IMG/VR virus record: IMGVR_UViG_3300043427_003273
Span: 36,902-100,901 of that record
Source: a virus
Reading direction: 5' to 3' (one strand)
DNA length: 64,000 nt
In this document: piece by piece, positions 1 through 64,000 of the stretch
Position numbering within the stretch: the stretch's first letter is position 1
How the letters are laid out: each line of letters begins with the position of its first letter
The notes under the pieces: model-generated
Database searches by the model: none
Told to the model about the DNA's origin: nothing
The model's input: the letters and a program-made list of their open reading frames with translations, nothing else
Translations under genes and position numbers: made by a program

Positions 1-198
1 GAACATGTCTTCTTTTGTTGTTTTTATCCATGGTTCAACTTTATATCCAGTCATTCCATTTCTAGATTTTACTTCGGTAAGAGTAATTGGATTTGTAATT
101 AATAAATTAATACTGCCATTTTCTTCACATGGCATTACTCTTGCGAATATTTCTTCCCCACTAATTAATTTTATTGAAGCATAAAAATCATCTTCCAT
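1..198 (-). CDS. Hypothetical protein downstream of uvsW (partial, 5' end only)
   Basis: The N-terminal 66 codons of a gene that runs off the left edge. It begins MEDDFYASIKLISGEEIFAR and is preceded by a GGAGG-like ribosome binding site lying in the end of uvsW. The uvsW stop is one base away, so the two genes are probably co-transcribed. The beginning (a polar strand, then a GEEIFARV-like turn) is compatible with a small beta-barrel, but I do not recognise a family. No stop codon interrupts the visible part. Confidence 0.75.
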   Translation of the reverse strand, partial: MEDDFYASIKLISGEEIFARVMPCEENGSINLLITNPITLTEVKSRNGMTGYKVEPWIKTTKEDMF

Positions 199-199
199 G

Positions 200-1666
200 C
201 TAACTTCCTCCGATATTAATTGGTATTATTTCATAGTTAAAATCTTCTTCGACGTAAATTTTAATTCTTTCTATAAAATGATTTAATGTATAATTTTTTC
301 TTGAATTGTATGTAGTGTCATCTGCAATATCATACAGGGTTGCTTTATCTTTATTTTTACCCTTTCTTAAAACCCTTCCAATGCTTTGAAGATTTCTTAT
401 TCTAGATTTACTAGGTGATGCAAAGATTATATTATGGAGTCTTTTTATAGAAATTCCAGTACTAAAAACTCCATAAGAAGCAACAATTATTGCATTATCT
501 TCTTTTTCGGTAATTTGCCGTATTGCTTCTCTTTCTTCAGCATCAACTCCACCATGAACAAAGAAGACTTTTCTATTATCTTCTTTACGACTATTTATTA
601 AATCAAATAATATCTGCCCATGAGTTTCTACTCTAGAAAATAATACAAGAGTATTTCCTTTTAAACTCAATGCAAGATTTCTTATAAATTTATTTCTTTT
701 ATCATTTGTGATAAGAAATTGAATTTCATCTTCATAAGTATCAAATTTTTGAGGTTTATGTTTAAGAAGTAAGCAATTAATGTCCAACTGAGATGCTCTT
801 CCCTTTTCAATCATCTCAGATGTTCCAATAGTTTTATATTGTGGACCAAATAATCCACAAACAACCCATTCATGAGTATTACTTCCAGATAAAGTTCCAG
901 TAAATCCAAATCTATATTTTGCATTATGGCACTTTTTCATAATATCAATTAAAGATTTAGATTTAGCAGTATGAGCTTCATCTACAATCACACAGTCATA
1001 ATTTTCAAAGAAACTCTTCGGTAAAGTATATAAAGATTGCCATGTAGAAAGAGTAACGGGCATATCTGTATGCTTTTCTCTGCCAGAATAAATTAAATGG
1101 CAATTATTTTCAGCATCCCATCCATAGTCACTGAAGTCATTAAACATTTGACGAACAAGTGATGTAGTTGGAAAAACAATAAGAATCTTTTTTCCCTTTG
1201 CGACATAATATCTTATGATTGAATAAATCATAAGAGATTTGCCCGATGCAGTTGGACTTAATATGAGTTTTCTATTGTATCTCAGGCACTCATAGACACC
1301 GTTTATTTGATAGTCATATGGATCATGACTACAAATAGATTTCATGTACTCTGTAACCCCTTCTGGGCATATCTCCTCATTTACTTCAAAGGGAAGTCCA
1401 TAATACTTGTTTTCCTTAAAAGTATAATCATAATTATACGTTTTTAGTTTAGCAACAACTTTATCCAGAAGACCAGCATACACTTCTCCAGTATGCGTAC
1501 TTAATAATCTAATTTTTCCATCCCAATGTTTATTTCTCATATGTGGCATAAACTTTGCCCCTTCTACATCAAATGTAAAATGAGGTTCAAGTTCATACAA
1601 AACATGAGGTTCACATTCTAATTTAATGTAAACCTCATTCTTTTTAGTGATTGCCACATCAGTCAT
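200..1666 (-). CDS. uvsW: UvsW-like RNA/DNA helicase (superfamily 2)
   Basis: A 488-aa protein close in length to T4 UvsW. The family unwinds branched DNA and R-loops, shuts off origin-type replication and promotes recombination-dependent replication. Visible motifs are Walker A (SPTASGKS, about residues 137-144), DEAH at 229-232, a motif-III-like FTGTL after it, and a C-terminal helicase motif VI region with QSIGRVLRKG. The N-terminal ~110 residues match the position of the UvsW DNA-binding domain. It lies immediately downstream of uvsY, as in other cyanomyoviruses, and its end nearly abuts the next gene. The assignment is firm from motifs and context; activity is inferred from the family. 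Confidence 0.95.
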   Translation of the reverse strand: MTDVAITKKNEVYIKLECEPHVLYELEPHFTFDVEGAKFMPHMRNKHWDGKIRLLSTHTGEVYAGLLDKVVAKLKTYNYDYTFKENKYYGLPFEVNEEICPEGVTEYMKSICSHDPYDYQINGVYECLRYNRKLILSPTASGKSLMIYSIIRYYVAKGKKILIVFPTTSLVRQMFNDFSDYGWDAENNCHLIYSGREKHTDMPVTLSTWQSLYTLPKSFFENYDCVIVDEAHTAKSKSLIDIMKKCHNAKYRFGFTGTLSGSNTHEWVVCGLFGPQYKTIGTSEMIEKGRASQLDINCLLLKHKPQKFDTYEDEIQFLITNDKRNKFIRNLALSLKGNTLVLFSRVETHGQILFDLINSRKEDNRKVFFVHGGVDAEEREAIRQITEKEDNAIIVASYGVFSTGISIKRLHNIIFASPSKSRIRNLQSIGRVLRKGKNKDKATLYDIADDTTYNSRKNYTLNHFIERIKIYVEEDFNYEIIPINIGGS

Positions 1667-1699
1667 AAAGTATTGCTATAACTGATATATTTAGTTTTA

Positions 1700-2137
1700 T
1701 TACCCCAACCCACTCATAAATTTTTGATACTCGATTGCATTTTTAATTTGATAAGTGCGATTGTGAATTGTCTTAATTATGTCTTCAAGATAACGAAGCA
1801 TAATATCATAGTATTCTACTTTGAGTGAAACTTGAGCAAGTGTTTCATCCGCATCCAAATATTGCCGTAGAGTATCTTTGTCACGGATTTTTTTAGGGAA
1901 TGGATTCTCCACATACTCATCAGGATCTGCTTTTCCAGAATAATACTCATGGCGGTCTTTTCTCACACTTCTTTTTTTATTTTCTGCGTTTGTTCTGAGA
2001 ATTGTTACTTTATTGTATAAATCAAAATATTTTGCATGTAACACTGGAATATTTAAAGATTCCGTGTGAAGATTATCTATATCTATTTTTGAATCTTTTT
2101 CCCACATCGATTGTATAATATCTAAGTCAATTGCCAC
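1700..2137 (-). CDS. uvsY: UvsY-like recombination mediator
   Basis: A 145-aa protein (T4 UvsY is 137 aa). UvsY loads the UvsX recombinase onto ssDNA covered by gp32. The C-terminal half has the family pattern: an acidic helix LDADETLAQ, then KVEYYDIMLRYLEDIIKTI, then NRTYQIKNAIEYQKFMSG. The N-terminal half is lysine/arginine rich, in keeping with ssDNA binding. It sits between the gp3-like tail gene and uvsW with short gaps, so recombination functions ride on the late virion transcript. Confidence 0.93.
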   Translation of the reverse strand: MAIDLDIIQSMWEKDSKIDIDNLHTESLNIPVLHAKYFDLYNKVTILRTNAENKKRSVRKDRHEYYSGKADPDEYVENPFPKKIRDKDTLRQYLDADETLAQVSLKVEYYDIMLRYLEDIIKTIHNRTYQIKNAIEYQKFMSGLG

Positions 2138-2143
2138 AATAAT

Positions 2144-2716
2144 TTAACTCCATCTTTTTGGTAAATGATTTCCTTTATCATCAGTAATATTATACATCAT
2201 ATACTTAAAACTTACTGTAGATGTAAAATATTCCTCACTAGTATTTGTAGCATCAAATTGAAGTTCTGATAATCTATATGGAAACATTCTTCTAAAAATA
2301 ACTTGATAGTTTACATTCAAATTGCTGTTCAATATAAACAATGTTCCATCAGAATATAGATTCATTTCACCACCACTATTCACAGAATAATTATTAGGAT
2401 CTGTTTGATAGTCATATATTTGAGCTAAAGACTCTGGAAATCCAAGACCCCTCATCCAGTTTTGTATTTCCATATAGTTTTGAAGATCTTCATCTACAAT
2501 AAAATCCAACTCAAAATCTTCAAAAACCATATTGTCTCCAGGGACTGGAATTGGATTTGTCAGATATTGGGAATGATTTGCAACTCCTAAAGTTATTCCT
2601 GGAATTACTGCCTTATTTGCTAAAAATGATGTCTTGGGGGCACGACTTAAACTAAATCTAAAGCCAGTACTTGAAAGATAATTTCTATTTTCTAGTTGCC
2701 CTCTTCTAGTTGCCAT
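2144..2716 (-). CDS. Tail completion / tube-terminator-like protein (gp3-like)
   Basis: A 190-aa protein. The start LENRNYLSSTGFRFSLSRAP, the IPGI and PGD turns and the FIVDEDLQNYMEIQNWM segment are typical of the cyanomyovirus tail protein that follows gp23. The fold looks related to tail tube proteins (gp19/gp54 type). By position it matches the gene usually called gp3, which caps the tail tube and stabilises the sheath end. I recognise the cyanophage family, but assignment to T4 gp3 rather than another tube-like protein is uncertain. A NATAAATA octamer lies 28 nt upstream. Confidence 0.65.
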   Translation of the reverse strand: MATRRGQLENRNYLSSTGFRFSLSRAPKTSFLANKAVIPGITLGVANHSQYLTNPIPVPGDNMVFEDFELDFIVDEDLQNYMEIQNWMRGLGFPESLAQIYDYQTDPNNYSVNSGGEMNLYSDGTLFILNSNLNVNYQVIFRRMFPYRLSELQFDATNTSEEYFTSTVSFKYMMYNITDDKGNHLPKRWS

Positions 2717-2743
2717 TGATAATTTTTTTCTTTCTTATCAGAC

Positions 2744-2751
2744 TATTTATT
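2744..2751 (-). promoter_or_regulatory. Late-promoter-like octamer AATAAATA
   Basis: Minus-strand AATAAATA about 28 nt upstream of the gp3-like tail gene. It is one mismatch from the T4 late promoter TATAAATA; cyanomyovirus late promoters follow the same NATAAATA pattern. Confidence 0.5.
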
Positions 2752-2846
2752 TAAGAATAGGCATTTGCTAGTCCCCAATAAACAAATAATCCGATAGATG
2801 CAAAAAGAATGATTGCATTAATAAGAACCCTTGTCATTATACGCAT
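2751..2846 (-). CDS. Tiny membrane protein (31 aa)
   Basis: MRIMTRVLINAIILFASIGL continues to a TAA after ANAYS. One hydrophobic helix (about residues 8-25) follows two arginines, giving an N-in single-span topology. It sits between the gp23 terminator and the gp3-like gene. Tiny single-span proteins at this place are common in cyanomyoviruses, but no function is known to me. A late-promoter-like CATTTATA (plus strand) overlaps the start codon, so an upstream start for the transcript would be needed. Confidence 0.6.
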   Translation of the reverse strand: MRIMTRVLINAIILFASIGLFVYWGLANAYS

Positions 2847-2874
2847 TTATACTCATTGGTATAATTTTATGTAT

Positions 2875-2902
2875 AAAAAAAGACCCCCCAAATGGGAGGT
2901 CT
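2875..2902 (-). terminator. Intrinsic terminator after gp23
   Basis: On the minus strand, a GACCTCCC / GGGGGGTC stem-loop closed by AAG/CTT is followed by a run of seven T residues. It lies 25 nt past the gp23 stop codon, where a strong late transcript would end. Confidence 0.85.
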
Positions 2903-2926
2903 TGTATGAGAACCGTGACAATTAAA

Positions 2927-4369
2927 TCACATGAGGTTCTTAACTTGTACTCTTCTGTAGTAACGATTGCTGTTCGTTCTCATACGTCCCAGACCTTGAT
3001 CAGTACCCTCTGCGAATGGGTTTGCAACCATTCCATAACGGGTCTTAAATCCGATTTTTGGCTGGAAGGTATTCTCTCCAACTGCACGTACCATCTGCAG
3101 AGGTACGTATGGGCAATAGAAGAGTCCTGCGTCATAAGGTGAAGAACCCTTATAACCAACAACATAATACTGAGTTGCAGCATTATTTGCGGAATATGGG
3201 TCAATATAAACGCGGAATTTGCCCATCAGAACACCAGCAAAGGTGTTGCCAGTGTCATCAACGTTCAGGTTTGCGTTGAGTGCTGGGGTGTAGTCAAGTA
3301 CTCCTGCCATGGTCAGTGCCGAAGCAACGTCAGCAGAGCACATGATTACATTGCCCTTTCCTCTACGAGTTCTTTGTGCAATCTGGTTCGCATCTCTTTC
3401 GATTTGGAACAGAAGACCCTTGAACTTCTCAACTGACCAACGACCGTTGGAGTCAATATCAAGGTCAAATACACCTTGAGTTGAAACATTGAGAGTTGCG
3501 CCTTGCTCAGCAACCTTATAGATGGTTCTGATTACTTCACGGTTGATTTCAGCAAGAATCTCGGTTGAGAGAATGTTTGCTAATTCCGCTTCAGCATTCA
3601 GACCATGGATTGCCTTCAGGTCTTGTGCAAGCTCAAGGCTGTATTCTGCCTTCAGTGCTCTTGACTTGGCTTCAACAAGAATCTTCTCGATTGAGAATGC
3701 CATCTCGTTGAACTGATTTCCACCAGCAGCACCAAGTGCTTCTGATTCGTCAGTACGCATACCTTGTCCAACTTTGTAATCAAGTTGGCTTGCAGTTGCG
3801 GTTGGGTTCAGCAGACCTGGATTTGCTCCAGTTCCTTGTGCTGTAGTACCCATACCAACCACTGCACCTTCACCCTGAGTTCCAGTGACATCTGCTGCCC
3901 ATGCATTGTCAGAGTTGAATTGATCTCCTTGTCCAGAGAATGCGGTATCTGGCTCGTTGAACAGTGCTTCTGTTCCCGACTGATCGTTGTAACGTGATCT
4001 CATTGCAAAGATCAGTCCAGTAGGGCCGTTCATTGGCTGAACACCAGCAAGATCATAGGCAACCAGATTAGGCATTGAACGTCTAATCAGTGAGATCAGA
4101 ACTGGATCAAAACCTGCAACTGGGCCTGCTGGATTGGTATCTCCAGAGAAACCTGCACCGTATCCACCAGCACCAGTGTTAGTGTTTACAGTTGGGGTTT
4201 CGGTGAGAAGACCACCGTTTTGGAAAGCTGATTGCTCTCTTAAAAATTTTTCTTGATTTTCTAACAGGACTGCGGTTACTGCTCTTCTATGTGAATCCCT
4301 GATTGGATCGCATCCTTCGTGATTCAGAAGAGGTGCCCACTTTTCCTGCAGTGCTTCTGATTGAAACAT
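2927..4369 (-). CDS. 23: Major capsid protein gp23
   Basis: A 480-aa major head protein (T4 gp23 is 521 aa). It forms the hexameric lattice of the prohead and capsid. Recognisable segments are FDPVLISLIRRSMPNLVAYDLAGVQPM (quoted in part: SLIRRSMPNLVAYDL), GPTGLIFAMRSRY, and the C-terminal KIGFKTRYGMVANPF. The N-terminal arm carries a candidate gp21 cleavage motif LTE at residues 55-57 (LxE type), matching processing after a glutamate in T4. GC content and codon choice look less AT-biased than the neighbouring genes, as usual for a very highly expressed gene. A terminator follows directly. Confidence 0.97.
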   Translation of the reverse strand: MFQSEALQEKWAPLLNHEGCDPIRDSHRRAVTAVLLENQEKFLREQSAFQNGGLLTETPTVNTNTGAGGYGAGFSGDTNPAGPVAGFDPVLISLIRRSMPNLVAYDLAGVQPMNGPTGLIFAMRSRYNDQSGTEALFNEPDTAFSGQGDQFNSDNAWAADVTGTQGEGAVVGMGTTAQGTGANPGLLNPTATASQLDYKVGQGMRTDESEALGAAGGNQFNEMAFSIEKILVEAKSRALKAEYSLELAQDLKAIHGLNAEAELANILSTEILAEINREVIRTIYKVAEQGATLNVSTQGVFDLDIDSNGRWSVEKFKGLLFQIERDANQIAQRTRRGKGNVIMCSADVASALTMAGVLDYTPALNANLNVDDTGNTFAGVLMGKFRVYIDPYSANNAATQYYVVGYKGSSPYDAGLFYCPYVPLQMVRAVGENTFQPKIGFKTRYGMVANPFAEGTDQGLGRMRTNSNRYYRRVQVKNLM

Positions 4370-4419
4370 TGCTTTTACCTTTTACTAAAGTGCGTTTTTT
4401 TGTTTGATTAATATTAAAT

Positions 4420-5676
4420 TCAGTTTTTTGCAACTGATGAAAGAGTTCTCAGATATGCTTCCATTGTTTGTGAATGGAATTCGGGGGTAGAATCTACTCC
4501 TTCTGAGAGTGTTTCAGATGTTGCTTTTGGAGATGCCGTCTTTGAAGGGAAATATGATTCCTTCAATGTCTCCAGTTTTTCACGATATTGTGATTCACTT
4601 TCAAACTCAACACTCTCGGCAAGTGAAGCGAGCTTTTCTTTCTGAGAAAGTGCAAGACCCTCAGTTACATTGTCAAAGATTCCTCCAGCAACCGACTCTG
4701 CGAGACGCTTGTTAAGGGAAACATTCTTCTCAATTTGCTCGTTGAGTTTTGTCTCCATGTCATCAAGTTTTTCTACCATACTCTCAAGTACATCATATTT
4801 CTCTTCAGGGATTTCTACATAATGTTCTTCAAAAAGACCCTTCATTCCTTGAATAAAGGATTCTGTCATTTCTGTTCTAAGTCCTTGCTCAACTGCAAGG
4901 GCATTTTCTTCTAACCATTCCTGAGCAACATACTCAAGATATGCATCAAGTCTTTCTTCAAGAATAGACTTGATTTCGGTGACTTCTTCTACAAGTCTCT
5001 CTTCGTATTGAGATTCAAGAGATTCACGAACTTCCGAAACTTTTGAACGAAGAGCTGCTTCAAAAATAATTTTTGCTTTCTCTTGGAACTCTTCGGAGAG
5101 TTCTTCACCTTCAAGAAGAGCATTGACATCTTCTTCGATATCAAACTCTTCTTTCTTTACCTCATCCTCATCCTGATCATCTTCGTCATCTTCTTTCTTG
5201 GACTTCTTCTTAGACTCTTTTGAATCTTCTTTTTCGTCCTCTTTTGAATCCTCTTCTTCTTCCTTCTCTGCCTCAACAATTACTTCATCATATTCGTCTT
5301 CCAGATCCTCTTCTTCTTTAACTGGTTTTGCCATTTTCTTCATGGACTCACCAGCACTACGAGAAACTGTAGAACCTCCTGTAGTTGCATAAGCAGGGGC
5401 CTTTTTCATTCCTTCTGCTGCCTTTGATCCTTTATTTACTACATCCTTAACTTGCTTTAAAGGAGCAGCTGCATCTCCAAGCTTTGCAGAATCATCATCT
5501 GATCTATAATTTTCTGGTGTTGGTCCACCAAGATCTGCCCAACTTGTTGTTTGACCATCTGGAATTCCAGTAGTCAATTTATGCATTGGTTCAGCTGCTT
5601 TTGAACCAGCATTGACAGCAGTTTTGGATTGTGTAGTGCCTACTTCCATTTCCTGTAAATTTTTACCACGGGACAT
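4420..5676 (-). CDS. 22: Prohead core scaffold protein gp22
   Basis: A 418-aa acidic, coiled-coil-rich protein between gp21 and gp23. gp22 is the main internal scaffold of the prohead and is degraded by gp21 during maturation. The N-terminal third is low complexity with repeated KAAE/MKK segments. Residues ~120-190 form a long run of alternating acidic and lysine residues, followed by helical segments rich in EE/LxE motifs that could serve as gp21 sites. It is much longer than T4 gp22 (269 aa), as seen in cyanophages. A perfect TATAAATA lies about 41 nt upstream. Confidence 0.9.
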   Translation of the reverse strand: MSRGKNLQEMEVGTTQSKTAVNAGSKAAEPMHKLTTGIPDGQTTSWADLGGPTPENYRSDDDSAKLGDAAAPLKQVKDVVNKGSKAAEGMKKAPAYATTGGSTVSRSAGESMKKMAKPVKEEEDLEDEYDEVIVEAEKEEEEDSKEDEKEDSKESKKKSKKEDDEDDQDEDEVKKEEFDIEEDVNALLEGEELSEEFQEKAKIIFEAALRSKVSEVRESLESQYEERLVEEVTEIKSILEERLDAYLEYVAQEWLEENALAVEQGLRTEMTESFIQGMKGLFEEHYVEIPEEKYDVLESMVEKLDDMETKLNEQIEKNVSLNKRLAESVAGGIFDNVTEGLALSQKEKLASLAESVEFESESQYREKLETLKESYFPSKTASPKATSETLSEGVDSTPEFHSQTMEAYLRTLSSVAKN

Positions 5677-5716
5677 TTGAACTCTCCGTTAAACTATATT
5701 AGTAAATAACTATATT

Positions 5717-5724
5717 TATTTATA
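5717..5724 (-). promoter_or_regulatory. Late promoter TATAAATA before gp22
   Basis: A perfect minus-strand copy of the T4 late octamer about 41 nt upstream of the gp22 start, in the short gp21-gp22 gap. Confidence 0.65.
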
Positions 5725-5734
5725 AATTAATTAA

Positions 5735-6379
5735 TTACAACGAATTTAAAAACTCGTTGAAAAGATTAAGTTTATGCTCTTCCAGAGCACGTTGTTCTAC
5801 AAATCTTTCGACTCTATTTTTGAGAACATGTACTTTTTGTTCTAGAATTCCATTACTCCAGACCCACTCCACTCCTTCCATAATTCCATTTACAAAAGCA
5901 TCTGGGGCTGAAGGATCTGCAACAATATCTGCTGCAGTTGCTAACATAAAATCGTCATTAACGAGTTTTACGCCATTTTTTTCTATAAGAGAACCAACTC
6001 CCCTTGAAGAAACGCCAAGTTTTACACCTTCTCCAATTAAAGAAGATGCGATTTTTCCCATTGGAGTATCGAGGATTTTTGCTTTTCCTACAAAGTTAGT
6101 TCCATCTTCTTTCAAAGATGTAATCATGTGTGAAACTCTATCCAGGTTTACTGTTGGTCCATCTGGATGTCCAAGTTCTCCCAGAGCACGACCCTTTTGA
6201 ATATAATTTTCATTGTATCTTTGTACTTCTCTTTGCAGAGTTTCCATTGGATACATACGACCATTACGATTTTTTATATTTGCTTGGAGAAAAGTCCCTT
6301 CAATATGAAGAGATTTTTTCCCACCTTTGCTTTCAGTAATAAAATTTACTGATTCTATTTCTTCTGTGATTAGTTTCAT
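5735..6379 (-). CDS. 21: Prohead maturation protease gp21
   Basis: A 214-aa serine protease (T4 gp21 is 212 aa). It sits in the prohead core and cleaves scaffold, gp23 and other prohead proteins after LxE/IxE. The N-terminal NIKNRNGRMYP, a likely catalytic histidine in GELGHPDGPTVNLD (H71), and the nucleophile motif LGVSSRG (S124/S125) fit the herpesvirus-protease-like fold of this family. Gene order gp20, gp67-like, 91-aa protein, gp21, gp22, gp23 is the standard head module. Confidence 0.95.
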   Translation of the reverse strand: MKLITEEIESVNFITESKGGKKSLHIEGTFLQANIKNRNGRMYPMETLQREVQRYNENYIQKGRALGELGHPDGPTVNLDRVSHMITSLKEDGTNFVGKAKILDTPMGKIASSLIGEGVKLGVSSRGVGSLIEKNGVKLVNDDFMLATAADIVADPSAPDAFVNGIMEGVEWVWSNGILEQKVHVLKNRVERFVEQRALEEHKLNLFNEFLNSL

Positions 6380-6383
6380 GAGA

Positions 6384-6659
6384 TTAGTTAGTAAATCCTA
6401 CTTTTGCTCCCAAGACAGCAGCATTAGCTGCAAGAATGCAATGGGATGATTGTTTTTGTAAATATTCTGTAGTTCCTCTCATAAGAGTGAAAGATCCAAT
6501 TCCTGGACCACTTTGAGATTCAACAACAGTAATAAGATAATCACTAGAGGTAGAAGTGTTGACTAATCTAACGACAGTTGCTTCACTAAAACTGGTTGCT
6601 GTTCCAGTTGTAGTTGGTAAAGCTGCTTCTGAACCAAGAACTTTAACTCTGTAAGCCAT
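6384..6659 (-). CDS. Small head-module protein (91 aa)
   Basis: A 91-aa protein, MAYRVKVLGSE onward, probably all beta (alternating VVRLVN, YLITVVESQ, SFTLM, KVGFTN). It sits between gp21 and the gp67-like gene with a 4-nt gap to gp21. Similar small proteins occur at this place in cyanomyoviruses, where a virion or head-decoration role seems likely; that role is inferred from position only. A perfect TATAAATA is just upstream. Confidence 0.75.
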   Translation of the reverse strand: MAYRVKVLGSEAALPTTTGTATSFSEATVVRLVNTSTSSDYLITVVESQSGPGIGSFTLMRGTTEYLQKQSSHCILAANAAVLGAKVGFTN

Positions 6660-6672
6660 TATTATAAGACAC

Positions 6673-6680
6673 TATTTATA
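6673..6680 (-). promoter_or_regulatory. Late promoter TATAAATA before the 91-aa gene
   Basis: A perfect minus-strand TATAAATA, 13 nt before the ATG of the 91-aa head gene. That spacing leaves a very short leader, so it may mainly serve gp21 downstream. Confidence 0.5.
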
Positions 6681-6696
6681 TTAATATTTATCAAAT

Positions 6697-6858
6697 TTAA
6701 TCTTCATCAACTTGTGGTGGATTGAAAAAAGAATTTGCTATTTGTGGTCTTAAAGAATCAATCTTTTCTGCAGTCTTTGCAAAAAGAGCATCTTTAATTG
6801 CATCACTAATATCTGATGCGGATGAATCATTTGTAATTAAATCAACAATTTGTTCCAT
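6697..6858 (-). CDS. Prohead core protein (gp67-like, 53 aa)
   Basis: A 53-aa protein starting MEQIVDLITNDSSASDISDA, with a helix rich in alanine, lysine and aspartate and the end NPPQVDED. Small acidic proteins at this place, directly downstream of the portal gene, are annotated as prohead core proteins in cyanophages and correspond in position to T4 gp67/gp68. They line the scaffold core and are processed by gp21. I assign it by position and composition. Confidence 0.7.
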   Translation of the reverse strand: MEQIVDLITNDSSASDISDAIKDALFAKTAEKIDSLRPQIANSFFNPPQVDED

Positions 6859-6890
6859 AATAGTTATTGTATACTTTTGATATTTATGTA

Positions 6891-8603
6891 TTATCTTTTA
6901 TTTGGTACGTTTTTTATTGTTGGAGACTTTGGAGGTTCTGCGGCATTTGAATTAAAATCTGGTGATTTCGTATCTAAAGGAACAGAACCAGAAGCACCAT
7001 TTATTGCATCACTTCCTGTTGGAAGTGGAAGTCCAGTTTCTGGATCAATAGGAGCATTTGGATCAGGAATAATCCCCTTTTCTATCTCTTTTTTAATTTT
7101 TTGATCTTCTTCTACTATCTCTTGATCAGTCTGACGAAGAATTTTATTTCTAATATATTCTTGAGAGAAGTATCTTCCAACATATGGCTCTGCAGTTGCT
7201 GCGAGATTTAATCTTTCAGTAAGAAGTTCTGCGTCTTTCAGCTCTGAGAAATGATTATCATACAGGAAATCGTATTGAATATGCTCTGACATTATATCCC
7301 AATCTTCGGGAGTAATGACATTCTTAAGAATTAATTGAGTCTTTAATAAATCATTGAAAAGATTTGCAAATCTTTTTCTTAAACGACCAACAAATTTGGT
7401 AAATTTAAGTTCGTCTCTCAAAATTTCAGAAGATCTTCCAAGATTAAATCCTCCTTCTCCTTCCATTCTTGATGGTGGAACGTTCAGGGATCTATAAAGT
7501 TTAGCCTGGAAATACTTAATATCTGTAATTTCACCAAGATTTTGTCCACCTGGAAGAGTTGAAATCTCTGTTCCTCTTCCACCTTCTCTTCTTGGAAGCC
7601 AAAAATCTTCAAGCATTGCCATGAATTTTTTGTCATCACGTATTTCTCCAGTAGAAGAATCATAAACCATCTTATTACGATAACGCATCATAACGTCACG
7701 AAGATATTGCTCTGCTTTCATTTTTGGCAGATTGCCAACATCAATATAGAAAATTCTACGTTCTGGTGCTCTTGATAATCTGTAAATAACAAGAGAATCC
7801 TCAATCATACGAAGTTGATTAAGAGATTTAATTGCTTTATTGAGATATGAAAGTGTAGTTCCTTTATTCCTATCTACTAAACCAGATGTGCAATATGCTA
7901 TTGCATCTCTTGCAATTTTAATTCCTGCTTTTGCTGTGGACCCAATATTTGCTGGATTTCCTGGTCCTACTGGATAAGTAGATCTTGGACTATAAAGAAA
8001 AAATTCTTCAATTTCTGGAAAATTAAAGTTCATTGGATCTTCTTCAGAAGATTTCCCCATTGGTTGAACTTGTGTTCCGTTATTTTTTTTCTTCTTTTCT
8101 TGCCTAACATAACGGATTTTCATAGAGTCTATGTATCTTAACTCTTGAATTCCATCTTGAGGATTCTTTAAATCTATTACTTTATGATAAAAAATTCTAC
8201 CGTCTATATACCAGTTTCTGTATATTTCGTGGCATTTTTTATCAAAATCTAAAAGTGATAATATGAATTTAAATTCTTCTCTAATTTTTTTCTTAATACC
8301 ATCACTTGCATTAAGATTTGAAAGTTCTATTTGAACAGGACTGTCGTTAGAATCAGATACTATTGCTTCATTTACAATATCTTCGATGGCACTGTCAACC
8401 TCTGGATGCAATGCCATCTCTCGATATTTTTTAATCAATTCAAATTCATTACGATAAACGCCTTCTATATCTACATAAGAACCAAAAAAACCACTAGTTA
8501 AATAATGGTCAACCCCGTCCTCGTGATTAACGGGAACGGGGGACAATGCAGATTTAGGTAATTTATCTTCGTCGTCAATAGAAAAACCGAACAATTTAGA
8601 CAT
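6891..8603 (-). CDS. 20: Portal vertex protein gp20
   Basis: A 570-aa portal protein (T4 gp20 is 524 aa). Twelve copies form the channel at the unique vertex that starts prohead assembly and through which gp17 pumps DNA. Clear family segments are HPEVDSAIEDIVNEAIVSD, the RAPERRIFYIDVGNLPK region, and LPRREGGRGTEISTLPGGQN (in the plus strand around 7.5-7.6 kb). The C-terminal 60 residues are proline-rich and disordered. This is the gene classically used to type cyanomyoviruses. Confidence 0.97.
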   Translation of the reverse strand: MSKLFGFSIDDEDKLPKSALSPVPVNHEDGVDHYLTSGFFGSYVDIEGVYRNEFELIKKYREMALHPEVDSAIEDIVNEAIVSDSNDSPVQIELSNLNASDGIKKKIREEFKFILSLLDFDKKCHEIYRNWYIDGRIFYHKVIDLKNPQDGIQELRYIDSMKIRYVRQEKKKKNNGTQVQPMGKSSEEDPMNFNFPEIEEFFLYSPRSTYPVGPGNPANIGSTAKAGIKIARDAIAYCTSGLVDRNKGTTLSYLNKAIKSLNQLRMIEDSLVIYRLSRAPERRIFYIDVGNLPKMKAEQYLRDVMMRYRNKMVYDSSTGEIRDDKKFMAMLEDFWLPRREGGRGTEISTLPGGQNLGEITDIKYFQAKLYRSLNVPPSRMEGEGGFNLGRSSEILRDELKFTKFVGRLRKRFANLFNDLLKTQLILKNVITPEDWDIMSEHIQYDFLYDNHFSELKDAELLTERLNLAATAEPYVGRYFSQEYIRNKILRQTDQEIVEEDQKIKKEIEKGIIPDPNAPIDPETGLPLPTGSDAINGASGSVPLDTKSPDFNSNAAEPPKSPTIKNVPNKR

Positions 8604-8629
8604 TATTAAAAGTATCTTGGATTTTCTAT

Positions 8630-8637
8630 TATTTATG
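8630..8637 (-). promoter_or_regulatory. Late-promoter-like octamer CATAAATA before gp20
   Basis: Minus-strand CATAAATA 26 nt upstream of the gp20 start, between gp19 and gp20. Confidence 0.5.
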
Positions 8638-8645
8638 TAGTTAAA

Positions 8646-9353
8646 TCAGATGACGTTATCGTTAGGAGCTTGAGATCCTGTAACTTCTCCACCTTCTTGG
8701 TCGTCAATTTCAAACCAGTTGACCTGGAATTCTACGGTGAATTCCTCAATCGTATCTCCAGTGTCATAAGAAAGATCAATCTGGGAAACATTAGTTGGGA
8801 AGATATCGTGAAGTTTGTATGCTCTCAAGATTCTGGACTGGAATGTTCCACCATTGTATGGAGGTGCTGCCTGACCAAGATCTGCATTTCCGTCAACAAC
8901 GTTTGTACCATTTCTTTGGTTGGATCTTCCAAGTTGCCATACAATCGCATCAGTCATATAAGACTGAGGATTAACAGCACCTGAAGCATTATCCAATTTG
9001 GAAATGTGGTTCATCCATTGCTCAAATGCATGTCTGAGGTTGAAGTCCTCATCGTTAATGATGGTGACTGTCCAAGTATCAAAGGTGCGGTCTCCAGCAA
9101 CTTTTAAAATACGTCCTCTAAAAGGAACATCAATTGGTGCAACGTTTGATGCTGGCAGAGCTGCTGACTTGCAAAGGAATTTGAAGTCATCTTGATCTGC
9201 ATTTGTCCAATATTGTACAATATTTGTTGGGAAAGCTGGGATTGAGACCTCAAATAAATTGGGTCTCGCACCACCACCACGGAGCTTATTTTTAAAGTCC
9301 GTAATATTCTTTAGTCTTGGTCTGTTGTCGGTTGCATTAAATGCGCTTGCCAT
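8646..9353 (-). CDS. 19: Tail tube protein gp19
   Basis: A 235-aa protein (T4 gp19 is 163 aa). It stacks as hexameric rings to form the inner tail tube through which DNA passes. Typical segments are RPNLFEVSIPAFP, KFLCKSAALPASN, VPFRGRILKVAGDRTFDTWTVTI, and DLSYDTGDTIEEFTVEFQVNWFE near the end. It lies between sheath gene gp18 and portal gene gp20 as expected. Confidence 0.96.
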   Translation of the reverse strand: MASAFNATDNRPRLKNITDFKNKLRGGGARPNLFEVSIPAFPTNIVQYWTNADQDDFKFLCKSAALPASNVAPIDVPFRGRILKVAGDRTFDTWTVTIINDEDFNLRHAFEQWMNHISKLDNASGAVNPQSYMTDAIVWQLGRSNQRNGTNVVDGNADLGQAAPPYNGGTFQSRILRAYKLHDIFPTNVSQIDLSYDTGDTIEEFTVEFQVNWFEIDDQEGGEVTGSQAPNDNVI

Positions 9354-9394
9354 TTGTTTTTTCCTCCGTTGGGGTTATTAGTTCAATTTATTCA

Positions 9395-12052
9395 TTAAAC
9401 AGTTCCAGCAACTTCACCGAAACTTACTCCAGTTCTTGTAGCAACGAAGGTCAGTGTCACATAATTAATGGATTTAGTTGGCTTCAAGTAGATATCTGCT
9501 CTAAATTCATTGTTGTCAATGATATCTGGAGTGTTATTTGTCTCATTACATACAATCAGATAACCATAAAGTCCTCTCTTAGCTTGAATTTCGGCAAGGA
9601 AAGGATCGACAACAGCAACAAAGTTTGATCTTGTGATGTCGTCATTCAGTTCAAAGAGTTGTGCGTCTGCAAGTCTTTGCAGTGACTGTTCAATATAAAG
9701 GAACAATCTACGAACATTAATTCTATCAAATGCTGATGCATATCCAAGTGCCGTCTTATCTCCAAACAGAAGTGTTCCAAGTCCATTTTGAGTAATAACT
9801 GGGTTCACTCTTGCAACGTAGAGTCTATCTCTTTGTGCTTTAGTTGGATTATAAGCCAGTTTGACAGCATTATTCAAAATTCCTCTTTGCTGTCCAGCAG
9901 GAGAGAACCAAGGATATGATTCGATTGATGTTCTTACCATCAATCCTGCAATGTCTCCATTACATGGAATATATCTAAATGCATTATTGAATCTATCATA
10001 AGTGTACTTATATCCAGAGTCAAATACTGCATAAGAAGATGATGAAAGTGTGCTAAAGAACTCTACAACGTTGTCAGTAATGTCATCAGTACTGAGGAAT
10101 GAGAGTCCATCTCCAAGAACGTCTGTTCTATGTGGAGAAATGCAAGCAATGCAGTCCTTTCTATCTTCAGCAATCGCAATCAGGTTTTGTGCCTTTGCTT
10201 GCGACTCAAGCTTCTCTTCTAATCCAGGACCCATCAACAGGTAATCAATTGCAATTTCATCTGGATCTGCAAAGAGATCGTATGCGTTGAGAAGTTCGCC
10301 AAGGGTTGCTTTAAGACTTCCAGTGACGGTTGTTTCACTCAGAGTTACGGTTGAAGCATTTGCACTTGCTGTGATTGCTACAGCTTGTTCTGCTGTTGCT
10401 CCAGCGGTTGTTGCAGCAACTACAGGAGTATAGTCCTTACCACCTGAAAGTCTGAATACCTTAGTTCCATAAACAGAGAAGGTTTTTTCTCTTCCAGGTT
10501 GATTCCAGAGTCCATCTGTTAATGAAATTGGAGTTAATCCACCAGCAAATGTTCCATCTACAGATGGATAGAATCCAGATGCAACAACAGTCTCATTGTT
10601 TGAAATATCAGATGGATTATCACCGACAAAGATATATGTTGAATACTGTCCAACAAAATCCTTCCAGAAAATTCTTTGTGGAGGATTAACGGCAGAAATT
10701 GCATCTACTGCCTTTGAGAGGAATGTATGCTTTTCAACAAGATTTCCTTTAATTCCAGTGATTGTTCCGAGGTCATCAAACAATGCGATGTGAATAGCAT
10801 CGTTTCTTCCTTTTCTGTCAGCAACCCATTGGGTTGTTGATGGCTTGGAAGCAATCGATTTCCAAAGAATATTTCCAGTTTCAAGAGTAATTACTTGCTC
10901 ATTATACCAATCTTTAACTTGATTTCCTTGAGTGATATTGCATGTTGCAACACCAACTCCACTATTGTTACTAAAAACAAGTTGTGTATTTGGTTTGAAG
11001 GATGCGTGTCTTGATCTGTTTTTGTACTCAATTCCTTCTTCTACACCAGCAGCAGAAACTTTAGATGTAACTCTTACATCAACTGTACCAAGAGCTGCAT
11101 CAACTCCTGTTACGATTCCCTTAAGATATCCATCTTCGGTGAAGAATCCACCACCCGCATCATTTCTTCCTGTTCTTCTAACAGGTCTTCTTACCTGATC
11201 GAGAGTTACAGTTACAGCATATCCAACTTGAATGTTTCCAGCTGCAGTAGTGCCGACTTCCAGAATTTGGTCAGCCTTATCATCAATGATTGCAATTGCT
11301 AATCCGTTTGACCATGTTCCTGGGTTCTTTCCTGCAAAGATATAAGGAACTACGTCTCCAGAAGTTGAATTGTAATCATCAAAATTTTTAATTTTCAGAG
11401 TATCATCTGCAGTAACGAATGGTTCAGAATCTGCAGTTACAGATCCAACTTGAATAAGAACTGGAGTATCTCCAGCAGGATTTCCAAAAATGATATCATT
11501 AATATAGATTTCTTCAGCAGCTACATACCCACTTCCTGGGTTAACGACTGAAAGTGATGCAACAGATCCTGTGGTTCCGAGACCCACAGTAATAATTAAT
11601 CCACTACCAGCAGCAGAGTTGGTAGTATATCCATATCCAGTTGTGTTTCCGATCGCAATTTCACCTAAAGTGAATGATTGCGAAACAAGTGTTCTTGCAC
11701 TATCATCTGTACCACCAGCAATTGTAAGATCAATTGCTTCGCCAGTTGACTGTGTTCTTGTGCTTGAGTTTACAATGGTATCTCCATCGGTTCTTACAAC
11801 CTTGATGATACCACCATAAGATAAGAAAGAAGATGCAGTCATCCAATACTCATATTGGGCATCTGCACTTGAGGGTTTTCCAAATACTTGGATAAGTTCT
11901 TCTTCTGTTTCAATAGTAACAGGATCTTCTACGGGTCCTTTTACAAATGGACCAGCAATAGCACCGATGTTATCTACGATGTTGTCAACTCTTCCTACCG
12001 TTAAATCAACTTCCCTGATTAATACACCAGGAGATAATTGAGGAGTCGCCAT
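9395..12052 (-). CDS. 18: Tail sheath protein gp18
   Basis: An 885-aa contractile sheath subunit, clearly longer than T4 gp18 (659 aa). The N-terminal SPGVLIREVDLT and the C-terminal GYLIVCNETNN...NRPR-type region with YVTLTFVATRTGVSF are standard for sheath proteins. The extra length is in the outer domains. Around residues 130-190 it carries a GYGYTT...NPGSGYVAAEEI stretch, the same GxGY repeat type found in gp14, gp8 and the giant proteins. An AATAAATA octamer lies about 34 nt upstream. The conserved core must contract; the insertions are probably surface exposed. Confidence 0.96.
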   Translation of the reverse strand: MATPQLSPGVLIREVDLTVGRVDNIVDNIGAIAGPFVKGPVEDPVTIETEEELIQVFGKPSSADAQYEYWMTASSFLSYGGIIKVVRTDGDTIVNSSTRTQSTGEAIDLTIAGGTDDSARTLVSQSFTLGEIAIGNTTGYGYTTNSAAGSGLIITVGLGTTGSVASLSVVNPGSGYVAAEEIYINDIIFGNPAGDTPVLIQVGSVTADSEPFVTADDTLKIKNFDDYNSTSGDVVPYIFAGKNPGTWSNGLAIAIIDDKADQILEVGTTAAGNIQVGYAVTVTLDQVRRPVRRTGRNDAGGGFFTEDGYLKGIVTGVDAALGTVDVRVTSKVSAAGVEEGIEYKNRSRHASFKPNTQLVFSNNSGVGVATCNITQGNQVKDWYNEQVITLETGNILWKSIASKPSTTQWVADRKGRNDAIHIALFDDLGTITGIKGNLVEKHTFLSKAVDAISAVNPPQRIFWKDFVGQYSTYIFVGDNPSDISNNETVVASGFYPSVDGTFAGGLTPISLTDGLWNQPGREKTFSVYGTKVFRLSGGKDYTPVVAATTAGATAEQAVAITASANASTVTLSETTVTGSLKATLGELLNAYDLFADPDEIAIDYLLMGPGLEEKLESQAKAQNLIAIAEDRKDCIACISPHRTDVLGDGLSFLSTDDITDNVVEFFSTLSSSSYAVFDSGYKYTYDRFNNAFRYIPCNGDIAGLMVRTSIESYPWFSPAGQQRGILNNAVKLAYNPTKAQRDRLYVARVNPVITQNGLGTLLFGDKTALGYASAFDRINVRRLFLYIEQSLQRLADAQLFELNDDITRSNFVAVVDPFLAEIQAKRGLYGYLIVCNETNNTPDIIDNNEFRADIYLKPTKSINYVTLTFVATRTGVSFGEVAGTV

Positions 12053-12085
12053 TTTTTTCTCCTAAGACTCAGTTTATCTACAAAA

Positions 12086-12093
12086 TATTTATT
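12086..12093 (-). promoter_or_regulatory. Late-promoter-like octamer AATAAATA before gp18
   Basis: Minus-strand AATAAATA about 34 nt upstream of gp18, followed by a strong AGGAG ribosome binding site. gp18 is needed in high copy number. Confidence 0.55.
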
Positions 12094-12115
12094 AAAATTA
12101 CTTTTTTCAGAAGAA

Positions 12116-13771
12116 CTAACTTATATAATCCCACATATATGCCATATCGCCATATTCATCCACATGCCACCTATCTCCTGTATTATCTACAAAAGACCTC
12201 TCATCACTAACTCCATCAGTTATAAAACCAAATGGAGACATATCTTGTTCTATTTGGTTTTTTTGTTCTTCATATAATCTTTTTCTAATGTCTTGATCAG
12301 TTAATTCTTTAAAATAATCTTGTTGTATTAGCCAGGAATAAATTACAAGACACATTACAAGATCATCATTTCTCCCTTCCTCAGCTTCAAATGAATTATT
12401 TTTTTGAATAAATGTTGTCAATTCTGAAATAGTATCAAAATCTGAAATAAAAAGTTTATCTTCTTCAATTAATGCCTTTAAATTTAAACAACCAACTTTT
12501 TTGGTTGCTTTAGACATTTTAACTCCCAATTGACACTTTTTCCCAGAAAAACCTTGACCTAAAACTTGTCCTGCTCTTCCTCTCATTGAAGACATAAGAA
12601 CGTTTTCGTATTCAAGGTCATAATGAAGACCCGCTGCTACTTGATCTCCAACATCGTTTACTTCACATAAAACATATGCTTTATTATAATTTATGGCAAC
12701 TTCCTTTATTGTTTGAGGAAAAACTATTGGCCTAATTTGATTATTTTTATATTTTGCTACTAATCTATGAGGAAATTGAGATATATCAATAACTGTAAAC
12801 GCGGAGTAGTCTTTTTCAACTCCTCTTGCAACGTCAACTGTTATAACATAACTATGATCTTCTTGTGGATATTCATAGACATCCAATCCGTTATGGGATT
12901 TTGATGGAGTATCAAATACAAGTGTATTTAATTTTGCTCCAGATATTAAGGTATCAGTAGATCCAAGAAACTGACATTCAAATTCTTGTCTCCACTGAGA
13001 CTCTGAGGTATTTGCAATTGTAGTTGCTTTAAATTTCTCATCTCTTCCAGGAACATCAGTCCAATGAACTTCTGTGGGAACATAACTATTTTTCTTTTTC
13101 TGAGCATCATCCCAAAGTTTATAAAAATGATTCATTCCAAATGGAGTAGAAACAATTATAACTTTTGATGATTGTCCAGAAGTAATAGTAGGATATACTG
13201 AACTGAAAAAATTATCTGCAACAGTATTTGGAACAAATGCAAATTCGTCCAAAAAGATAATATTGAAAGTGCTTCCTCGTACTGATGATGCTGATGTCGA
13301 AGCAGCAAAAATCCTTGATTTATTTTCTAATTCTAAAGAACCTTTATTCCAAGATAAAACTCCCTGCTGTAACCATTTTGGAAGATTCTCATATCCTGTT
13401 TGCAATCTTTGAAGAAGATCTCTTGCGGTATTTGCTTTGTTTGCAAGAATTGCAATATTCACATTATCATTAAAAATTGCATAATGCAATAAGAATGCAC
13501 AAACTGTAGTGGATTTACCAGACTGACGAGGTAGTTTGCATATATTAAAACGATTGTCATGAAATCGTTTAATCATTTTCTTTTGAAAGGGATACATTTT
13601 AAAAGGTTGCAATCCCTTGTCAATAGTTACAATTTGAACATAATGTTCTGCAAAATAAAGAGGATCATCATAACATTTTATGATCTCATCAATCTGCTCT
13701 TGAGTATATTCAATTGATATATTTGCTTTTTTTAGTAACGGATTACCAAGATAATGTTCGTCATTACTCAT
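12116..13771 (-). CDS. 17: Terminase large subunit gp17
   Basis: A 551-aa packaging motor (T4 gp17 is 610 aa). It has an N-terminal ATPase with Walker A RQSGKST (82-88), Walker B IIFLDEF (D175, catalytic E176) and coupling motif VSTPFG (around 208-212). The C-terminal RNase-H-like nuclease starts with VITVDVARG (D313). It docks on the portal, translocates DNA and cuts the concatemer. Its end is 64 nt from gp18 and its start is 9 nt from the upstream gene. All key residues seen are intact. Confidence 0.97.
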   Translation of the reverse strand: MSNDEHYLGNPLLKKANISIEYTQEQIDEIIKCYDDPLYFAEHYVQIVTIDKGLQPFKMYPFQKKMIKRFHDNRFNICKLPRQSGKSTTVCAFLLHYAIFNDNVNIAILANKANTARDLLQRLQTGYENLPKWLQQGVLSWNKGSLELENKSRIFAASTSASSVRGSTFNIIFLDEFAFVPNTVADNFFSSVYPTITSGQSSKVIIVSTPFGMNHFYKLWDDAQKKKNSYVPTEVHWTDVPGRDEKFKATTIANTSESQWRQEFECQFLGSTDTLISGAKLNTLVFDTPSKSHNGLDVYEYPQEDHSYVITVDVARGVEKDYSAFTVIDISQFPHRLVAKYKNNQIRPIVFPQTIKEVAINYNKAYVLCEVNDVGDQVAAGLHYDLEYENVLMSSMRGRAGQVLGQGFSGKKCQLGVKMSKATKKVGCLNLKALIEEDKLFISDFDTISELTTFIQKNNSFEAEEGRNDDLVMCLVIYSWLIQQDYFKELTDQDIRKRLYEEQKNQIEQDMSPFGFITDGVSDERSFVDNTGDRWHVDEYGDMAYMWDYIS

Positions 13772-13779
13772 AGATTAAC

Positions 13780-15183
13780 TCACCATTTTACTTTATCTGC
13801 CCAATAAGCTGCCGACATTTTTCCTTTTGCAATATTTTTTGCATGTCTTGATTTAAATCTTTCACGACGATTTGCATATTCTTCAGACTCTCCTTTTTTC
13901 TTTGGAGATCCTTTTACTCCAAGTTGACCAAATCGAATAAGTTTTTCTTTTCCATTTTCACATGCTTTTACCACATGAGATTTACCTTGCTCACCAGACC
14001 CATGTGATTGAGACTTTGGTTTGTTGCAAGGCATTTCAGACTTTTTTGCTTCATCTATTTCAACCTCTTCACCAATTGACTTGTTATTTAAGAGATAATT
14101 TTTTGATGGACTATTAGAAATTTGAATAAATGGTTCTCCAGGATTTAATTCTGCAATCTTATATGCAACTACTCTTGCATCTGGATATATTTTTTGAACT
14201 TCAAAGGTTACTTCTGCTCTAGATGGAAGTTTTAATTGTGGGAAGAACATTTGAACATAATAATATTTTCCTCTCCATGAAAGAGTTACTGCAACAATAT
14301 TTCCAGATTGAGCTTTTATTCTTGTTGCTTCAGATACATTCTTTTTTGACTCAACTTTTTTCAATTTTGTGTAGTAATCAGGAACCTCATCTAAATGTTG
14401 AAGTGCGGTAATTTTTGCTGAAGTTTTATTTGATGTATGCTCTCCTTCAACTTTAATTCCCATTTCAAGTTGTTTTTTAATTGATTCTAAAGAAACCCCG
14501 TGTTTTTTGGCAATTTCTTCTGGTGATTTATATGACTGGACAGGACCCTTTGGATCCTTTTCTTCACTCATGGGACATGCTTTTTTGCCATGAACTGCAC
14601 ATGATTCTCCTTTTTTTGTGTGACTACATTTTTCCTTTGATTTTGTCCCATCTACATTTTTTCCAATACCAACTTCAGTTGGTTTCTTTGACTGCCCTGG
14701 GACATCAAATCCTTTTGGAAGAGGCTTACATGCTTTATCAGTGTTGCACCAATACATTCCCTTCCCACACTTCTCTTCACCAAGAATTTTTTCCACCAAA
14801 GATACTTCTTCTTTTTTTACTGATGGTAATGATACAGATGCTGCTTTTTTCTTTTGAAGTTCTACTGCCTTTGGTCCAAGTTGTTTTGCTGCATCTGGAG
14901 TTAAAGCTCCAGCTCCAGAAGATTTTTTAATTGCAAAACTTGGATTTTTTGATTCATCCAAACCTTCATCACTTTGAAGATACTCTGCTACGGTATCAAT
15001 AAAATCTGCTGCTCTTGTAATCTTTGATTGAACCCAAGCTGGAAGTTGATGATCTTTTGATTTTATAACTTTACGAAGTTTTTCAATAGATCTTTCAATT
15101 TGATCGAATTCAACATTTGCCATGTATCCTTCGTCATCTTTTCTTTTTCCAGAAGCAATTTCTTTATGATCTTCGTTTAACAT
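13780..15183 (-). CDS. Multi-domain structural or head-associated protein between gp16 and gp17
   Basis: A 467-aa protein that looks mosaic. Residues ~20-75 (MANVEFDQIERSIEKLRK to a YLQSDE end) are a helical segment common in cyanophage proteins. Residues ~140-210 are cysteine-containing, with CGKGMYWC and two further Cys/His patches that could bind metal. Residues ~215-285, including SPEEIAKKHGVSLESIKKQL and DEVPDYYTKL, resemble DUF5661. Residues ~295-365 form a beta-rich block. The last ~85 residues (LIRFGQLGVKGSP to AAYWADKVKW) resemble another small uncharacterised phage domain. Function is unknown; its place between the terminase genes suggests a packaged or head-associated protein. Domain names are from memory. 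Confidence 0.8.
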   Translation of the reverse strand: MLNEDHKEIASGKRKDDEGYMANVEFDQIERSIEKLRKVIKSKDHQLPAWVQSKITRAADFIDTVAEYLQSDEGLDESKNPSFAIKKSSGAGALTPDAAKQLGPKAVELQKKKAASVSLPSVKKEEVSLVEKILGEEKCGKGMYWCNTDKACKPLPKGFDVPGQSKKPTEVGIGKNVDGTKSKEKCSHTKKGESCAVHGKKACPMSEEKDPKGPVQSYKSPEEIAKKHGVSLESIKKQLEMGIKVEGEHTSNKTSAKITALQHLDEVPDYYTKLKKVESKKNVSEATRIKAQSGNIVAVTLSWRGKYYYVQMFFPQLKLPSRAEVTFEVQKIYPDARVVAYKIAELNPGEPFIQISNSPSKNYLLNNKSIGEEVEIDEAKKSEMPCNKPKSQSHGSGEQGKSHVVKACENGKEKLIRFGQLGVKGSPKKKGESEEYANRRERFKSRHAKNIAKGKMSAAYWADKVKW

Positions 15184-15208
15184 GAGTGTTTTGAGAATCT
15201 ATATAATT

Positions 15209-15658
15209 TTATTTATCATCTAGATTATTTTTTTGAGATTTAATAAATTTTGTAAGTTCTGCTGTTGAACCAATAAACAATGAATTGTTTACAGTAGATG
15301 GTCCTTTTATTTCCTTCACTTCTTCTATTTCTTTTAATTTTTTCTGTAAATCTAAAAGTTTTTCGGTTGCATCTGCAACATTTTTGATTAATTGTCCAGT
15401 AACCTCATATGCTCTTGGCGATTCTGTTTCTTGTGCTAACTCTAATGCGCCATTAATTGCTTCTTGACCTTTTTCAATAATTGAGTATATATTGGATCTA
15501 CTATATTTGTAATCTTTTTCTATATCCTTTTTTATATCCAAAATTTCATTATCAAATCTTTGTGTTTTCTCAATATCAACTACATATGAAACTTCTGATT
15601 TAGAAATTTCACTATTTGGCTCTAAATTAAAAATAGAATCTAATTTTTGTTCGTTCAT
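15209..15658 (-). CDS. 16: Terminase small subunit gp16
   Basis: A 149-aa protein from the ATG at 15658; a TTG three codons upstream is possible but less likely. It has a short N-terminal part, then a long coiled-coil from about residue 45 to 110 (YSRSNIYSIIEKGQEAINGA, then heptad-like LDLQKKLKEIEEVKEI), and a conserved tail with STVNNSLFIGSTAEL. T4 gp16 (164 aa) recognises DNA ends, forms rings and stimulates gp17 ATPase. It follows gp15 by a few bases, and gp17 is one gene further, so it is in the expected place. Confidence 0.9.
   Translation of the reverse strand: MNEQKLDSIFNLEPNSEISKSEVSYVVDIEKTQRFDNEILDIKKDIEKDYKYSRSNIYSIIEKGQEAINGALELAQETESPRAYEVTGQLIKNVADATEKLLDLQKKLKEIEEVKEIKGPSTVNNSLFIGSTAELTKFIKSQKNNLDDK
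15210..15217 (-). promoter_or_regulatory. Late-promoter-like octamer GATAAATA
   Basis: Minus-strand GATAAATA overlapping the gp16 stop and about 26 nt upstream of the mosaic 467-aa gene. Confidence 0.4.
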
Positions 15659-15663
15659 ACAAT

Positions 15664-16683
15664 TCAAGTTAATTTGCCATCAAACCCAAAATCATCTCCA
15701 AGTTCAATTAAGTTATTATCTGCTTCAACAACTTTTTGAACTTCTGTTCCAGAAACGTGAGGTGTAATTTTTGTTTTATAACTACCTCTAACAACAGATA
15801 CGGTTTTCTTTTCAGAATCTATTTTGGAAACTTTCAATGATTCATTATCTATTGTTATTATGGAATTTAATTGTATATTAGACACATCATTTACAAATAA
15901 CATTGTGTCATTTAAAGTAACGTCTTTTACTAAGTAAGCAACTCCAAAATCAGAATAACTTTTTGTGGCAGTTGGGGTTACGGAATAAGTTGCGTCTCTC
16001 AATATAGCATCTGGATTATTTGATGTAGATCCAGCAACAAATCCAATTGTGGATTTTCTAATGACACTATCAGAGACATCCTTAACTGGACCAAATAAGT
16101 AAGTTTTTGCAGTAAATGTTATTGTGTATATTAAAGCCCTTCTTGTGTCATAATTGCCTTCATAATCATCTTGCATAGTTATACTTTCAATTTGAAAAGG
16201 AACATCCTTTTTTTCACCCAAAGTATCTAGTAAATCTATAGTTAATGTATATGCTGGTTGAAAATATGGTAATATTTGTTCTATTATTTGTAAAGAGTCA
16301 TCATTAATCTTTGACAAAATATTTAACTCAAACGACATATTGTAAGGAACAGGCATAAAAGCTTTACGACGACCTTGAGGATTTGCTGGATCTTTTACCG
16401 TAAAGTATTCCGTTGTTGTTATTTTCCTATCCGAATCATAAGTCAATCCATTAAACTCAAAAGACATTCTTGGTAATGTAATTTGAACTGGATTATTGAG
16501 GTCTTTTGGAGCCTCATTAAGTCTAGCTAAGAATTTTTGTCTTGGCCCATAAGCAATTGGAACTTTTACCGAAGATACAACATTTCCATTAGTATCTGTT
16601 TTTTTGAGGTATATATTATTGAATAGAGTTCCAAATCCAATAACAGTTCTTCTTAAAATTTCGTGGTAAAAGTAATCAAACAT
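15664..16683 (-). CDS. 15: Tail sheath stabiliser / connector protein gp15
   Basis: A 339-aa protein (T4 gp15 is 272 aa). gp15 forms the hexameric ring that ends the tail and joins it to the neck. The start MFDYFYHEILRRTVIGFGTL, then VPIAYGPRQKFLARLNE, ITLPRMSFEFNGLTYDS and a VPYNMSFELNILSK segment are all characteristic. The extra C-terminal ~80 residues contain a DVTLNDTMLFVNDVSNI repeat-like beta unit also used in the giant structural proteins. Confidence 0.94.
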   Translation of the reverse strand: MFDYFYHEILRRTVIGFGTLFNNIYLKKTDTNGNVVSSVKVPIAYGPRQKFLARLNEAPKDLNNPVQITLPRMSFEFNGLTYDSDRKITTTEYFTVKDPANPQGRRKAFMPVPYNMSFELNILSKINDDSLQIIEQILPYFQPAYTLTIDLLDTLGEKKDVPFQIESITMQDDYEGNYDTRRALIYTITFTAKTYLFGPVKDVSDSVIRKSTIGFVAGSTSNNPDAILRDATYSVTPTATKSYSDFGVAYLVKDVTLNDTMLFVNDVSNIQLNSIITIDNESLKVSKIDSEKKTVSVVRGSYKTKITPHVSGTEVQKVVEADNNLIELGDDFGFDGKLT

Positions 16684-16694
16684 TTTTTATTTAC

Positions 16695-18134
16695 CTATGG
16701 TGTCCCAAATGGGTTAGTTTCTGAAAAATCTAGTATTTGATTTGCTTCATTTTGAATATCAAAATTGTCTGCATACTTATCTTCTTTATTTTCTTTATCC
16801 TGAGAATCCCCGAGATTATCAGTATTTATAATTCTCACTGGATAACTTGCCCCAGAAGTTTGCCCAACTAAGACATCTCCATCAACAAATTTACCACTAA
16901 GATTACCAACTTCAAGAATGTACGAAAGAATATTCCATCTTTTTACTCTGGCAGTTGTGCTACTTATTGTTCCAACCACCACTTCATTGAATAGATAAGT
17001 TCCTATTCCAGCATTGACTGGATTTCCAAAAACAATTTGAGGTACAGAAACATAATTTTTTCCAGCATCTGTAATATAAATTGCTGATATAGATCCTGTT
17101 GGAGTTAATCTTACCGTTGCTGCAGCTGAAATTGTAGTTCCTCCTCCAACAAAAGTAACAGATGGTCTGATAACATAACCAGATCCAGCATTTGTAAGTG
17201 TGATTACTCCAACTATGCCATTAGCAAGATATGCTTTTGCAGTCGCTCCTTGTCCACCACCTTCCAAAATAGCCACAGATGGAACTTGAGTATATCCATA
17301 TCCAGTATCGATCAAATCAATTTTAGAAACTTTTGAAAGATTTGGATTTGGTTCACAGAAGTCTGGAAGGTTTTTTTGTAATGTTGCTGTTCCAATAGCA
17401 TTTCTTCCTCCTGCAATAAATGTAGGATATCCAGATCCTGCTGGTGCTGAAGAAATGGCAACAATTGGGTTTTCCGTATAACTACGACCCATGTTAGTAA
17501 CTTCTATATACCTGACACCAGAATTTACAATACCAGTAATAGCAGTTGCAGTTATTCCCACTCCCACCATCTGTAGTGTTTGTATATAACCTTCGTCTAT
17601 TAAATTGTCATCAACATATTCATATCCTGTATCGACAACTTCTCCTGCCTCATATCTGTAAAGTTCACACTTTAATTCATAAGTATAATTTCCTTTTAAT
17701 GGATAAAATGGTTGCTCATGCTCAACAAATTTTATTTCAAATAACCTATCTCCCAAAGGAAACCAAATTAAATCTCCTTCCTTTGGCCTATCTGGAAGTT
17801 TTATATCTGGAAGTTTTTCTATTAATGGAGTGATGTAAGTTTCAAATCTTTCTCTTGATATTGTCAAAGAAAGATCATCCATATCTTGGAGACCAAATTT
17901 TGACAAGATTGTTCCTTGTCCACCATACCCCTCATAATCATTAACATAAGCTTCTAGAGGATAGGCATTTCCAAATTCCGAATTTACAACCTCTTTCATG
18001 ATTGTATTTTCTTTTTTGAAAATTCTAGGTATATAATAAACCTCAACACCATACATTCTTAGTTGCTCATTAACTAAGTCTTGTATTAATCCTTGCTCGG
18101 ATTTTGTGCCGTTAAGAAAAAATGGGTTTAACAT
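16695..18134 (-). CDS. 14: Neck protein gp14, with GxGY-repeat insertion
   Basis: A 479-aa protein, nearly twice T4 gp14 (256 aa). The N-terminal ~170 residues (LVNEQLRMYGVEVYYIPR, GQGTILSKFGLQDMDDLSL, LIWFPLGDRLFEIKFVEHE, YTYELKCELYRYE) and the C-terminal FDIQNEANQILDFSETNPFG are family segments. Between about residues 185 and 365 lies an inserted run of GxGY units (MGRSYTENP, DTGYGYTQVP, NAGSGYVIRP, DAGKNYVSVP). gp14 with gp13 closes the head after packaging. The insert probably decorates the neck surface. One base separates it from gp13. Confidence 0.93.
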   Translation of the reverse strand: MLNPFFLNGTKSEQGLIQDLVNEQLRMYGVEVYYIPRIFKKENTIMKEVVNSEFGNAYPLEAYVNDYEGYGGQGTILSKFGLQDMDDLSLTISRERFETYITPLIEKLPDIKLPDRPKEGDLIWFPLGDRLFEIKFVEHEQPFYPLKGNYTYELKCELYRYEAGEVVDTGYEYVDDNLIDEGYIQTLQMVGVGITATAITGIVNSGVRYIEVTNMGRSYTENPIVAISSAPAGSGYPTFIAGGRNAIGTATLQKNLPDFCEPNPNLSKVSKIDLIDTGYGYTQVPSVAILEGGGQGATAKAYLANGIVGVITLTNAGSGYVIRPSVTFVGGGTTISAAATVRLTPTGSISAIYITDAGKNYVSVPQIVFGNPVNAGIGTYLFNEVVVGTISSTTARVKRWNILSYILEVGNLSGKFVDGDVLVGQTSGASYPVRIINTDNLGDSQDKENKEDKYADNFDIQNEANQILDFSETNPFGTP

Positions 18135-18135
18135 A

Positions 18136-18954
18136 TTATCCTATCATATCTAATGGTGGAAGTTCGTATGTGGAGGACATTTTTTCCATTAAAGCATCAA
18201 TTTCTCTTTGAGCATCTTCATACAACTGTCTTCCATTAAACTCCAATCCACCTGGAAGTTTAACTCCTTGAAATTTCATTAAGTTTTGTCCCCATTGTCT
18301 TTTTATCAAAGAAGTTGTGTATTGCTTTAAAAAATTATCATTCCAAACTTTTGTATACTCTGAAGGATCCATTAATCTATCGCAATCTATTATTAAATAA
18401 TTATCTGGTTTTAATGATTTCCAATCGACATCCAAATATAATCTTCCTTGTCTTTTATTAAATCGTATTTGTTTTTCTGTTGTCAAAAGCCAATTAATAT
18501 CTTCAAGATATGTTTTTGTCATTGCGTATGTCAAAAGATCCAATGACCCCCAATGATAAACATCATTTAAAAACAATTGATATCTAATACTGAACAAACC
18601 TGCCGATAATGTATTATCACCTTCAAATTTAAATATTTTTCTTACTCCTAAGACATGGGGAGGCAATTGTATATAATTAGCATTTTCATAATAGTTATAA
18701 TTTCCAACACTAATTGTACTTATTCCTGGTCCAGTTGGAGGTTTTGAAGTTCCTCTATCAATATCTGCTTGCGATAATTTGTACTTCAAAAAAGTAGAAT
18801 AAGAACCATCATAACATCTTTCATTAAAAAGTTGTAATGCATCATCTACCAAGTCTTCAATTTGTTCTTCTGCTACGTTAATTTCAAGAACTGGCGCTCC
18901 AAGTTTTCTTAAGCAATAATCAATAAATTCTTGTCTTGTTGAAGGTTGTGCCAT
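18136..18954 (-). CDS. 13: Neck protein gp13
   Basis: A 272-aa protein (T4 gp13 is 309 aa) that forms the head completion ring with gp14. It begins with TRQEFIDYCLRKLGAPVLEI, continues NVAEEQIEDLVDDALQLFNE, and has the YLDVDWKSL, QWGQNLMKFQGVKLPGG and EIDALMEKMSSTYELPP segments typical of the family. An AATAAATA octamer is 22 nt upstream, so it can head the neck, packaging and tail unit. Confidence 0.95.
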   Translation of the reverse strand: MAQPSTRQEFIDYCLRKLGAPVLEINVAEEQIEDLVDDALQLFNERCYDGSYSTFLKYKLSQADIDRGTSKPPTGPGISTISVGNYNYYENANYIQLPPHVLGVRKIFKFEGDNTLSAGLFSIRYQLFLNDVYHWGSLDLLTYAMTKTYLEDINWLLTTEKQIRFNKRQGRLYLDVDWKSLKPDNYLIIDCDRLMDPSEYTKVWNDNFLKQYTTSLIKRQWGQNLMKFQGVKLPGGLEFNGRQLYEDAQREIDALMEKMSSTYELPPLDMIG

Positions 18955-18975
18955 GTCTTTGAATTGGATTAAAAA

Positions 18976-18983
18976 TATTTATT
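18976..18983 (-). promoter_or_regulatory. Late-promoter-like octamer AATAAATA before gp13
   Basis: Minus-strand AATAAATA 22 nt upstream of the gp13 start. It overlaps the very end of the preceding 79-aa gene. Confidence 0.5.
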
Positions 18984-19218
18984 TTGATAATAAAGATTTT
19001 AATAAGTCTTTTATTTCGTTTAAATTATCTTTCATTTCAGTTACATCACTTTCTAATTTTTTAATTCTATTGATTTCATTATATTTTCTTTTATAATTTT
19101 CAATATAAGTTCTATATTCAGATTCGTTCACATTTATAATTCCAGTATTTTGACTATCCCTAACCAAATTTGGGTTTCCTTGAACTTCAATAAATTCATG
19201 AGAATCATTATTTTTCAT
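18979..19218 (-). CDS. Small coiled-coil protein (79 aa)
   Basis: A 79-aa protein starting MKNNDSHEFIEVQGNPNLVR. The C-terminal half (YIENYKRKYNEINRIKKLES, then a heptad ending LKSLLSK) is a predicted coiled coil. The chosen ATG lies 4 nt after the stop of the giant upstream gene. An upstream start would overlap that gene. Function unknown; short coiled-coil proteins beside tail genes can act as chaperones or trimerisation parts, but nothing here shows that. Confidence 0.75.
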   Translation of the reverse strand: MKNNDSHEFIEVQGNPNLVRDSQNTGIINVNESEYRTYIENYKRKYNEINRIKKLESDVTEMKDNLNEIKDLLKSLLSK

Positions 19219-19222
19219 ATCA

Positions 19223-22200
19223 TTAAATTGATGGTTTAAGTGTTGCAATTCCTCTCAAATCTTTTATTAAAGGTGGTTGAGCTTGATTCTTGGAGGCCAA
19301 AATAATTTTTATAGCAAATCCAGTGAATTCTGAAAGATTATCTACAGTATATTCATAATCACTGTATTCAAGTCCAACAGAAAATGTATCCTCAGAATCG
19401 GCAGATCCATCATTCTTCGATGCATCTATTACTCTTTTTATTCCAGAAGAATCTACTTCATAATTTGAGAATCCTGGGAATGGTTCAAAATTTGGATTTC
19501 CAAATGGCGCATCTTTCCTGAAAAGTTTATATAAAACTCTAATATCATTATCTTGATTTCTAGATGCTTTTAAGAATACTTTGAGAGAATTTGCAGGAAG
19601 TTTTAAAGTTATTGGCTTTGTAATATAAACTGCTTCATGGAGGTCATCACCACCTCTAATATATTCAACATCACCGAATGTAGAATCTTTTCCAACTCCC
19701 GCAGGTGCATTAATGAGATTTGAGGTTAGTATTACACTAGTTGTAACATCATCAATTACTGGAGATACTCTACTATCTTCTGTTGTTAAAGTAATTTCCA
19801 TAGAAAGACTTCTATTTCCAGGAACATCACTAATATTTCTTTCTTCATTTACAGTAGAAGCAACTAATCTAGGAGTTGGGAAAGATATTGGTTGATCAAG
19901 TGAAATATCAACATATCCTTGATCTTCAAATGAAGATTCATTTCCATCAATACTTGTTGCACTAAATGTACGAACCTTTGCACTTATATTTGTTCTTGCA
20001 AGTTTAATAGTGGCAAAATTTGGTGTCAAAATTTCATATTGAACATTTGTAGAAACAATTGGACCAGAATCTCCAAGTATAGATGTGCTATTAAAAATAA
20101 CATCATTTCCAATATTTGAACCTATTGTTGTATTTGGATCTACATTATTGTCAGTATCACCTGGTGGAATTTTAATATAGAATGAATTTAAAGATATTGG
20201 ATGAGTGTTCGTATCAATTGATGCTAAATTATGTACTTTATTAATTCTTCTTAAAGAGACTCCATTAAATTCATACCTGTAAACTGGAACGCCAACATTA
20301 TACGACTGGGATTCTGTTCCATCAACTTTTCTTATCACAGTTTGAGAACCTCCTCCCAAAGAAGTTCCTGTATAAGTTGTATATCCAACTATTTCATTTC
20401 CAATAATTACATAACCAGGATTTATATTAGTAACTGGAGTGCCTTCAAAGGTTTCAAATCCACTAGTATTCCCAATATTGATTAAAGTAGTCTCAGTAGA
20501 TGATACGGATTCTGCCAATAAACTATTTGGCTCATCTTCTTCTGGTCTAATGTTGCTAATTCTTACATAATTTTGAGTTGAATGCATTCCATGATTTACA
20601 ACATTGAGTAGTAAATGCTGACCATCGTAGATTGGGTTTTGATCTACAATTTCAACGATTGATTCTGATTCCGTTACATAAGTACCGATCCCACTTTGTG
20701 GTATATAGTAAATAGGCAATGAGTTAAACAAGGTTCCACTTAAAGAACCAGGACTTTTAACAATATTATCTAATATTAAAGTGTTTCTAATTGAAATTGA
20801 ATTTACAGTAAATTCCCCACCAAATCCAACATCAGTTCCTATTGATGGAATAGTCAATTGATCTCCAGATTGATATCCATATCCACCACTAGTTATATTT
20901 GCATAAGAAATAACACCATTATTTACAGTAATATCGGCAAAAGCACCTTTTCCAGATCCAGTTACAGATATCAAAGATACATTGTTAAATGTATATGTTC
21001 CAGATGTTGGAGTATATCCTATTCCTGGATTTGAAACAGTAATTCCAATGCCAGATGCTATACTTCCCCCAATTCCAATTAATTTTGAAGTAGATTGTCC
21101 TTGTTGATATATTGTAACTCCTGGTAAGACATCTGGTTTGAAATTTTCAGTACCTTGAACTTTTACTACTGCCCTTTTTGATAAGCATGTTATTTGATTT
21201 TCACCCAAAACAGTAACTTTATTATTTTTCAAAGAAAGTTTAGGATTGTAATATCTAACAACGCCGCTATTAACAAAATCTGCCCTATAAAGTTTATACT
21301 TTAAATCTTCTAATTGAGATGGAGTCCAAGTCGTTCCATTTTGAGATTTAAACAAACTCCCCAGAGTTGGCTGAGATCCTATTTTTATATTGGTTAAAAT
21401 GTCATTTTCACCAAGTCTTGAAATAAACACTCTATAATTGGAACTATTCGACTGCAAAACTACAGAATATTCATTGCTCACTTCACTTGCAATAGGAGCT
21501 CCTCTAACTTCTTGAGCCTGTGGACCAGAAAGATATACTGGAGATGCAAATCTAAATCTTGTTGGTAAAGTCCCATCAATTGATGTATTAATTTCTGAAG
21601 GATCCAGAGTAACTTCTGAGAAAGGTAAAACGGTATTTGTAGGAGTTCCATTTTCCATTGTACGAATCTGTAAAGTTACTGGAATAGACTCGTCAATAGT
21701 TTCAAAATAAACATCAACACCCGTTAAGAATATTCCAGTTTCGTCTTTAACATAAAACGACTGTGCCAATGGATCTCTAACTTCCCATCTAGTTGTCAAT
21801 CTATCTTCTCTTCCCTGAATTCTTGTATTAGTAATTGCAGTTGTATTCGTTGTTGTATTTGTTATAGTTGTTGTGTTGACATTTCTAGATGGTCTAATAA
21901 TTATATTTCTTGTTGTTAAAATATTTCTTTGCGTCACATTCGTAGTAGAAGAAGAAGTAAAATCTTCTTCCGCAGAACTTTCATTTGTAACGTTCTGATC
22001 TCCAGACGAAAGTTCGGAAAGTGATGGAGTATCAATGATTGTAAATGTATTTTCTCCATTAATCCACTGTGGATTTCCAGTAACCTTTGAATCTGGAATA
22101 TACAATGATCCGATTAATCTTCCAGTATTATCAGAAACTAATCTTGAATTTGTAATTCTTGCAACTGCTCCAGAAGTTTTCCCAATGATTCTCATATTAA

Positions 22201-25200
22201 TAGCAATTTCACCATAAAAATCAACTTCGGATGATAATTGCAAAGATCTTGTATCAACATTAATATAATCAGATGCTTCAGTATAATTTTCTGGTGGAGC
22301 ACTTTGTCTATATGGAATTAATTTAAATGTTTCTGTTGGATTTGCAAAGGGACCAGTTTTATGGTTTGGATTACATGCTCTAAATCTAATCTTTTTAGAT
22401 GTGAAGTGAGGATCACTTTCTATTGTTTCTCCAATTTGGAATTTTCCAGAAATCATTTCTATTTCAAGAAGTTTTGGAATAATATACTTATTAACATCAA
22501 TTCCTTCAAAGAATGAATAAAATCTTGTTCTTGGTCGCAATCCTTTAACATCAAATTCAATATTTCTACTTCTTAAAAATCTAGTTGGCTCGGTGAAGTT
22601 TGAAATATTTTCTTCAACAGTTGTTTCTTCTCTAATTTCTGGTGGTATAGTAGTTCTTACAGTGTTACTTTCAGAAACTACCGATGTAGTTATGGATTCA
22701 GTAACTCTCGTAATGTCTGGAGATCCTGGAGCATAGTTGAGGAAAATAGCTTGATTTGGTGTTCTTTGACGAATTTGAGTTATATAAGAATCCGCAACAT
22801 CCCTGGGAAGAATTCTAGAGAGCCAATTTATGTCAGCTTCTGTAATTCCCCACTTATAAGCTCTAAATTGTACAGCTTGCCTACCATTAACATTTACGAC
22901 AGTTGTGGAAAGACCTCTTGTGTTATATCTGAAAGATTCTACCCAATTAGCGTTTCTCCAATTGCGATTTCCTCTGGCCCATCCAGCTCTTCTCCAAAAA
23001 CTCCCATTAGAAGTAATCCATCTTCTTCTCCAAATACCTCTTTGTGTAACAACTTCGTTTCTAAAAACAACCTGATTTCTAATTACATTACGAGTAACTG
23101 ATACATTGATATCTGGTTCTTGGGGTAAATTTGTAGTTCTTGTGTTAAAACTTTGATTTACAATTTCTCTTTCTTCAATCCAAGTATCACTTGGGGGGTT
23201 AAGTTGTATAGAACCAGACCAATACTTGACCAAAAATGGAGTTACACTTTCAGTTCTAGTAGCATAAGGTTGATTGAAATATTCAAGATCTTGATAATTT
23301 AATGTTATTAAATCTCCAGTTTTTCTTATCCCGTCAGATCCAAGATCTGACACATAATCATGATCCTTTGTTGGATCAAATGTTTCTCCAACTCCAGAAA
23401 TAACCTCAGATCCCAACTGCATATCGAGTGAAGTTGTATAATGAGTTGGTCTTAAAACATTTAATTGATCATCGATAGATACTTTATAATCTGGATCTTC
23501 TTCATTATGTAAATTTGTATTTTTGAATGTATCCACAAAAAATCCGCACTTAAACCGCTCCAATCCAGTATCTGCATCTTTTATACTTAAATTTTCGGTT
23601 TTAGTTTCTAATGTTGTTAATATAGTAAATTCTTCTAATCTTTTAATTCTATCTTCAAGAAGAGAAATATCTTGCATGGTATATTTTCTGTGCCTCTCAA
23701 CACTCACTTCAATGTTTTGAACATTAAAAACATATGGAGGAAGATTTACTTTAGCAATTTCTAATGAATTGTCTGGAACATCTGGCTCAATAGGACGTAT
23801 TCCAGGTGTGCCTTGAATAATTGAAAAAGTTCCGTCAGAATTCAGTACAACTTTATCAATTCTTCCAACGTAGTATTTGTAGCAAACTTGAATATTTTCT
23901 CCTGGAGCTAAAATATATTTTGAATATTGTCCATCTGCAGACAACTCTCTAGATGAAAATTCAAATGGTGATTTATGAGATGAAAGATTATATTTAGATA
24001 CTCTTGGTCTTAAATCCAAATAATCACTAACTCTATTATCATTATAAATTGGTATATCATGCTTAAAGTTATTTTCGGAATAACTATTAGCAGTAAAAAT
24101 TTCTCCAGTGTCTGATGAATCTACGGAATAATGTTGGAAAACAACCTTTAATGATTTTTTAGGCTCCTCAACATTTTTCTTTCTAATCAATTTTCCATAA
24201 TTATAATATGATGATGTTTGTCCATTATCAAGATCAAAATTTTGAGTAATATTTCTATCTCCCAAAGATATTGAATTGATATTAGTTCTTAATGAAGATT
24301 CTTTTGCTATTAAAACCTCACCATTTTCAAATGTTTTAGAATTTAAATAAACAAATTCCAAAACATTCGTGTCAACTTTACTGACCAATAAGGCAGCAGC
24401 TCCACTTGTTTCTCCTATGAGATTTTCTCCAACAATATAGCTCTGTGCATTAGATCCAGTAATTTGAAGACTTGGTAAAGTAGCATCATTTTCGTTACTA
24501 GATTCAAATACACCTATTACTCTAACAACATCTGGAATATTCAAACATATTTCTTTATCTTGTATTCTAGTTCCATAAATTAAACTATATGTTAAACCAT
24601 CATTAAATGTTGTTTGACCTATTCCAGCATATGGATATTTTGATCTCTTAATGTTTAAAACTTCTGCTTTATTGAATTTTTTAATTTTTGAATTTAATGT
24701 AGTATTAGTGATAGTGGCAATAACATCAGCAGATCCAATTGTCTGAGATAGATCAACAAATGTTGCTGTTTTACCAGAAGAATCTATGCTAAATTTATCA
24801 AATCTAATTGATTCTTTATTTCCATTTGAATATGTTATAACATACCTATCTTCATCAAATTCAGCAAAGAAAAGATCTTCTTCCGATGGACTAATAGTAA
24901 TTGAAAGTTGATTTCCACTTACTGGAACATTTTTAAATAATCTTCTTTGAGTTATTAAATTGTTTTCAATGTTTATTGACGAAATATTAATGTTACTTAA
25001 TTTTGTTAGTAAAGATTCACTATCTGGAGAACCATAAATTGATGCAGAAACTTTTTGAATATTAGTAACTTGATCATCTGAATTGGTAGTATTAACACCA
25101 CCAGAAATATAATTTGTTACAGTGGCTATTCCAGTTACAGTAAATGATTTTCCTTCTGGATCAATTGTTAAAACTTTATTGTAAGTTGGAATTTGAGTTC

Positions 25201-27625
25201 CATCTAAACCTTCTGGAGCTCTAGTATAATTCCAAAGAATTATATCATTTTCCTTTAGATTTTCAGTTATTCTTCCGAATGATATTGAAGATATTGTTGA
25301 TATTCCATTGTATGCCGCACTTACAGTAAAAAGAGTTCCAGATGGAGCTAAAGATGCTTTTTTATCTAGTATTAAATCTGCATTAAAAGTTGAAATTCCA
25401 GAATTTGAGTAAACAGATTTTACATCATTAAGATCATATTCTATTACATTTTTAATTACTCTTCCTTGTTCTATTCCATTAATTATAACTCTTTCGTTTT
25501 TTAAGAATTTTCCATTAACTTCATATAATCTTATTGTTGAAATTCCAACCAATCCAGAATCCAATTTTGTCCAAACTGCAGATGTTGGTCCAGAATAATA
25601 GTTTTCTGCAGTTACTCCAGATAGAGTAAAAACATTTTGATTTATGATAGTATCAACAGTAAAATTGCCATTGTAATTTGAATTACTTGAATTTTCAATA
25701 TAAATGTCTTCCCCTCCAACTAATCCATGATTAGTTGCATTAATTCTTGCAATTTCAGTACTTTCCGTAAAATTTCCAAATCCAGAAGGATTGTCAAATA
25801 AATCCGATGGCTGATCTCCACCAATCCCTTCATTAATGTCAATTACAATTCCTTGTCCAGCATCTGCTAAAGCTGTAGTTCCCAATCCAACTACTGGAAT
25901 AACTACATTACTTACCGATAAAACCGTAAATTTTCCTGCAGTTTGATAGTCTAGCTGTTCTTCACCAGTTCCATTAATATAAATTTTTTCTCCAGGACTC
26001 AAATTATGATTTGTTGGGGTAGTTATTGTTGCTATTCCAATTGGAGAGAAAAAGGCACTTTCTATTCCAACTGTATTAAATGTTGCCGAAGTTATATCTA
26101 CTAATGGTGAAAAATCTAAAGCATGTGCAGTTGCTCCAGATTTTGCGCCTTGAAAATGTGAGGGTTTAAATACTGGTATAGATTTTTCAAAATTTAGAAC
26201 CGTGTATGTTTGAATATCAAACAATCTAAGATGCATTCTACTTAAATTATCTTTATATTCACTCTCTGGAACATAATCATAAACTCTTGCAACTCCAATT
26301 GTAGTTCCAGAAGCAACTGACCTATTTAAACCAAGTCTATCTGTCATTAAACTTATAACTGCATCTGTTCCCAATCCTACAGATGGAGATCCAAAAGTAT
26401 TATTGAGAACAAATAATGTGCCAGCATTATAAGAAATTACTTCTTTTTTGCAAGTATCTGAAGTTCTTGGTTTTGGAGCATCTAAAAGTCTTGCTGATAT
26501 GGTTTCTACAGTGTATCCACCAATGTATGCTTTTCCTGGTCCAATTTGATAAACTATTTTGTCTTCGGATGGAGTATTTCCAGATACAGTTGTTTGATTG
26601 CTAAAATAAACACCGTTATTCAAAATGCCATCATTAAGACTATCCCTCACATAAACAGTAAATGGCTTTACAAAAAAGTCACCACTTACATCAGCAATAA
26701 CTTTAGCGGATTCAGTCTTTGCCGCAAGAACTGGCTTTATTTCAGAAATATTTGTTCTGGGAAATTGAGGAATTCCATCAACTACTCTCATTATTTCCAC
26801 AAATCCATCAATTTCAATATCATCCAATTCTTTTTTTGCAAGAATTAATTCCAATTTAAGTCGGTCTGCCCCAGGTGCTGTATAATTGGTAAAACTTCTT
26901 GCATTGTCAAATAAAGAATCATCTTCATCTGATGTAACTATTCTTTCTATAATATCAAACCCAATTTTATATGAAGGATTTGTATTATATTGCTCAAGGA
27001 CTAAAGATTGTCCCAATATGTTTGCAAATATGCCCCTAACAAAACATACTCCATCAGAAATAGATACTGAAGATGCCTTTGAATTGCAATTTATTGAAAT
27101 AGTATTACAAATTCCCTGATTTGCTTGAATAGAAAATTTATTATTTTCTCCGTAACTTATAATACTTAAAGAAATTAAAGTTTCTCCATCCTGAAATTTT
27201 TTTACTGTTAAATCTTGCCCACCACTTTCTAAGTATTTTACATATAAAGTAAAATTTCCTCTTTCCGAATTTTTATTTTCAATTAAATCAAATACTTCTG
27301 CTGTTACCCCACTTGACAAACCTTGAATTTTTTTACCAAGCAATGATTTAAAATATAACGAAATTGGAAAACCATTATAACTTGGATCAAGTTCTACAGC
27401 ATATATTGGGTTGTTATAACTAACCGTTCCAGGAATTACTATCTCGCCTTCTTTGAAAAATTTGCTTCCAAATTGCTCAATTTGATTTTGAAGTATAGAC
27501 TGAGATGTTGTTAATTCTCTAGCTTGTACTGGATATCCTGGTTTAAACAAAACCCTATAATAATCTTTATTCTTATCAAAATCATCAAAATATGGGGATA
27601 CGTTAAAATTAGTTTCCTGGGGCAT
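19223..27625 (-). CDS. Giant virion structural protein 1 (2,800 aa, DUF4815-like N-terminus)
   Basis: The N-terminal ~300 residues match the DUF4815 phage tail domain: NVSPYFDDFDKNKDYYRVLF, PGYPVQARELTTSQSILQNQ, then IEQFGSKFFKEGEIVIPG. The body is beta-rich and repetitive, with DINxI/ITxTxH turn motifs and two GxGY stretches (around residues 2,200-2,280). Around residues 1,525-1,570 is an unusual Trp/Arg-rich segment (WRRRW, WRRAGW, NWRNANW), followed by a mixed helix part. A Thr/Asn-rich linker (TTITNTTTNTTAITNT) lies near residue 1,930. Place between gp8 and gp13 suggests a baseplate or tail-fibre network component; role inferred. Confidence 0.88.
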   Translation of the reverse strand: MPQETNFNVSPYFDDFDKNKDYYRVLFKPGYPVQARELTTSQSILQNQIEQFGSKFFKEGEIVIPGTVSYNNPIYAVELDPSYNGFPISLYFKSLLGKKIQGLSSGVTAEVFDLIENKNSERGNFTLYVKYLESGGQDLTVKKFQDGETLISLSIISYGENNKFSIQANQGICNTISINCNSKASSVSISDGVCFVRGIFANILGQSLVLEQYNTNPSYKIGFDIIERIVTSDEDDSLFDNARSFTNYTAPGADRLKLELILAKKELDDIEIDGFVEIMRVVDGIPQFPRTNISEIKPVLAAKTESAKVIADVSGDFFVKPFTVYVRDSLNDGILNNGVYFSNQTTVSGNTPSEDKIVYQIGPGKAYIGGYTVETISARLLDAPKPRTSDTCKKEVISYNAGTLFVLNNTFGSPSVGLGTDAVISLMTDRLGLNRSVASGTTIGVARVYDYVPESEYKDNLSRMHLRLFDIQTYTVLNFEKSIPVFKPSHFQGAKSGATAHALDFSPLVDITSATFNTVGIESAFFSPIGIATITTPTNHNLSPGEKIYINGTGEEQLDYQTAGKFTVLSVSNVVIPVVGLGTTALADAGQGIVIDINEGIGGDQPSDLFDNPSGFGNFTESTEIARINATNHGLVGGEDIYIENSSNSNYNGNFTVDTIINQNVFTLSGVTAENYYSGPTSAVWTKLDSGLVGISTIRLYEVNGKFLKNERVIINGIEQGRVIKNVIEYDLNDVKSVYSNSGISTFNADLILDKKASLAPSGTLFTVSAAYNGISTISSISFGRITENLKENDIILWNYTRAPEGLDGTQIPTYNKVLTIDPEGKSFTVTGIATVTNYISGGVNTTNSDDQVTNIQKVSASIYGSPDSESLLTKLSNINISSINIENNLITQRRLFKNVPVSGNQLSITISPSEEDLFFAEFDEDRYVITYSNGNKESIRFDKFSIDSSGKTATFVDLSQTIGSADVIATITNTTLNSKIKKFNKAEVLNIKRSKYPYAGIGQTTFNDGLTYSLIYGTRIQDKEICLNIPDVVRVIGVFESSNENDATLPSLQITGSNAQSYIVGENLIGETSGAAALLVSKVDTNVLEFVYLNSKTFENGEVLIAKESSLRTNINSISLGDRNITQNFDLDNGQTSSYYNYGKLIRKKNVEEPKKSLKVVFQHYSVDSSDTGEIFTANSYSENNFKHDIPIYNDNRVSDYLDLRPRVSKYNLSSHKSPFEFSSRELSADGQYSKYILAPGENIQVCYKYYVGRIDKVVLNSDGTFSIIQGTPGIRPIEPDVPDNSLEIAKVNLPPYVFNVQNIEVSVERHRKYTMQDISLLEDRIKRLEEFTILTTLETKTENLSIKDADTGLERFKCGFFVDTFKNTNLHNEEDPDYKVSIDDQLNVLRPTHYTTSLDMQLGSEVISGVGETFDPTKDHDYVSDLGSDGIRKTGDLITLNYQDLEYFNQPYATRTESVTPFLVKYWSGSIQLNPPSDTWIEEREIVNQSFNTRTTNLPQEPDINVSVTRNVIRNQVVFRNEVVTQRGIWRRRWITSNGSFWRRAGWARGNRNWRNANWVESFRYNTRGLSTTVVNVNGRQAVQFRAYKWGITEADINWLSRILPRDVADSYITQIRQRTPNQAIFLNYAPGSPDITRVTESITTSVVSESNTVRTTIPPEIREETTVEENISNFTEPTRFLRSRNIEFDVKGLRPRTRFYSFFEGIDVNKYIIPKLLEIEMISGKFQIGETIESDPHFTSKKIRFRACNPNHKTGPFANPTETFKLIPYRQSAPPENYTEASDYINVDTRSLQLSSEVDFYGEIAINMRIIGKTSGAVARITNSRLVSDNTGRLIGSLYIPDSKVTGNPQWINGENTFTIIDTPSLSELSSGDQNVTNESSAEEDFTSSSTTNVTQRNILTTRNIIIRPSRNVNTTTITNTTTNTTAITNTRIQGREDRLTTRWEVRDPLAQSFYVKDETGIFLTGVDVYFETIDESIPVTLQIRTMENGTPTNTVLPFSEVTLDPSEINTSIDGTLPTRFRFASPVYLSGPQAQEVRGAPIASEVSNEYSVVLQSNSSNYRVFISRLGENDILTNIKIGSQPTLGSLFKSQNGTTWTPSQLEDLKYKLYRADFVNSGVVRYYNPKLSLKNNKVTVLGENQITCLSKRAVVKVQGTENFKPDVLPGVTIYQQGQSTSKLIGIGGSIASGIGITVSNPGIGYTPTSGTYTFNNVSLISVTGSGKGAFADITVNNGVISYANITSGGYGYQSGDQLTIPSIGTDVGFGGEFTVNSISIRNTLILDNIVKSPGSLSGTLFNSLPIYYIPQSGIGTYVTESESIVEIVDQNPIYDGQHLLLNVVNHGMHSTQNYVRISNIRPEEDEPNSLLAESVSSTETTLINIGNTSGFETFEGTPVTNINPGYVIIGNEIVGYTTYTGTSLGGGSQTVIRKVDGTESQSYNVGVPVYRYEFNGVSLRRINKVHNLASIDTNTHPISLNSFYIKIPPGDTDNNVDPNTTIGSNIGNDVIFNSTSILGDSGPIVSTNVQYEILTPNFATIKLARTNISAKVRTFSATSIDGNESSFEDQGYVDISLDQPISFPTPRLVASTVNEERNISDVPGNRSLSMEITLTTEDSRVSPVIDDVTTSVILTSNLINAPAGVGKDSTFGDVEYIRGGDDLHEAVYITKPITLKLPANSLKVFLKASRNQDNDIRVLYKLFRKDAPFGNPNFEPFPGFSNYEVDSSGIKRVIDASKNDGSADSEDTFSVGLEYSDYEYTVDNLSEFTGFAIKIILASKNQAQPPLIKDLRGIATLKPSI

Positions 27626-27631
27626 GACTGT

Positions 27632-29200
27632 TTAGAATTGCAAAATAACTTTAATATCTTCTTTTTGGTTTTGTGACCTTGTTATGGGAGGTCTATTATC
27701 TACGTATATTAAATCTCCAGAATATTTTTGAACTTCTGGATTAGATAATCCTTGAACAAAAGGTTGACCAACATAGTATGTTCTACTATTTATTGTGGTA
27801 CTTATACCAGGATTTATTGATGTTCCAAAATTACTATCTATTGGAATCGTTGAAATTTCACCCACAATATTAATACTTCCTCCTATTTCTGGAGTTGATG
27901 TAAATTTAAATACTTCAAATCCATACTGAGAATTATTTTGATCTCCTTGAAAATCAAATCCATAGTTTGTTTTATCTGTCCAATATTTTAGTATTCCAGT
28001 AACTTTATCATATGATATAACTCTTGCTATTGCAGTTTTTCCAGCTCCAATAGTTTGAGTAATATAACTATCAGGATTAAAAGTTGCATCTTGGTATCCC
28101 ACTCCAAGTTTAATAGCACCAACAGCACTTGCTTTATCTTTACTTAAAATTTCATTTGAATTGTAAGATAATGGATTTGCTATAATTCCTATTTGAGAAA
28201 TTTGGTTTCCGACTATAAAATCTGGATCTTGATCATCATTTTCAAGTCTTGAATAAATTAGAATATTAGTAGCACCTAATTCTCTGTATATATTTGCTCC
28301 GTGTCCATTTTTTGGAGGTATGACAATTTCAAATTCTGGGAGTCTTATAGCTACATCAACAGGAAATCCTCCAGATTCTAAGTCAAGTCTGGCAAAAGTA
28401 TATCCATTTCCCCCATTGGAAATAACAATACTTTCTACTCTTGAATCATTATTAATAATGATTGTTGCTTCTGCTCCTGCTCCATCTCCTTTAATTGGAA
28501 TTCTACTGTAAACTTGATTTGGAATTCCTAAACCTTCACCCCTATCTTTAATTATTATAGTTTTTAATTGCCCACCATCAAATGCATTTTCTCTAATAGT
28601 TGCAACATCATTATTACTCTCCCAATTTTTTGGAACTGGAATATATTGAGTTGCATCAAATCTAATCACATCAGATGGATTGATTGAATACAAATACTTC
28701 CACACATACCCATCTCCACTATTTCCTGCAGACCTAGGTTCAAGATCTGTAAATCTGGGCTCATCTAAACTTGGTTTTCCATTTGGATTTTCTGGATCTT
28801 CCCCGTTCTCTAAACAAATGTAAACTCTAAAATCACTAGTTACTACATAATAATTTGAAGAGTATAAACTTGTTGCACTACTTTGATTGGAAAGATTGTC
28901 CCTATCAACATTATTCCTATATCTGTCGTAAATAACACCAGAAATCCACTCTATTTTTCTGATAACTTGTTTTACGTCTTCACTTCTTATTTTTTTAAGG
29001 GATATCATGTTATCCCAAGCAATATTTTCTTGCTCAAAACTATCTTTAGGTGAAGGTGGGTTTACATCCCAATTTTGATTATAATCAAAAGGATTTGGTA
29101 AACCAACAAAAGTATAATAAGAATTTGACGGGTCGGAAATATCCTTTAAAAAATTCTTAGCATTCAATATTCTTAATTGATCAGTAATAATTGCTGCCAT
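27632..29200 (-). CDS. 8: Baseplate wedge protein gp8
   Basis: A 522-aa protein (T4 gp8 is 334 aa). The C-terminus GDLIYVDNRPPITRSQNQKE then VILQF closely follows the T4 gp8 end (GEMIYMENRPPI...NILFTF). The middle GDGYVWKYLYSINPSDVIRF and YIPVPKNWE also match. gp8 is a dimer in the wedge linking gp6/gp7 and gp10. The additional ~190 residues (about 215-420) hold a GxGY unit (ISNGGNGYTFARL) and a QDATFNPDSYITQ-type beta region, again the same insertion style as gp14 and gp18. Promoter octamer AATAAATA is 18 nt upstream. Confidence 0.9.
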   Translation of the reverse strand: MAAIITDQLRILNAKNFLKDISDPSNSYYTFVGLPNPFDYNQNWDVNPPSPKDSFEQENIAWDNMISLKKIRSEDVKQVIRKIEWISGVIYDRYRNNVDRDNLSNQSSATSLYSSNYYVVTSDFRVYICLENGEDPENPNGKPSLDEPRFTDLEPRSAGNSGDGYVWKYLYSINPSDVIRFDATQYIPVPKNWESNNDVATIRENAFDGGQLKTIIIKDRGEGLGIPNQVYSRIPIKGDGAGAEATIIINNDSRVESIVISNGGNGYTFARLDLESGGFPVDVAIRLPEFEIVIPPKNGHGANIYRELGATNILIYSRLENDDQDPDFIVGNQISQIGIIANPLSYNSNEILSKDKASAVGAIKLGVGYQDATFNPDSYITQTIGAGKTAIARVISYDKVTGILKYWTDKTNYGFDFQGDQNNSQYGFEVFKFTSTPEIGGSINIVGEISTIPIDSNFGTSINPGISTTINSRTYYVGQPFVQGLSNPEVQKYSGDLIYVDNRPPITRSQNQKEDIKVILQF

Positions 29201-29217
29201 TTGTTTATTTTTATATG

Positions 29218-29225
29218 TATTTATT
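29218..29225 (-). promoter_or_regulatory. Late-promoter-like octamer AATAAATA before gp8
   Basis: Minus-strand AATAAATA 18 nt upstream of gp8, in the 40-nt gap after giant protein 2. Confidence 0.5.
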
Positions 29226-29240
29226 AACTAAATCAGTTAA

Positions 29241-32200
29241 TTAATTATTTGAAGTATAATTTTCATACTTTAATGGATTTATCCTCACAATTGATGGAGA
29301 AGAAGATATTCCAGATTCTCCGTTAATATATGCATCGAATGATATATTTTTAGTCCTTTTCAATTCAGACATTCTTCCCCAAGAGAAATCTCCAAAATAT
29401 TGGCCAAAAGTATATCCAGCTCCAATATTGCCAATAAATCCCCCACTAGGTACATCCAAATTATTATAACTTTCAACTGGGGTTACAACTCTAACAACTT
29501 CAGTCCTTCCAAATCCTACTACCAATCCAGGAACTTCTGTTCTTGCTATTGAAACCGAAGATACTTGGTATACTCCATCAATATATCTATCGCCCTCAAA
29601 TATTCTTATTGTTCCATCGTCTACATTTACAGAATTTATTCCAAAACCAGTCACTGCAGATCCAACATTTGATTTGCTGACTTTAAAATAATATCCAGGT
29701 TGAATTTGAGATTCTGTTATTGGAGATCCTAAAGTTTCATCTCTTAAATATGAATTCTCAGTAATATATAATTCAAATACAAAATTTTTATCAAACCCAT
29801 CTGGTGTTGGATTTTCAAAAATGTGAACTGCGCCAGAAGATGATTCCGAATTTGGATTTTCATCTCTTTCTGCACCAACTAATAAAGTACTGCCAGTTTT
29901 ATCTAAACAAACAAATCTACCAAATCCATCTGCAGCATCATTGGAATATTGTCCCTGCAAAATTGCAATTTCAATAAATGCATTTCCAGATCTATTAAAG
30001 ACATATGATCTACCTGAGGATTCATCTTGATACGCCCCAACTAAAAGAACTCTACCATTTGAACTTATATCAACAGAAGATCCAAAATAATCCCCACCAT
30101 CAATGGAAAGTGATCCTGTTACTTTTGCAGTTAATGAATAGTTTCCATTATTAATATCATAAATATAAACTACTCCAGAAGACAATGGATTTCCCACTTC
30201 TTCACCATTAATAGATCCAACTACGATAGTATTTTTCTCGTTTGCAATTGCAACTGAATTTCCAAAATCACTTCCAGAATCTGTTAGAGTTTCTGGTCTT
30301 AAAATATCAGTTTGCTGATAAGATCCGCCAATAAGTTTAAATACATAGGCTCTTCCGACATTATCAGTTCCAGCTTTTTCAGATCCAACAACTATAATAC
30401 TTCCGTCTGAATTTGTATCGACAGAACTTCCAAAATAATCGAGAGTTTGATCAGAAACACTGCCAAATAAAACTTGAAATTCTACAAATGTATTATCTTC
30501 TTGCTTTTTAAAGACATAAGTAATTCCAGATGCTGCTGGATTTCCTGCCGTTTTGCATCCAGCAACTAAGGTGCTTCCATCCTCACTCATTGCGAGAGAC
30601 CAAGAAACTTGTGCTGTACCAGTAGTCAAACTTCCCAATAAAGTACTAATTCCAATAAATGATAATCCACTACGTTCATAAACATATATTACACCGCCAT
30701 TGTTTACACTGTTAATATCTAATGTTTCATCTTGTCTAGCAGCAACTGCAATAATACCACCGTTCCCACTCATTGCAACAGACCATCCAAAATAGTCATC
30801 TTGATTTGAAGCATAAGTTCCAGTTAAAACTCCAACCTGAGTTATGGTACTTCCAGATTTATCATAAACATAGGCTAAACCGTAATCTATATTTGGATCT
30901 TCATTTTGCAATTCATCCCTATATGAACCAACTACAAATGTAGATCCATCACTTGATACTGCCATTCTACATCCATAAAAATCACTTAAATTTGATGCAT
31001 ATAATCCAGTAACAACTCCAACTGAAGAAATTGGTAACAAAGTTGAAGTAGTTCCAATACCAGTAACCCATCCAAAATCTCCTTCATATAAAACATCTTG
31101 AATTATTTCATACTTAATTGTCGGCGGTCCAATAAAAACAACTGGTTGGGTTCCTGATGTACTGTAACCATATCCAGGATTTGTTAATACTATAGAGTCT
31201 ACAGAACCATTTGAATCTATAGTACAAATAGCTTGAGCCCTTTCATTGGTGGTAGTTCCTATTCCAGTAAAGTTTGGATATGAAATTGAAATATCAGGTG
31301 CTTGGGAATACCCAGACCCTCCAGATTGTAAAGAAATGTTTGAGATTCTTAAATCTGAACCCAAACTAATAGTAGCATTTGCTTGAGTTTCTTGATCATT
31401 TGAAATAATTATAATATCATCCTGAGGATCTTTATTAACCCCAATGTTTTCATATTCATCGTCACTATCAAAAAATGTTTTTAAAGACTCAACGAAAATT
31501 GATTCAGTCGATCCAATCCCAACACTTTTTATAATTTGAGTTTTGGGATATATTTCTGGTTCGTAAGGCACTCTAGATTTTCCAATCACAACGCCATCAA
31601 CAACTTTATCAACCAATTGCTTACACCATTTGACAGATCTTAATAAATTAATATCTCCACTTACTCCAGGAGAAGAATATGAGTTTGTCTCTATAATATC
31701 AGTAGATCTTATATCAGTTACAGTTCTTGAATTTTGTTGCAATGAAAAATCTTGACTATTGAGTGTTACAAGATCGCCAATTTTTATTGTTTCTAAAATA
31801 TCAACTAGTCTAGTATCAACCTCAGTTGTTCCATAATAAAATACAATGACGCATTTATCTCCAGAGTTCGGAGCTTCTGAAAATGTAAATGTACTTCCAC
31901 CACTAAAAGTGTAAGATTGATTTGGAACTTGGTATATGTCATTAATAAAAATGAGCAAATTATATTCCAAGTTTAAAGTTGATCCTGGTCTTGCTCTTAA
32001 TGTAGTTTGAGTTCCTCCCAGTCTAAAAGGAAATTCTTTTCTCTTGCCATTAAATAATCTACTAATATTATCAAATACAACTAAATCACCAAATACATAT
32101 CCAGAAAATTCATCCGTAAAAGTTTGATCAACTATGATTTCAAATTCTTCAAATGTCGATCCTATTGATAAATCATAAACATATGCAACGCCAGATGTTC

Positions 32201-35200
32201 CTATTCCTGTTGTTGTTAATTCATCATATTGAGATCCGACAATAAAACTATTTTTATTTCCAGAAATTGCAACAGAAGTTGCAAAATTGTCATTTAAATT
32301 ATAAGCATAAGTTCCTGTTATAATCCCAACATTAGCATAATCGGATCCTAGATAATTTTTAGTCTTTCTTTCATAGACATAAGCAACTCCAGAAGAACTT
32401 GGTAAATTTATTGATTCATCATTTATGGATCCTATCACAACAACTTCACCATCATCACTAATCGATAGTGATGATCCAAAATCATCTCCAGATTGATTTG
32501 AATAAGTTCCCTGAAGTACTTGGATTAAATAATAAGATCCTAATATTTTTTCAAAAATATAAACCAATCCAGTTATATTTCCTCCAATTATAGAAGTATC
32601 ATCTTTTGCGCCAACCGCAATAATATTTCCATTTTTACTTACGTCTACTGAATAACCAAAATTATCTTGATTTTTTAATTCACTTAATTTTGGTGATGTT
32701 AATATTCCAACTTGATTTATTGACGCTCCAACCTTTTCAAATATATAAACTAATCCAAAATTATCAGATTGAACTCCAGTATCTTCATCTTCAGGAGCAC
32801 CAACTACAATATGACTTCCATCAGGACTAATGGCAACTGAAAAACCAAATCTATCTTCAAGAGAAGCATTTGATCCTTGTAATATTGCTATTTCATTAAA
32901 TGTTGGGCCAGCAACTTTTTCAAACACATATACAGAACCAACCCTTGCCGAAACTAAATTTGGATCTCTTGGCGATCCGACAACTATAAGATTCCCATCT
33001 GATGTAATATCAACATCCCATCCAAAATTGGAAAGTGATAATCCACTTAAACCTCCAGTAGAATTAGATCCTGTTAAAACTCCAACTTGGCTAAAAGTTG
33101 GACCAGAAGACCTTTCAAAAACATAGGCAGTTCCATAATTATTCACTATCCCCACTTTTTCATCTGAAGGAGCACCTACAACAATTAAGTTGCCAGTTCC
33201 GCTCATTGCAACAGAATAACCAAAATTATCATTAAGATCGTATGAATATTCTCCTGTTAAAATTCCAACCTGACTAAAACTATTACCAACTCTATCAAAT
33301 ACATATGCAACTCCAGAAGCAGTTCCAATTCCTAAGGAATTTAAAGCACTTCCTTCTCCAAATGGAGATCCTACAACCATCGTAGATCCATTTGAACTTA
33401 TTCCTACTGAAAAACCAAATCTATCATCATTTGAAGCGATTGATCCAGTAAATATGCCAATTGCTGTACTTATTCCATTAATTTGATTTGTAGAAAATGT
33501 TTGTACTCCTGTAACACCTCCTGTTGGTATCGTTAATATTTCACCTTGACCATAGGAGTATCCAGAAGATAATAATTCAAACTCCTTAATTTTTCCATCA
33601 TTTCCAATTCTAACATTTGCTTTTGCATAACTACCTATTCCTTGAACGGAATTTGAACTATAAACCAAACTTAAATTCTGATATGATAATGGATCATCAA
33701 AATTTAAATCCAAATCATCAAATCGATATATTTTAATCTCAGTCTTTGCTGACTTTAAAGATGGCAAAGGATCATTAATTTTTATTTGGCTTAGTTCTTC
33801 ATCTACAGATATAATTTTACTTAAAATAACATCTTCATCTATTGATACATAATCTTTATAGGTATCAATTCCAGCAACATTTCCCATGTTTAAAATTGTT
33901 GATCCAGATAAAGATCCTCCAGTTAAATTATAAGAAGTAAATAAATTAAATTGAGTAAATCCTATTCCAGTGTTTGTTATTTCAACATTTGTCACATGTC
34001 CATTTCTTATGCTTGAAACACCAATATGAATTGGACCTTTTTTTCTGGTGACATTTTTAACTAATCCACCACCAATGTATAGGTGATTTTGAGGTGCTTC
34101 ACCAACATCAAGAACAAAAGTATCTAATCCTATAGTTTCTAAAACTTCAAATTCATATCCAAATTTCCCAGATGGTAAAAGTATTGTAGCTAGTACAAAA
34201 GAACCAGATGAATTTGTTATTGTATAAGGTGGTGGAGGAATTAGAATTTCATTTACATCTACCTCAAATCCATTTGTAGATACATCAAAAGAAATTGGGG
34301 TATTGATAACAGTAAATCTCTTTTTATCTAATAAAGTTCCAGTATCATTAAATAAAACTAGTTCATTATTAAATAAAGTATTTTCTACATCTCCATCAGT
34401 TGTAAATGTTACAATTCCCGTTGAATATCTAGTTTGATTGATCGAATATTTTATTGGATTTTCTATAGATGGATTTGTACCTTCAAATGTATGTGGATAT
34501 ACATCTCCTGGGTCACTAAATCCAACATAAACTTCTACTGTGGTTGAAGTTACATCTAAAATTTCTAATAATTTATTGTATGCGGGATCTGTTTCTCTTG
34601 GATAATATGTTGTAATTGCTGGATTAAGAGTGCAAGAAAAACCTAATGATTCTGGCTCAATAAAAATATAATCACCAAAAGATACTTTAACTGGATTCGG
34701 TTTATCTGTATTAACACCAACAAAGGTATGCTGAGAAAGATCAGTACTTGTTCCTACGTTAACTTCAATAGTAGTTGATCCAATTGAAGTAATTGTTAAC
34801 AATGAATCACTTGCAGGATCTGTCAATCTTGGATAATACGTTACTGAAGAATTACCATCTAAAGTGCAAGTAAATCCAAGAGATTTTGATGAAAGAAGTA
34901 TTTTTTCTCCGATTTGTAGCGGATGTGTTGTATTTGTAATTGATAATGTAGATATTCCACTTGCAGGATCATAATCTGCATATAAAACATTGTAAGAATC
35001 ACTTGCAGAAAGTGAATGATTTCCTATTGTTAAAGTTGCTATTCCACTCGCAGGATCATAAGTTGCGGAGGTAAAGTTAATTGAATCAGATGTTAAAGTC
35101 GAATCTCCAACTCTTTCAAATGTATGTAAAGATGTATCAGATCCTCCAGATCCTACGTTCACTTCTATTTTAGTTGCAGTTGAAGTAATAACTCCTACTG

Positions 35201-37544
35201 TAAAGTTATAAGCAGGATCTCCAATCCTTGGATAATATGTTGTAGTTGAATTGCCATCAAGAGTGCAACTAAATCCCAAAGATTCTGGTTCTATAAAGAC
35301 CCTATCTCCAGTGGTCAACGAATGAATTCCTATGGTTAATGTTGAAATTCCAGATGTTGGGTCATAAGTTGCATTAGTGACACTAAAAAATTTATTATTA
35401 ACTACTATTGAATTTATTCCGACTCTTTGATTAAATGATCCATACGATTCTCCAAATTTTCCTCCACTGTCACAAGTATACTTAAAATCCCTAAGATCTA
35501 CTAATTCACCTTTAGCAACACTAAATCCTGGAGCAGTAATTGTTACAATACCTGTGGTATTTGTATAATCTGCTTCCGTTGCTGCAAATTGCTTTTCTCC
35601 GTTTAAGTATACATCAACAACACCAACATTTGGCTGAGTTACCGTAATATACGCAATATCTCCTATATTTGTTTGAATAATTCCTGGCGTAAATGTTTTA
35701 ATTGTTACGGCAGTATTATTTACGAATGATCCAGATGTTGGATTATCCAAAACAAGAATTTTATTAACAGCATCGACAGAAATAATCTTTTCATTTGTCG
35801 CCACTGATCCCAAAGTTAAATAAAAATCTTCAGAATTTGTATCAATTCCAACGTTAGTTCTTGGATCTATAATATTGGATACTTTTATTCTATCTGTAGA
35901 TGCCAAAGAAGTTTGGGTTGTATTTGTAGAATATAAGAAATTAAAACTACTGGAATCAAAAACTTCGGACCAAGCATCCAAACCAGATGAAATCTCCACA
36001 TAAGTATTTCCGACAGAAACTATTTCGGTGTATCCGTTATTTTCTATGTAGTTATTTCCTACACTATCTCTGACTGACAATGTGCATTTTGCAGTTGGAG
36101 AACCGTTTAAAAAATATTCTAATTTTTTAAATAATCCATTTTGATTATCAAGGAAAAACCTACCAGAAAATGCCCCAGGAATTCCAGCAGCAGTTGTTGG
36201 TTCATAGGTAGGAGATAAAATTCTTGTTTCTAATGTATAAGTTTCTGGAGATCTATATCCAGAACCAGTATATCCTATAAAAACAGATTCTACTGTTCCA
36301 GAATTGGAAATTTTTGCAGTTCCTCCTGCGGCAACTAATGGCTGATATCCAAATCCCTCATTAGTGCCAACAGATACAATGATTCCACCTCTAGGAATAG
36401 AAGCAGTGTTTATATCTTCTGGACTTGAATTTTTTTCCCCAGTAAAAGAAATAGTAGTAATTCCAGAACTTTCACCCAACCCATAATCAATAAAATCTGG
36501 TGTTTGAAAAACATTATTAATTAATATTAAAGCATTGCCTGTAGAAAATCCAGATACATTTTGCCCCTGTTGCTTTAATACCGCTTGAGTTGATATACCA
36601 AGAAATTGATTTGAAATATCATCTAATAAATAATTTCTATCATAAGGTCCGATATTACTATCTTCAAATCCAGATCTTAAAAATACTCTACCATCAAAAG
36701 TTGAAAATGTCTCAATACCGACATAATCTCTATCTAAAGGATTTTTTCTCTCAAGATCTGTAGTTGGAGATTTGTCAAATGGAGCAACTGGAAAATATAT
36801 TATATTGTCAACTATTTTATAGTTTCCAGTTAATTTTACTACAGCATCGCCAGCAGAATGCGATGCTAACCCAGTACCCAATAAAGGTCTTCTAACAATC
36901 ATTGATGTTGTATTTCCAACACCAAGCAAATTAATCCTCATTATTTCATTATTAACTCTAATAATATCACCATTAAAAAATGAAGTAATTCCTGCTACAA
37001 TTAAAAGATCACTACCAGAAGATAGATCTTCCAATAATTGTGTTTTAATTTCAGTATCAATTGCTGGAGTTTGTATTACGTTATCTATTGTAATTAAACT
37101 CCTTGTATTTTGCTTTTCCCCAATAAATTTATGAAACGTTCCAAACCCAACGGAGGTTAAATCAAAAACTTCTGGTATTCTTTTTAATGCCCTGTCTTTG
37201 GTCGCAGCAAGTTGAATAAATCTATCATTTAATACGACAGCATAAACTGTTTGCGGCAATTTTCTTATTGAATTTCCAACTCCAACAATAGTTGTTGTTG
37301 CTATTCCAATTGCAGCGTCAGAATCGTTAAAAAAATCTTCATATTGATAACTAATTTCTTCTCCTGTTCTGAAAAAGTGATTTGGGATTAATATTGTATC
37401 ATCAATAACATTAACAATATCATAACTATTTCCATCAAAAAACCTTTCAAAAATAGGATCGCCTTTATGCCTCAGTTCAGCACTAAGCTGAACATCAAAT
37501 CTTCTTCCAACGTAAAAACCAGAACCGCTATTGATGATTGGCAT
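29241..37544 (-). CDS. Giant virion structural protein 2 (2,767 aa) with two seven-bladed FG-GAP-like propellers
   Basis: It begins with a beta-rich structural N-terminus (SGSGFYVGRRFDVQLSAELR). Residues ~740-1,030 hold three ~70-aa repeats with the pattern SLGFxCTLD, TYYPR, DPA and HTF. From ~1,355 to ~1,795 there are seven units of about 60 aa with the FG-GAP-like pattern DxFGxSVxISxDGxxIVVG followed by AYVFE. A second set of seven units runs ~2,170 to ~2,580. Each set is the right number for one integrin-type beta-propeller. GxGY units are near residue 2,090-2,140. It sits between gp6/giant 3 and gp8, so it is probably part of the baseplate periphery or a fibre; receptor or glycan binding by the propellers is inference. 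Confidence 0.88.
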   Translation of the reverse strand: MPIINSGSGFYVGRRFDVQLSAELRHKGDPIFERFFDGNSYDIVNVIDDTILIPNHFFRTGEEISYQYEDFFNDSDAAIGIATTTIVGVGNSIRKLPQTVYAVVLNDRFIQLAATKDRALKRIPEVFDLTSVGFGTFHKFIGEKQNTRSLITIDNVIQTPAIDTEIKTQLLEDLSSGSDLLIVAGITSFFNGDIIRVNNEIMRINLLGVGNTTSMIVRRPLLGTGLASHSAGDAVVKLTGNYKIVDNIIYFPVAPFDKSPTTDLERKNPLDRDYVGIETFSTFDGRVFLRSGFEDSNIGPYDRNYLLDDISNQFLGISTQAVLKQQGQNVSGFSTGNALILINNVFQTPDFIDYGLGESSGITTISFTGEKNSSPEDINTASIPRGGIIVSVGTNEGFGYQPLVAAGGTAKISNSGTVESVFIGYTGSGYRSPETYTLETRILSPTYEPTTAAGIPGAFSGRFFLDNQNGLFKKLEYFLNGSPTAKCTLSVRDSVGNNYIENNGYTEIVSVGNTYVEISSGLDAWSEVFDSSSFNFLYSTNTTQTSLASTDRIKVSNIIDPRTNVGIDTNSEDFYLTLGSVATNEKIISVDAVNKILVLDNPTSGSFVNNTAVTIKTFTPGIIQTNIGDIAYITVTQPNVGVVDVYLNGEKQFAATEADYTNTTGIVTITAPGFSVAKGELVDLRDFKYTCDSGGKFGESYGSFNQRVGINSIVVNNKFFSVTNATYDPTSGISTLTIGIHSLTTGDRVFIEPESLGFSCTLDGNSTTTYYPRIGDPAYNFTVGVITSTATKIEVNVGSGGSDTSLHTFERVGDSTLTSDSINFTSATYDPASGIATLTIGNHSLSASDSYNVLYADYDPASGISTLSITNTTHPLQIGEKILLSSKSLGFTCTLDGNSSVTYYPRLTDPASDSLLTITSIGSTTIEVNVGTSTDLSQHTFVGVNTDKPNPVKVSFGDYIFIEPESLGFSCTLNPAITTYYPRETDPAYNKLLEILDVTSTTVEVYVGFSDPGDVYPHTFEGTNPSIENPIKYSINQTRYSTGIVTFTTDGDVENTLFNNELVLFNDTGTLLDKKRFTVINTPISFDVSTNGFEVDVNEILIPPPPYTITNSSGSFVLATILLPSGKFGYEFEVLETIGLDTFVLDVGEAPQNHLYIGGGLVKNVTRKKGPIHIGVSSIRNGHVTNVEITNTGIGFTQFNLFTSYNLTGGSLSGSTILNMGNVAGIDTYKDYVSIDEDVILSKIISVDEELSQIKINDPLPSLKSAKTEIKIYRFDDLDLNFDDPLSYQNLSLVYSSNSVQGIGSYAKANVRIGNDGKIKEFELLSSGYSYGQGEILTIPTGGVTGVQTFSTNQINGISTAIGIFTGSIASNDDRFGFSVGISSNGSTMVVGSPFGEGSALNSLGIGTASGVAYVFDRVGNSFSQVGILTGEYSYDLNDNFGYSVAMSGTGNLIVVGAPSDEKVGIVNNYGTAYVFERSSGPTFSQVGVLTGSNSTGGLSGLSLSNFGWDVDITSDGNLIVVGSPRDPNLVSARVGSVYVFEKVAGPTFNEIAILQGSNASLEDRFGFSVAISPDGSHIVVGAPEDEDTGVQSDNFGLVYIFEKVGASINQVGILTSPKLSELKNQDNFGYSVDVSKNGNIIAVGAKDDTSIIGGNITGLVYIFEKILGSYYLIQVLQGTYSNQSGDDFGSSLSISDDGEVVVIGSINDESINLPSSSGVAYVYERKTKNYLGSDYANVGIITGTYAYNLNDNFATSVAISGNKNSFIVGSQYDELTTTGIGTSGVAYVYDLSIGSTFEEFEIIVDQTFTDEFSGYVFGDLVVFDNISRLFNGKRKEFPFRLGGTQTTLRARPGSTLNLEYNLLIFINDIYQVPNQSYTFSGGSTFTFSEAPNSGDKCVIVFYYGTTEVDTRLVDILETIKIGDLVTLNSQDFSLQQNSRTVTDIRSTDIIETNSYSSPGVSGDINLLRSVKWCKQLVDKVVDGVVIGKSRVPYEPEIYPKTQIIKSVGIGSTESIFVESLKTFFDSDDEYENIGVNKDPQDDIIIISNDQETQANATISLGSDLRISNISLQSGGSGYSQAPDISISYPNFTGIGTTTNERAQAICTIDSNGSVDSIVLTNPGYGYSTSGTQPVVFIGPPTIKYEIIQDVLYEGDFGWVTGIGTTSTLLPISSVGVVTGLYASNLSDFYGCRMAVSSDGSTFVVGSYRDELQNEDPNIDYGLAYVYDKSGSTITQVGVLTGTYASNQDDYFGWSVAMSGNGGIIAVAARQDETLDINSVNNGGVIYVYERSGLSFIGISTLLGSLTTGTAQVSWSLAMSEDGSTLVAGCKTAGNPAASGITYVFKKQEDNTFVEFQVLFGSVSDQTLDYFGSSVDTNSDGSIIVVGSEKAGTDNVGRAYVFKLIGGSYQQTDILRPETLTDSGSDFGNSVAIANEKNTIVVGSINGEEVGNPLSSGVVYIYDINNGNYSLTAKVTGSLSIDGGDYFGSSVDISSNGRVLLVGAYQDESSGRSYVFNRSGNAFIEIAILQGQYSNDAADGFGRFVCLDKTGSTLLVGAERDENPNSESSSGAVHIFENPTPDGFDKNFVFELYITENSYLRDETLGSPITESQIQPGYYFKVSKSNVGSAVTGFGINSVNVDDGTIRIFEGDRYIDGVYQVSSVSIARTEVPGLVVGFGRTEVVRVVTPVESYNNLDVPSGGFIGNIGAGYTFGQYFGDFSWGRMSELKRTKNISFDAYINGESGISSSPSIVRINPLKYENYTSNN

Positions 37545-37561
37545 TTTATTTGTTTAATTTA

Positions 37562-40500
37562 TTAGAGACGACCTACATTAACTTGGAATGCATTTATAGT
37601 ATATTCTACCAATGGAGATGGGGTGAACAGTAATTGAGTATTTCCACCGAGCAAACGACTTGAAAATTCTCCGACTCCCACTGTACCAATTCCAGCTGAT
37701 GGGCTAATTTTAACAACCCCATACTCACTAAGATATGAATTTCTAGTATTTGAAGTTAGTTGCATTTCAGATGCTTTATATTCTTTATTTATTGGTCTTG
37801 TTGACCTTGTGCTTGAGAATCCAAGTAAAACTTCCTCATCATTAACTGTGTCATTAATAATGAGAGCAAATGGTTGATTCGATTCAAACTTCCAAATATT
37901 AGATCCAGATCCAAGATCTGCTGCAGTTCCATCCATAAGTGTTCCCCAAATCCCAAATCCAGTAGTTCCATCTCTTTGAGTAATTTTTGGATCATTAAAA
38001 GATCCACCACTTAAATTGTGTGATTCTCCCAATACCCAAGAAGATCCATTCCAATAAGAAACATTAACAAATGTATTTGGATAAGGTGCGGCGATCACAT
38101 AATCAGATAATGTGTTTCCCCAAGAATAAGTATCTGATAGATTATCCAATAAAATTCCCTGTAAAGCATCACTTCCAGCACCGTCACTTTGTCTAATTGC
38201 AATAATAGGAGATGCATCATAAACTCCAGATGTAGTTATTCCAGCAGATGCTCCAGATGGGAAAGTATTATATGCCGTCCTCTGCCTTTCAGTCGATGGA
38301 ACTATTAATGAATTTGGATAATACTTATAATTTATTGTTCCTATTCCAGTTATGCATGGTGATAGAATTGTTTTATCATTTCCAGAAGTTCCACCTGGAC
38401 CCAAAACTGTCATTATAACTGGCAAATCGGAATCGAAAAATACCCAACTACCTAAAGATGATGTTGTAAGAATTCCAGATTGGTATGAATTCAATGTTAT
38501 TGATGTTGATGCAATTCCAGCAATTCCATTTGGAGAATTATCATAAAGCCTAATCTCAGTGCTACCAAAAGGTGCATAAGCAAAGAATGTTGTTATTCCT
38601 GGAGTAAATCCTCTATCCGCTACGAAATGTCCAAAAGTTGTTGATGCATAAGATACTGGAGCAATAGAATGTTGAGATCCTTCATTCATAAAGTGAACTC
38701 CTTTTGATCCAAAGTATCGATATCCAGATGTAATTCCTACGGATCCACTTTCTGGATCAGTAGATGAAGTTGTTAAAATGCTAGTCACATAACCTTCTGG
38801 AGTAATTTCAAAAATTTCAGTTTCTGGGAATATTGCCGAATATGTTACAGACGCATCTTCAAAAGCATACCAATCAGAAATTCCATGATCTCTTGCTCCA
38901 ACATTATATGGAGTTACTAATCCCGTTTGGATACCAACAACGTTTACGAACAAATAAGAACATTTATATTGCTGTGAAAATTGAGTTGCTAAAACTGGTT
39001 GAGGAATTTCTGTGGATATTCCAGAAATTGTAAACGAAGTAACTTGTCCCGTTTCAAAAGATAATGCTCCTGTAGTTGATGATATATCTTCATTTGAAAC
39101 TGAAGTAGTTATTGTTTTTATATCATAGTCCTGAGTTAAATTTTCATATGGAGTCATAATTACATTAAGAGATGATCCATCAGAACTCATCTCACATGTG
39201 TATGAACATATTCCTAATACTGATTCGTTATTTAAATCTGAGGTCGTTAATTCTCCAAATTCAGACAAAACAGTATTGCCAAAATCATCATGCATAACTG
39301 TTATTTCATTAAGTTCAAAATAATCTCTATTTACTGAAGATACTTGTAATAATACTTTACTAGATCTAAAAGTAGATCCTATTCCAACTACTGTAGTTCC
39401 TACTCCTTGGGATGTCCCCGAGGTTAAAATTCCAATTTGATTATAAACATAAGAAATATCACCAAATCCCAATTCTTCAATATCGGTTGGATCATCTGTC
39501 AACTCAAAAACAACAAAATCAATAATAAAATTATTAACTTCATCTTTTGCGGGATAAAACTGCAATACTTGCTGCTCTCCAACAATTATGGATTCAAAAT
39601 ATGCCATATCATAATTTGTCTCAACTCTTCCATATTGGCCAACGTAGACATTTTCATCATCATGAAGAGTTGTAAGTATTTGCATTTGTCTGTCATCAGT
39701 AAATCTCCTATCTTGGATATAGAAGAATGTTTTTTTAGATCTAATTTCTGTCGAATCTGATCTTGCAACTACTGAAAAATTAGTTTCTCTTGGTAAAGCA
39801 TTGAAATTTTTACTAATGTCATCTATAGGAAGAACTCTATTTGATATTGATTCAATATAATCTTGTAAAATTCTTGAATTAAAAATAATTTCATTTGATT
39901 TTAAGGGATTTCCAAAAGTTACTTCCCTAGCCAAGTCAAAATCATAAACACAATTAACACTAACTTCTGATATAATATCACTTATGCCAAACGAAATTGC
40001 TTCTTGAGATGTTGATATTCCAGAATAGGATATTGGAAGTGATTCTAGTTCTAATTCTGAAAATCTCTTGAATCCTGCAGTATGGTTTAAAGAACCAACA
40101 TCATCATTCCATTTATCTATAGAAACCTTACTCTTCAACGCGTATGAGAAGTATTGATAATAGTCATTATCATGTATTCTTTGAAGATCAAAGTTTAACT
40201 TGCCAGTATCTAATCCCCATCCAGTTGTAACTATTGAACTATCTGCAATATTATATCCAGCATCAAAATCTATTTTATTCAGTAAAATTGCTTTTGTTTT
40301 TGAAGTTTGGCCAATAATTGTATCGCCGACATTAAAGACTATAGTTTCTGCAATTTTCAAATAGTCATTAGCACTATCCCATTGCTCAACTATACCTATT
40401 GAAGTTCCATCTTCAGTAATTAATTCTTCATCTTGAATAAAGTTATTTTTTTCAAGCACTGTAGAATATATTGGAAAATATTTTACTGGAACAACTCTAG

Positions 40501-43500
40501 CTGCTTCCGATAATATTTCATCAACTTTATATGAATCACTATTTTCTGGTTCTAAAACATCTTCATCAACATATTCATCAAAATCTAAAGTAATTGAGGC
40601 ACCAGATCCTCCTATGTTTGGATCTATTTTTACAACCTTATAAAATGAATATCCATTTGAATTTGAATTAAATCCTTTACTGGTTCCACCATTTGTCTCT
40701 TCTCTAGTGATTACATCTTCAATAAAAACAAGATCTCCAAGTTCAAAAGGAAAATCCAAAATGGAACTATATTCTGTTTTCAAAAATACTTGTATTGTTG
40801 GTAAATTTGAAATGGGTAAACTCTGAACTCTAGTTGAAGATGATGATAATAAGTTTGAGTATAATGAATCTATATCTGGATCATCAAGATTTAACTGTGA
40901 AAAATCATTCGCCAATTGAACTTCTTCTGGTTCAGAATTTGTGTTTAGGGTTAAAATTATTGGACTTCCCTGATTTAATAAAATTGGAATTCCATTGCTA
41001 TTATCTACTGGAACTAACCTTGGAACAATATTTGATAAGTTCTTTGTATTACGAACTATAGTAACAAAATTATCACCTAAATTATAAGAAAGAATTAAAT
41101 CTGTAATTATTTTTTTTGTTTTTGCGTCTATTACATCAATATTTGGAGCGGTTAGATAGTTTATTCCATTAGATACAATTGTTATTCTAGCAATTGAATA
41201 CAAAGGCTCCACTTTATAGATCGTCGGTAGTTTAGCAATTGCTCTAATACTTAAATCTGAAGGATAATCAAAACCAATATCTTTAATGTTTACAGATTTT
41301 ATTTGACCTATATTTGTACTGTTTGCAGTAATAATAGATCCTGTTCCACTTAAAGATTCTATCGTAGTTTTTATAGGTAGTCTGTAAAAATATCTTCCTT
41401 TATTTTTTACGGATGCTTTTACAATAGATCCTGATGCATTTTTGGAAGACGTATTATACTTTATTAAAGAATTTTCATCATCATAAAATTCTGATTCTGG
41501 ATCTCTTGGTATTTGATACTTAAATTCAGAAAACTCAAATGGAGGTTGAGTGGAGTCTCTCTCTATAGGATCAAAAATTTTATATTTTCCATCATATTTA
41601 CTCAAAGTGATCGTTATCTTATTATTATTTGATTGCTCAGAATCTATAAAAATTCCTATTTTTTCTAAAGGATTTCCATTAATATTAAGAGGAGTTAATT
41701 TATAAAATAAAGTTGAAGGCGCATCATCAGAAATTTTTAACACTAATTTTGCATTAGTTGTTCCTATTGTGCCAATTTTTGACACATCAAATATATTTGT
41801 TTTCCCAGAAGAAATATATTTATGATTGAAATTTGAATCTTGATATAAGTCAAAACTAAAAGATGATATTCTTTGAGTAGATGAACCTTGAGTAAAAGAT
41901 AATGTATTACTAGATATATCAAATATTATAGTCTGTCCCTTTATTACTTGAATTTCTGGATTTATTTGATAAAACTTTCCATCTGTAGATGAATTTAATG
42001 GTAAAAATTTTGGAAACTCTTGTCCAGACTCAAATAAAGAATTACATAGTCCAAAATTATTTCTATCTGTCACAACTACGTAATAAATTTCATTATCCTG
42101 CAAACCACTTATCGGATTATCCGATTTATACAAAACTTTATCTCCAGTTTTGTATTGGTGATTAGTTATCGTAAATAAATTTTCACCTATATTTACATCA
42201 TTATCCTCAAACTCTTTTGGATTTGCTACTAAAATTCTAGCTTGATCATTGTATTCAATTACAACAGTTTTTGTATTTAACGGATTTATATTAATATCAA
42301 TTATATCCCCACTCAATAAACCATGACTTGATGCGGTAGAAACTGTAACTATACTTTGAGATACCTTTGCATTTAAAATATTTTGTTTTAAAGTTGTAAA
42401 TTTAGAATTTCCATTTCCCGCAACAAAACATAATAATGGATCTTGATTTGCTCCAACTGAAAATAACGATCCAGTAGAACCAAACCCAACTCTAGTTGTG
42501 GAAATTCCAATCAAATCATCAGTAATTTTTATAGCATAAACAGTTGAATTTTGAGGTATTATGAATGAATTTATTGTATCGTTTGATTTTGATACAAGCA
42601 AACTACCATTTGTACTAAATTTCAATGGATCATTTGTATTAAATCCATGTTCTTTCAAATAAATTGAACGTGTTGGTATTGATAATGAAGTGATTCCAGA
42701 TTTTGGATAATTAAAATAAATTGAACTCGTTATACCAGTTCCAAATTTTGTTCCGAATCCAACAACTTCAGAAGCATCAAAATAATATTCATAATTGACA
42801 TTGAAATTATAATATGTTTGAATTCCCAAATTTGCGTTGAACTTTCTTGATTTTTCAGTAAGCCTTGTTCCAGATGGATATGTTGTTAGTCCAACGTATC
42901 CATTATTACTTCTAGATACCCTTATTACATTGTTGTCTTTATTGATATTTAATATTTTTATTTCTTCTCTAGAATTAGAAATTGATCCTGGATCAACAAT
43001 ATAGTAAATATCGTTTTCTCTAATTGTTGGGTAGGTCAAATCACCAGAAACTTCAAAGTATGTAACTATTCCTGTTTGCGATTGTGGTTTTACTGTTTTC
43101 GTTAAAAATAAATTATTATTAGAAAAATTTATATCTTTAAAAACAACTCTTTCTATGGGAGTTGATATTGAAACTATATCACCAGTTGTATAACCATGTG
43201 GATTATTAGTAAACCCTATTAATTCAGATCCGTTTCCAAATTTTCCAAATTCAACATTTTCAAACGTCGATCTTGCAACACTAACAGATTTAACATCTAC
43301 TCCCTGTATTTCTGAAACTTCTGCTGTTGCATTTTGTCCAATAATGTCTCCGTTTTCAAACTTAATTTTGTCACCTACTTTATAATTTTGACCACCCACA
43401 ACAATATCAACAAACTCAATTTCACCATAACTTGCATACTTTATTTGACTTATGGGATCTTTAATCTTATTAGGAACTAAAAGATATTGATATCTACTAT

Positions 43501-46500
43501 TTTTTTTAGTATTAAAGTTATATGGATAAGTATTTCTATACCATCCAGTTTTATTAATATCTATTAAATTTTGATTTGATTTTGCATCAAAATTAAATTC
43601 AATAGGTTTAGATTTATACTTATTTCCTATAATATATGGGAACGTTGAGGGGTATCCAAATCCATCCTGGAGTATTTGTGTAGTATCTATTGTGCAAAAA
43701 TATGCATAGGTTCCATTTGGAAATTCTGGTGTTTTGCAATATCTTCCATTCGATTCATCCAAATCGCCATTATTGATGACTTTATATTCATAGTCTTCTA
43801 TAAAAAATCCAATCGGATAAAGAGATGTTGGAGGACCATCAATTCTTTGAAGACCTTCAAATAAACTATATCCAGATTTCAATGCTTTTACTGCACCAGA
43901 CTCTGCATTTTCATAACCATATGGACCATATATTGGATTTCCATCATATGCCCATCCCACAATAGGAGAATGTCTTTTTTCCAAACTCCTATCAGCTTCT
44001 ATATCAACTACGGTTGAACCATTTTCAAAATAATCGTTGTATAGTATTTCTCTAAGTCTATCTGGCAAATAAATATGAGTATATTGAAGCCCAAATTCCG
44101 AATTTAATCCAGAATAAACAAATCCACCATCATTAGTTTCACGATTTGTTAATCTATATCTATTTAAAAGATTTATTCTCCATGATGTTATATTTGTTGA
44201 TATTTTTACTCCTTCCCCCCTATCAATAATGTCAATTGTTGTATTTTCTTGTTTATAATTTAAACCACCATAAATCACCTTTATCTCTACAATTTTTCCA
44301 TTTTTTAAAATTGGAGTTAAAACTGCACCATTTCCATCACCTCTAACAATTACATCTGGAATAGATACATAATCTTTTCCTTGGTTAGTTACCAATACTT
44401 CTACTATTGAACCATCTTTCGATGATATTATTGGCAATAATTGTCCATTTTTTCCCTTTATAACATTTAATGCAGGCTGTTTCGCATAGTTTAAAATATC
44501 TGGAGATCCATATCCAGATCCATTCTTAGAAACAAAAATTCCATCAACCTCACCTCTAAATACTGGTTGTAATTTGGCATTCAAATCTTGCCCAGATGAA
44601 GTAGAGACTCCGATAAATCCCTCAACAGAAACAATAATTGGCTCATAGTTAAAATAGTGGGTTCCTGTACCTACACTAGTTAAATTTAAATATTGCTTTG
44701 TTTGATATAAAAAGTCTTGGGGTGCTTCAAAATATGACTGATCTTTATAAATTTCTGATATCTTAATATTATTATCATCTATTTTAGTTACATAGTATGA
44801 TGTATTTGCTTGAATACCTCCAATAAGATTTCCAGAACTATAATGAACAATTAAATCACCACTAGAGTATCCATGTTTTGGTATTGTTATAACATTTGTT
44901 ACCAAATTTACGTTACTTGGAATAGTGGATGTTTTTCTATTTTTATATCCACTGCCAGGGGATATAACATTAATTGCTCCAACTTTAGATTTATTTTTTG
45001 AAGATTTTAAATAATGTAAACCAGTAGAATATGCTTTAATATCTACTGTTGATATTCCCGCAAATGCATCTTCTTTGGATTTGTATAATTTTACTGTAGT
45101 TCCATCTTCAACATAAACAATATATCTACTTCTATTTTCAAGTCCATAAATTGTTGTAGAAATTCCACTAATATAAATAACTTCCTCATAATTTTCAAAA
45201 TTGTGATATGTAGCAAATCCAATTGTATCATTCGCAATATTCATAGATCCAACTTGTGGATAAAATGGTGCTTGATACTCAAATGATTCCATAATAGGCT
45301 CAACTAGAGCACCATTTCCACCACCACCTTTTATGCTAACTTTTGGTATTCCAATATAATTAAATCCTTGATAAATTATATTTACTTTTTCCAGTTTTCC
45401 ATTTATTGATGGGTAAATTTCACAACCAGAACCTAAAGTACCTAATGTTAGAAAATCTTCAGATATTCTAACATCTATACCATCTTCTCCACCCAATGAT
45501 AATTGTGTTCCACCACTTCCACCAACAGTAACTAATAATCCATTTATTCTTACAGTATTTCCTTCTGTTTGATTAATATAAAGTTTATTTTTTCCCAATA
45601 ACAGATATCTTTCTCCCAATTTGATCTCTTCACCACCAATGCCACCATAAGTAACTACATTTCCACCAATAGATCCAAATTTTATTGGTTGATCATTGTA
45701 AATAAGAGGTATTGAACTTTTTGCATTGTATTTTACAATAGCTCCCCCAGAGTCTTCAATTAAAAACTCTGGGGGACTCATAACATCATAACCAAATCCA
45801 GAAGATACTACATCTACAGATTTTATAGGGCCATAAAATATACTATTTTGAGATTTATAATTTAATATTTCTACTCCATTGAGAAAAATGCCAGTTGCTC
45901 CAGGTAAAGTATCATAAGTAACAGTATCTTGTATGGGGTCGGAAATTTTTCTAATGAGATTTTGTGGCCCGATAAGTTGGGGTTTAAAATTATCGACGGA
46001 TTTAAAATCTATTTTTGAAAACGAATAATATTGAATAGCACAATCTGCTACTGTTATTGTAGGAACTGTTGATGGTGGAGTGATTCTGGGACTAACATAT
46101 TTTTCATTTAGAATATTTGATCTACTACTTGCCAATTTAATCCCATAAGGATCTCCTTCAGATCTAAATTCCTTAATGTAATAAATTCCATCTGGAAATG
46201 GTGAGTTTCTTGGATCTTGGGATCTAAAAACAACCTCGTCTCCAGTAAAGAATCCATGATTTATTATTATTAAATTATTAGTGGCATCTAAAGAATAAGT
46301 TGTAAAATATGCGTAGTCAATTGATCCGTCCGAATATAATTTATCGGATTGTCCATTATTAACAAACTCCTTTCCAAAGAAAAATTTTCCATTTACTGAT
46401 CCATCTCTAATATCCAAAGGAGATGGTCCACCAGAAATATCAGAATATGAAGGTAATGATGGAGAAGAAACATATAAAGATTTTTCTTTATCGAGGTAAA

Positions 46501-48547
46501 CATTTTGAACGTTTGAATTGTAGATATTTAAATCTGGATAATTAATGAATAATCCTTTAGATAAAAGTCTTGTTATAGAATATCTTTCTAATTGAGATAC
46601 TCTTCCAAATTGGTCTGGAGTTCCGATGGGAGCATCAAATCTTGCAACAATACTATTTTTTGAAGGGACAGATTTTACGACCAAAAAATTATCAGGAACC
46701 TGATCTACATAAAACGTATCAGACTTATGAAAATTATGCTCATCCAGAAAAGTCAGTCTGTAAGAATTATCTAAAATATCTTCTACAAAGGCAGTTTCTA
46801 TATCATATGTAACTGGAATATTATAAATCCAATTATTATCTTTTTTTCTATTGGATTCTTCACCTAAAGACCTAACTCTAATTTTATTGCCAGACTCATA
46901 AAGGAATGTTTGCTCATTCTGCTCAAAATTAGATAAAACGCCAGATATTCTAACCTTTATAATTTGATCCCTATTCTCTCCAACAAATCCATATGCATAA
47001 GTATCTGTAAATACTTCACTATTTGGATATATTGTATCTCTAATATTATCAATAATAGAACCTATGGTCTTACATCCCAAAAATTGATTAAGTGTTTTTG
47101 ATTGGTACGATATATTATAAATCAATTCGGTTTGAGTATCTGGATCTGTCGTATGAACAACAAGATTTCCCGAATTGGGGAATGAAACTGTACTATCAAC
47201 TTCTATTGTTGTCGAATTTGGAAAAATAGTTTCGATAGAATAAGTTTTTGGGTGAATAGAAAAACTACTAAAAAGAGTTCCTCTAAAATTAATATCTCTT
47301 TCGTATCCATCATCAATACTAATTACATAATAAGTTCTGCCACTTCTTTCTATTCTTTCTACAGCAGATATAGTTCCTCTTGCATTCCCAATAAATCCAA
47401 CGTTGTCTTGAAATAAAGTTCTATTTAAAAGATCCTCGGGGTTTCCTTCAATTCCTTGGACTACTAAATTCCTTAAAACTTTATACTGAGCATCTGAAGG
47501 TTCAAGTAAAAAATCTCTTGGAGTAATTACTGATACCTTTTCTCCGTACAAAACTGAAAATAAAATTTTAAATGAATTCTCCGTTCCCTTCGACGAATAA
47601 AAATCTTTTGATTGCTTTATAAAAACAGATTCATTTAAATCTGGATTTAAATCTCTATTTTCAAATCCAGGTAGAAATTGATATTTTACTTTCTGTAAGA
47701 ATTTTTTTAAAAAGATCGAATTTAAATTTATTACTTCGGATCTTATAAAATGATCTTCTGCTAAAGTGTCTTCAAAAATTAACTGATCTTCAGTATCTTT
47801 TCCCAATGATCTAGTTCCACTAAACCCTCTAACACAATTTAATAATTTAATTCCAATATATTCTTCACCATCTACATTAATAGTTGAAACATTTTCATCT
47901 ACATCTTTGAATAATATTATTTCGTTATTAATTTGAATCAATCCATATTTTATCGGCAACGATTTTTTATTATTTGCCTTTGAATATAGTACAATTTCAT
48001 TCTGATCAGATTTAATTACACTTTTAATGATTAATGAAATTCCATTAGAGTTAATTAAATTTTTGTCATTTATCCCAAGGGTACTATCATTTAAAAAGAA
48101 TTCATACTCTGGATTGTTAGAATCTAAAGTAATTGAAAATCTTCTTCCATTAAATTCATAAGTTTCAAAATCAATTAAATCACTTAGTTCTGAAGAAAAT
48201 TCTTGATATGGAACAATGTCAACAAAATCACCATTAATTAAATTATGTGGTGTCTTAGTCTTTACTTTTATGACAGATTCATTATTTAATATTGTTGTTT
48301 GATTTTTAATTATTGATTCTACAACATAAGAATCATTATAAAGATAAAAAATATCTGCAATATTACTAAGAGAGTCTAATTTAATATAATCATTTATGTT
48401 GGATATAATATCAGATGGTCCAAAATTAGTTTCCGTATACCTATAATATTCCTTTAAAAACTCAGGCAATAGAGGATATTCTACTCTTACGAATTCGGGA
48501 AGTTGGTACTCTACAATAGAGCTTACTTTTACATTCGTTTTTTTCAT
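37562..48547 (-). CDS. Giant virion structural protein 3 (3,661 aa) with YHYH-like domain
   Basis: The largest gene of the window. The N-terminus (EYQLPEFVRVEYPLLPEFLK then EYYRYTETNFGPSD) is a conserved opening of large cyanophage structural proteins. Around residues 1,530-1,625 lies a YHYH-like domain: SPIVGWAYDGNPIYGPYGY, then LYPIGFF, LDESNG and GTYAYFCTID, where the usual Y-H-Y-H is read as Y-A-Y-F. Many FAT-like and GxGY beta repeats fill the rest. It lies directly after gp6, the position of gp7 in T4, so it could be the gp7 counterpart, though no homology is evident by eye. Probably a baseplate wedge or fibre protein. Confidence 0.87.
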   Translation of the reverse strand: MKKTNVKVSSIVEYQLPEFVRVEYPLLPEFLKEYYRYTETNFGPSDIISNINDYIKLDSLSNIADIFYLYNDSYVVESIIKNQTTILNNESVIKVKTKTPHNLINGDFVDIVPYQEFSSELSDLIDFETYEFNGRRFSITLDSNNPEYEFFLNDSTLGINDKNLINSNGISLIIKSVIKSDQNEIVLYSKANNKKSLPIKYGLIQINNEIILFKDVDENVSTINVDGEEYIGIKLLNCVRGFSGTRSLGKDTEDQLIFEDTLAEDHFIRSEVINLNSIFLKKFLQKVKYQFLPGFENRDLNPDLNESVFIKQSKDFYSSKGTENSFKILFSVLYGEKVSVITPRDFLLEPSDAQYKVLRNLVVQGIEGNPEDLLNRTLFQDNVGFIGNARGTISAVERIERSGRTYYVISIDDGYERDINFRGTLFSSFSIHPKTYSIETIFPNSTTIEVDSTVSFPNSGNLVVHTTDPDTQTELIYNISYQSKTLNQFLGCKTIGSIIDNIRDTIYPNSEVFTDTYAYGFVGENRDQIIKVRISGVLSNFEQNEQTFLYESGNKIRVRSLGEESNRKKDNNWIYNIPVTYDIETAFVEDILDNSYRLTFLDEHNFHKSDTFYVDQVPDNFLVVKSVPSKNSIVARFDAPIGTPDQFGRVSQLERYSITRLLSKGLFINYPDLNIYNSNVQNVYLDKEKSLYVSSPSLPSYSDISGGPSPLDIRDGSVNGKFFFGKEFVNNGQSDKLYSDGSIDYAYFTTYSLDATNNLIIINHGFFTGDEVVFRSQDPRNSPFPDGIYYIKEFRSEGDPYGIKLASSRSNILNEKYVSPRITPPSTVPTITVADCAIQYYSFSKIDFKSVDNFKPQLIGPQNLIRKISDPIQDTVTYDTLPGATGIFLNGVEILNYKSQNSIFYGPIKSVDVVSSGFGYDVMSPPEFLIEDSGGAIVKYNAKSSIPLIYNDQPIKFGSIGGNVVTYGGIGGEEIKLGERYLLLGKNKLYINQTEGNTVRINGLLVTVGGSGGTQLSLGGEDGIDVRISEDFLTLGTLGSGCEIYPSINGKLEKVNIIYQGFNYIGIPKVSIKGGGGNGALVEPIMESFEYQAPFYPQVGSMNIANDTIGFATYHNFENYEEVIYISGISTTIYGLENRSRYIVYVEDGTTVKLYKSKEDAFAGISTVDIKAYSTGLHYLKSSKNKSKVGAINVISPGSGYKNRKTSTIPSNVNLVTNVITIPKHGYSSGDLIVHYSSGNLIGGIQANTSYYVTKIDDNNIKISEIYKDQSYFEAPQDFLYQTKQYLNLTSVGTGTHYFNYEPIIVSVEGFIGVSTSSGQDLNAKLQPVFRGEVDGIFVSKNGSGYGSPDILNYAKQPALNVIKGKNGQLLPIISSKDGSIVEVLVTNQGKDYVSIPDVIVRGDGNGAVLTPILKNGKIVEIKVIYGGLNYKQENTTIDIIDRGEGVKISTNITSWRINLLNRYRLTNRETNDGGFVYSGLNSEFGLQYTHIYLPDRLREILYNDYFENGSTVVDIEADRSLEKRHSPIVGWAYDGNPIYGPYGYENAESGAVKALKSGYSLFEGLQRIDGPPTSLYPIGFFIEDYEYKVINNGDLDESNGRYCKTPEFPNGTYAYFCTIDTTQILQDGFGYPSTFPYIIGNKYKSKPIEFNFDAKSNQNLIDINKTGWYRNTYPYNFNTKKNSRYQYLLVPNKIKDPISQIKYASYGEIEFVDIVVGGQNYKVGDKIKFENGDIIGQNATAEVSEIQGVDVKSVSVARSTFENVEFGKFGNGSELIGFTNNPHGYTTGDIVSISTPIERVVFKDINFSNNNLFLTKTVKPQSQTGIVTYFEVSGDLTYPTIRENDIYYIVDPGSISNSREEIKILNINKDNNVIRVSRSNNGYVGLTTYPSGTRLTEKSRKFNANLGIQTYYNFNVNYEYYFDASEVVGFGTKFGTGITSSIYFNYPKSGITSLSIPTRSIYLKEHGFNTNDPLKFSTNGSLLVSKSNDTINSFIIPQNSTVYAIKITDDLIGISTTRVGFGSTGSLFSVGANQDPLLCFVAGNGNSKFTTLKQNILNAKVSQSIVTVSTASSHGLLSGDIIDININPLNTKTVVIEYNDQARILVANPKEFEDNDVNIGENLFTITNHQYKTGDKVLYKSDNPISGLQDNEIYYVVVTDRNNFGLCNSLFESGQEFPKFLPLNSSTDGKFYQINPEIQVIKGQTIIFDISSNTLSFTQGSSTQRISSFSFDLYQDSNFNHKYISSGKTNIFDVSKIGTIGTTNAKLVLKISDDAPSTLFYKLTPLNINGNPLEKIGIFIDSEQSNNNKITITLSKYDGKYKIFDPIERDSTQPPFEFSEFKYQIPRDPESEFYDDENSLIKYNTSSKNASGSIVKASVKNKGRYFYRLPIKTTIESLSGTGSIITANSTNIGQIKSVNIKDIGFDYPSDLSIRAIAKLPTIYKVEPLYSIARITIVSNGINYLTAPNIDVIDAKTKKIITDLILSYNLGDNFVTIVRNTKNLSNIVPRLVPVDNSNGIPILLNQGSPIILTLNTNSEPEEVQLANDFSQLNLDDPDIDSLYSNLLSSSSTRVQSLPISNLPTIQVFLKTEYSSILDFPFELGDLVFIEDVITREETNGGTSKGFNSNSNGYSFYKVVKIDPNIGGSGASITLDFDEYVDEDVLEPENSDSYKVDEILSEAARVVPVKYFPIYSTVLEKNNFIQDEELITEDGTSIGIVEQWDSANDYLKIAETIVFNVGDTIIGQTSKTKAILLNKIDFDAGYNIADSSIVTTGWGLDTGKLNFDLQRIHDNDYYQYFSYALKSKVSIDKWNDDVGSLNHTAGFKRFSELELESLPISYSGISTSQEAISFGISDIISEVSVNCVYDFDLAREVTFGNPLKSNEIIFNSRILQDYIESISNRVLPIDDISKNFNALPRETNFSVVARSDSTEIRSKKTFFYIQDRRFTDDRQMQILTTLHDDENVYVGQYGRVETNYDMAYFESIIVGEQQVLQFYPAKDEVNNFIIDFVVFELTDDPTDIEELGFGDISYVYNQIGILTSGTSQGVGTTVVGIGSTFRSSKVLLQVSSVNRDYFELNEITVMHDDFGNTVLSEFGELTTSDLNNESVLGICSYTCEMSSDGSSLNVIMTPYENLTQDYDIKTITTSVSNEDISSTTGALSFETGQVTSFTISGISTEIPQPVLATQFSQQYKCSYLFVNVVGIQTGLVTPYNVGARDHGISDWYAFEDASVTYSAIFPETEIFEITPEGYVTSILTTSSTDPESGSVGITSGYRYFGSKGVHFMNEGSQHSIAPVSYASTTFGHFVADRGFTPGITTFFAYAPFGSTEIRLYDNSPNGIAGIASTSITLNSYQSGILTTSSLGSWVFFDSDLPVIMTVLGPGGTSGNDKTILSPCITGIGTINYKYYPNSLIVPSTERQRTAYNTFPSGASAGITTSGVYDASPIIAIRQSDGAGSDALQGILLDNLSDTYSWGNTLSDYVIAAPYPNTFVNVSYWNGSSWVLGESHNLSGGSFNDPKITQRDGTTGFGIWGTLMDGTAADLGSGSNIWKFESNQPFALIINDTVNDEEVLLGFSSTRSTRPINKEYKASEMQLTSNTRNSYLSEYGVVKISPSAGIGTVGVGEFSSRLLGGNTQLLFTPSPLVEYTINAFQVNVGRL

Positions 48548-48548
48548 A

Positions 48549-50447
48549 TTAATTTCTTACTATTTGGTTTCTATTGGAATAGCTAGATGAAAACTTAAAT
48601 ATTGAACCAGAGGTATCAGATCCAGAACTAATTGTGTCTGGTATTACATTTATAACTGAAGATGCAATATCCAATTGCAAATAAAGATCTTGTAGTCCAA
48701 TAATATCATTAGATTTTGGTCTTAGTGATAATTCAACAATATTCTCACTTCCAATTTTTTTACTGGTTTGAATAATATTTATTGGATATAAAAGAATCTC
48801 TCCCTTGACATAATCAATTTCACCAATATTTTTTCTAACTACAATTGGTGTTTTTTCTTCGGATAATTTAAATAAAATTAATTTTCCTTTTTTTAGATCA
48901 GAATTTGGAATATCTGTAAGATACACAGATTCAGATACACCAGGAATATTAAACCCAGAAGATCTTAAATTATATCCCTTTTCGCATTCAATGAAAAATT
49001 CATTTCCATAACAAATTTCGTATCCAGCAAATTGATTTAATGCTGCCCTAAGATCTCTGCGAATTGAGACAGTAGTGATATTTGATGTTATTGATTCATT
49101 TGCTCTATCAATAATGCTAATAAATTTACTGTATTTGAATCTAGCGCCATATTGATTAAGATCTTTAGATTTTCCATATCTATCAATATTCTCTCCAATT
49201 AATGTTTGTAAGTCAGAAGGACTTCCAAACCTATTCGTGTCATAATAAACACTTGTATCAAATTCAATATAAAGATATTTAAGATCTAAAACTTCTGGAA
49301 CTATTCCAGCAACCGTATATTTGCGGAGTTCTCTTACTATATTTTGCTTTACAAAGTTTGGTATAAACTGTCCGTTTATTGGTTTAATGGTAATAAAAAC
49401 TTTTCCATACTGAGGTGGACTTAAAACTTCTCCACCAAATACTGATATTGATTCAGTCTCTGGATATATTTGAGGGACAAGAACTTCATAATCATTAGCA
49501 GTTACGGCTCTATACTGTGAAGCATAAATTCTTGGAGCATAATTTCTAATAGAATTTACACTTTCAATTTCTTTTCCATTCCTAGATCTTGCGATAGTTG
49601 ATGTAGCAGAAAAATCACTAGTAACTAATGAACCATTATTTGTAAATGTTCTTCCAGAATATGTAAATACTTCAATTCCATTTGTAACATCACCATTAGA
49701 TACACAATAAGAAACTTCTACTAAACTATTATTTTCAAGTTTAGATCCAAATACTCCGTCCCCAAAAATTAATTCATATCTTTGATCAGAAATCTCTTGA
49801 ATAAAAAATATTTTTGAAGTTGATTTAACATCAAATAAACTATTTGCTAAATTGTATTTCCTCGATAACGACCTATCACTGCCATCTCTTACATTTACTC
49901 TTATTGTAGAGGTATCAACATTTATATTTCCCAATATAATTTTTTGATTTGGATTATTATAGTTAATTTCAAAAACTTCATTTACATAAGTTCCTTCTAT
50001 AAGTTCAAGTTCTTCAAATGTTGAGATATCATTTATAACTGGCTTTGTAATATCATCTAAGACATTAAAAGTATATCCACCTCCAGTAAAAGCCAAACCT
50101 TTTTTTAAAGTCAATGATACTGGTTTGTTCCCAGTTATCGAACTAGTATCCACAAAAAAGGAAATATTTGCTCTTGACGATGTTCTAGATCTTGGAACAT
50201 ATCCAATATTTCTTGCAAGTGCGACAATGTTCTCTCTAAGAGTCGCACTGTCAATAAAGACCTCATTGCTAATCATATTAGCATTGTATGAGGTTATATA
50301 CGTGTTATATGCTAGAACATCAACAACTGTTGACAGTGCCGATCCCTCAAAATCATAATCAGTAAAGTTTGAGTTCGATCTTAGGTATTCTTTGATCGAA
50401 ACTTTTATTTGATCAAAATCTATATTTGAAAAATTTACTAGTGCCAT
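48549..50447 (-). CDS. 6: Baseplate wedge protein gp6
   Basis: A 632-aa protein (T4 gp6 is 660 aa), the dimeric core of each baseplate wedge that forms the inner ring and controls the structural switch before contraction. Characteristic segments are FDQIKVSIKEYLRSNSNFTD, YNTYITSYNANMISNEVFID, ARNIGYVPRSRTSSRA near the N-terminus, and YRAVTANDYEVLVPQIYPE with the VFGGE turn in the middle. It abuts gp25, which is typical of the wedge operon. Confidence 0.96.
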   Translation of the reverse strand: MALVNFSNIDFDQIKVSIKEYLRSNSNFTDYDFEGSALSTVVDVLAYNTYITSYNANMISNEVFIDSATLRENIVALARNIGYVPRSRTSSRANISFFVDTSSITGNKPVSLTLKKGLAFTGGGYTFNVLDDITKPVINDISTFEELELIEGTYVNEVFEINYNNPNQKIILGNINVDTSTIRVNVRDGSDRSLSRKYNLANSLFDVKSTSKIFFIQEISDQRYELIFGDGVFGSKLENNSLVEVSYCVSNGDVTNGIEVFTYSGRTFTNNGSLVTSDFSATSTIARSRNGKEIESVNSIRNYAPRIYASQYRAVTANDYEVLVPQIYPETESISVFGGEVLSPPQYGKVFITIKPINGQFIPNFVKQNIVRELRKYTVAGIVPEVLDLKYLYIEFDTSVYYDTNRFGSPSDLQTLIGENIDRYGKSKDLNQYGARFKYSKFISIIDRANESITSNITTVSIRRDLRAALNQFAGYEICYGNEFFIECEKGYNLRSSGFNIPGVSESVYLTDIPNSDLKKGKLILFKLSEEKTPIVVRKNIGEIDYVKGEILLYPINIIQTSKKIGSENIVELSLRPKSNDIIGLQDLYLQLDIASSVINVIPDTISSGSDTSGSIFKFSSSYSNRNQIVRN

Positions 50448-50849
50448 TTATCGATTTGGCTGAAGTGCAAATGATATTTCTTGTGGTGCTATATTTAATC
50501 CAATAATATCATATTTAATAGTTACATTAAATTCCAATGCTTCGTAGTCATTTTCTACTTGTACACTATCCACCTTTATTCTTGGTTCATAAAGAGATAG
50601 TGTTGTTTCTATTTGAGATTGGATCTCAGTAGAGGTTAAGACATCAAATTGTTCAAAAACAACTCTATAAATGTCCGATCCAAGGGATTGATTAAAAAAT
50701 CTTTCTCCAGGATAAGTAGCAACCAAATTTCGCACAGAACGCGCAATAGCAGCAGCATCCTTAAGAGTCAAAAGATCTCCGTTTACTGGATTTGACTTGA
50801 AGGTAAGACTAAGATCTTTAAAACTTTTGCTTACGCGTTCTAACGGCAT
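50448..50849 (-). CDS. 25: Baseplate wedge protein gp25
   Basis: A 133-aa protein, almost the same length as T4 gp25 (132 aa). It links the sheath to the baseplate and primes sheath polymerisation. The family core is plain: ARSVRNLVATYPGERFFNQS, LGSDIYRVVFEQFD, and the EPR motif in LSLYEPRIKVDSVQV. The stop is directly followed by the gp6 start. An AATAAATA octamer is 25 nt upstream. Confidence 0.96.
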   Translation of the reverse strand: MPLERVSKSFKDLSLTFKSNPVNGDLLTLKDAAAIARSVRNLVATYPGERFFNQSLGSDIYRVVFEQFDVLTSTEIQSQIETTLSLYEPRIKVDSVQVENDYEALEFNVTIKYDIIGLNIAPQEISFALQPNR

Positions 50850-50873
50850 CTATAAAATACACCAATCTTAGGT

Positions 50874-50881
50874 TATTTATT
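50874..50881 (-). promoter_or_regulatory. Late-promoter-like octamer AATAAATA before gp25
   Basis: Minus-strand AATAAATA 25 nt upstream of gp25, positioned to drive the whole baseplate and giant-gene unit. Confidence 0.6.
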
Positions 50882-50897
50882 CAACTTTTCAAATTAA

Positions 50898-51131
50898 TCA
50901 CCCAAAAATTGGTTCAGTTCCGTATTCCCAATCATCATAGTCATCATCATTACGAATTTTCTCATGAATTTCGTTTTGAACTTTGAATTTATTCAAATTT
51001 TTTCGATTTTTTTCAAAATCTACTTCACGTAAAAGTTGATTTTCTTCTATTTTTTGATAATCGGTCACTAATTTTGTGGTTCCCCACATTTCTCTCATGT
51101 AATTTAAGTCTCGATCTGATTGTTTGCCCAT
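50898..51131 (-). CDS. Hypothetical charged protein (77 aa)
   Basis: A 77-aa, highly charged protein from MGKQSDRDLNYMREMWGTT to an acidic end DDYDDWEYGTEPIFG. A good AGGAG ribosome binding site precedes the ATG. It is mostly helical, with no membrane segment. It sits between gp25 and the 154-aa gene. Function unknown; I do not recognise a family. Confidence 0.75.
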   Translation of the reverse strand: MGKQSDRDLNYMREMWGTTKLVTDYQKIEENQLLREVDFEKNRKNLNKFKVQNEIHEKIRNDDDYDDWEYGTEPIFG

Positions 51132-51163
51132 TTTTGCTCCTGATTGACTAAAATCAGAACTTT

Positions 51164-51628
51164 TTAAGGGGTTTCTATCCCTTGGTTGAGCAAATATATG
51201 TCTTCTTCTAAGATTTCCTTCAAATAATCATTAGACCAATAGTTGTAATAGTTGGTTTTTGTTAAAATTTCACGAAATTTTCTTAATTTTTCTCTTGGTT
51301 GAGCTAAAATAAGGTTATACTTACCATTATTTGATTGAATACCATTAATATAGGTATCATAAGAAGCACAATCTTCAAAAAATTTCCAATCTAGATGCTT
51401 TTTATTATATATTTCCACCCATTCCTGCACTTGTTCAAGTGTTAGGTCATCTTCTACAACATATATGATGACATCAATTCCAATTATTGGTTTAATATCA
51501 CTTGATTTACACTCAATAATATCATATTTTGCATGTTTTGCAAATGGACAAATAGCAAATCCCCCAAGTTCAGGTCTTATCTCAGAAACGTTTTGAATCC
51601 ACTGTAAAATATTTTCTTTTACAGACAT
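51164..51628 (-). CDS. Conserved cyanophage protein with GGFAICPFAK motif (154 aa)
   Basis: A 154-aa protein starting MSVKENILQWIQNVSEIRPE. The segment LGGFAICPFAKHAKYDII, followed by a hydrophobic strand IGIDVIIYVVEDDLTLEQV, recalls proteins with an LCPFA signature (DUF1415-like), and the single Cys sits in that motif. The second half (NLILAQPREKLRKFREILTK) is helical. The resemblance is weak and from memory. It is likely a soluble cytoplasmic protein of unknown role. Confidence 0.75.
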   Translation of the reverse strand: MSVKENILQWIQNVSEIRPELGGFAICPFAKHAKYDIIECKSSDIKPIIGIDVIIYVVEDDLTLEQVQEWVEIYNKKHLDWKFFEDCASYDTYINGIQSNNGKYNLILAQPREKLRKFREILTKTNYYNYWSNDYLKEILEEDIYLLNQGIETP

Positions 51629-51710
51629 AGAGAGATATTCGGGTATAGAGATATTTAACAGAGAGGAACGCGTTGCGGGATTTTTACTTCATAAGAATTC
51701 ATAAAGACAC

Positions 51711-51734
51711 AAAAAAACAGGGGTTGCCCCCTGT
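51711..51734 (-). terminator. Intrinsic terminator
   Basis: Minus strand: a perfect ACAGGGG / CCCCTGT stem (written in plus orientation) with a 4-nt loop, followed on the minus strand by seven T residues. It lies 10 nt after the stop of the 48-aa basic gene and separates the glycosyltransferase group from gp25. Confidence 0.9.
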
Positions 51735-51744
51735 AACTTTGTAA

Positions 51745-51891
51745 TTATTTTCCTTGTCCCCTATATCTTTTCCTTGCCTTGTTTCTACTGGATGCAGCAT
51801 ACTTGGTATGTTTCCCTTCACCCTGTCGGGATTTTTTGGGTGTAGATTCCAGGAATGCTGTACCGATTAGTGATTTTTTAATAGCAGCCAT
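51745..51891 (-). CDS. Small basic protein (48 aa)
   Basis: A 48-aa lysine/arginine-rich protein (AFLESTPKKSRQGEGKHTKY then SSRNKARKRYRGQGK). Composition suggests nucleic-acid binding or a disordered virion protein. Its ATG overlaps the TAA of the preceding gene (TAATG), so translation is probably coupled. An intrinsic terminator follows. Confidence 0.75.
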   Translation of the reverse strand: MAAIKKSLIGTAFLESTPKKSRQGEGKHTKYAASSRNKARKRYRGQGK

Positions 51892-52043
51892 TAGTCAATT
51901 GCCTCCAATTCAAGAAATTCTGGATCAAACTCTCCTTCATTATAAAACTTTTCTGCCAGTTCGTCAAGGACTTCTGTAGATTGTTCATAAGAAAGGTCTT
52001 TGTGAATAATTCGACCCTTATACAGAATATTAAACTTTCCCAT
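51891..52043 (-). CDS. Small hypothetical protein (50 aa)
   Basis: A 50-aa acidic protein beginning MGKFNILYKGRIIHKDLSYE. It has a short beta hairpin, then a helix (STEVLDELAEKFYNEGE), and the end PEFLELEAID. The pattern is similar to the 65-aa MSETKIYHIYLKGK protein nearby: a strand, a KGK/KGR turn, then L-S/P-E-E. Small proteins of this kind recur in cyanophages with no known function. Stop and next start overlap as TAATG. Confidence 0.72.
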   Translation of the reverse strand: MGKFNILYKGRIIHKDLSYEQSTEVLDELAEKFYNEGEFDPEFLELEAID

Positions 52044-52049
52044 AAGATA

Positions 52050-52931
52050 TCAGATTACTCGGGTCTTTTCGTGTCCAACACGGATACGAGGATCACACCA
52101 GATCTCAAATCCTGCTTCTTTTGCATCGAGACAGAACGAAACGTCTTCTCCGCACATATCTTGTACTGCACCAGACTCAAAGACTTGCATCTTAGGTGCA
52201 AACCAAGGATACTTCATCTCCTCATGCTCAAATACACCATTCTTAATCATGACCCAACCAAATCCAGTGTAATCAACTGTAAATGGTTTCTTACGTTTGC
52301 TGATGCCATCAACCATCTCATGATTCATTACACCACCGTTATTACGGAAGTCATCTTCATCCAACCAGTGAGCAACAGAGGTGGTACGACCATCTTCTGT
52401 GCAATACCATCCAGCAGCAATGGGATGATCTTTTTCTGGATTTGCTTTGAGACTACGAGAAATTACATTTCCATTCTGATCAACTTTCTCTTCAAATGTA
52501 GCTCCTTGATTTCCTTCTTCATCTTCAGTATAAATTACTGCATCTTCGGGGAATGCAAGATCACAGAGTTGCCAGAATTTTTCCGTATTGAATACGATGT
52601 CACTGTCAATCCAGAGTTGGTAATCATAAGGAAGTCGTCCATCCCAGGGAATCTGATCAGGTCCTCGGAGAACATTTGCACCTAAACACTTGCAACGTGC
52701 AAAATTAACCATTGATGAGTAATCTTGAGAAATCTGAATACTCATCTGATTTTGTACAAGATCGAAACAGAGTTGTACAAAAGATTTGAGAAATTGGAAC
52801 GAGCACCCTCTGCCAGGCAAGCAGAAAACAATCGTCTTACCTCTCATGCGCTCTTTGATTTTTGCGTAGTCCCATTCCTCACCCTTTTCAACCTTAGGTG
52901 GGTTTGCTTTTACTGTGAATCCTTTTGCCAT
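52050..52931 (-). CDS. Glycosyltransferase-like protein (GT-A type)
   Basis: A 293-aa protein. The metal/nucleotide-sugar binding DxD motif is seen in YDYQLWIDSDIVFN (DSD at 109-111), preceded by a KTIVFCLPGRGCSFQFLKSF nucleotide-fold start and a DYSSMVNFARCKCLGANVL helix. The C-terminal half has FTVDYTGFGWVMIKNGVFE and GEDVSFCLDAKEAGFEIW, which resemble acceptor/catalytic segments of GT2-type enzymes (ED and following His in VGHEK). Likely modifies a phage or host surface glycan; the substrate is unknown. Such genes are common in cyanomyoviruses. Confidence 0.82.
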   Translation of the reverse strand: MAKGFTVKANPPKVEKGEEWDYAKIKERMRGKTIVFCLPGRGCSFQFLKSFVQLCFDLVQNQMSIQISQDYSSMVNFARCKCLGANVLRGPDQIPWDGRLPYDYQLWIDSDIVFNTEKFWQLCDLAFPEDAVIYTEDEEGNQGATFEEKVDQNGNVISRSLKANPEKDHPIAAGWYCTEDGRTTSVAHWLDEDDFRNNGGVMNHEMVDGISKRKKPFTVDYTGFGWVMIKNGVFEHEEMKYPWFAPKMQVFESGAVQDMCGEDVSFCLDAKEAGFEIWCDPRIRVGHEKTRVI

Positions 52932-52984
52932 AATAGTATCAATGTTCAGTTAATATTTTAAAGTATTTTAATATAACAGTCAAG

Positions 52985-53182
52985 TCAATGAGAAGATTCT
53001 AATGTTATTTTCTTATTGACTACAAGTTCCTCATAAGATAAATCAGCAGTCTCATAATTACCTCCGAGAAGTTCTGTGAGGTAATTTAATGTATCCCAAT
53101 TTTTTTGAAATTCTTCTTCGGGCAAACTATGATAAACACACTTACCTTTTAAGTAGATATGATAAATCTTCGTTTCACTCAT
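52985..53182 (-). CDS. Small conserved cyanophage protein (65 aa)
   Basis: A 65-aa protein from MSETKIYHIYLKGKCVYHSL. The strand with a KGK turn, the LPEEEF helix cap and the WDTLNYLTELLG helix make a compact alpha/beta unit seen in many cyanophage small proteins. I start it at the ATG at 53182; an ATG seven codons upstream lacks a clear ribosome binding site. A CATAAATA late-promoter-like octamer is 27 nt upstream. Function unknown. Confidence 0.78.
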   Translation of the reverse strand: MSETKIYHIYLKGKCVYHSLPEEEFQKNWDTLNYLTELLGGNYETADLSYEELVVNKKITLESSH

Positions 53183-53207
53183 GAATCTTATTCGGTCTCT
53201 CACTGGG

Positions 53208-53438
53208 TTATTTATGTGTATACCTTAGAAGCACTATCATAAGAAACATGAGGATACTTATGAGTTTTATCGAGGGTGGTCCGAAAATTATGAGTCCTAA
53301 TAAGACTGCAGAGATCCTTAGCATTTGTGCTGGATATCTTATTAACCATCCAACTAACACTGCTCGGTAGATATTCCAATAGGGGGTTTTGGGGGAATTT
53401 TTACCACGGGAAAATTTTTGATATCGACCGTAAACCAT
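53208..53438 (-). CDS. Putative small membrane protein (76 aa)
   Basis: A 76-aa protein with a basic N-terminus (MVYGRYQKFSRGKNSPKTPY) and two likely membrane helices, about residues 26-52 and 56-71 (LIIFGPPSIKLISILMFLMI in between). The positive-inside rule predicts both ends inside. No family is recognised. The coding call rests on length, hydrophobicity and the lack of any competing gene. Confidence 0.55.
   Translation of the reverse strand: MVYGRYQKFSRGKNSPKTPYWNIYRAVLVGWLIRYPAQMLRISAVLLGLIIFGPPSIKLISILMFLMIVLLRYTHK
53209..53216 (-). promoter_or_regulatory. Late-promoter-like octamer CATAAATA
   Basis: Minus-strand CATAAATA 27 nt upstream of the 65-aa gene. It is the rightmost such octamer I noticed directly in front of a gene, so it may mark the edge of the late domain. 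Confidence 0.45.
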
Positions 53439-53545
53439 TTTGAAAATAATATAGAGATTGTTATATATCGACCGATTATCAAGATTTGTAGGTTAGAAGG
53501 ACCCATCAATTTTAGCTACGGGCGGGACCGACCGTAATCGGCACA

Positions 53546-53604
53546 CATAAGAACTGCTAATACATCACGAACGACCCATAAGGACTGCTGATGTATCACG
53601 AAGG
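53546..53604. repeat. Tandem imperfect direct repeat, two ~28-bp units
   Basis: Two copies of a unit reading CATAAG-R-ACTGCT-R-AT, then RYATCACGAAnG, with a period of about 30 bp, lie between the 76-aa and 90-aa genes. The unit is not coding in any convincing frame. It may be a protein-binding site or a duplicated leader. The rest of the 53,439-53,631 gap holds two further GACCGTAA/GACCGATTA-like motifs. Confidence 0.65.
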
Positions 53605-53621
53605 GGGCAATGTGTGCCCCC
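53603..53621 (-). terminator. GC hairpin after the 90-aa gene
   Basis: GGGGGCA / TGCCCCC stem with a 5-nt loop, 11 nt past the stop. There is no T run, so it is terminator-like but could also protect an RNA 3' end. Confidence 0.6.
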
Positions 53622-53631
53622 TAAGTATACC

Positions 53632-53904
53632 TTACTCTGCTGCCTGTTCGATAGCAACGAGGTTGCCATTTGCCCTTGCTTGTGCAATCAAACGACCGAG
53701 GGAGATACCCTTACAATCAGTGTAGGAGATGATCTCAATCAGATCAGCACAGAACTCAGGGTTGCTATTGAAACCGTATGCACGGTTTGTGTTGTTTTGG
53801 AAGATCACTTCGACATAACCTTCCTGCTCAATGTGCAGGTTCTGGATTGCACTCGATTCGGCAACGGTGAAGGTGCGGAAGACAGGTGCGGTTGCGGTGG
53901 TCAT
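53632..53904 (-). CDS. Small hypothetical protein, KTSC-like (90 aa)
   Basis: A 90-aa protein from MTTATAPVFRTFTVAESSAI. The segment ESSAIQNLHIEQEGYVEVIF followed by NNTNRAYGFN resembles the KTSC fold (two strands, a Y-F/G turn and a following helix), and the helix EFCADLIEIISY supports that. It is the first gene of the GC-rich right block. A -10-like TACAAT lies about 30 nt upstream after a GC hairpin. The family link is tentative. Confidence 0.7.
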   Translation of the reverse strand: MTTATAPVFRTFTVAESSAIQNLHIEQEGYVEVIFQNNTNRAYGFNSNPEFCADLIEIISYTDCKGISLGRLIAQARANGNLVAIEQAAE

Positions 53905-53945
53905 GGTGTGCGGTGCGTGTTTGCTTGTTAATTGTACCATGGGGA

Positions 53946-53967
53946 GGGGGGATCTGTGAATCCCCCC
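53946..53967 (-). terminator. GC hairpin after the 85-aa gene
   Basis: A perfect GGGGGGAT / ATCCCCCC stem with a 6-nt loop, 8 nt after the stop codon of the GTG-started gene and directly before the -10-like TACAAT of the next gene. Confidence 0.7.
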
Positions 53968-53974
53968 GAAGGGG

Positions 53975-54232
53975 TCAGGGCAGGGGGGATGCCATTGCCT
54001 TGAAGGTGCCCCATGCGGTTTTGATCTTGGTTCCGATCCGTTTGCCAGAGGTGCAACCAGAGGACCATCCGAAGTGGGGGTTCCACTGTTGCACGTTGCC
54101 GCACCACTGAACCCAGTTGGTGTTGCCTGCGGGGCACCAGGGGTCGTCAGAGTACAGACGAACGTAACCGCAGACCGAGGAGAGTTCTGCCATGCGGAGT
54201 TCGATGCGTTCTGCGTCGGAGAGGTGGATCAC
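53975..54232 (-). CDS. Hypothetical protein, GTG start (85 aa)
   Basis: An 85-aa protein starting with GTG (read as Met), IHLSDAERIELRMAELSSVC. The start is supported by AAGGGA 5 nt upstream. A helix is followed by a Trp/Cys-rich half: PWCPAGNTNWVQWCGNVQQW, then HFGWSSGCTSG and a basic end. The three Cys and four Trp suggest a small compact or metal-binding domain. GC content is far higher than in the virion genes. The family is not recognised. Confidence 0.62.
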   Translation of the reverse strand: MIHLSDAERIELRMAELSSVCGYVRLYSDDPWCPAGNTNWVQWCGNVQQWNPHFGWSSGCTSGKRIGTKIKTAWGTFKAMASPLP

Positions 54233-54274
54233 GGGGTTTCCCTTGCGGTTGACTCTGACAGTGTAGCACGGGGA

Positions 54275-54292
54275 GGGGGCATTGCTGCCCCC
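54275..54292 (-). terminator. GC hairpin after the wHTH gene
   Basis: GGGGGCA / TGCCCCC stem with a 4-nt loop, 7 nt past the stop. A -10-like TACACT for the next gene follows about 13 nt later on the minus strand. Confidence 0.65.
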
Positions 54293-54298
54293 GTTGCC

Positions 54299-54577
54299 TC
54301 AGAACATGGTGGCAACGATGCGGTCCCGTTTGCGGATGGCATCGGTGCGGATGAACCACAGATCCCGTTTGCCCGTCTTCTCATTGCGGGTGGAACCCAG
54401 GATCTCCTGCCGTTCCATTTGGCAGAGCACTGCGTGGATCGTGCCCTTGTGCTCACGGGGGTTCAGACCCATGGCACGGGTGAGGTCGGAGAGGGTCTTA
54501 GGACCCTGCTGGATCAGGATGCCACGGGTGAAGACACGCACGGGCAGGGTCAGGACGGGGGTGAGGTCGAGGGTCAT
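54299..54577 (-). CDS. Winged-helix-like DNA-binding protein (92 aa)
   Basis: A 92-aa protein. From about residue 19 it reads like a small winged helix: GILIQQGPKTLSDLTRAMGL (helix 1, turn, helix 2), then KGTIHAVLCQMERQEILGST (recognition helix) and a wing RNEKTGKRDLWFIRTD with basic residues. That layout is typical of MarR/BlaI-like regulators. It could regulate phage early genes, but no operator is known. A -10-like TATACT lies upstream in the cassette promoter position. Confidence 0.72.
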   Translation of the reverse strand: MTLDLTPVLTLPVRVFTRGILIQQGPKTLSDLTRAMGLNPREHKGTIHAVLCQMERQEILGSTRNEKTGKRDLWFIRTDAIRKRDRIVATMF

Positions 54578-54620
54578 GGGGTGTTCCCTTGGTTGACTTG
54601 TTCAGTATAAGGGGTGGAGA

Positions 54621-54638
54621 GGGGGCACTGCTGCCCCC
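54621..54638 (-). terminator. GC hairpin after the GP88-like gene
   Basis: GGGGGCA / TGCCCCC stem with a 4-nt loop, directly after the 24-bp cassette element. Confidence 0.65.
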
Positions 54639-54640
54639 CA

Positions 54641-54664
54641 TGTGCAACTTAACGAACTGTCACA
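54641..54664 (-). repeat. 24-bp stop-straddling element, copy 1
   Basis: Minus strand: TGTGACAGTT, a 4-nt CGTT centre, AAGTTGCACA. The TGA stop of the GP88-like gene lies inside the left arm. The arms pair as AGTT/AAGTT-type with an end TGTG/CACA pair. Confidence 0.8.
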
Positions 54665-55385
54665 CCCCCAGTGCTGCCCGCAGTTCTTTCTTGACTGTAC
54701 GGTTTGCCCGTGCATGTTTGCCCCAGTCAGACCCTGCAGGTTGCGTACCATGCACCAGGATGGCATAAGGACCAGGAGTGAAACAATGCCGTTCGTCTAC
54801 ATCAACAGGCAGACCCAGAGCATCAGCAACCTCCACAGATTCGACGACCTTAGCATAACGAGGGAAGTATCCTTCGTCGATCAGGTAGTCAAACTTGCCA
54901 CCATAAGATGCGGTGAGGTAGAAGTTCTCGGGCAGATCCAAACCCATAAAAAGGTTGAGGGATTTGCTGTAGCAGTAGAACTTAATCGTAGGATTTGCCA
55001 TTGCCACCATCACCCATGCTTGGAGATAGTGTGCATTGAAGAAGTCACCCGATTCATGAATGCGAACACGTTTGTGCTTCTTCTTCAGGTTCTTATGCAG
55101 TTCGGTGTTGATAAAGTCGGCAAGGTTGCCATTCTTCATAACATCCAGAACCTGGGCAAAGTTGTCTGCACGGTTGAAGAATACCTGATCGTATTGCACC
55201 TCAGAGGATGCAGCAAAGCAACGGAACTCGGTGTGAGGACCATCTGCGATCTTGCGACCCTCAGGTGTCACAACTGCAAACGATTTGCAGAACATCGCAC
55301 CAGGGCAGGTCTTTCCTGCGGGCAGGTTGAAGATCAGGGTGTTTTTGTTGATCTTTGCGTTGCCAGTGGAGAAGTGCAGTGCCAT
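54660..55385 (-). CDS. GP88-family protein (241 aa)
   Basis: A 241-aa protein from MALHFSTGNAKINKNTLIFN. The segment LPAGKTCPGAMFCKSFA, the later ADGPHTEFRCFAA, KRVRIHESGDFFNAHYLQAW and KFYCYSKSLNLFMG match the phage 'gene product 88' family as I know it. Conserved Cys residues could bind a metal or cluster. Activity is unknown. The ATG at 55385 is chosen because the family begins with a similar LxFSTGNxK segment. A GC-rich cassette gene with a -10-like TACACT upstream. Confidence 0.78.
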   Translation of the reverse strand: MALHFSTGNAKINKNTLIFNLPAGKTCPGAMFCKSFAVVTPEGRKIADGPHTEFRCFAASSEVQYDQVFFNRADNFAQVLDVMKNGNLADFINTELHKNLKKKHKRVRIHESGDFFNAHYLQAWVMVAMANPTIKFYCYSKSLNLFMGLDLPENFYLTASYGGKFDYLIDEGYFPRYAKVVESVEVADALGLPVDVDERHCFTPGPYAILVHGTQPAGSDWGKHARANRTVKKELRAALGV

Positions 55386-55425
55386 TGGTTCAGGTGGTGA
55401 ACTTCGATCAGTGTAGGGCATGGGT

Positions 55426-55445
55426 GGGGACCGTTGCCGATCCCC
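55426..55445 (-). terminator. GC hairpin after the 53-aa acidic gene
   Basis: GGGGA / TCCCC stem (plus orientation), 10-nt loop with internal pairing. It follows the 24-bp element on the minus strand. Confidence 0.5.
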
Positions 55446-55446
55446 T

Positions 55447-55470
55447 TGTGCAGGTTGTCAGGGTGTCACA
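55447..55470 (-). repeat. 24-bp stop-straddling element, copy 2
   Basis: Minus strand: TGTGACACCC, TGAC centre, AACCTGCACA. The stop TGA of the 53-aa gene is in the centre, and its last codons (V-T-P) are encoded by the left arm. Confidence 0.8.
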
Positions 55471-55619
55471 GTGGGGATGTCATCAACCCACACAATACCC
55501 CACAACTCATCCACTGTAACCTCCAGCATTGCTGCCAGACCCTCATCATCCATCACCGCAGGGGAGATGTCGATCAGGGGGTGCTCGTCGATCTGGATCA
55601 TCGTGCAGAACAGGTCCAT
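55458..55619 (-). CDS. Small acidic protein (53 aa)
   Basis: A 53-aa protein: MDLFCTMIQIDEHPLIDISP, then a helix AVMDDEGLAAMLEV and an acidic end. It is acidic and mostly alpha/beta, with no recognised family. Its last codons and stop are part of cassette element copy 2, and a GC hairpin follows. Supported by the clean frame, GC-rich codon use like its neighbours and the cassette context. Confidence 0.65.
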   Translation of the reverse strand: MDLFCTMIQIDEHPLIDISPAVMDDEGLAAMLEVTVDELWGIVWVDDIPTVTP

Positions 55620-55657
55620 GGGTCGTTTGCGGTTGACTGGTTCATCCTACAGCATGA

Positions 55658-55678
55658 GGGGCACCGTTGGGGGTGCCC
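55658..55678 (-). terminator. GC hairpin after the 83-aa gene
   Basis: GGGGCACC / GGTGCCC stem, directly following the 24-bp element on the minus strand. No T run. Confidence 0.6.
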
Positions 55679-55696
55679 AGTTCACAAACCTTCACA
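55673..55696 (-). repeat. 24-bp stop-straddling element, copy 3 (divergent)
   Basis: Minus strand: TGTGAAGGTT, TGTG centre, AACTGGGCAC. The TGA stop of the 83-aa gene is inside the left arm. GGTT / AACT arms pair less fully than in other copies. Confidence 0.65.
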
Positions 55697-55943
55697 TCAT
55701 GGAAATGACTTGCATGATGCTAGAAACCTGAACAGGAGTTTGCCAGGAAATTACATCCTCCAGCATGTTGTTGTTGGGTCTGATGATAGCAACCTCAAAG
55801 GTATCCTCACCGATGACACCATACAGACCAGAACCTTTCGGACCTGCAACTACACTTACTTTCCATTCATTCGGGAAAGTATGTTGGGCAATCGTGCCAC
55901 CTTTGATGACACCATGATCACGAAAGTTCAGAGTGGAGAACAT
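55692..55943 (-). CDS. Hypothetical protein (83 aa)
   Basis: An 83-aa beta-rich protein from MFSTLNFRDHGVIKGGTIAQ, continuing through WKVSVVAGPKGSGLYGVIG and a strand TFEVAIIRPNNN to a methionine-rich end. The start at 55943 is preceded by GGACAGGA and a -10-like TATAGT. Function unknown; the GLYG turn and short strands suggest a small barrel. It ends in element copy 3. Confidence 0.68.
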   Translation of the reverse strand: MFSTLNFRDHGVIKGGTIAQHTFPNEWKVSVVAGPKGSGLYGVIGEDTFEVAIIRPNNNMLEDVISWQTPVQVSSIMQVISMM

Positions 55944-55980
55944 TGTCCTGTCCGATTGACTGAAACAACTATAAGGGGTC

Positions 55981-56002
55981 GGGGGCACCGTTTGGCACCC
56001 CC
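55981..56002 (-). terminator. GC hairpin with G-U pairs after the 149-aa gene
   Basis: On the minus-strand RNA GGGGGUGCC pairs with GGUGCCCCC through two adjacent G-U pairs. The plus-strand RNA cannot form these two pairs. This supports a role in the minus-strand transcript. Confidence 0.65.
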
Positions 56003-56003
56003 A

Positions 56004-56027
56004 GTGGACACCTGGCAAGGTGTCACA
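56004..56027 (-). repeat. 24-bp stop-straddling element, copy 4
   Basis: Minus strand: TGTGACACCT, TGCC centre, AGGTGTCCAC. It has a perfect ACACCT/AGGTGT inverted repeat. The TGA stop of the 149-aa gene is in the left arm. Confidence 0.85.
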
Positions 56028-56472
56028 TCTTGCCTTCTTTCACCAAACGATCATAAAGTGCAGAGGCAATCTTACCACATTCGGGACATGCTTTCGCATA
56101 CTTAATGTCCGAACGAAGTGTGGCAACGTTGTTGTTAGTCTTGGGCAGATACTTCACCCGATAAACTGCAGAAACCAGTTTGAGTAGTTGACGTTTCTGC
56201 AGATCACCATGAATGCTCTTCCACTGATAAACAGGGGTGAAATACTGATAGTTGTTGCCTTCGGTGCGGCACTTCTGCAGTGCCTTGATGATGTTGGCAG
56301 AAGTCAGATCACCGAAGTAAGGTGTGAGTTCCTGGTGCATAAACACGTCGAACTCTTCTGCTTCCGTGAGAACTTTGATCTTGTCGGTAAGAGACTCCAT
56401 GGTGCGTTGAATCGCATCCATGTTGCTCTTCAGGTTGAGGACTTCGTTCTGGAGGATAGCAATGGTGGTCAT
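56023..56472 (-). CDS. Hypothetical coiled-coil protein with Cys motif (149 aa)
   Basis: A 149-aa protein from MTTIAILQNEVLNLKSNMDA. The first 45 residues form a coiled coil (heptads through TMESLTDKIKVLTEAEE). The rest is mixed, ending with KACPECGKIASALYDRLVKE, a single CxxC knuckle. This could be a half zinc site completed by dimerisation through the coiled coil. The start is chosen at the ATG at 56472 with a CGGAGG-like site upstream. Function unknown. Confidence 0.7.
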   Translation of the reverse strand: MTTIAILQNEVLNLKSNMDAIQRTMESLTDKIKVLTEAEEFDVFMHQELTPYFGDLTSANIIKALQKCRTEGNNYQYFTPVYQWKSIHGDLQKRQLLKLVSAVYRVKYLPKTNNNVATLRSDIKYAKACPECGKIASALYDRLVKEGKM

Positions 56473-56554
56473 GATGTGTTGCGGAGGTGTGATGGGTGTG
56501 TGTCCCTCCGATGCACATAAGATCCCACAGATCCTGGGGCACCACAAGGGGGTT

Positions 56555-56578
56555 TGTGCCACCTGTCGAACTGTCCAT
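56555..56578 (-). repeat. 24-bp element, copy 5 (not at a stop codon)
   Basis: Minus strand: ATGGACAGTT, CGAC centre, AGGTGGCACA. It lies about 45 nt after the stop of the 62-aa gene, beyond the intrinsic terminator, and before the 149-aa gene leader. One of two copies not touching a stop. Confidence 0.75.
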
Positions 56579-56590
56579 TCTCATGTTGAC

Positions 56591-56616
56591 AAAAAAAAGA
56601 GGGGTGCTAACCCCTC
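56591..56616 (-). terminator. Intrinsic terminator after the 62-aa gene
   Basis: GAGGGGT / ACCCCTC stem with a 4-nt loop followed on the minus strand by eight T residues. It is the one classical intrinsic terminator in the right block and lies 6 nt after the stop. Confidence 0.9.
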
Positions 56617-56622
56617 ATGAGA

Positions 56623-56811
56623 TCAAAACTCGATCTCCCAATCTTTGTCGTGGTGAATGTCAACCCAGAAATGGTTTTTACCATTTGCAGATGTAACAAA
56701 CACCTTATCACCTTTGTTCTGTTCGATGATAACTTCATCAACAGAATCCATCAGATTTGCGAATCGGTTTTTTGCCTTTTTGGATTTGGGAAAGACAAAT
56801 GCTGTTTCCAT
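56623..56811 (-). CDS. Small hypothetical protein ending DWEIEF (62 aa)
   Basis: A 62-aa protein, METAFVFPKSKKAKNRFANL, a helix with a basic patch, then two strands (KVFVTSANGKNHFWVDI) and the tail KDWEIEF. The ATG overlaps the TAA of the gene before it (TAATG). That gene ends SDWIEF, a very similar tail. The shared D-W-x-E-F tail may be a functional handle for both proteins. Confidence 0.72.
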   Translation of the reverse strand: METAFVFPKSKKAKNRFANLMDSVDEVIIEQNKGDKVFVTSANGKNHFWVDIHHDKDWEIEF

Positions 56812-56954
56812 TAGAACTCAATCCAATCCGAAGTGGGTTCATTTGCAATCATAGCATCATCCTCCTCCCCCATGGCAATGGTGTCGAGGATCTTAAGAAT
56901 CTCTTCACCAGTGGAACCCTGACGAAGCATGGACAGCATGAGTTGTTTGGTCAT
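56811..56954 (-). CDS. Small hypothetical protein ending DWIEF (47 aa)
   Basis: A 47-aa protein from MTKQLMLSMLRQGSTGEEIL. It has an amphipathic helix (a GSTGEEILKILDTIA helix-turn part) and the tail TSDWIEF. A compact helix-turn-helix-like start is possible but too short to claim. Similar tiny proteins with a GxTGxEILxIL core occur in cyanophages. Translation is coupled to the next gene by TAATG. Confidence 0.72.
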   Translation of the reverse strand: MTKQLMLSMLRQGSTGEEILKILDTIAMGEEDDAMIANEPTSDWIEF

Positions 56955-56990
56955 GATAAGAATGTGTGAACGTTTGTAGTTTAGGTGATA

Positions 56991-57003
56991 ACTCGTCGAG
57001 ATT
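56991..57003. repeat. Odd palindrome CTCGTCGAG, copy A
   Basis: CTCGTCGAGATT, directly after the TAA of the 77-aa gene on the minus strand. It is one of four copies at 56,991, 57,728, 60,078 and 60,346. Confidence 0.6.
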
Positions 57004-57236
57004 TAAGTGTCTTGTGACACTTGTTCTTGTGTCACATCCTCGACCAGTTCTTGCCAGTATTCCTCATCATAAATTGATGTGATGAGGTCTTCCATGTCAT
57101 GTTGATTAGCAGATTGAAAAGAATCTACCAGCATCTCATAGAGCATTTGTTCCATTGATTTCGTGTCCATTTCATCAACGACACGATCACAATATTTCTC
57201 GATGATTTCATCGAGTTGTTGAGGAGTGAGATTCAT
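57003..57236 (-). CDS. Small conserved cyanophage protein (77 aa)
   Basis: A 77-aa acidic helical protein beginning MNLTPQQLDEIIEKYCDRVV. Residues EMDTKSMEQMLYEMLVDSFQ and IYDEEYWQELVEDV are the pattern of a cyanophage family I recognise only as hypothetical. It overlaps the preceding gene by ATGA (57233-57236). It is the last of a chain of six tightly packed small genes at 57.0-57.9 kb, all coupled by overlapping stops and starts or nearly so. Confidence 0.82.
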   Translation of the reverse strand: MNLTPQQLDEIIEKYCDRVVDEMDTKSMEQMLYEMLVDSFQSANQHDMEDLITSIYDEEYWQELVEDVTQEQVSQDT

Positions 57237-57442
57237 TTGATTTCACAATAATCAATGGACTTGATGCACCAACCTGTTTCATTTGTGATCTCATCAACGA
57301 GATCCTCTTCATCCTCAATGTCCCAATCGCAATTCATAACATTGCGAATGATCTCTTCTTGAGGAACAGGATCACCTTCCCATCCTTCATCATAATCATC
57401 ACCGAAATCAAACTCAATGGCAGTAATCTTGAAAGTTTTCAT
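57233..57442 (-). CDS. Small conserved cyanophage protein (69 aa)
   Basis: A 69-aa acidic protein, MKTFKITAIEFDFGDDYDEG, with a central helix and the end ITNETGWCIKSIDYCEIK. This two-layer alpha/beta pattern (strand, acidic loop, helix, then GWCIxSIDY strand) is a recurrent cyanophage hypothetical protein. ATGA overlap with both neighbours supports coupled translation. Confidence 0.82.
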   Translation of the reverse strand: MKTFKITAIEFDFGDDYDEGWEGDPVPQEEIIRNVMNCDWDIEDEEDLVDEITNETGWCIKSIDYCEIK

Positions 57443-57567
57443 TTTGCAGTAGAAGATGCGAAGGATTGAATACCATCAATGGCACGATTGCCCATGTTGG
57501 CTATACCATTGAAACCAACGGTTGAGAGAATAACTCCAACCACAAGACCAACGAAAAACTTACTCAT
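57439..57567 (-). CDS. Small membrane or secreted protein (42 aa)
   Basis: A 42-aa protein starting MSKFFVGLVVGVILSTVGFN. One hydrophobic segment (residues 4-18) and a polar Ala/Ser-rich tail; it may be a single-span membrane protein. It overlaps neighbours at both ends (ATGA). Tiny proteins of this sort are common in cyanophages. Confidence 0.72.
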   Translation of the reverse strand: MSKFFVGLVVGVILSTVGFNGIANMGNRAIDGIQSFASSTAK

Positions 57568-57698
57568 TGAGGCACCTCTTGAATCACCTCTTCAATGGAA
57601 ATGATTTGTTTGTCTTCATTGATGTAATCAGTGCGAACAAGATTCGGTCCAACTTGTGTTTGACCGATGATGTAAGCAGCAGCAAGAAGTTCAATCAT
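57564..57698 (-). CDS. Small hypothetical protein (44 aa)
   Basis: A 44-aa protein, MIELLAAAYIIGQTQVGPNL, then RTDYINEDKQIISIEEVIQE. A short hydrophobic helix is followed by a hairpin-like acidic part. Overlapping start and stop codons connect it to the genes on both sides. Function unknown. Confidence 0.7.
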   Translation of the reverse strand: MIELLAAAYIIGQTQVGPNLVRTDYINEDKQIISIEEVIQEVPQ

Positions 57699-57798
57699 CT
57701 TGTGTTTGGTAGTATTCAATGAGTGTATTCTCGTCGAGATTTTCTAACTCTTCGTCAGAAATCTGATTGAGAATTGAAAAGATGTCGTCAAAAGTCAT
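57691..57798 (-). CDS. Very small acidic protein (35 aa)
   Basis: A 35-aa acidic helical protein, MTFDDIFSILNQISDEELEN, then LDENTLIEYYQTQDD. Its NLDEN codons contain CTCGACGAG, the palindrome repeat copy B, so one repeat copy is coding. It overlaps the neighbouring genes at both ends. Confidence 0.65.
   Translation of the reverse strand: MTFDDIFSILNQISDEELENLDENTLIEYYQTQDD
57728..57743. repeat. Odd palindrome CTCGTCGAG, copy B (inside a coding region)
   Basis: TTCTCGTCGAGATTTT within the 35-aa gene. Flanks match copies C and D (GTATTCTCGTCGAGATT). Confidence 0.55.
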
Positions 57799-57913
57799 TG
57801 TTCGACTCCAACGCAACACCAAATGCGTAGTCATCGTATTCAATGTCATCGAAATCTTCAGATTCGATGAGATCCAGAAGTGGATCAGTGTTCAGAAGAT
57901 CGTCGTGCTCCAT
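57788..57913 (-). CDS. Very small acidic protein (41 aa)
   Basis: A 41-aa, strongly acidic protein: MEHDDLLNTDPLLDLIESED, then DIEYDDYAFGVALESN. It is the first gene of the six-gene chain. A -10-like CATAAT is found about 27-32 nt upstream after a perfect hairpin. Such acidic miniproteins may be DNA mimics or inhibitors of host enzymes; that is speculation. Confidence 0.65.
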   Translation of the reverse strand: MEHDDLLNTDPLLDLIESEDFDDIEYDDYAFGVALESNNDF

Positions 57914-57944
57914 GTGTTTGTTTCGACTCTTGTATTATGTAGCA

Positions 57945-57968
57945 GGACACTGGGGAAATCCAGTGTCC
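57945..57968 (-). terminator. Perfect hairpin after the 126-aa gene
   Basis: GGACACTGG / CCAGTGTCC, 9 perfect pairs with a 6-nt loop, right after the 24-bp element. No T run. Confidence 0.75.
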
Positions 57969-57969
57969 T

Positions 57970-57993
57970 TGTGCCACTTGTGAGAGTGTCTAC
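57970..57993 (-). repeat. 24-bp stop-straddling element, copy 6
   Basis: Minus strand: GTAGACACTC, TCAC centre, AAGTGGCACA, with CACT/AGTG arms. It begins at the stop (TAG) of the 126-aa gene. Confidence 0.85.
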
Positions 57994-58373
57994 TATTCGC
58001 AGAACACCTCACCCTTATGTGTTAACCACACTCTCTTTGCATTGTGTACATCACCATTGCGAGTTTGGAAGAAATCATTATGATAAGGATTGTAATTTAC
58101 CCTTACCATCTTCTCTTCACATCCCAATGTGTTTGCCATGAGTGTACCATACGCAAAGGCATGAACATACTTTTTGTTCTCTTTGCGGACACGATTCTGC
58201 CCTGCTTTGTTCACAACAAAGTGAACATCGTCGAGAACCACATAATCCCAACGCAACCACACTCTCCAACCCTTGGGAGTTTTGCGTTGAATGCTCCAGC
58301 AACCGTCCCGCAGGTTGCGGTAGACACGGACGGTCTCCTTGTGAAGAACGGGTTCGCCTTTGTGGTTTTTCAT
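57993..58373 (-). CDS. Hypothetical phage protein, HKETVRVYRNL type (126 aa)
   Basis: A 126-aa protein from MKNHKGEPVLHKETVRVYRN. Segments LRDGCWSIQRKTPKGWRVWL, FVVNKAGQNRVRKENKKYVH and AFAYGTLMANTL form a pattern I associate with a widespread phage hypothetical family (VYRNLxxGCWSIQ, then KNVHAFxxG). It is mainly beta with many basic residues. The start is after a leader repeat shared with the next gene; extending upstream would translate that repeat (ILRLFLRHLMK) in both genes, which I think is not real. Confidence 0.75.
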   Translation of the reverse strand: MKNHKGEPVLHKETVRVYRNLRDGCWSIQRKTPKGWRVWLRWDYVVLDDVHFVVNKAGQNRVRKENKKYVHAFAYGTLMANTLGCEEKMVRVNYNPYHNDFFQTRNGDVHNAKRVWLTHKGEVFCE

Positions 58374-58401
58374 GAGGTGTCTCAGGAACAAACGTAGTAT
58401 G
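58368..58401 (-). repeat. 34-bp leader repeat, copy 1
   Basis: Identical to 58,611-58,644 and ending in the ATG-AAA start of the gene. It contains a CATACTAC -10-like sequence followed by GTTTGTTCC and CCTGAGACACCTC. A diverged copy is at 59,122-59,150. It seems to be a duplicated promoter and 5' leader. Confidence 0.85.
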
Positions 58402-58411
58402 CCATGAATCA

Positions 58412-58431
58412 GGGGGGACCGCAATCCCCCC
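58412..58431 (-). terminator. GC hairpin after the 54-aa gene
   Basis: GGGGGGA / TCCCCCC stem with a 6-nt loop, directly after the 24-bp element. Confidence 0.7.
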
Positions 58432-58432
58432 G

Positions 58433-58456
58433 TGTGCCAGTTGTCAGGGTGTCACA
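58433..58456 (-). repeat. 24-bp stop-straddling element, copy 7
   Basis: Minus strand: TGTGACACCC, TGAC centre, AACTGGCACA. It differs from copy 2 only in two bases of the right arm. TGA stop of the 54-aa gene is in the left arm. Confidence 0.85.
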
Positions 58457-58616
58457 GGCACCCGTTGGCATCAAGAAAACCAGCACACCATCCATCCCCA
58501 TAATAGTAACCAATGTAATAGTTACCAAATGAGATACCAAATTGTTCTTCCATGTGATGGGTATTCTTCAGATCCCAACCAATGTAGAAGAATTTGGTGT
58601 TGAATGAGAATTTCAT
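58452..58616 (-). CDS. Small aromatic-rich protein (54 aa)
   Basis: A 54-aa protein, MKFSFNTKFFYIGWDLKNTH, then GISFGNYYIGYYYGDGWCAG and FLDANGCL. It is rich in Tyr, Phe and Gly and probably a small beta sheet. Not recognised. It uses the same 34-bp leader as the next gene, and the gene end is inside element copy 7. Confidence 0.65.
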   Translation of the reverse strand: MKFSFNTKFFYIGWDLKNTHHMEEQFGISFGNYYIGYYYGDGWCAGFLDANGCL

Positions 58617-58644
58617 GAGGTGTCTCAGGAACAAACGTAGTATG
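58611..58644 (-). repeat. 34-bp leader repeat, copy 2
   Basis: Identical to copy 1 at 58,368-58,401. See that entry. Confidence 0.85.
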
Positions 58645-58647
58645 GCA

Positions 58648-58673
58648 GGGATCTCATGAGAACACAAGACCCC
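58648..58673 (-). terminator. Hairpin-like repeat after the 145-aa gene
   Basis: GGGATCTCATGAGAAC then ACAAGACCC can fold through GGGTCTT-type arms and an inner TCTCATGAGA palindrome. Nearly identical to 59,158-59,183. Termination is inferred from position. Confidence 0.5.
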
Positions 58674-58674
58674 T

Positions 58675-58698
58675 TGTGCCAGTCTCTCAACTGGACAT
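58675..58698 (-). repeat. 24-bp stop-straddling element, copy 8
   Basis: Minus strand: ATGTCCAGTT, GAGA centre, GACTGGCACA, with CCAGT/ACTGG arms. The stop of the 145-aa gene is in the left arm and centre. Confidence 0.85.
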
Positions 58699-59124
58699 CT
58701 TTACATACTGCTCGATGATGTTTGAGATCTCAGAAGGACCAATCTGTGTACCATCCTTCAGTATAAACGACTGATAAGGATCGACACCTTCCCGAGAATC
58801 AATTGTGGTAGAATTGATGGTCATGAACTTAGAAGTCATGGCATCTTGACGAATTTGATCACTTAACCAATCCCAAAGTTCAGTGTCATGATTATCCTCT
58901 TCGGTGTCACAGTTAATGAGAATCTCATTCCCATTCTGCCACACGTACTTTTCAAACTCAGTGATCACATCATCATACTCCATGTCTGCCAACCAGGAGA
59001 TACTCTCACTGAGATCATCCACATGATTACCAATGAAATCTACAAGAGATTTAAAATACTCTTCCAGGTTAAAATCATCAGCAACCTGACACTTGGAAGT
59101 GCAAACAAATTGAGTGTAGGACAT
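58687..59124 (-). CDS. Hypothetical acidic protein (145 aa)
   Basis: A 145-aa acidic protein from MSYTQFVCTSKCQVADDFNL. It is helical in the first 90 residues (YFKSLVDFIGNHVDDLSESI and a WLADMEYDDVITEFE helix). The C-terminal part is LKDGTQIGPSEISNIIEQYV. There are few basic residues, so it is unlikely to bind DNA directly. No family is recognised. The leader is a diverged form of the 34-bp leader repeat. Confidence 0.72.
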   Translation of the reverse strand: MSYTQFVCTSKCQVADDFNLEEYFKSLVDFIGNHVDDLSESISWLADMEYDDVITEFEKYVWQNGNEILINCDTEEDNHDTELWDWLSDQIRQDAMTSKFMTINSTTIDSREGVDPYQSFILKDGTQIGPSEISNIIEQYVKMSS

Positions 59125-59157
59125 GAGAGTTCTGTGGGGAACAAATGTAATGTAACA

Positions 59158-59183
59158 GGGATCTTATGAGAACACAAGACCCC
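59158..59183 (-). terminator. Hairpin-like repeat after the 74-aa gene
   Basis: A nearly identical copy of the sequence at 58,648-58,673 (one difference), again between a 24-bp element and the following leader. Confidence 0.5.
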
Positions 59184-59184
59184 T

Positions 59185-59208
59185 TGTGCCACTTGATCAG
59201 GTGTCTGC
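59185..59208 (-). repeat. 24-bp stop-straddling element, copy 9
   Basis: Minus strand: GCAGACACCT, GATC centre, AAGTGGCACA, with CACCT/AAGTG arms. The TGA stop of the 74-aa gene starts in the left arm, and its last residues (A-D-T) are encoded there. Confidence 0.85.
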
Positions 59209-59421
59209 TGAGATGAAAGTTTCAAAGAACAAATCCCATGCGGGACTATCAGCAACAAAGGAATGAATTCCTACCTGATCACATACCCATTCGTATGCCA
59301 TATCGCAATCTGCGTTAGTATCTAACACAAATGATTGCAATCCAGAAATTACATCAAGAAACACTGAATCTTCAATCAAAGATTGACGAAACTTCTTGGT
59401 GTGCTGATCTTGGATGATCAT
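59197..59421 (-). CDS. Hypothetical protein (74 aa)
   Basis: A 74-aa acidic helical protein: MIIQDQHTKKFRQSLIEDSV, FLDVISGLQSFVLDTNADCD, then a Trp-containing C-terminal half (MAYEWVCDQVGIHSF) and the end ETFISADT. No family recognised. Its end lies in element copy 9. Confidence 0.68.
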   Translation of the reverse strand: MIIQDQHTKKFRQSLIEDSVFLDVISGLQSFVLDTNADCDMAYEWVCDQVGIHSFVADSPAWDLFFETFISADT

Positions 59422-59454
59422 GAGATTTGTGTGAACTGTGAATATCTTATGGGA

Positions 59455-59592
59455 TCAAATCCAGAACTGTTGGGACACTTGTGCAGGTTTTGAATCTGGC
59501 ACACCAGTCCTTGACCCATACCATCCCATGATGCTAAAGGCAATTCCCATAAGAACTGCAAAACTTACAAGTTCTGATGATTTAATATTCAC
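59455..59592 (-). CDS. Small membrane protein, GTG start (45 aa)
   Basis: A 45-aa protein starting with GTG that overlaps the TGA of the preceding gene (GTGA). NIKSSELVSFAVLMGIAFSI is followed by MGWYGSRTG and a proline-containing polar tail. One membrane helix (about residues 8-24) precedes it. The GTG start is chosen because of the stop-start overlap. Confidence 0.58.
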   Translation of the reverse strand: MNIKSSELVSFAVLMGIAFSIMGWYGSRTGVPDSKPAQVSQQFWI

Positions 59593-59729
59593 AGAAACTC
59601 CATCATGTAGTAATCAACAGTTACTTCCTGTTCTGCTGCTAATTCTTCCAATGCCATATCAAAGGCATTGTCAATCTCATTCTTTTGATCCTCATGATCA
59701 CAGAAGAGATCTAATGTTGATTCATTCAT
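59589..59729 (-). CDS. Small acidic protein (46 aa)
   Basis: A 46-aa acidic protein, MNESTLDLFCDHEDQKNEID, then a helix NAFDMALEELAAEQ and VTVDYYMMEFL. The ATG at 59729 is preferred over longer forms because a promoter with -35 TTGACA and -10 TATACT ends about 70 nt upstream, within the longer frame. Function unknown. Confidence 0.65.
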   Translation of the reverse strand: MNESTLDLFCDHEDQKNEIDNAFDMALEELAAEQEVTVDYYMMEFL

Positions 59730-59799
59730 GGTGGTGAGTGTTTTAGAGGTCTCTGAGATCTTATAAGAGTTAATAACCCTTATCAACCTCGACAAGGCA

Positions 59800-59829
59800 A
59801 GTATAGCATCAATCAGCATACCCTGTCAA
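59800..59829 (-). promoter_or_regulatory. Sigma70-type promoter (minus strand)
   Basis: TTGACA at 59,824-59,829 and TATACT at 59,800-59,805 with an 18-bp spacer, pointing toward the 46-aa acidic gene. Perfect -35 and one mismatch in -10 suggest use by host RNA polymerase early in infection. Confidence 0.75.
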
Positions 59830-59891
59830 GCCCCCTCGGTGTGTTGGACGAAACCAACATAAGACCCTTATGGGGGATCTGATGCCAACCC

Positions 59892-59915
59892 TGTGCCACT
59901 TGCAGAAGTGTCCAC
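59892..59915 (-). repeat. 24-bp element, copy 10 (not at a stop codon)
   Basis: Minus strand: GTGGACACTT, CTGC centre, AAGTGGCACA, with perfect CACTT/AAGTG arms. No gene ends here, so it may mark a lost gene or act independently of translation. Confidence 0.8.
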
Positions 59916-60077
59916 AATGCGGGTTTTGCGGGGTGTTCAATGCTTATAATACGGAGACAATCAAATGAGAGGTGGGGTAACCTTGTTGATTAAATGTTCG
60001 ACACTGAACCTGCAATAAAATAATTATCATAAGATACTAAAAAGGATCCCTGATATCAGGAATCCTTATGTGTGTAT

Positions 60078-60090
60078 TCTCGTCGAGATT
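60078..60090. repeat. Odd palindrome CTCGTCGAG, copy C
   Basis: TCTCGTCGAGATT, between the end of the 64-aa gene and the intergenic stretch to its left. It shares GTGTATT on the left with copy B. Confidence 0.6.
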
Positions 60091-60102
60091 TTTATGATAT
60101 AT

Positions 60103-60297
60103 TCACCACCTATCAGGGCATGAGAGATCTTCCACATAACTGGAAACTTTCTCATTTGCTTGAAGATCCAGAACTTTATTCCAATCAATTTGATGTGGAT
60201 CAAAGTCATCGAGTGCTTCAATTTCCAATGTGACTCTATACTTTTGTTTTTGCATTGCACGATAGACAGACATAAGAACCTCGGGGAATTGGAACAT
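60103..60297 (-). CDS. Small hypothetical protein (64 aa)
   Basis: A 64-aa protein from MFQFPEVLMSVYRAMQKQKY. A helix is followed by a strand (RVTLEIEALDDF) and an alpha/beta end with VLDLQANEKVSSYVEDLS. The ATG at 60297 is chosen because a promoter (-35 TTGACA, -10 TAAACT) lies at 60,302-60,330, directly before it; longer forms would include the promoter. Function unknown. Confidence 0.65.
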   Translation of the reverse strand: MFQFPEVLMSVYRAMQKQKYRVTLEIEALDDFDPHQIDWNKVLDLQANEKVSSYVEDLSCPDRW

Positions 60298-60301
60298 ATT
60301 C

Positions 60302-60330
60302 AGTTTATCATGATGTGGGTGGGGTGTCAA
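60302..60330 (-). promoter_or_regulatory. Sigma70-type promoter (minus strand)
   Basis: TTGACA at 60,325-60,330 and TAAACT at 60,302-60,307, spacer 17 bp. Its -10 is only a few bases from the start codon of the 64-aa gene, which would leave almost no leader. The tandem promoter at 60,462 may be the real source. Confidence 0.5.
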
Positions 60331-60345
60331 CTGTTCTTATGTATA

Positions 60346-60358
60346 TCTCGTCGAGATT
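60346..60358. repeat. Odd palindrome CTCGTCGAG, copy D
   Basis: TCTCGTCGAGATT, just upstream (minus direction) of the 60,302-60,330 promoter, where an operator would be expected. Part-matches GAATCTCGACG recur at 60,510 and 60,690. Confidence 0.6.
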
Positions 60359-60461
60359 ATTTGAGATCTTATGTGAGCATAAGATAACATAAGAAAAAAG
60401 ATGATCTCGATGGTATTTGTTGAGCATCATCGAGATTCACCTTGGTTAACCCACCGAAGAC

Positions 60462-60490
60462 ATCATAAGACATCTATGGGAATCTGTCAA
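60462..60490 (-). promoter_or_regulatory. Sigma70-type promoter (minus strand)
   Basis: TTGACA at 60,485-60,490 and TATGAT at 60,462-60,467, spacer 17 bp, pointing left toward the 64-aa gene. Confidence 0.7.
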
Positions 60491-60609
60491 CCCCTGTTCT
60501 TATGAGATGTGTGAGAATCTCGACATGCCTGGGTGATTAGGAGATCTTATGTGATAAGGAGTTCTTATGTGAAAAAATGTCTCGGGGTCCAGAAAAAAAA
60601 TCGTCCCCC

Positions 60610-60638
60610 TTGACAAAAAAACCATCGTGTGTTATAAT
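60610..60638 (+). promoter_or_regulatory. Perfect consensus sigma70 promoter (plus strand)
   Basis: TTGACA at 60,610-60,615, 17-bp spacer, TATAAT at 60,633-60,638. It is the best promoter I found in the window and the only strong one facing right. The transcript would cross the iterons and the DnaA-type boxes and reach the HNH gene after a leader of about 290 nt. Confidence 0.85.
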
Positions 60639-60736
60639 AGGCGGTCTAAGATCACAAGATCCCGACGCATTTATAATGATATAATGTGAATCTCGACGCA
60701 TTTATAAGATATAAAAGAACACATAAGAACACATAT

Positions 60737-60776
60737 GATATGATGTGAATCTAGTAGAGATATGATGTGAATCTAG
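60737..60776. repeat. Iteron-like 18-bp direct repeats
   Basis: GATATGATGTGAATCTAG occurs twice, perfectly, at 60,737-60,754 and 60,759-60,776 (period 22 bp, about two helical turns). A third partial copy (ATRATGTGAATCT) is at 60,681-60,693. Confidence 0.85.
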
Positions 60777-60833
60777 TTGAGAACCTTTTATTTATACCAT
60801 AAAATTGTGAGCAAAACATAACACAAACCATAT

Positions 60834-60865
60834 TTTTCCACAAAGTTTTCCACAGGTTTTCCACA
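60834..60865 (+). promoter_or_regulatory. Cluster of three DnaA-type boxes
   Basis: TTTTCCACA at 60,834-60,842, 60,846-60,854 and 60,857-60,865, same orientation, start spacing 12 and 11 bp. TTTTCCACA is the box described for cyanobacterial DnaA. Another perfect box (61,017-61,025) and TATTCCACA (61,029-61,037) lie just inside the HNH gene. Confidence 0.75.
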
Positions 60866-60938
60866 ATGACATACATCCTGATCCCATCTATGTGCATGTC
60901 ATACCATACATAATCTAGTACACTTGAGAACACTGACT

Positions 60939-61511
60939 ATGACTAAGAAATGGTTAAATGAACTCAAAGGAATGCAATGCTATGAAGGATACTATATTAC
61001 ACCAGAAGGTCTGATCTTTTCCACAAAGTATTCCACAGATAGACAACTTAAATTTAATGATGTGAAAGAGTATAAGACCATACGATTGAGCAATGGTAAG
61101 GGTGAGAATCGTACCTTCTATGTTCATCGTCTTATTGCATTATCCTTTCTTCCGAATCCATCATGTGCAGTGAAGATCAGACATAAGAACGGAAACACAC
61201 ATGATAATCATGTGACTAACTTAGAATGGATTGTGAAGAAAAAGATCATTCGTAAGTATGATCCTATTAAGAGTAGAGAACGATATGAGAAGAATAAAAG
61301 CAAGAAAGAATATTTGGATCCATCTTGTCTAATTGTGAATAAGGACATGAGTGATAGAATACGTTTGATTCATTATGCCACAATACAAAAAGGACTCTCA
61401 ACACCTGTAGAAGATTATGACTTCTTCTATAAGATCTTACATGAGAGTTTGAATGAATATATTAACCGTTATGGTTTGAGACGTATTATGTTTCAACTTG
61501 GGAATAATTGA
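60939..61511 (+). CDS. HNH endonuclease with NUMOD4-like N-terminus (190 aa)
   Basis: The only convincing plus-strand gene of the window. From the ATG at 60939: WLNELKGMQCYEGYYITPEG is NUMOD4-like (residues ~5-35). The HNH core is YVHRLIALSFLPNP (H63), RHKNGNTHDNHVTNLEW (H82, N90 and N94). The C-terminal ~85 residues are basic, then helical, possibly DNA binding. Such free-standing HNH enzymes are usually homing endonucleases that cut at or near a target in related phages lacking the gene. Two DnaA-type boxes are in codons ~27-33. The last 19 bp overlap the convergent gene. A TTG five codons upstream is unlikely as the start. Confidence 0.85.
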   Translation: MTKKWLNELKGMQCYEGYYITPEGLIFSTKYSTDRQLKFNDVKEYKTIRLSNGKGENRTFYVHRLIALSFLPNPSCAVKIRHKNGNTHDNHVTNLEWIVKKKIIRKYDPIKSRERYEKNKSKKEYLDPSCLIVNKDMSDRIRLIHYATIQKGLSTPVEDYDFFYKILHESLNEYINRYGLRRIMFQLGNN

Positions 61512-61894
61512 GAAATGACGATTTCACCTTTGAAATGATTTTGTAGTTTTTTGATTTTTTCCTTGAATTTGTTTGGTGGGCAGGTTTGTCGTCCTAGGTT
61601 CATCAGACGTAACGTAATCACGACATTTCCAGGAATATATCCTTTCGACTCATCTAATCGGTCTAATGATGGTGCAAATGGATTTTGAGATTCATACACA
61701 CCATAAGGATCAATAGGATAATCAGACCAATAACATTTACCATCTTGACTCTTATATTGTTGTGCAATATATTGTTCGGTGATTGTCACATCCAATGGTT
61801 CAGTTCTTTTGATTCCATTCTTTTTCTCTTGCCCTGGTTTTGCGGCGGACTTTGCTTTGGCAAGAAGTGTTTTCCATGGATTACGTTGTTTCAT
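61493..61894 (-). CDS. Second HNH-type endonuclease (133 aa)
   Basis: A 133-aa protein, convergent with the first HNH gene. Basic N-terminus, then QDGKCYWSDYPID (Cys54), PSLDRLDESKGYIPGNVV (D78-R79, then N90) and LMNLGRQTCPPNKF. The SLDRxDxSKGYxxGN pattern is typical of a compact HNH group where DR replaces DH. It is probably a nuclease acting on DNA, either as homing enzyme or in host or phage DNA processing. It overlaps the next upstream small gene by 14 bp. Confidence 0.8.
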   Translation of the reverse strand: MKQRNPWKTLLAKAKSAAKPGQEKKNGIKRTEPLDVTITEQYIAQQYKSQDGKCYWSDYPIDPYGVYESQNPFAPSLDRLDESKGYIPGNVVITLRLMNLGRQTCPPNKFKEKIKKLQNHFKGEIVISQLFPS

Positions 61895-62054
61895 GTCGTT
61901 TTTTACATACAGATCGTGCCCAGGCAGAAGCGAATGATTGAATCACAGAGCATGATTTCCCCACTTTACCACAATAGGGGCATGGTGTTGAATCAATGAT
62001 CTTTGGTTTTCTCTTTTTTGCGTTTTCTGCTTGTTTTCGTTTGTGGTGATTCAT
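61881..62054 (-). CDS. Small Cys/His zinc-knuckle-like protein (57 aa)
   Basis: A 57-aa basic protein: MNHHKRKQAENAKKRKPKII, then STPCPYCGKVGKSCSVIQSF and WARSVCKKRHETT. CPYC with the later Cys-His residues looks like a zinc site. The ATG overlaps the TGA of the upstream membrane protein gene (ATGA), and its end overlaps the HNH gene, so translation is coupled in a three-gene unit. It may help the HNH enzyme bind DNA; inference from neighbourhood only. Confidence 0.7.
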   Translation of the reverse strand: MNHHKRKQAENAKKRKPKIIDSTPCPYCGKVGKSCSVIQSFASAWARSVCKKRHETT

Positions 62055-62359
62055 TCTTTGTTCAGGAACCACCAACCCAGACCAATCAGAATGGCAATCG
62101 GGAGAATAATATACCAATATGCCACAACTGCACCGATGGCAAATAGAATACCGATAATTGCCCATCCACCACTGCCCAGTTCGATGCCACCACCACCTCC
62201 GCCACCAGAACCACGGACTTCTCGCAAATTGATGATTTGCTCTGCACCGTAGATGTTTTTCAGTTGCTCATGTGCTCCATTGATCGTGTTGGCAGATACT
62301 TCGATGTCTTGATAACCCGAAGCACTACCCAACCAGCATTTCGCAGTCCATCGTGCCAT
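62051..62359 (-). CDS. Small membrane protein with Gly-rich linker (102 aa)
   Basis: A 102-aa protein from MARWTAKCWLGSASGYQDIE (ATG at 62359 with GGAGAA upstream). Residues ~1-50 form a small soluble domain (STVNGAHEQL-like helix and an EQIINLREV strand), then a Gly-rich linker (SGGGGGGG), then two strongly hydrophobic helices (about residues 64-82 and 84-97) to the end FLNKE. It appears anchored in a membrane with the N-terminal domain outside or inside the cell unknown. Similar two-part proteins are found in cyanophages. Confidence 0.75.
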   Translation of the reverse strand: MARWTAKCWLGSASGYQDIEVSANTINGAHEQLKNIYGAEQIINLREVRGSGGGGGGGIELGSGGWAIIGILFAIGAVVAYWYIILPIAILIGLGWWFLNKE

Positions 62360-62386
62360 AATGAGATTTCTCCTTGTGATGTGTGT

Positions 62387-62416
62387 ATGATAGCATGAAA
62401 AAGGGGGATTTGACAA
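62387..62416 (-). promoter_or_regulatory. Promoter overlapping a hairpin (minus strand)
   Basis: TTGTCA at 62,411-62,416 (in the hairpin loop and arm) and TATCAT at 62,387-62,392, spacer 18 bp. It precedes the membrane protein gene, so the terminator-like hairpin of the upstream gene and the promoter of the next gene share DNA. Confidence 0.55.
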
Positions 62417-62422
62417 TCCCCC
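62403..62422 (-). terminator. Perfect GC hairpin after the 161-aa gene
   Basis: GGGGGATT / AATCCCCC with a 4-nt loop, followed by a short T run (TTTTT) on the minus strand. It is one of the few right-block hairpins that look like a true intrinsic terminator. Confidence 0.8.
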
Positions 62423-62429
62423 GTGTGAT

Positions 62430-62915
62430 TCACTTCATGTAAAGATAAGAACCTGCCCAATCAGCACGACGGTAACATTCCTCACGGGATTGCTTGTCCA
62501 TGAGATTGTAACGCACATGCTTGGCAGGCGATTTCCATGTTGCAGGTTTATACACTTCACCAGTGAATTTGTTCACAAAAGCATGAATGCTCTTTTGCTT
62601 CACACTGCCATCATGATTGACATTAGTTTCCGTTTCAATGCGAAGATACTTGCGACCTTCGACAATGTAGAAACTCATGCCATAATCATAAGTGCCATTG
62701 CGAATCTGCTCCAGGCACTTCTCATGATAACCCACATAAGACCCATCCACAATACCATTGTTGGCAATGGCATGTTGATGAGATTTCGTGGTGTAAAGAC
62801 GGAAGTTCTCATCCAGGGCATTGACCAGGGATTCAGTGTAACGAAGAACATCGTTCACTTGTGCTTCCACCACTGGACGGGTGGCAACGAAGTCAGAGAA
62901 GGTGCTGGTGGTCAT
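62430..62915 (-). CDS. Hypothetical cyanophage protein (161 aa)
   Basis: A 161-aa protein, MTTSTFSDFVATRPVVEAQV, then a helix (LRYTESLVNALDEN) and a beta-rich middle (YDYGMSFYIVEGRKYLRIET) ending in FVNKFTGEVYKPATWKSPAK, then HVRYNLMDKQSREECYRRAD. The segment VxKxTGEVYKPA resembles a turn common in cyanophage hypothetical proteins. A strong GGAGG site precedes the ATG. The role is unknown. Confidence 0.8.
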   Translation of the reverse strand: MTTSTFSDFVATRPVVEAQVNDVLRYTESLVNALDENFRLYTTKSHQHAIANNGIVDGSYVGYHEKCLEQIRNGTYDYGMSFYIVEGRKYLRIETETNVNHDGSVKQKSIHAFVNKFTGEVYKPATWKSPAKHVRYNLMDKQSREECYRRADWAGSYLYMK

Positions 62916-62950
62916 GGAAGGGGTGCCTCCTTGTGTATGAATGTATTGTA

Positions 62951-62977
62951 GGGCATCCTGGGTGCCAGTCGATGCCC
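62951..62977 (-). terminator. GC hairpin after the 56-aa gene
   Basis: GGGCATC / GATGCCC stem, directly after element copy 11; -10-like TACAAT follows at once on the minus strand. Confidence 0.65.
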
Positions 62978-62979
62978 TG

Positions 62980-63003
62980 TGTGCCAGTTTGCAAACCGTC
63001 TAC
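62980..63003 (-). repeat. 24-bp stop-straddling element, copy 11
   Basis: Minus strand: GTAGACGGTT, TGCA centre, AACTGGCACA, with GGTTT/AAACT arms. The stop TAG of the 56-aa gene lies in the first bases. Confidence 0.85.
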
Positions 63004-63170
63004 TCTACGTTGCAGTCGGGATGCCAGTGTGCTTGTTGCTGACAATACCTTTCCTTGGGTGAATACCCATTTGCCTTGAACAGTGCATCATCACGTTGAA
63101 TCAGAAATGCGTTCCATCCAACAATCGCAGCAAAAGCAGCAATTCCAAAACCAATGTACTTAAGTTTCAT
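63000..63170 (-). CDS. Small membrane-anchored protein (56 aa)
   Basis: A 56-aa protein, MKLKYIGFGIAAFAAIVGWN with a single N-terminal membrane helix or signal anchor (residues 4-19), then a polar domain (AFLIQRDDALFKANGYSPKE) and a tail RYCQQQAHWHPDC with His and two Cys. It could be a membrane-anchored metal-binding peptide. It is 7 nt after the stop of the 156-aa gene. Its stop is in copy 11. Confidence 0.68.
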   Translation of the reverse strand: MKLKYIGFGIAAFAAIVGWNAFLIQRDDALFKANGYSPKERYCQQQAHWHPDCNVE

Positions 63171-63177
63171 TTGTCAA

Positions 63178-63648
63178 TCACCAGGATGCACGATATTCAA
63201 ACTCCCAAGATTCGGGAGCATTCTTCAGAATCTTTTGAAGCATAAGAATCGTATTCTCCAAATCATCATAATAATACTGATCAAGTTCAGTGCCACCGAA
63301 GAAGAAACCAGATTGAGGAGGCAACAGTTCTCCTGCTCGACTCCTATCTTTCAACACAGTTTCACACCTCCACAGAAGCTCTACAAGAGCATCTTGAGAC
63401 ACATAGATGTCTTGACATTCATCTTTACCATTACCACACCTATCCACAAAATACTTGTGAATTTGATTTGCTTTCCTCCAATATGCAATTTGCAGTTTCA
63501 CTTCAGCAAATTGCAGATCATCAGAATCCAGGAACTTGGTTCCTTTCATCAGACGAGCAATGGATTTCACTTTCTTGCAATCATCTTCCTTGCTCCAAGA
63601 AGACGAAGAAACGAATTGCTTCGCATAGAGATACATGTCAAGTCCCAT
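63178..63648 (-). CDS. Conserved hypothetical protein, MGLDMYLYAK type (156 aa)
   Basis: A 156-aa protein from the ATG at 63648, with AGGAG upstream. The start MGLDMYLYAKQFVSSSSW and the WRKANQIHKYFVDR segment, followed by QDALVELLWRCETVL and LPPQSGFFFGGTELDQYYYD, are recognisable as a widespread phage and bacterial hypothetical family (MGLDMYL...WRKAnaIH.WF...GTE.yDeyYy.d). It is probably a soluble protein; no activity is known to me. Confidence 0.82.
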   Translation of the reverse strand: MGLDMYLYAKQFVSSSSWSKEDDCKKVKSIARLMKGTKFLDSDDLQFAEVKLQIAYWRKANQIHKYFVDRCGNGKDECQDIYVSQDALVELLWRCETVLKDRSRAGELLPPQSGFFFGGTELDQYYYDDLENTILMLQKILKNAPESWEFEYRASW

Positions 63649-63673
63649 GATAATGCTCCTGTGTGTAAGTGAA

Positions 63674-63835
63674 TCAGTTTTCAGGATAGAGTTTCCAACC
63701 ATCAGGTTGAATACCCATTTCTTCACAACGCACTTCATAAACAATGCGTTTCAGAAGACGCAGGGGCATTTCCTGCTCGATTGTTTTCTGAATGATGCGA
63801 CGGAGTTGTGCGTCTGTGGTAGTGTCAGTGACCAT
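63674..63835 (-). CDS. Small hypothetical protein (53 aa)
   Basis: A 53-aa protein: MVTDTTTDAQLRRIIQKTIE, then a helical middle (QEMPLRLLKRIVYEVR) and CEEMGIQPDGWKLYPEN. Mostly amphipathic helix. It starts after a -10-like TATACT with AACAAGG next to it, and ends 25 nt before the 156-aa gene. No family recognised. Confidence 0.68.
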   Translation of the reverse strand: MVTDTTTDAQLRRIIQKTIEQEMPLRLLKRIVYEVRCEEMGIQPDGWKLYPEN

Positions 63836-63867
63836 TGGAGTGTCCGTTGATTACCTTGTTAGTATAA

Positions 63868-63894
63868 GGGCACCCTGCGTGGTGCTGGATGCCC
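63868..63894 (-). terminator. GC hairpin after the right-edge gene
   Basis: GGGCA / TGCCC closing pairs with inner pairing; follows element copy 12 and precedes the -10-like TATACT of the 53-aa gene. Confidence 0.6.
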
Positions 63895-63896
63895 TG

Positions 63897-63920
63897 TGTG
63901 CCAGTTCTTATGCTGTCACA
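63897..63920 (-). repeat. 24-bp stop-straddling element, copy 12
   Basis: Minus strand: TGTGACAGCA, TAAG centre, AACTGGCACA. The TAA stop of the right-edge gene is in the centre, and its last codons (V-T-A) are encoded by the left arm. Confidence 0.8.
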
Positions 63921-64000
63921 TAGTTGGGAATGTCAACACGTTCTGCGATGCCAAACATACCAGTTTTGTATGCTTTCCAGTTGTCATTCAGATCGAACAG
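63908..64000 (-). CDS. Hypothetical protein (partial, 3' end only)
   Basis: The last 30 codons of a gene that enters from the right edge: LFDLNDNWKAYKTGMFGIAE, then RVDIPNYVTA and the stop. The stop is part of element copy 12. Too short for identification. Confidence 0.65.
   Translation of the reverse strand: MFDLNDNWKAYKTGMFGIAERVDIPNYVTA

Follow-up and report, generated by a model that had tools for sequence, protein, structure and literature searches.

Genomic Context of the Split gp7

The window analyzed here, a 64,000-nt stretch within a 100.9-kb IMG/VR virus record, contains T4-like genes for the capsid, portal, sheath, terminase, UvsY, and neck. Because of these structural genes and a major capsid protein that shares 79% identity with its counterpart in Synechococcus phage S-SCSM1, the virus is, judged by its sequence, most likely a T4-like cyanophage of the Kyanoviridae. 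Neither psbA nor psbD, which could hint at the host, was found in the partial virus record. The structural cluster contains phrog_45 twice, in tail-tube-like genes at positions 2144-2716 and 8646-9353 of the window.

The genes of interest are arranged in the order gp25, gp6, an ORF of 3661 amino acids (37562-48547, minus strand), P0001 of 2767 amino acids (29241-37544, minus strand), and gp8. The upstream ORF, spanning positions 89-2822 of phrog_2885, represents the N-terminal part of a split cyanophage giant gp7 and P0001 (phrog_2885, E 1e-235) the C-terminal part, which carries both propellers described below. A YHYH domain is located at residues 1523-1626 of the upstream ORF. In the phages S-SM2, Bellamy, and S-SCSM1, the counterparts of the two ORFs share the same scaffold and the same place between gp6 and gp8, but form one ORF of ca. 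4100 amino acids that is annotated as a baseplate wedge or virion structural protein. The split is kept in all seven clade members examined (7/7), with the start of the second ORF a short distance past the stop codon of the first.

The phrog_2885 match, the BLASTP matches to S-SM2 and Bellamy, and the synteny with gp6 and gp8 all agree in placing P0001 in the cyanophage giant gp7 family. P0001 was also considered as a direct homologue of T4 gp7, and this was rejected as the similarity search found none; T4 gp7 matched weakly the profile region spanned by the upstream ORF, outside P0001. P0001 is therefore called gp7 on the strength of the cyanophage annotation and the gene order. An assembly artefact was rejected as well, as an identical gene is present in contig L009 and the same layout in seven further relatives.

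The scaffold of P0001 is made up of residues 1-431 (36252-37544, minus strand; 48% identical to residues 2973-3398 of Bellamy gp7), residues 1282-1346 in front of propeller 1 (33507-33701, minus strand; aligning with Bellamy and S-SM2 gp7), residues 1796-2167 between the propellers (31044-32159, minus strand; about 41% identical to Bellamy and S-SM2 gp7), and the C-terminal residues 2588-2767 (29244-29783, minus strand; about 35% identical to residues 3897-4065 of Bellamy gp7). Residues 432-1281 (33702-36251) form a second large clade-specific gp7 expansion of about 850 residues, with internal repeats such as YDPTSGISTLTIG; the counterpart comprises about 55 residues in many relatives and 250-1008 in others.

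FG-GAP_2 Units and Predicted Fold of the Propellers

The Pfam family PF14312 (FG-GAP_2) matched P0001 with an E-value of 4e-64 in 13 stretches, arranged 7 + 6 along the protein, of which 12 were above the per-unit curated cut-off and one below. When a profile was made from the units of P0001 itself, 14 units were recovered, 7 + 7, with the FG positions 1376, 1441, 1507, 1566, 1629, 1689, and 1754 in set 1 and 2190, 2252, 2314, 2371, 2427, 2487, and 2541 in set 2. The unit missed by Pfam is the third of propeller 2 (residues 2314-2370; 30435-30605, minus strand), in which the unit alignment shows FG replaced by SW; this degenerate unit was recognized by the own-unit profile and is predicted to have four strands. 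Among 500 shuffled versions of P0001, only two domain matches in total were obtained at i-E < 0.001, compared to 14 in the real protein, ruling out chance repeats as the source of the units. The original prediction of exactly seven units in each of two sets was thus borne out by the own-unit profile and the unit alignment, and its residue ranges and window coordinates were correct, the units covering residues ~1361-1795 and ~2175-2580. Propeller 1 occupies residues 1347-1795 (32160-33506, minus strand) at insertion site 1, and propeller 2 residues 2168-2587 (29784-31043, minus strand) at site 2.

The structure prediction proposed at the outset was carried out with AlphaFold2 for residues 1282-2040 and 2030-2767, using alignments of 31 and 26 sequences, respectively. 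The mean pLDDT values of the two models were 74 and 75, and higher in most propeller strands. Each propeller was assigned 28 strands (7 × 4). In both models, blades 1-6 have four strands each and blade 7 three of its own, and a free strand is found just N-terminal of blade 1, at residues ~1363-1365 in propeller 1 and ~2173-2178 in propeller 2. In the models this strand is placed to complete blade 7, in what would be the usual ring-closing arrangement, and we infer that both propellers are likely to close in space.

In Foldseek, integrin alpha was the top PDB match for both models (E 2e-19 and 4e-14), seven-bladed WD40 proteins were also among the best PDB matches, and FG-GAP proteins of giant viruses and phages matched in a viral structure library. 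A PDB search with the P0001 sequence gave nothing useful. The FG and G-A-P positions of P0001 correspond to those of integrin alpha, but the identity is only about 14-19% and the calcium loops are missing. The search for calcium-binding DxDxDG loops, also proposed originally, found none anywhere in P0001, and its propellers have a short turn at the place where integrins bind calcium; a calcium-binding propeller of the integrin type was therefore rejected. In its main point, two seven-bladed propellers of integrin-type fold in one phage structural protein, here associated with the baseplate wedge, the original prediction is supported by the units and the predicted fold.

Seven units per ring are not remarkable as such, since seven-unit FG-GAP_2 rings are common and bacterial proteins carry chains of 7, 14, or 21 units. 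These bacterial proteins belong to the same repeat family and likewise have seven units per ring or chains of 14 and 21, but they are about 29-37% identical to the P0001 propellers and are not set in a baseplate protein.

Insertion Sites and Distribution

In the alignment with Bellamy and S-SM2 gp7, which are propeller-free, residues ~1346 and 1796 of P0001 are adjacent, and so are residues 2167 and 2588. IMG/VR was scanned with the scaffold and the best 80 of 304 loci were taken, two of which were the own or near-own copies, leaving 78. In these 78 loci (from the best 80 of 304), S-SM2, and Bellamy, site 1 consists of 5-7 residues and site 2 of 17-18, and no FG-GAP units were found at either site. 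The distant partial contig L199 has 72 residues at site 1 and 13 at site 2. The loci were sampled by sequence pattern and include many near-copies, so the proportions do not equal frequencies in nature.

Among the gp7 proteins compared, the propeller inserts are confined to a clade of eight members. Five of the eight (the virus studied here, L018, L020, L021, and L196) have 7 + 7 units, and three (L019, L193, and L195) have 7 + 0, with an empty site 2 of 17-18 residues. All 13 propellers of the clade (13/13) contain seven units, two set-2 units of L021 scoring weakly, and the identity among propellers 2 drops to 34-36%. As far as the aligned sequences tell, each propeller is a clean and whole insertion into a loop of the gp7 scaffold, and overall the sequence, the predicted fold, and the insertion of both propellers are well supported.

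FG-GAP_2 repeats and phage propellers as such are already known. What is new is that a cyanophage gp7, itself split, carries a pair of clean insertions, that the sites are naturally empty in relatives, and that the propellers are kin to one from a fibre cluster. No relevant paper on FG-GAP in the tails of phages or in cyanophages turned up in the literature library that was searched.

Evolutionary History of the Propellers

In a tree built from the gp7 scaffold parts, with the propellers left out, the eight clade members come out together, with full support and a long branch leading to them. Within this group, L193 and L195 tentatively diverge first (supports of 63 and 76). In the propeller tree, propellers 1 (99) and propellers 2 (99) form separate groups that join each other (83). 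The blades of the two propellers are slightly most alike when compared in register (0.36 vs. 0.32-0.34), in keeping with a duplication of the whole ring. If the split between propellers 1 and 2 predates the clade, propeller 2 would have been lost at least twice; a separate arrival of the propellers from fibres is a possible alternative.

The closest propeller sequences outside the clade are those of L022, with seven full units, and L023, a partial copy truncated where its contig ends. They are 42-48% identical to the clade propellers and sit next to them in the tree (99), apart from the bacterial FG-GAP_2 proteins. A recent bacterial donor was rejected, and no donor is named, because the bacterial proteins fall outside the phage group. 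The L022 propeller is flanked by collagen-like repeats instead of the gp7 scaffold, and its neighbourhood contains collagen-like and tail-fibre ORFs, one of them sharing 58-69% identity with proteins of P-SSM2 and S-SRM01. These relationships suggest that fibre and baseplate proteins exchange domains. At L022:8908-11792, the propeller ORF runs into the collagen-like repeats in a shifted frame, reflecting either assembly indels or real frameshifts.

FG-GAP_2 units also adjoin a Laminin_G domain in a structural protein of 7022 amino acids of S-MbCM6. In another phage contig (L207:8437-10350), a Mu Gp48 baseplate domain is joined to a seven-unit FG-GAP_2 propeller. The near-identical viral contigs L024, L025, and L026 encode an ORF of 813 amino acids with 14 distant FG-GAP-like units at a spacing of about 57 residues, possibly two rings in tandem.

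Selection and Possible Function

On balance, we regard the propellers as probable accessory binding heads that are akin to the propellers of tail fibres and would be displayed on the baseplate for adsorption. In this reading, each of two loops in the C-terminal part of gp7 has received a complete seven-bladed FG-GAP_2 propeller. In the models, each insert begins with an outer strand, and its last strand is the third of blade 7. The ends of the insert are therefore expected to be adjacent, and for this reason the propeller could hang from the loop with the scaffold undisturbed. We further infer that the propellers would be surface-exposed, that several copies per virion would lie around the baseplate, and that in a binding role they would help to hold the particle on the host surface, their ligands possibly being glycans contacted by the variable propeller face.

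The conservation of seven units in 13/13 propellers despite the low identity among propellers 2, the emptiness of both sites in 80 relatives (78 from the best 80 of 304 and two isolates), and the location of the outside kin L022 in a tail-fibre cluster all speak for binding heads, as do the dispensability of propeller 2 in L019, L193, and L195 and the Laminin_G (S-MbCM6) and Mu Gp48 (L207) domains beside FG-GAP_2 units. Variability points in the same direction, the B-C and D-A loops being the most variable unit positions in both propellers. In integrin-type propellers these loops form the upper, ligand-binding face. This variation is only weak evidence for binding, because varying loops are found in most propellers. 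Precedents are offered by the phi11 receptor-binding protein, with a five-bladed beta-propeller, and phiKZ gp131C, with a seven-bladed one of unproven function (PMC4901313). As in P0001, these beta-propellers belong to phage receptor-binding or baseplate-rim proteins, but neither is given there as an inserted FG-GAP_2 pair, and that of phi11 has five blades instead of seven (PMC4901313).

On the other hand, the dN/dS values, computed against an 84%-identical relative, are well below 1 in both propellers (0.13 for propeller 1 and 0.21 for propeller 2), and the propeller-free C-terminal part of the scaffold evolves just as fast (0.20; N part 0.06, middle part 0.07). In addition, T4 gp7 offers no positional template for the propeller-bearing part. 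A structural role would likewise be compatible with the presence of propeller 1 in 8/8 clade members, at one fixed site and under purifying selection (dN/dS 0.13). The chief rival explanation, which we consider rather unlikely, is accordingly that the propellers serve as docking platforms, either stiffening or cross-linking the baseplate or holding fibre proteins in place, with no host contact. Propellers are common protein docking platforms, and these are housed in a protein of a baseplate-wedge family. The 80 relatives (78 from the best 80 of 304 and the two isolates), however, build their baseplates without propellers, propeller 2 is missing in three clade members, and the kin outside the clade is located in a fibre cluster.

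The low dN/dS of both propellers and the seven units in 13/13 copies also argue against near-neutral loop insertions that are merely tolerated and have no important function. Clean insertion in loops, the patchiness of propeller 2 across the clade, and the other large variable insert of P0001 (residues 432-1281) would be as expected from such insertions, to which we nevertheless attach hardly any probability. An enzymatic role, in which the propellers would cut or modify the host surface polysaccharide, appears improbable too, if by a trace less so. Carbohydrate-acting propellers are often enzymes and depolymerases are frequent on phage tails, but the best structural matches were the non-enzymatic integrin and WD40 propellers, and Pfam found only FG-GAP_2 and no glycosidase family.

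A further and more tentative idea is that the two loop sites, fixed in position, could be sockets that accept interchangeable seven-bladed binding heads, of a kind also used by tail fibres, and thus provide a second, baseplate-borne set of modules for host recognition. Heads would then be gained or lost singly in this cyanophage clade. How T4-like cyanophages recognize their hosts is poorly understood. A natural comparison set is available in relatives that carry both propellers, one, or none at defined sites, and the role of baseplate-borne propellers is therefore directly testable.

Other Features of the Window

At positions 52000-64000 of the window, the GC content climbs from roughly 0.30 to values of 0.40-0.57, coding appears sparse, and short ORFs occur on either strand. 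Within the first 6 kb of this region, parts match related contigs at 69-85% DNA identity, and this portion is therefore not a simple chimera. A GP88-family gene (54660-55421) and a DUF7717 gene (62430-62915) are located in the region.

Follow-up and report, generated by a model that had tools for sequence, protein, structure and literature searches.

The locus examined here raises the question of why short sequences recur between unrelated small genes of a phage genome, and whether they are traces of the shuffling of single genes together with their expression signals. The stretch of DNA analyzed (64,000 nucleotides, hereafter the window) comes from a virus record of 100,901 bases, whose proteins match phage families for the major head protein, portal, tail sheath, terminase and baseplate wedge. 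All DNA matches of the region are to cyanophages (106 records). The genome carrying the repeats is that of a T4-like cyanophage (Kyanoviridae), and the repeats lie in its variable region, where small genes, most of them without a known function, follow one another next to the baseplate genes. Small variable genes occupy the same place in relatives and in ACG-2014f-type isolates. Genes and intergenic elements of the region are listed in Table 1.

Other features of the window were recorded along the way. The structural region (19223-48547) contains three very long open reading frames of 2800, 2767 and 3661 aa. Repeated motifs (CTCGACG and ACATAAGA) occupy 60331-61492, together with two copies of TTTTCCACAAAGTNTTCCACAG at 60834 and 61017, and a perfect TTGACA-17-TATAAT is found on the plus strand at 60610-60638. 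An HNH-like open reading frame (60924-61511; HNH_3, just below the Pfam cut-off) lies on the strand opposite to that promoter-like sequence, and its 3' end overlaps the 3' end of an endonuclease VII/HNH-like gene on the other strand (61493-61894, phrog_3322). The Pfam family PF25735, named after gene 82 of mycobacteriophage L5, is carried as a shuffled single-gene cassette in cyanophages.

Table 1. Genes and linkers of the variable region, in coordinates of the window.
Feature	Position	Strand	Model R1 E-value	Context and sequence signals
Gene F55	59197..59421	-		74 aa; phrog_714 (unknown function)
Gene F20	58687..59124	-		145 aa; no Pfam or PHROG match
54-aa gene	58452..58616	-		54 aa; no family match
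Gene F23	57993..58373	-		126 aa; Pfam PF25735 (Phage_L5_gp82)
Linker A	59125..59207	-	2.4e-20	Between genes 59197-59421 and 58687-59124; model match in record coordinates G000:C1:96023-96108; box with stop codon; GGCAC 59186-59190; hairpin GGGGTCTT..AAGATCCC; -35-like TTGTGT 59172-59177; -10 TACATT 59149-59154
Linker B	58617..58694	-	3.6e-19	Between genes 58687-59124 and 58452-58616; GGCAC 58676-58680; hairpin same as linker A; leader identical to linker C; -35-like TTGTGT 58662-58667; -10 CATACT 58639-58644
Linker C	58374..58457	-	8.5e-19	Between genes 58452-58616 and 57993-58373; different hairpin (GGGGGGA..TCCCCCC); -35-like TTGCGG 58419-58424; -10 CATACT 58396-58401
Linker D	57914..57991	-	1e-6	Downstream of gene 57993-58373; hairpin GGACACTGG..CCAGTGTCC; -10-like CATAAT
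Linker E	59840..59914	-	7e-5	Diverged
Linker F	62363..62427	-	0.002	Diverged; hairpin GGGGGATT-GTCA-AATCCCCC containing TTGTCA, a T run; -10 TATCAT
Linker G	62922..63002	-	8e-11	
Further linker	63833..63921	-	3e-10	Dyad match 63897-63920
Further linker	54575..54666	-	3e-8	Dyad match 54641-54664
Further linker	55392..55471	-	2e-4	Weak
Further linker	56965..57038	-	0.004	Weak; dyad match 57013-57036
Further linker	56526..56578	-	0.005	Weak

Two halves of one linker

Sequence comparison bore out the repeats described in the initial annotation. The 34-bp leader copies (58368-58401 and 58611-58644, minus strand) are exactly identical and run from the -10 hexamer through codon 2 (ATG AAA), the 34-bp end-module copies (58647-58680 and 59157-59190, minus strand), which contain GGCACA and a hairpin, differ at one position, and the genes between them are indeed unrelated. 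Only four pairs of exact direct repeats of at least 20 bp occur across the 64 kb, two of which are the leader pair and the end-module pair, the latter through a 26-bp exact core, which rules out a chance origin. The proposed order, a leader followed by an end module, had to be reversed because all genes around the repeats are on the minus strand, so that the end module lies upstream of the leader in transcription. Only 2 nt separate the two at 58611-58680, where they make up a single intergenic element; both repeats are halves of one linker of ~80 nt. Three related spacers (family D2; 58374-58457, 58617-58694 and 59125-59207) display these halves in different combinations: the first and second have a common leader half, from the -10 hexamer to the second codon, with different hairpins, and the second and third have a common hairpin half with different leaders.

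The reading that we favor, with a probability of roughly 0.8, is that the repeats are copies of a composite gene linker whose recombination gains, loses and swaps genes. Each linker spans the interval between the stop codon of a small accessory gene and the start codon of the gene that follows. The upstream gene ends at a stop codon inside a conserved dyad box, a GC-rich hairpin would probably end or insulate its message, and the next gene would start from a putative host-type promoter with its -35 element inside the hairpin. Because 30-90 nt are common to many copies, these could recombine, either inside a single genome or among co-infecting phages. Complete genes, singly or a few at a time, would thereby be added, deleted or swapped with their expression signals still working, and each junction would keep a hybrid linker, as observed in marine relatives and as we infer for the gene order of the window itself. 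Half-matches of the kind seen in family D2, where one leader accompanies two hairpins and one hairpin accompanies two leaders, are the expected leftovers of such crossovers.

Anatomy of the linker

A common layout of box, GC-rich hairpin, hexamer, leader and ATG was found in 70 non-duplicate elements from the window and its relatives; these were collected by similarity, nine matches without GGCAC being skipped and duplicates uncounted. On the coding strand, the 24-nt box has the consensus TGTGACAGTCTGACAACTGGCACA over 165 linkers. The stop codon of the upstream gene falls within the box in 135 of these 165, and in 155 of them GGCAC and ATG are 62 to 76 nt apart. The consensus of the box has dyad symmetry and can be written as the 24-bp dyad TGTGNCAST-N6-ASTGNCACA (for example at 58433-58456), which precedes the -35-like site by a few bases. 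Four copies of the symmetric pattern occur in the window, where 0.24 would be expected. We rejected RNA pairing within the box: although it is symmetric in consensus, its halves are not compensatory between copies (5.98 of 9 pairs, against 6.06 with halves dealt among elements), which makes a DNA dyad likelier than an RNA stem. No known regulator site matched the 24-bp dyad. It seems rather unlikely that the box is the working site of a dedicated protein, of phage or host, that acts on all linkers, the box serving as an operator directly 5' of the -35 element, as a recombination or cleavage site, or as both. The variable region would then amount to an array of single-gene cassettes that maintains itself, every cassette having a stop box, an insulator, a promoter and a leader of its own.

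The hairpins belong to several unrelated sequence types. Over the 70 elements, the 42 nt following GG fold at a mean of -14.5 kcal/mol, against -6.5 kcal/mol in shuffles. For linker C, the full spacer shows no folding advantage over its own shuffles (z -0.40). RNAalifold returned no consensus pair and no alignment-based covariation for the linker alignment because hairpin geometry differs. A known structured RNA family was ruled out by the lack of any Rfam match, with E up to 1, across 54000-64000.

In 26 of 42 aligned elements, a TTG is located inside the hairpin exactly 17 nt before the -10 hexamer, which itself has A at position 2 and T at position 6. This count and alignment A1 cover 42 of 45 reference elements (L026:6167-6263, L012:4266-4354 and L021:3030-3122 were left out as doubtful), and with those three included it would be no lower than 26 of 45. 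The other spacings between 13 and 22 nt each gave a count of 0 or 1, and composition-preserving shuffles gave at most 4. Since the elements are related, the 26 cases are not independent; hairpins of different sequence nonetheless keep TTG at this position. The arrangement fits a host-type promoter embedded in the hairpin, its activity being predicted from sequence. The hairpin probably also ends or insulates the upstream message. Termination is conjectural, since a T run is missing from most hairpins; it receives some help from a terminator annotated in S-CRM01 at one linker-type site.

Distribution of the linker family

We searched for linkers with a model, R1, whose E-values are rough, so that the weakest matches may be due to chance. 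At E ≤ 1, the record of the window gave 12 matches, all on the coding strand and all in the small-gene region, at 54575-63921 of the window. Each of the nine named cyanomyoviruses gave 5 to 38 matches: DSL-LC03, S-RIM8 and Syn9 (5 each), ACG-2014b (8), P-SSM2 (12), S-CRM01 (14), S-PM2 (15), S-SRM01 (20) and ACG-2014f (38). Model R1 had no match in T4. Isolates of the ACG-2014f type contain 26-34 elements per 34 kb. A 23-nt box pattern was found in 42 stretches of the viral_contigs set and nowhere in genome_contigs, which rules out a host-derived sequence. The linker is a Kyanoviridae-wide composite element, occurring in viruses of both freshwater and marine cyanobacteria.

Same genes, other neighbors

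Relative contigs were fetched by protein or by DNA pattern, and their genes were called with a simple chain of open reading frames, which misplaced some starts and missed the 54-aa gene in L010 and L011, where it is visible as an upstream open reading frame and by start codons. The protein query for F23 (57993-58379) was two codons too long, its start being at 58373. The genes of the window were found elsewhere with the same kind of flanks, and linkers lie at the junctions where single genes have different neighbors. F20, which lies between F55 and the 54-aa gene in the window, is found between F62 and the 54-aa gene in L010 and L011, between a 49-aa open reading frame and F2 in L012, and between F33 and F5 in L013 and L014. 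Its DNA is 91.6 to 99.5% identical across relatives; between L012 and L014 it is 99.5% identical, and both flanks fall to chance identity within about 80 nt. Likewise, F23 lies between the 54-aa gene and F56 in the window, between F15 and F5 in L008, and downstream of a different neighbor, a 167-aa open reading frame, in L009. A 67-nt stretch of linker B recurs at 100% identity in L015, L019 and L020, where the element lies between F2 and F25. These observations, with the same genes and similar flanks beside other neighbors, support the earlier proposal of modular shuffling of single genes with their expression signals; a constant set of repeats and a constant gene order across all relatives, which would speak against it, is not what these contigs show.

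Leaders often move with the downstream gene; in L008, L014 and L026, F5 has the same leader behind two different hairpin types. Within a contig, hairpins resemble one another more than they do overall, pairs above 90% identity making up 4.8% of 353 within-contig pairs and 0.7% of all pairs (165 of the 222 boundaries typed as elements were used), a likeness reached in 0 of 2000 label permutations. This is the expected product of recombination or conversion between copies.

Crossovers inside linkers of close marine isolates

Gains, losses and replacements were compared in seven ACG-2014f-type isolates, whose sequences mostly share 92 to 99.8% identity across 34 kb and less in some right-hand blocks. 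The analysis used 214 of 224 model matches, leaving out nine on the minus strand and L082:30449-30493. Over 41 distinct junction signatures, 49 of 82 breakpoints fall in elements, which with margins cover 8 to 10% of the isolate sequence. After the signatures were collapsed by hand to 17 loci (those of L079 and L080 near 31 kb being folded into locus m), 21 of 34 breakpoints fall in elements: nine loci have both ends in elements, three have one and five have neither. If breakpoints are assumed to fall at random gene boundaries, the excess has P = 0.002 when elements are taken to occupy 36% of boundaries, the fraction measured in L077, and P rises to 0.037 at 45% and 0.11 at 50%.

Three events can be followed inside the element. 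At event f, a 168-nt gene lies between two elements in L077 and is absent from L082 and L083, each of which has one element; informative sites of this element mainly agree with the first L077 element as far as the end of the hairpin and with the second once the leader begins, a few upstream sites being opposite. At event l, L083 has one element and L082 has two with a gene between them, and the informative sites switch once across an identical core of ~47 nt, giving a clean hybrid; in the comparison with L077 they are mixed. At event c, one element is present in L077 as two tandem copies, and no gene is involved. The hybrid linkers at events f, c and l arose by crossover within the element. 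The informative sites of events m and n, which were also aligned, are mixed, so we do not claim them as clean hybrids.

Separately, event e (L077:15935-16126, KJ019059) is the loss of a small gene in L080 and L083 across a 41-nt homology overlap at gene starts. It has no linker and represents a second kind of repeat-mediated loss. Event k is the gain or loss of an HNH gene in ACG-2014f.

Broad divergence and alternative explanations

At broader divergence the picture changes. Among 45 contigs (17 of 62 having been dropped as redundant), homology at ≥75% identity continues past 168 of 335 linker boundaries (50%) and past 230 of 477 tight junctions (48%). Family-level adjacency, assessed in 19 contigs, is kept at 0.127 of hairpin junctions and 0.222 of tight ones (permutation p about 0.096). 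Because breaks are as frequent at tight junctions, linkers are not the only or preferred break points at this scale, and genes in the variable region turn over at all kinds of junction. Recombination junctions that map to the repeats are seen in close marine isolates, where crossovers lie inside the repeat; at broad divergence the linkers show no such preference.

The breaks at tight junctions without linkers are also what would be expected if the linkers were conserved for regulation only, as a shared early promoter and hairpin, while genes moved by illegitimate recombination at whichever gene end and selection kept the junctions that left genes intact. The five of 17 isolate loci without an element at either end, and event e with its direct match of 41 nt at gene starts and no element, agree with such an explanation. 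It does not account for hybrid linkers whose informative sites switch inside the element, for the 67 nt identical in other contigs with other flanks, or for homogenization within contigs, and we consider it quite improbable. Turnover might instead be driven by homing endonucleases, with linkers as bystanders used by repair. The two adjoining endonuclease-like genes described above (phrog_3322 and HNH_3) and the HNH gene of event k speak for this, and endonucleases have been proposed for other cyanophage cassettes in the account of Sullivan et al. 2010 (PMC3037559); the genes of events f and l are annotated as hypothetical proteins, however, and event c involves no gene, and we consider endonuclease-driven turnover very unlikely. 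A local duplication of spacers in this one genome, without any shuffling, would explain why the copies lie within 800 bp and are common to adjacent genes. We rejected it, its probability being practically negligible, since the same element occurs with other genes in many contigs and isolates.

Recombination between copies of a composite linker, the reading that we prefer, would have consequences beyond this locus. Much of the unexplained gene diversity of cyanophages resides in their variable regions, and the mechanism by which genes enter and exit was left open for S-PM2 by Puxty et al. 2015 (PMC4503421). A searchable linker model, present in all nine other cyanomyovirus records, makes gene entry and exit testable: each gain or loss predicts a hybrid linker. 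Linkers also give predicted promoters for many unknown genes and a rule for dividing the variable region into units of inheritance.

Comparison with known systems

T4-type phages are reported to carry PeSLs (promoter early stem-loops), said to be mobile regulatory cassettes, and gene cassettes and a hyperplastic region have reportedly been described in cyanophages. Like a PeSL, the linker combines a stem-loop with an early-type promoter between small variable-region genes, as judged here from folding and from the TTG-17-hexamer arrangement; it is repeated, with many copies between such genes, and is tied to gene gain, loss and swap by recombination. Exchange junctions fall inside the element in isolates (events f, c and l; 21 of 34 breakpoints), the broad-scale result being negative. 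On its predicted signals, the linker would work like a PeSL. It differs in that its family is found in all Kyanoviridae records tested, with no R1 match in T4. Further features of the linker are the 24-nt dyad box with its stop codon, the predicted -35 element inside the hairpin and the near-constant length to ATG. In the cassette-array reading the logic is analogous to that of an integron; here it would be driven by general phage recombination.

Puxty et al. 2015 (PMC4503421), discussing S-PM2, considered it improbable that PeSLs are the mechanism there, given their low density. We found 15 R1 matches at E ≤ 1 in this phage, more than the two stem-loops named in that discussion, and the match at 11348-11429 covers a stem-loop listed there at 11369-11391. 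Among the Rho-independent terminators of Synechococcus phage S-CRM01, the one annotated at 150748-150767 overlaps a match of linker B; the entries concerned in the S-CRM01 feature table give these sites as terminators only and note no promoter, box or repeat family. Variable gene clusters of the same kind of phage appear as cassettes or a hyperplastic region in Sullivan et al. 2010 (PMC3037559), whose passages on cassettes predict promoters and terminators beside some cassette genes, ascribe mobility to tRNAs, endonucleases or a plasmid stability protein, and mention no intergenic repeat. In their analysis of recombination in wild cyanophages, Gregory et al. 2016 (PMC5112629) placed some breakpoints in intergenic regions, and the words promoter, stem and repeat are absent from the text searched. 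A literature search for PeSL with cyanophage and related terms found no description of the linker, which may be in print elsewhere. The linker is a variant of the PeSL-like kind, distinguished by its family-wide occurrence, its stop-codon box, a likely promoter in the hairpin and demonstrable crossovers.
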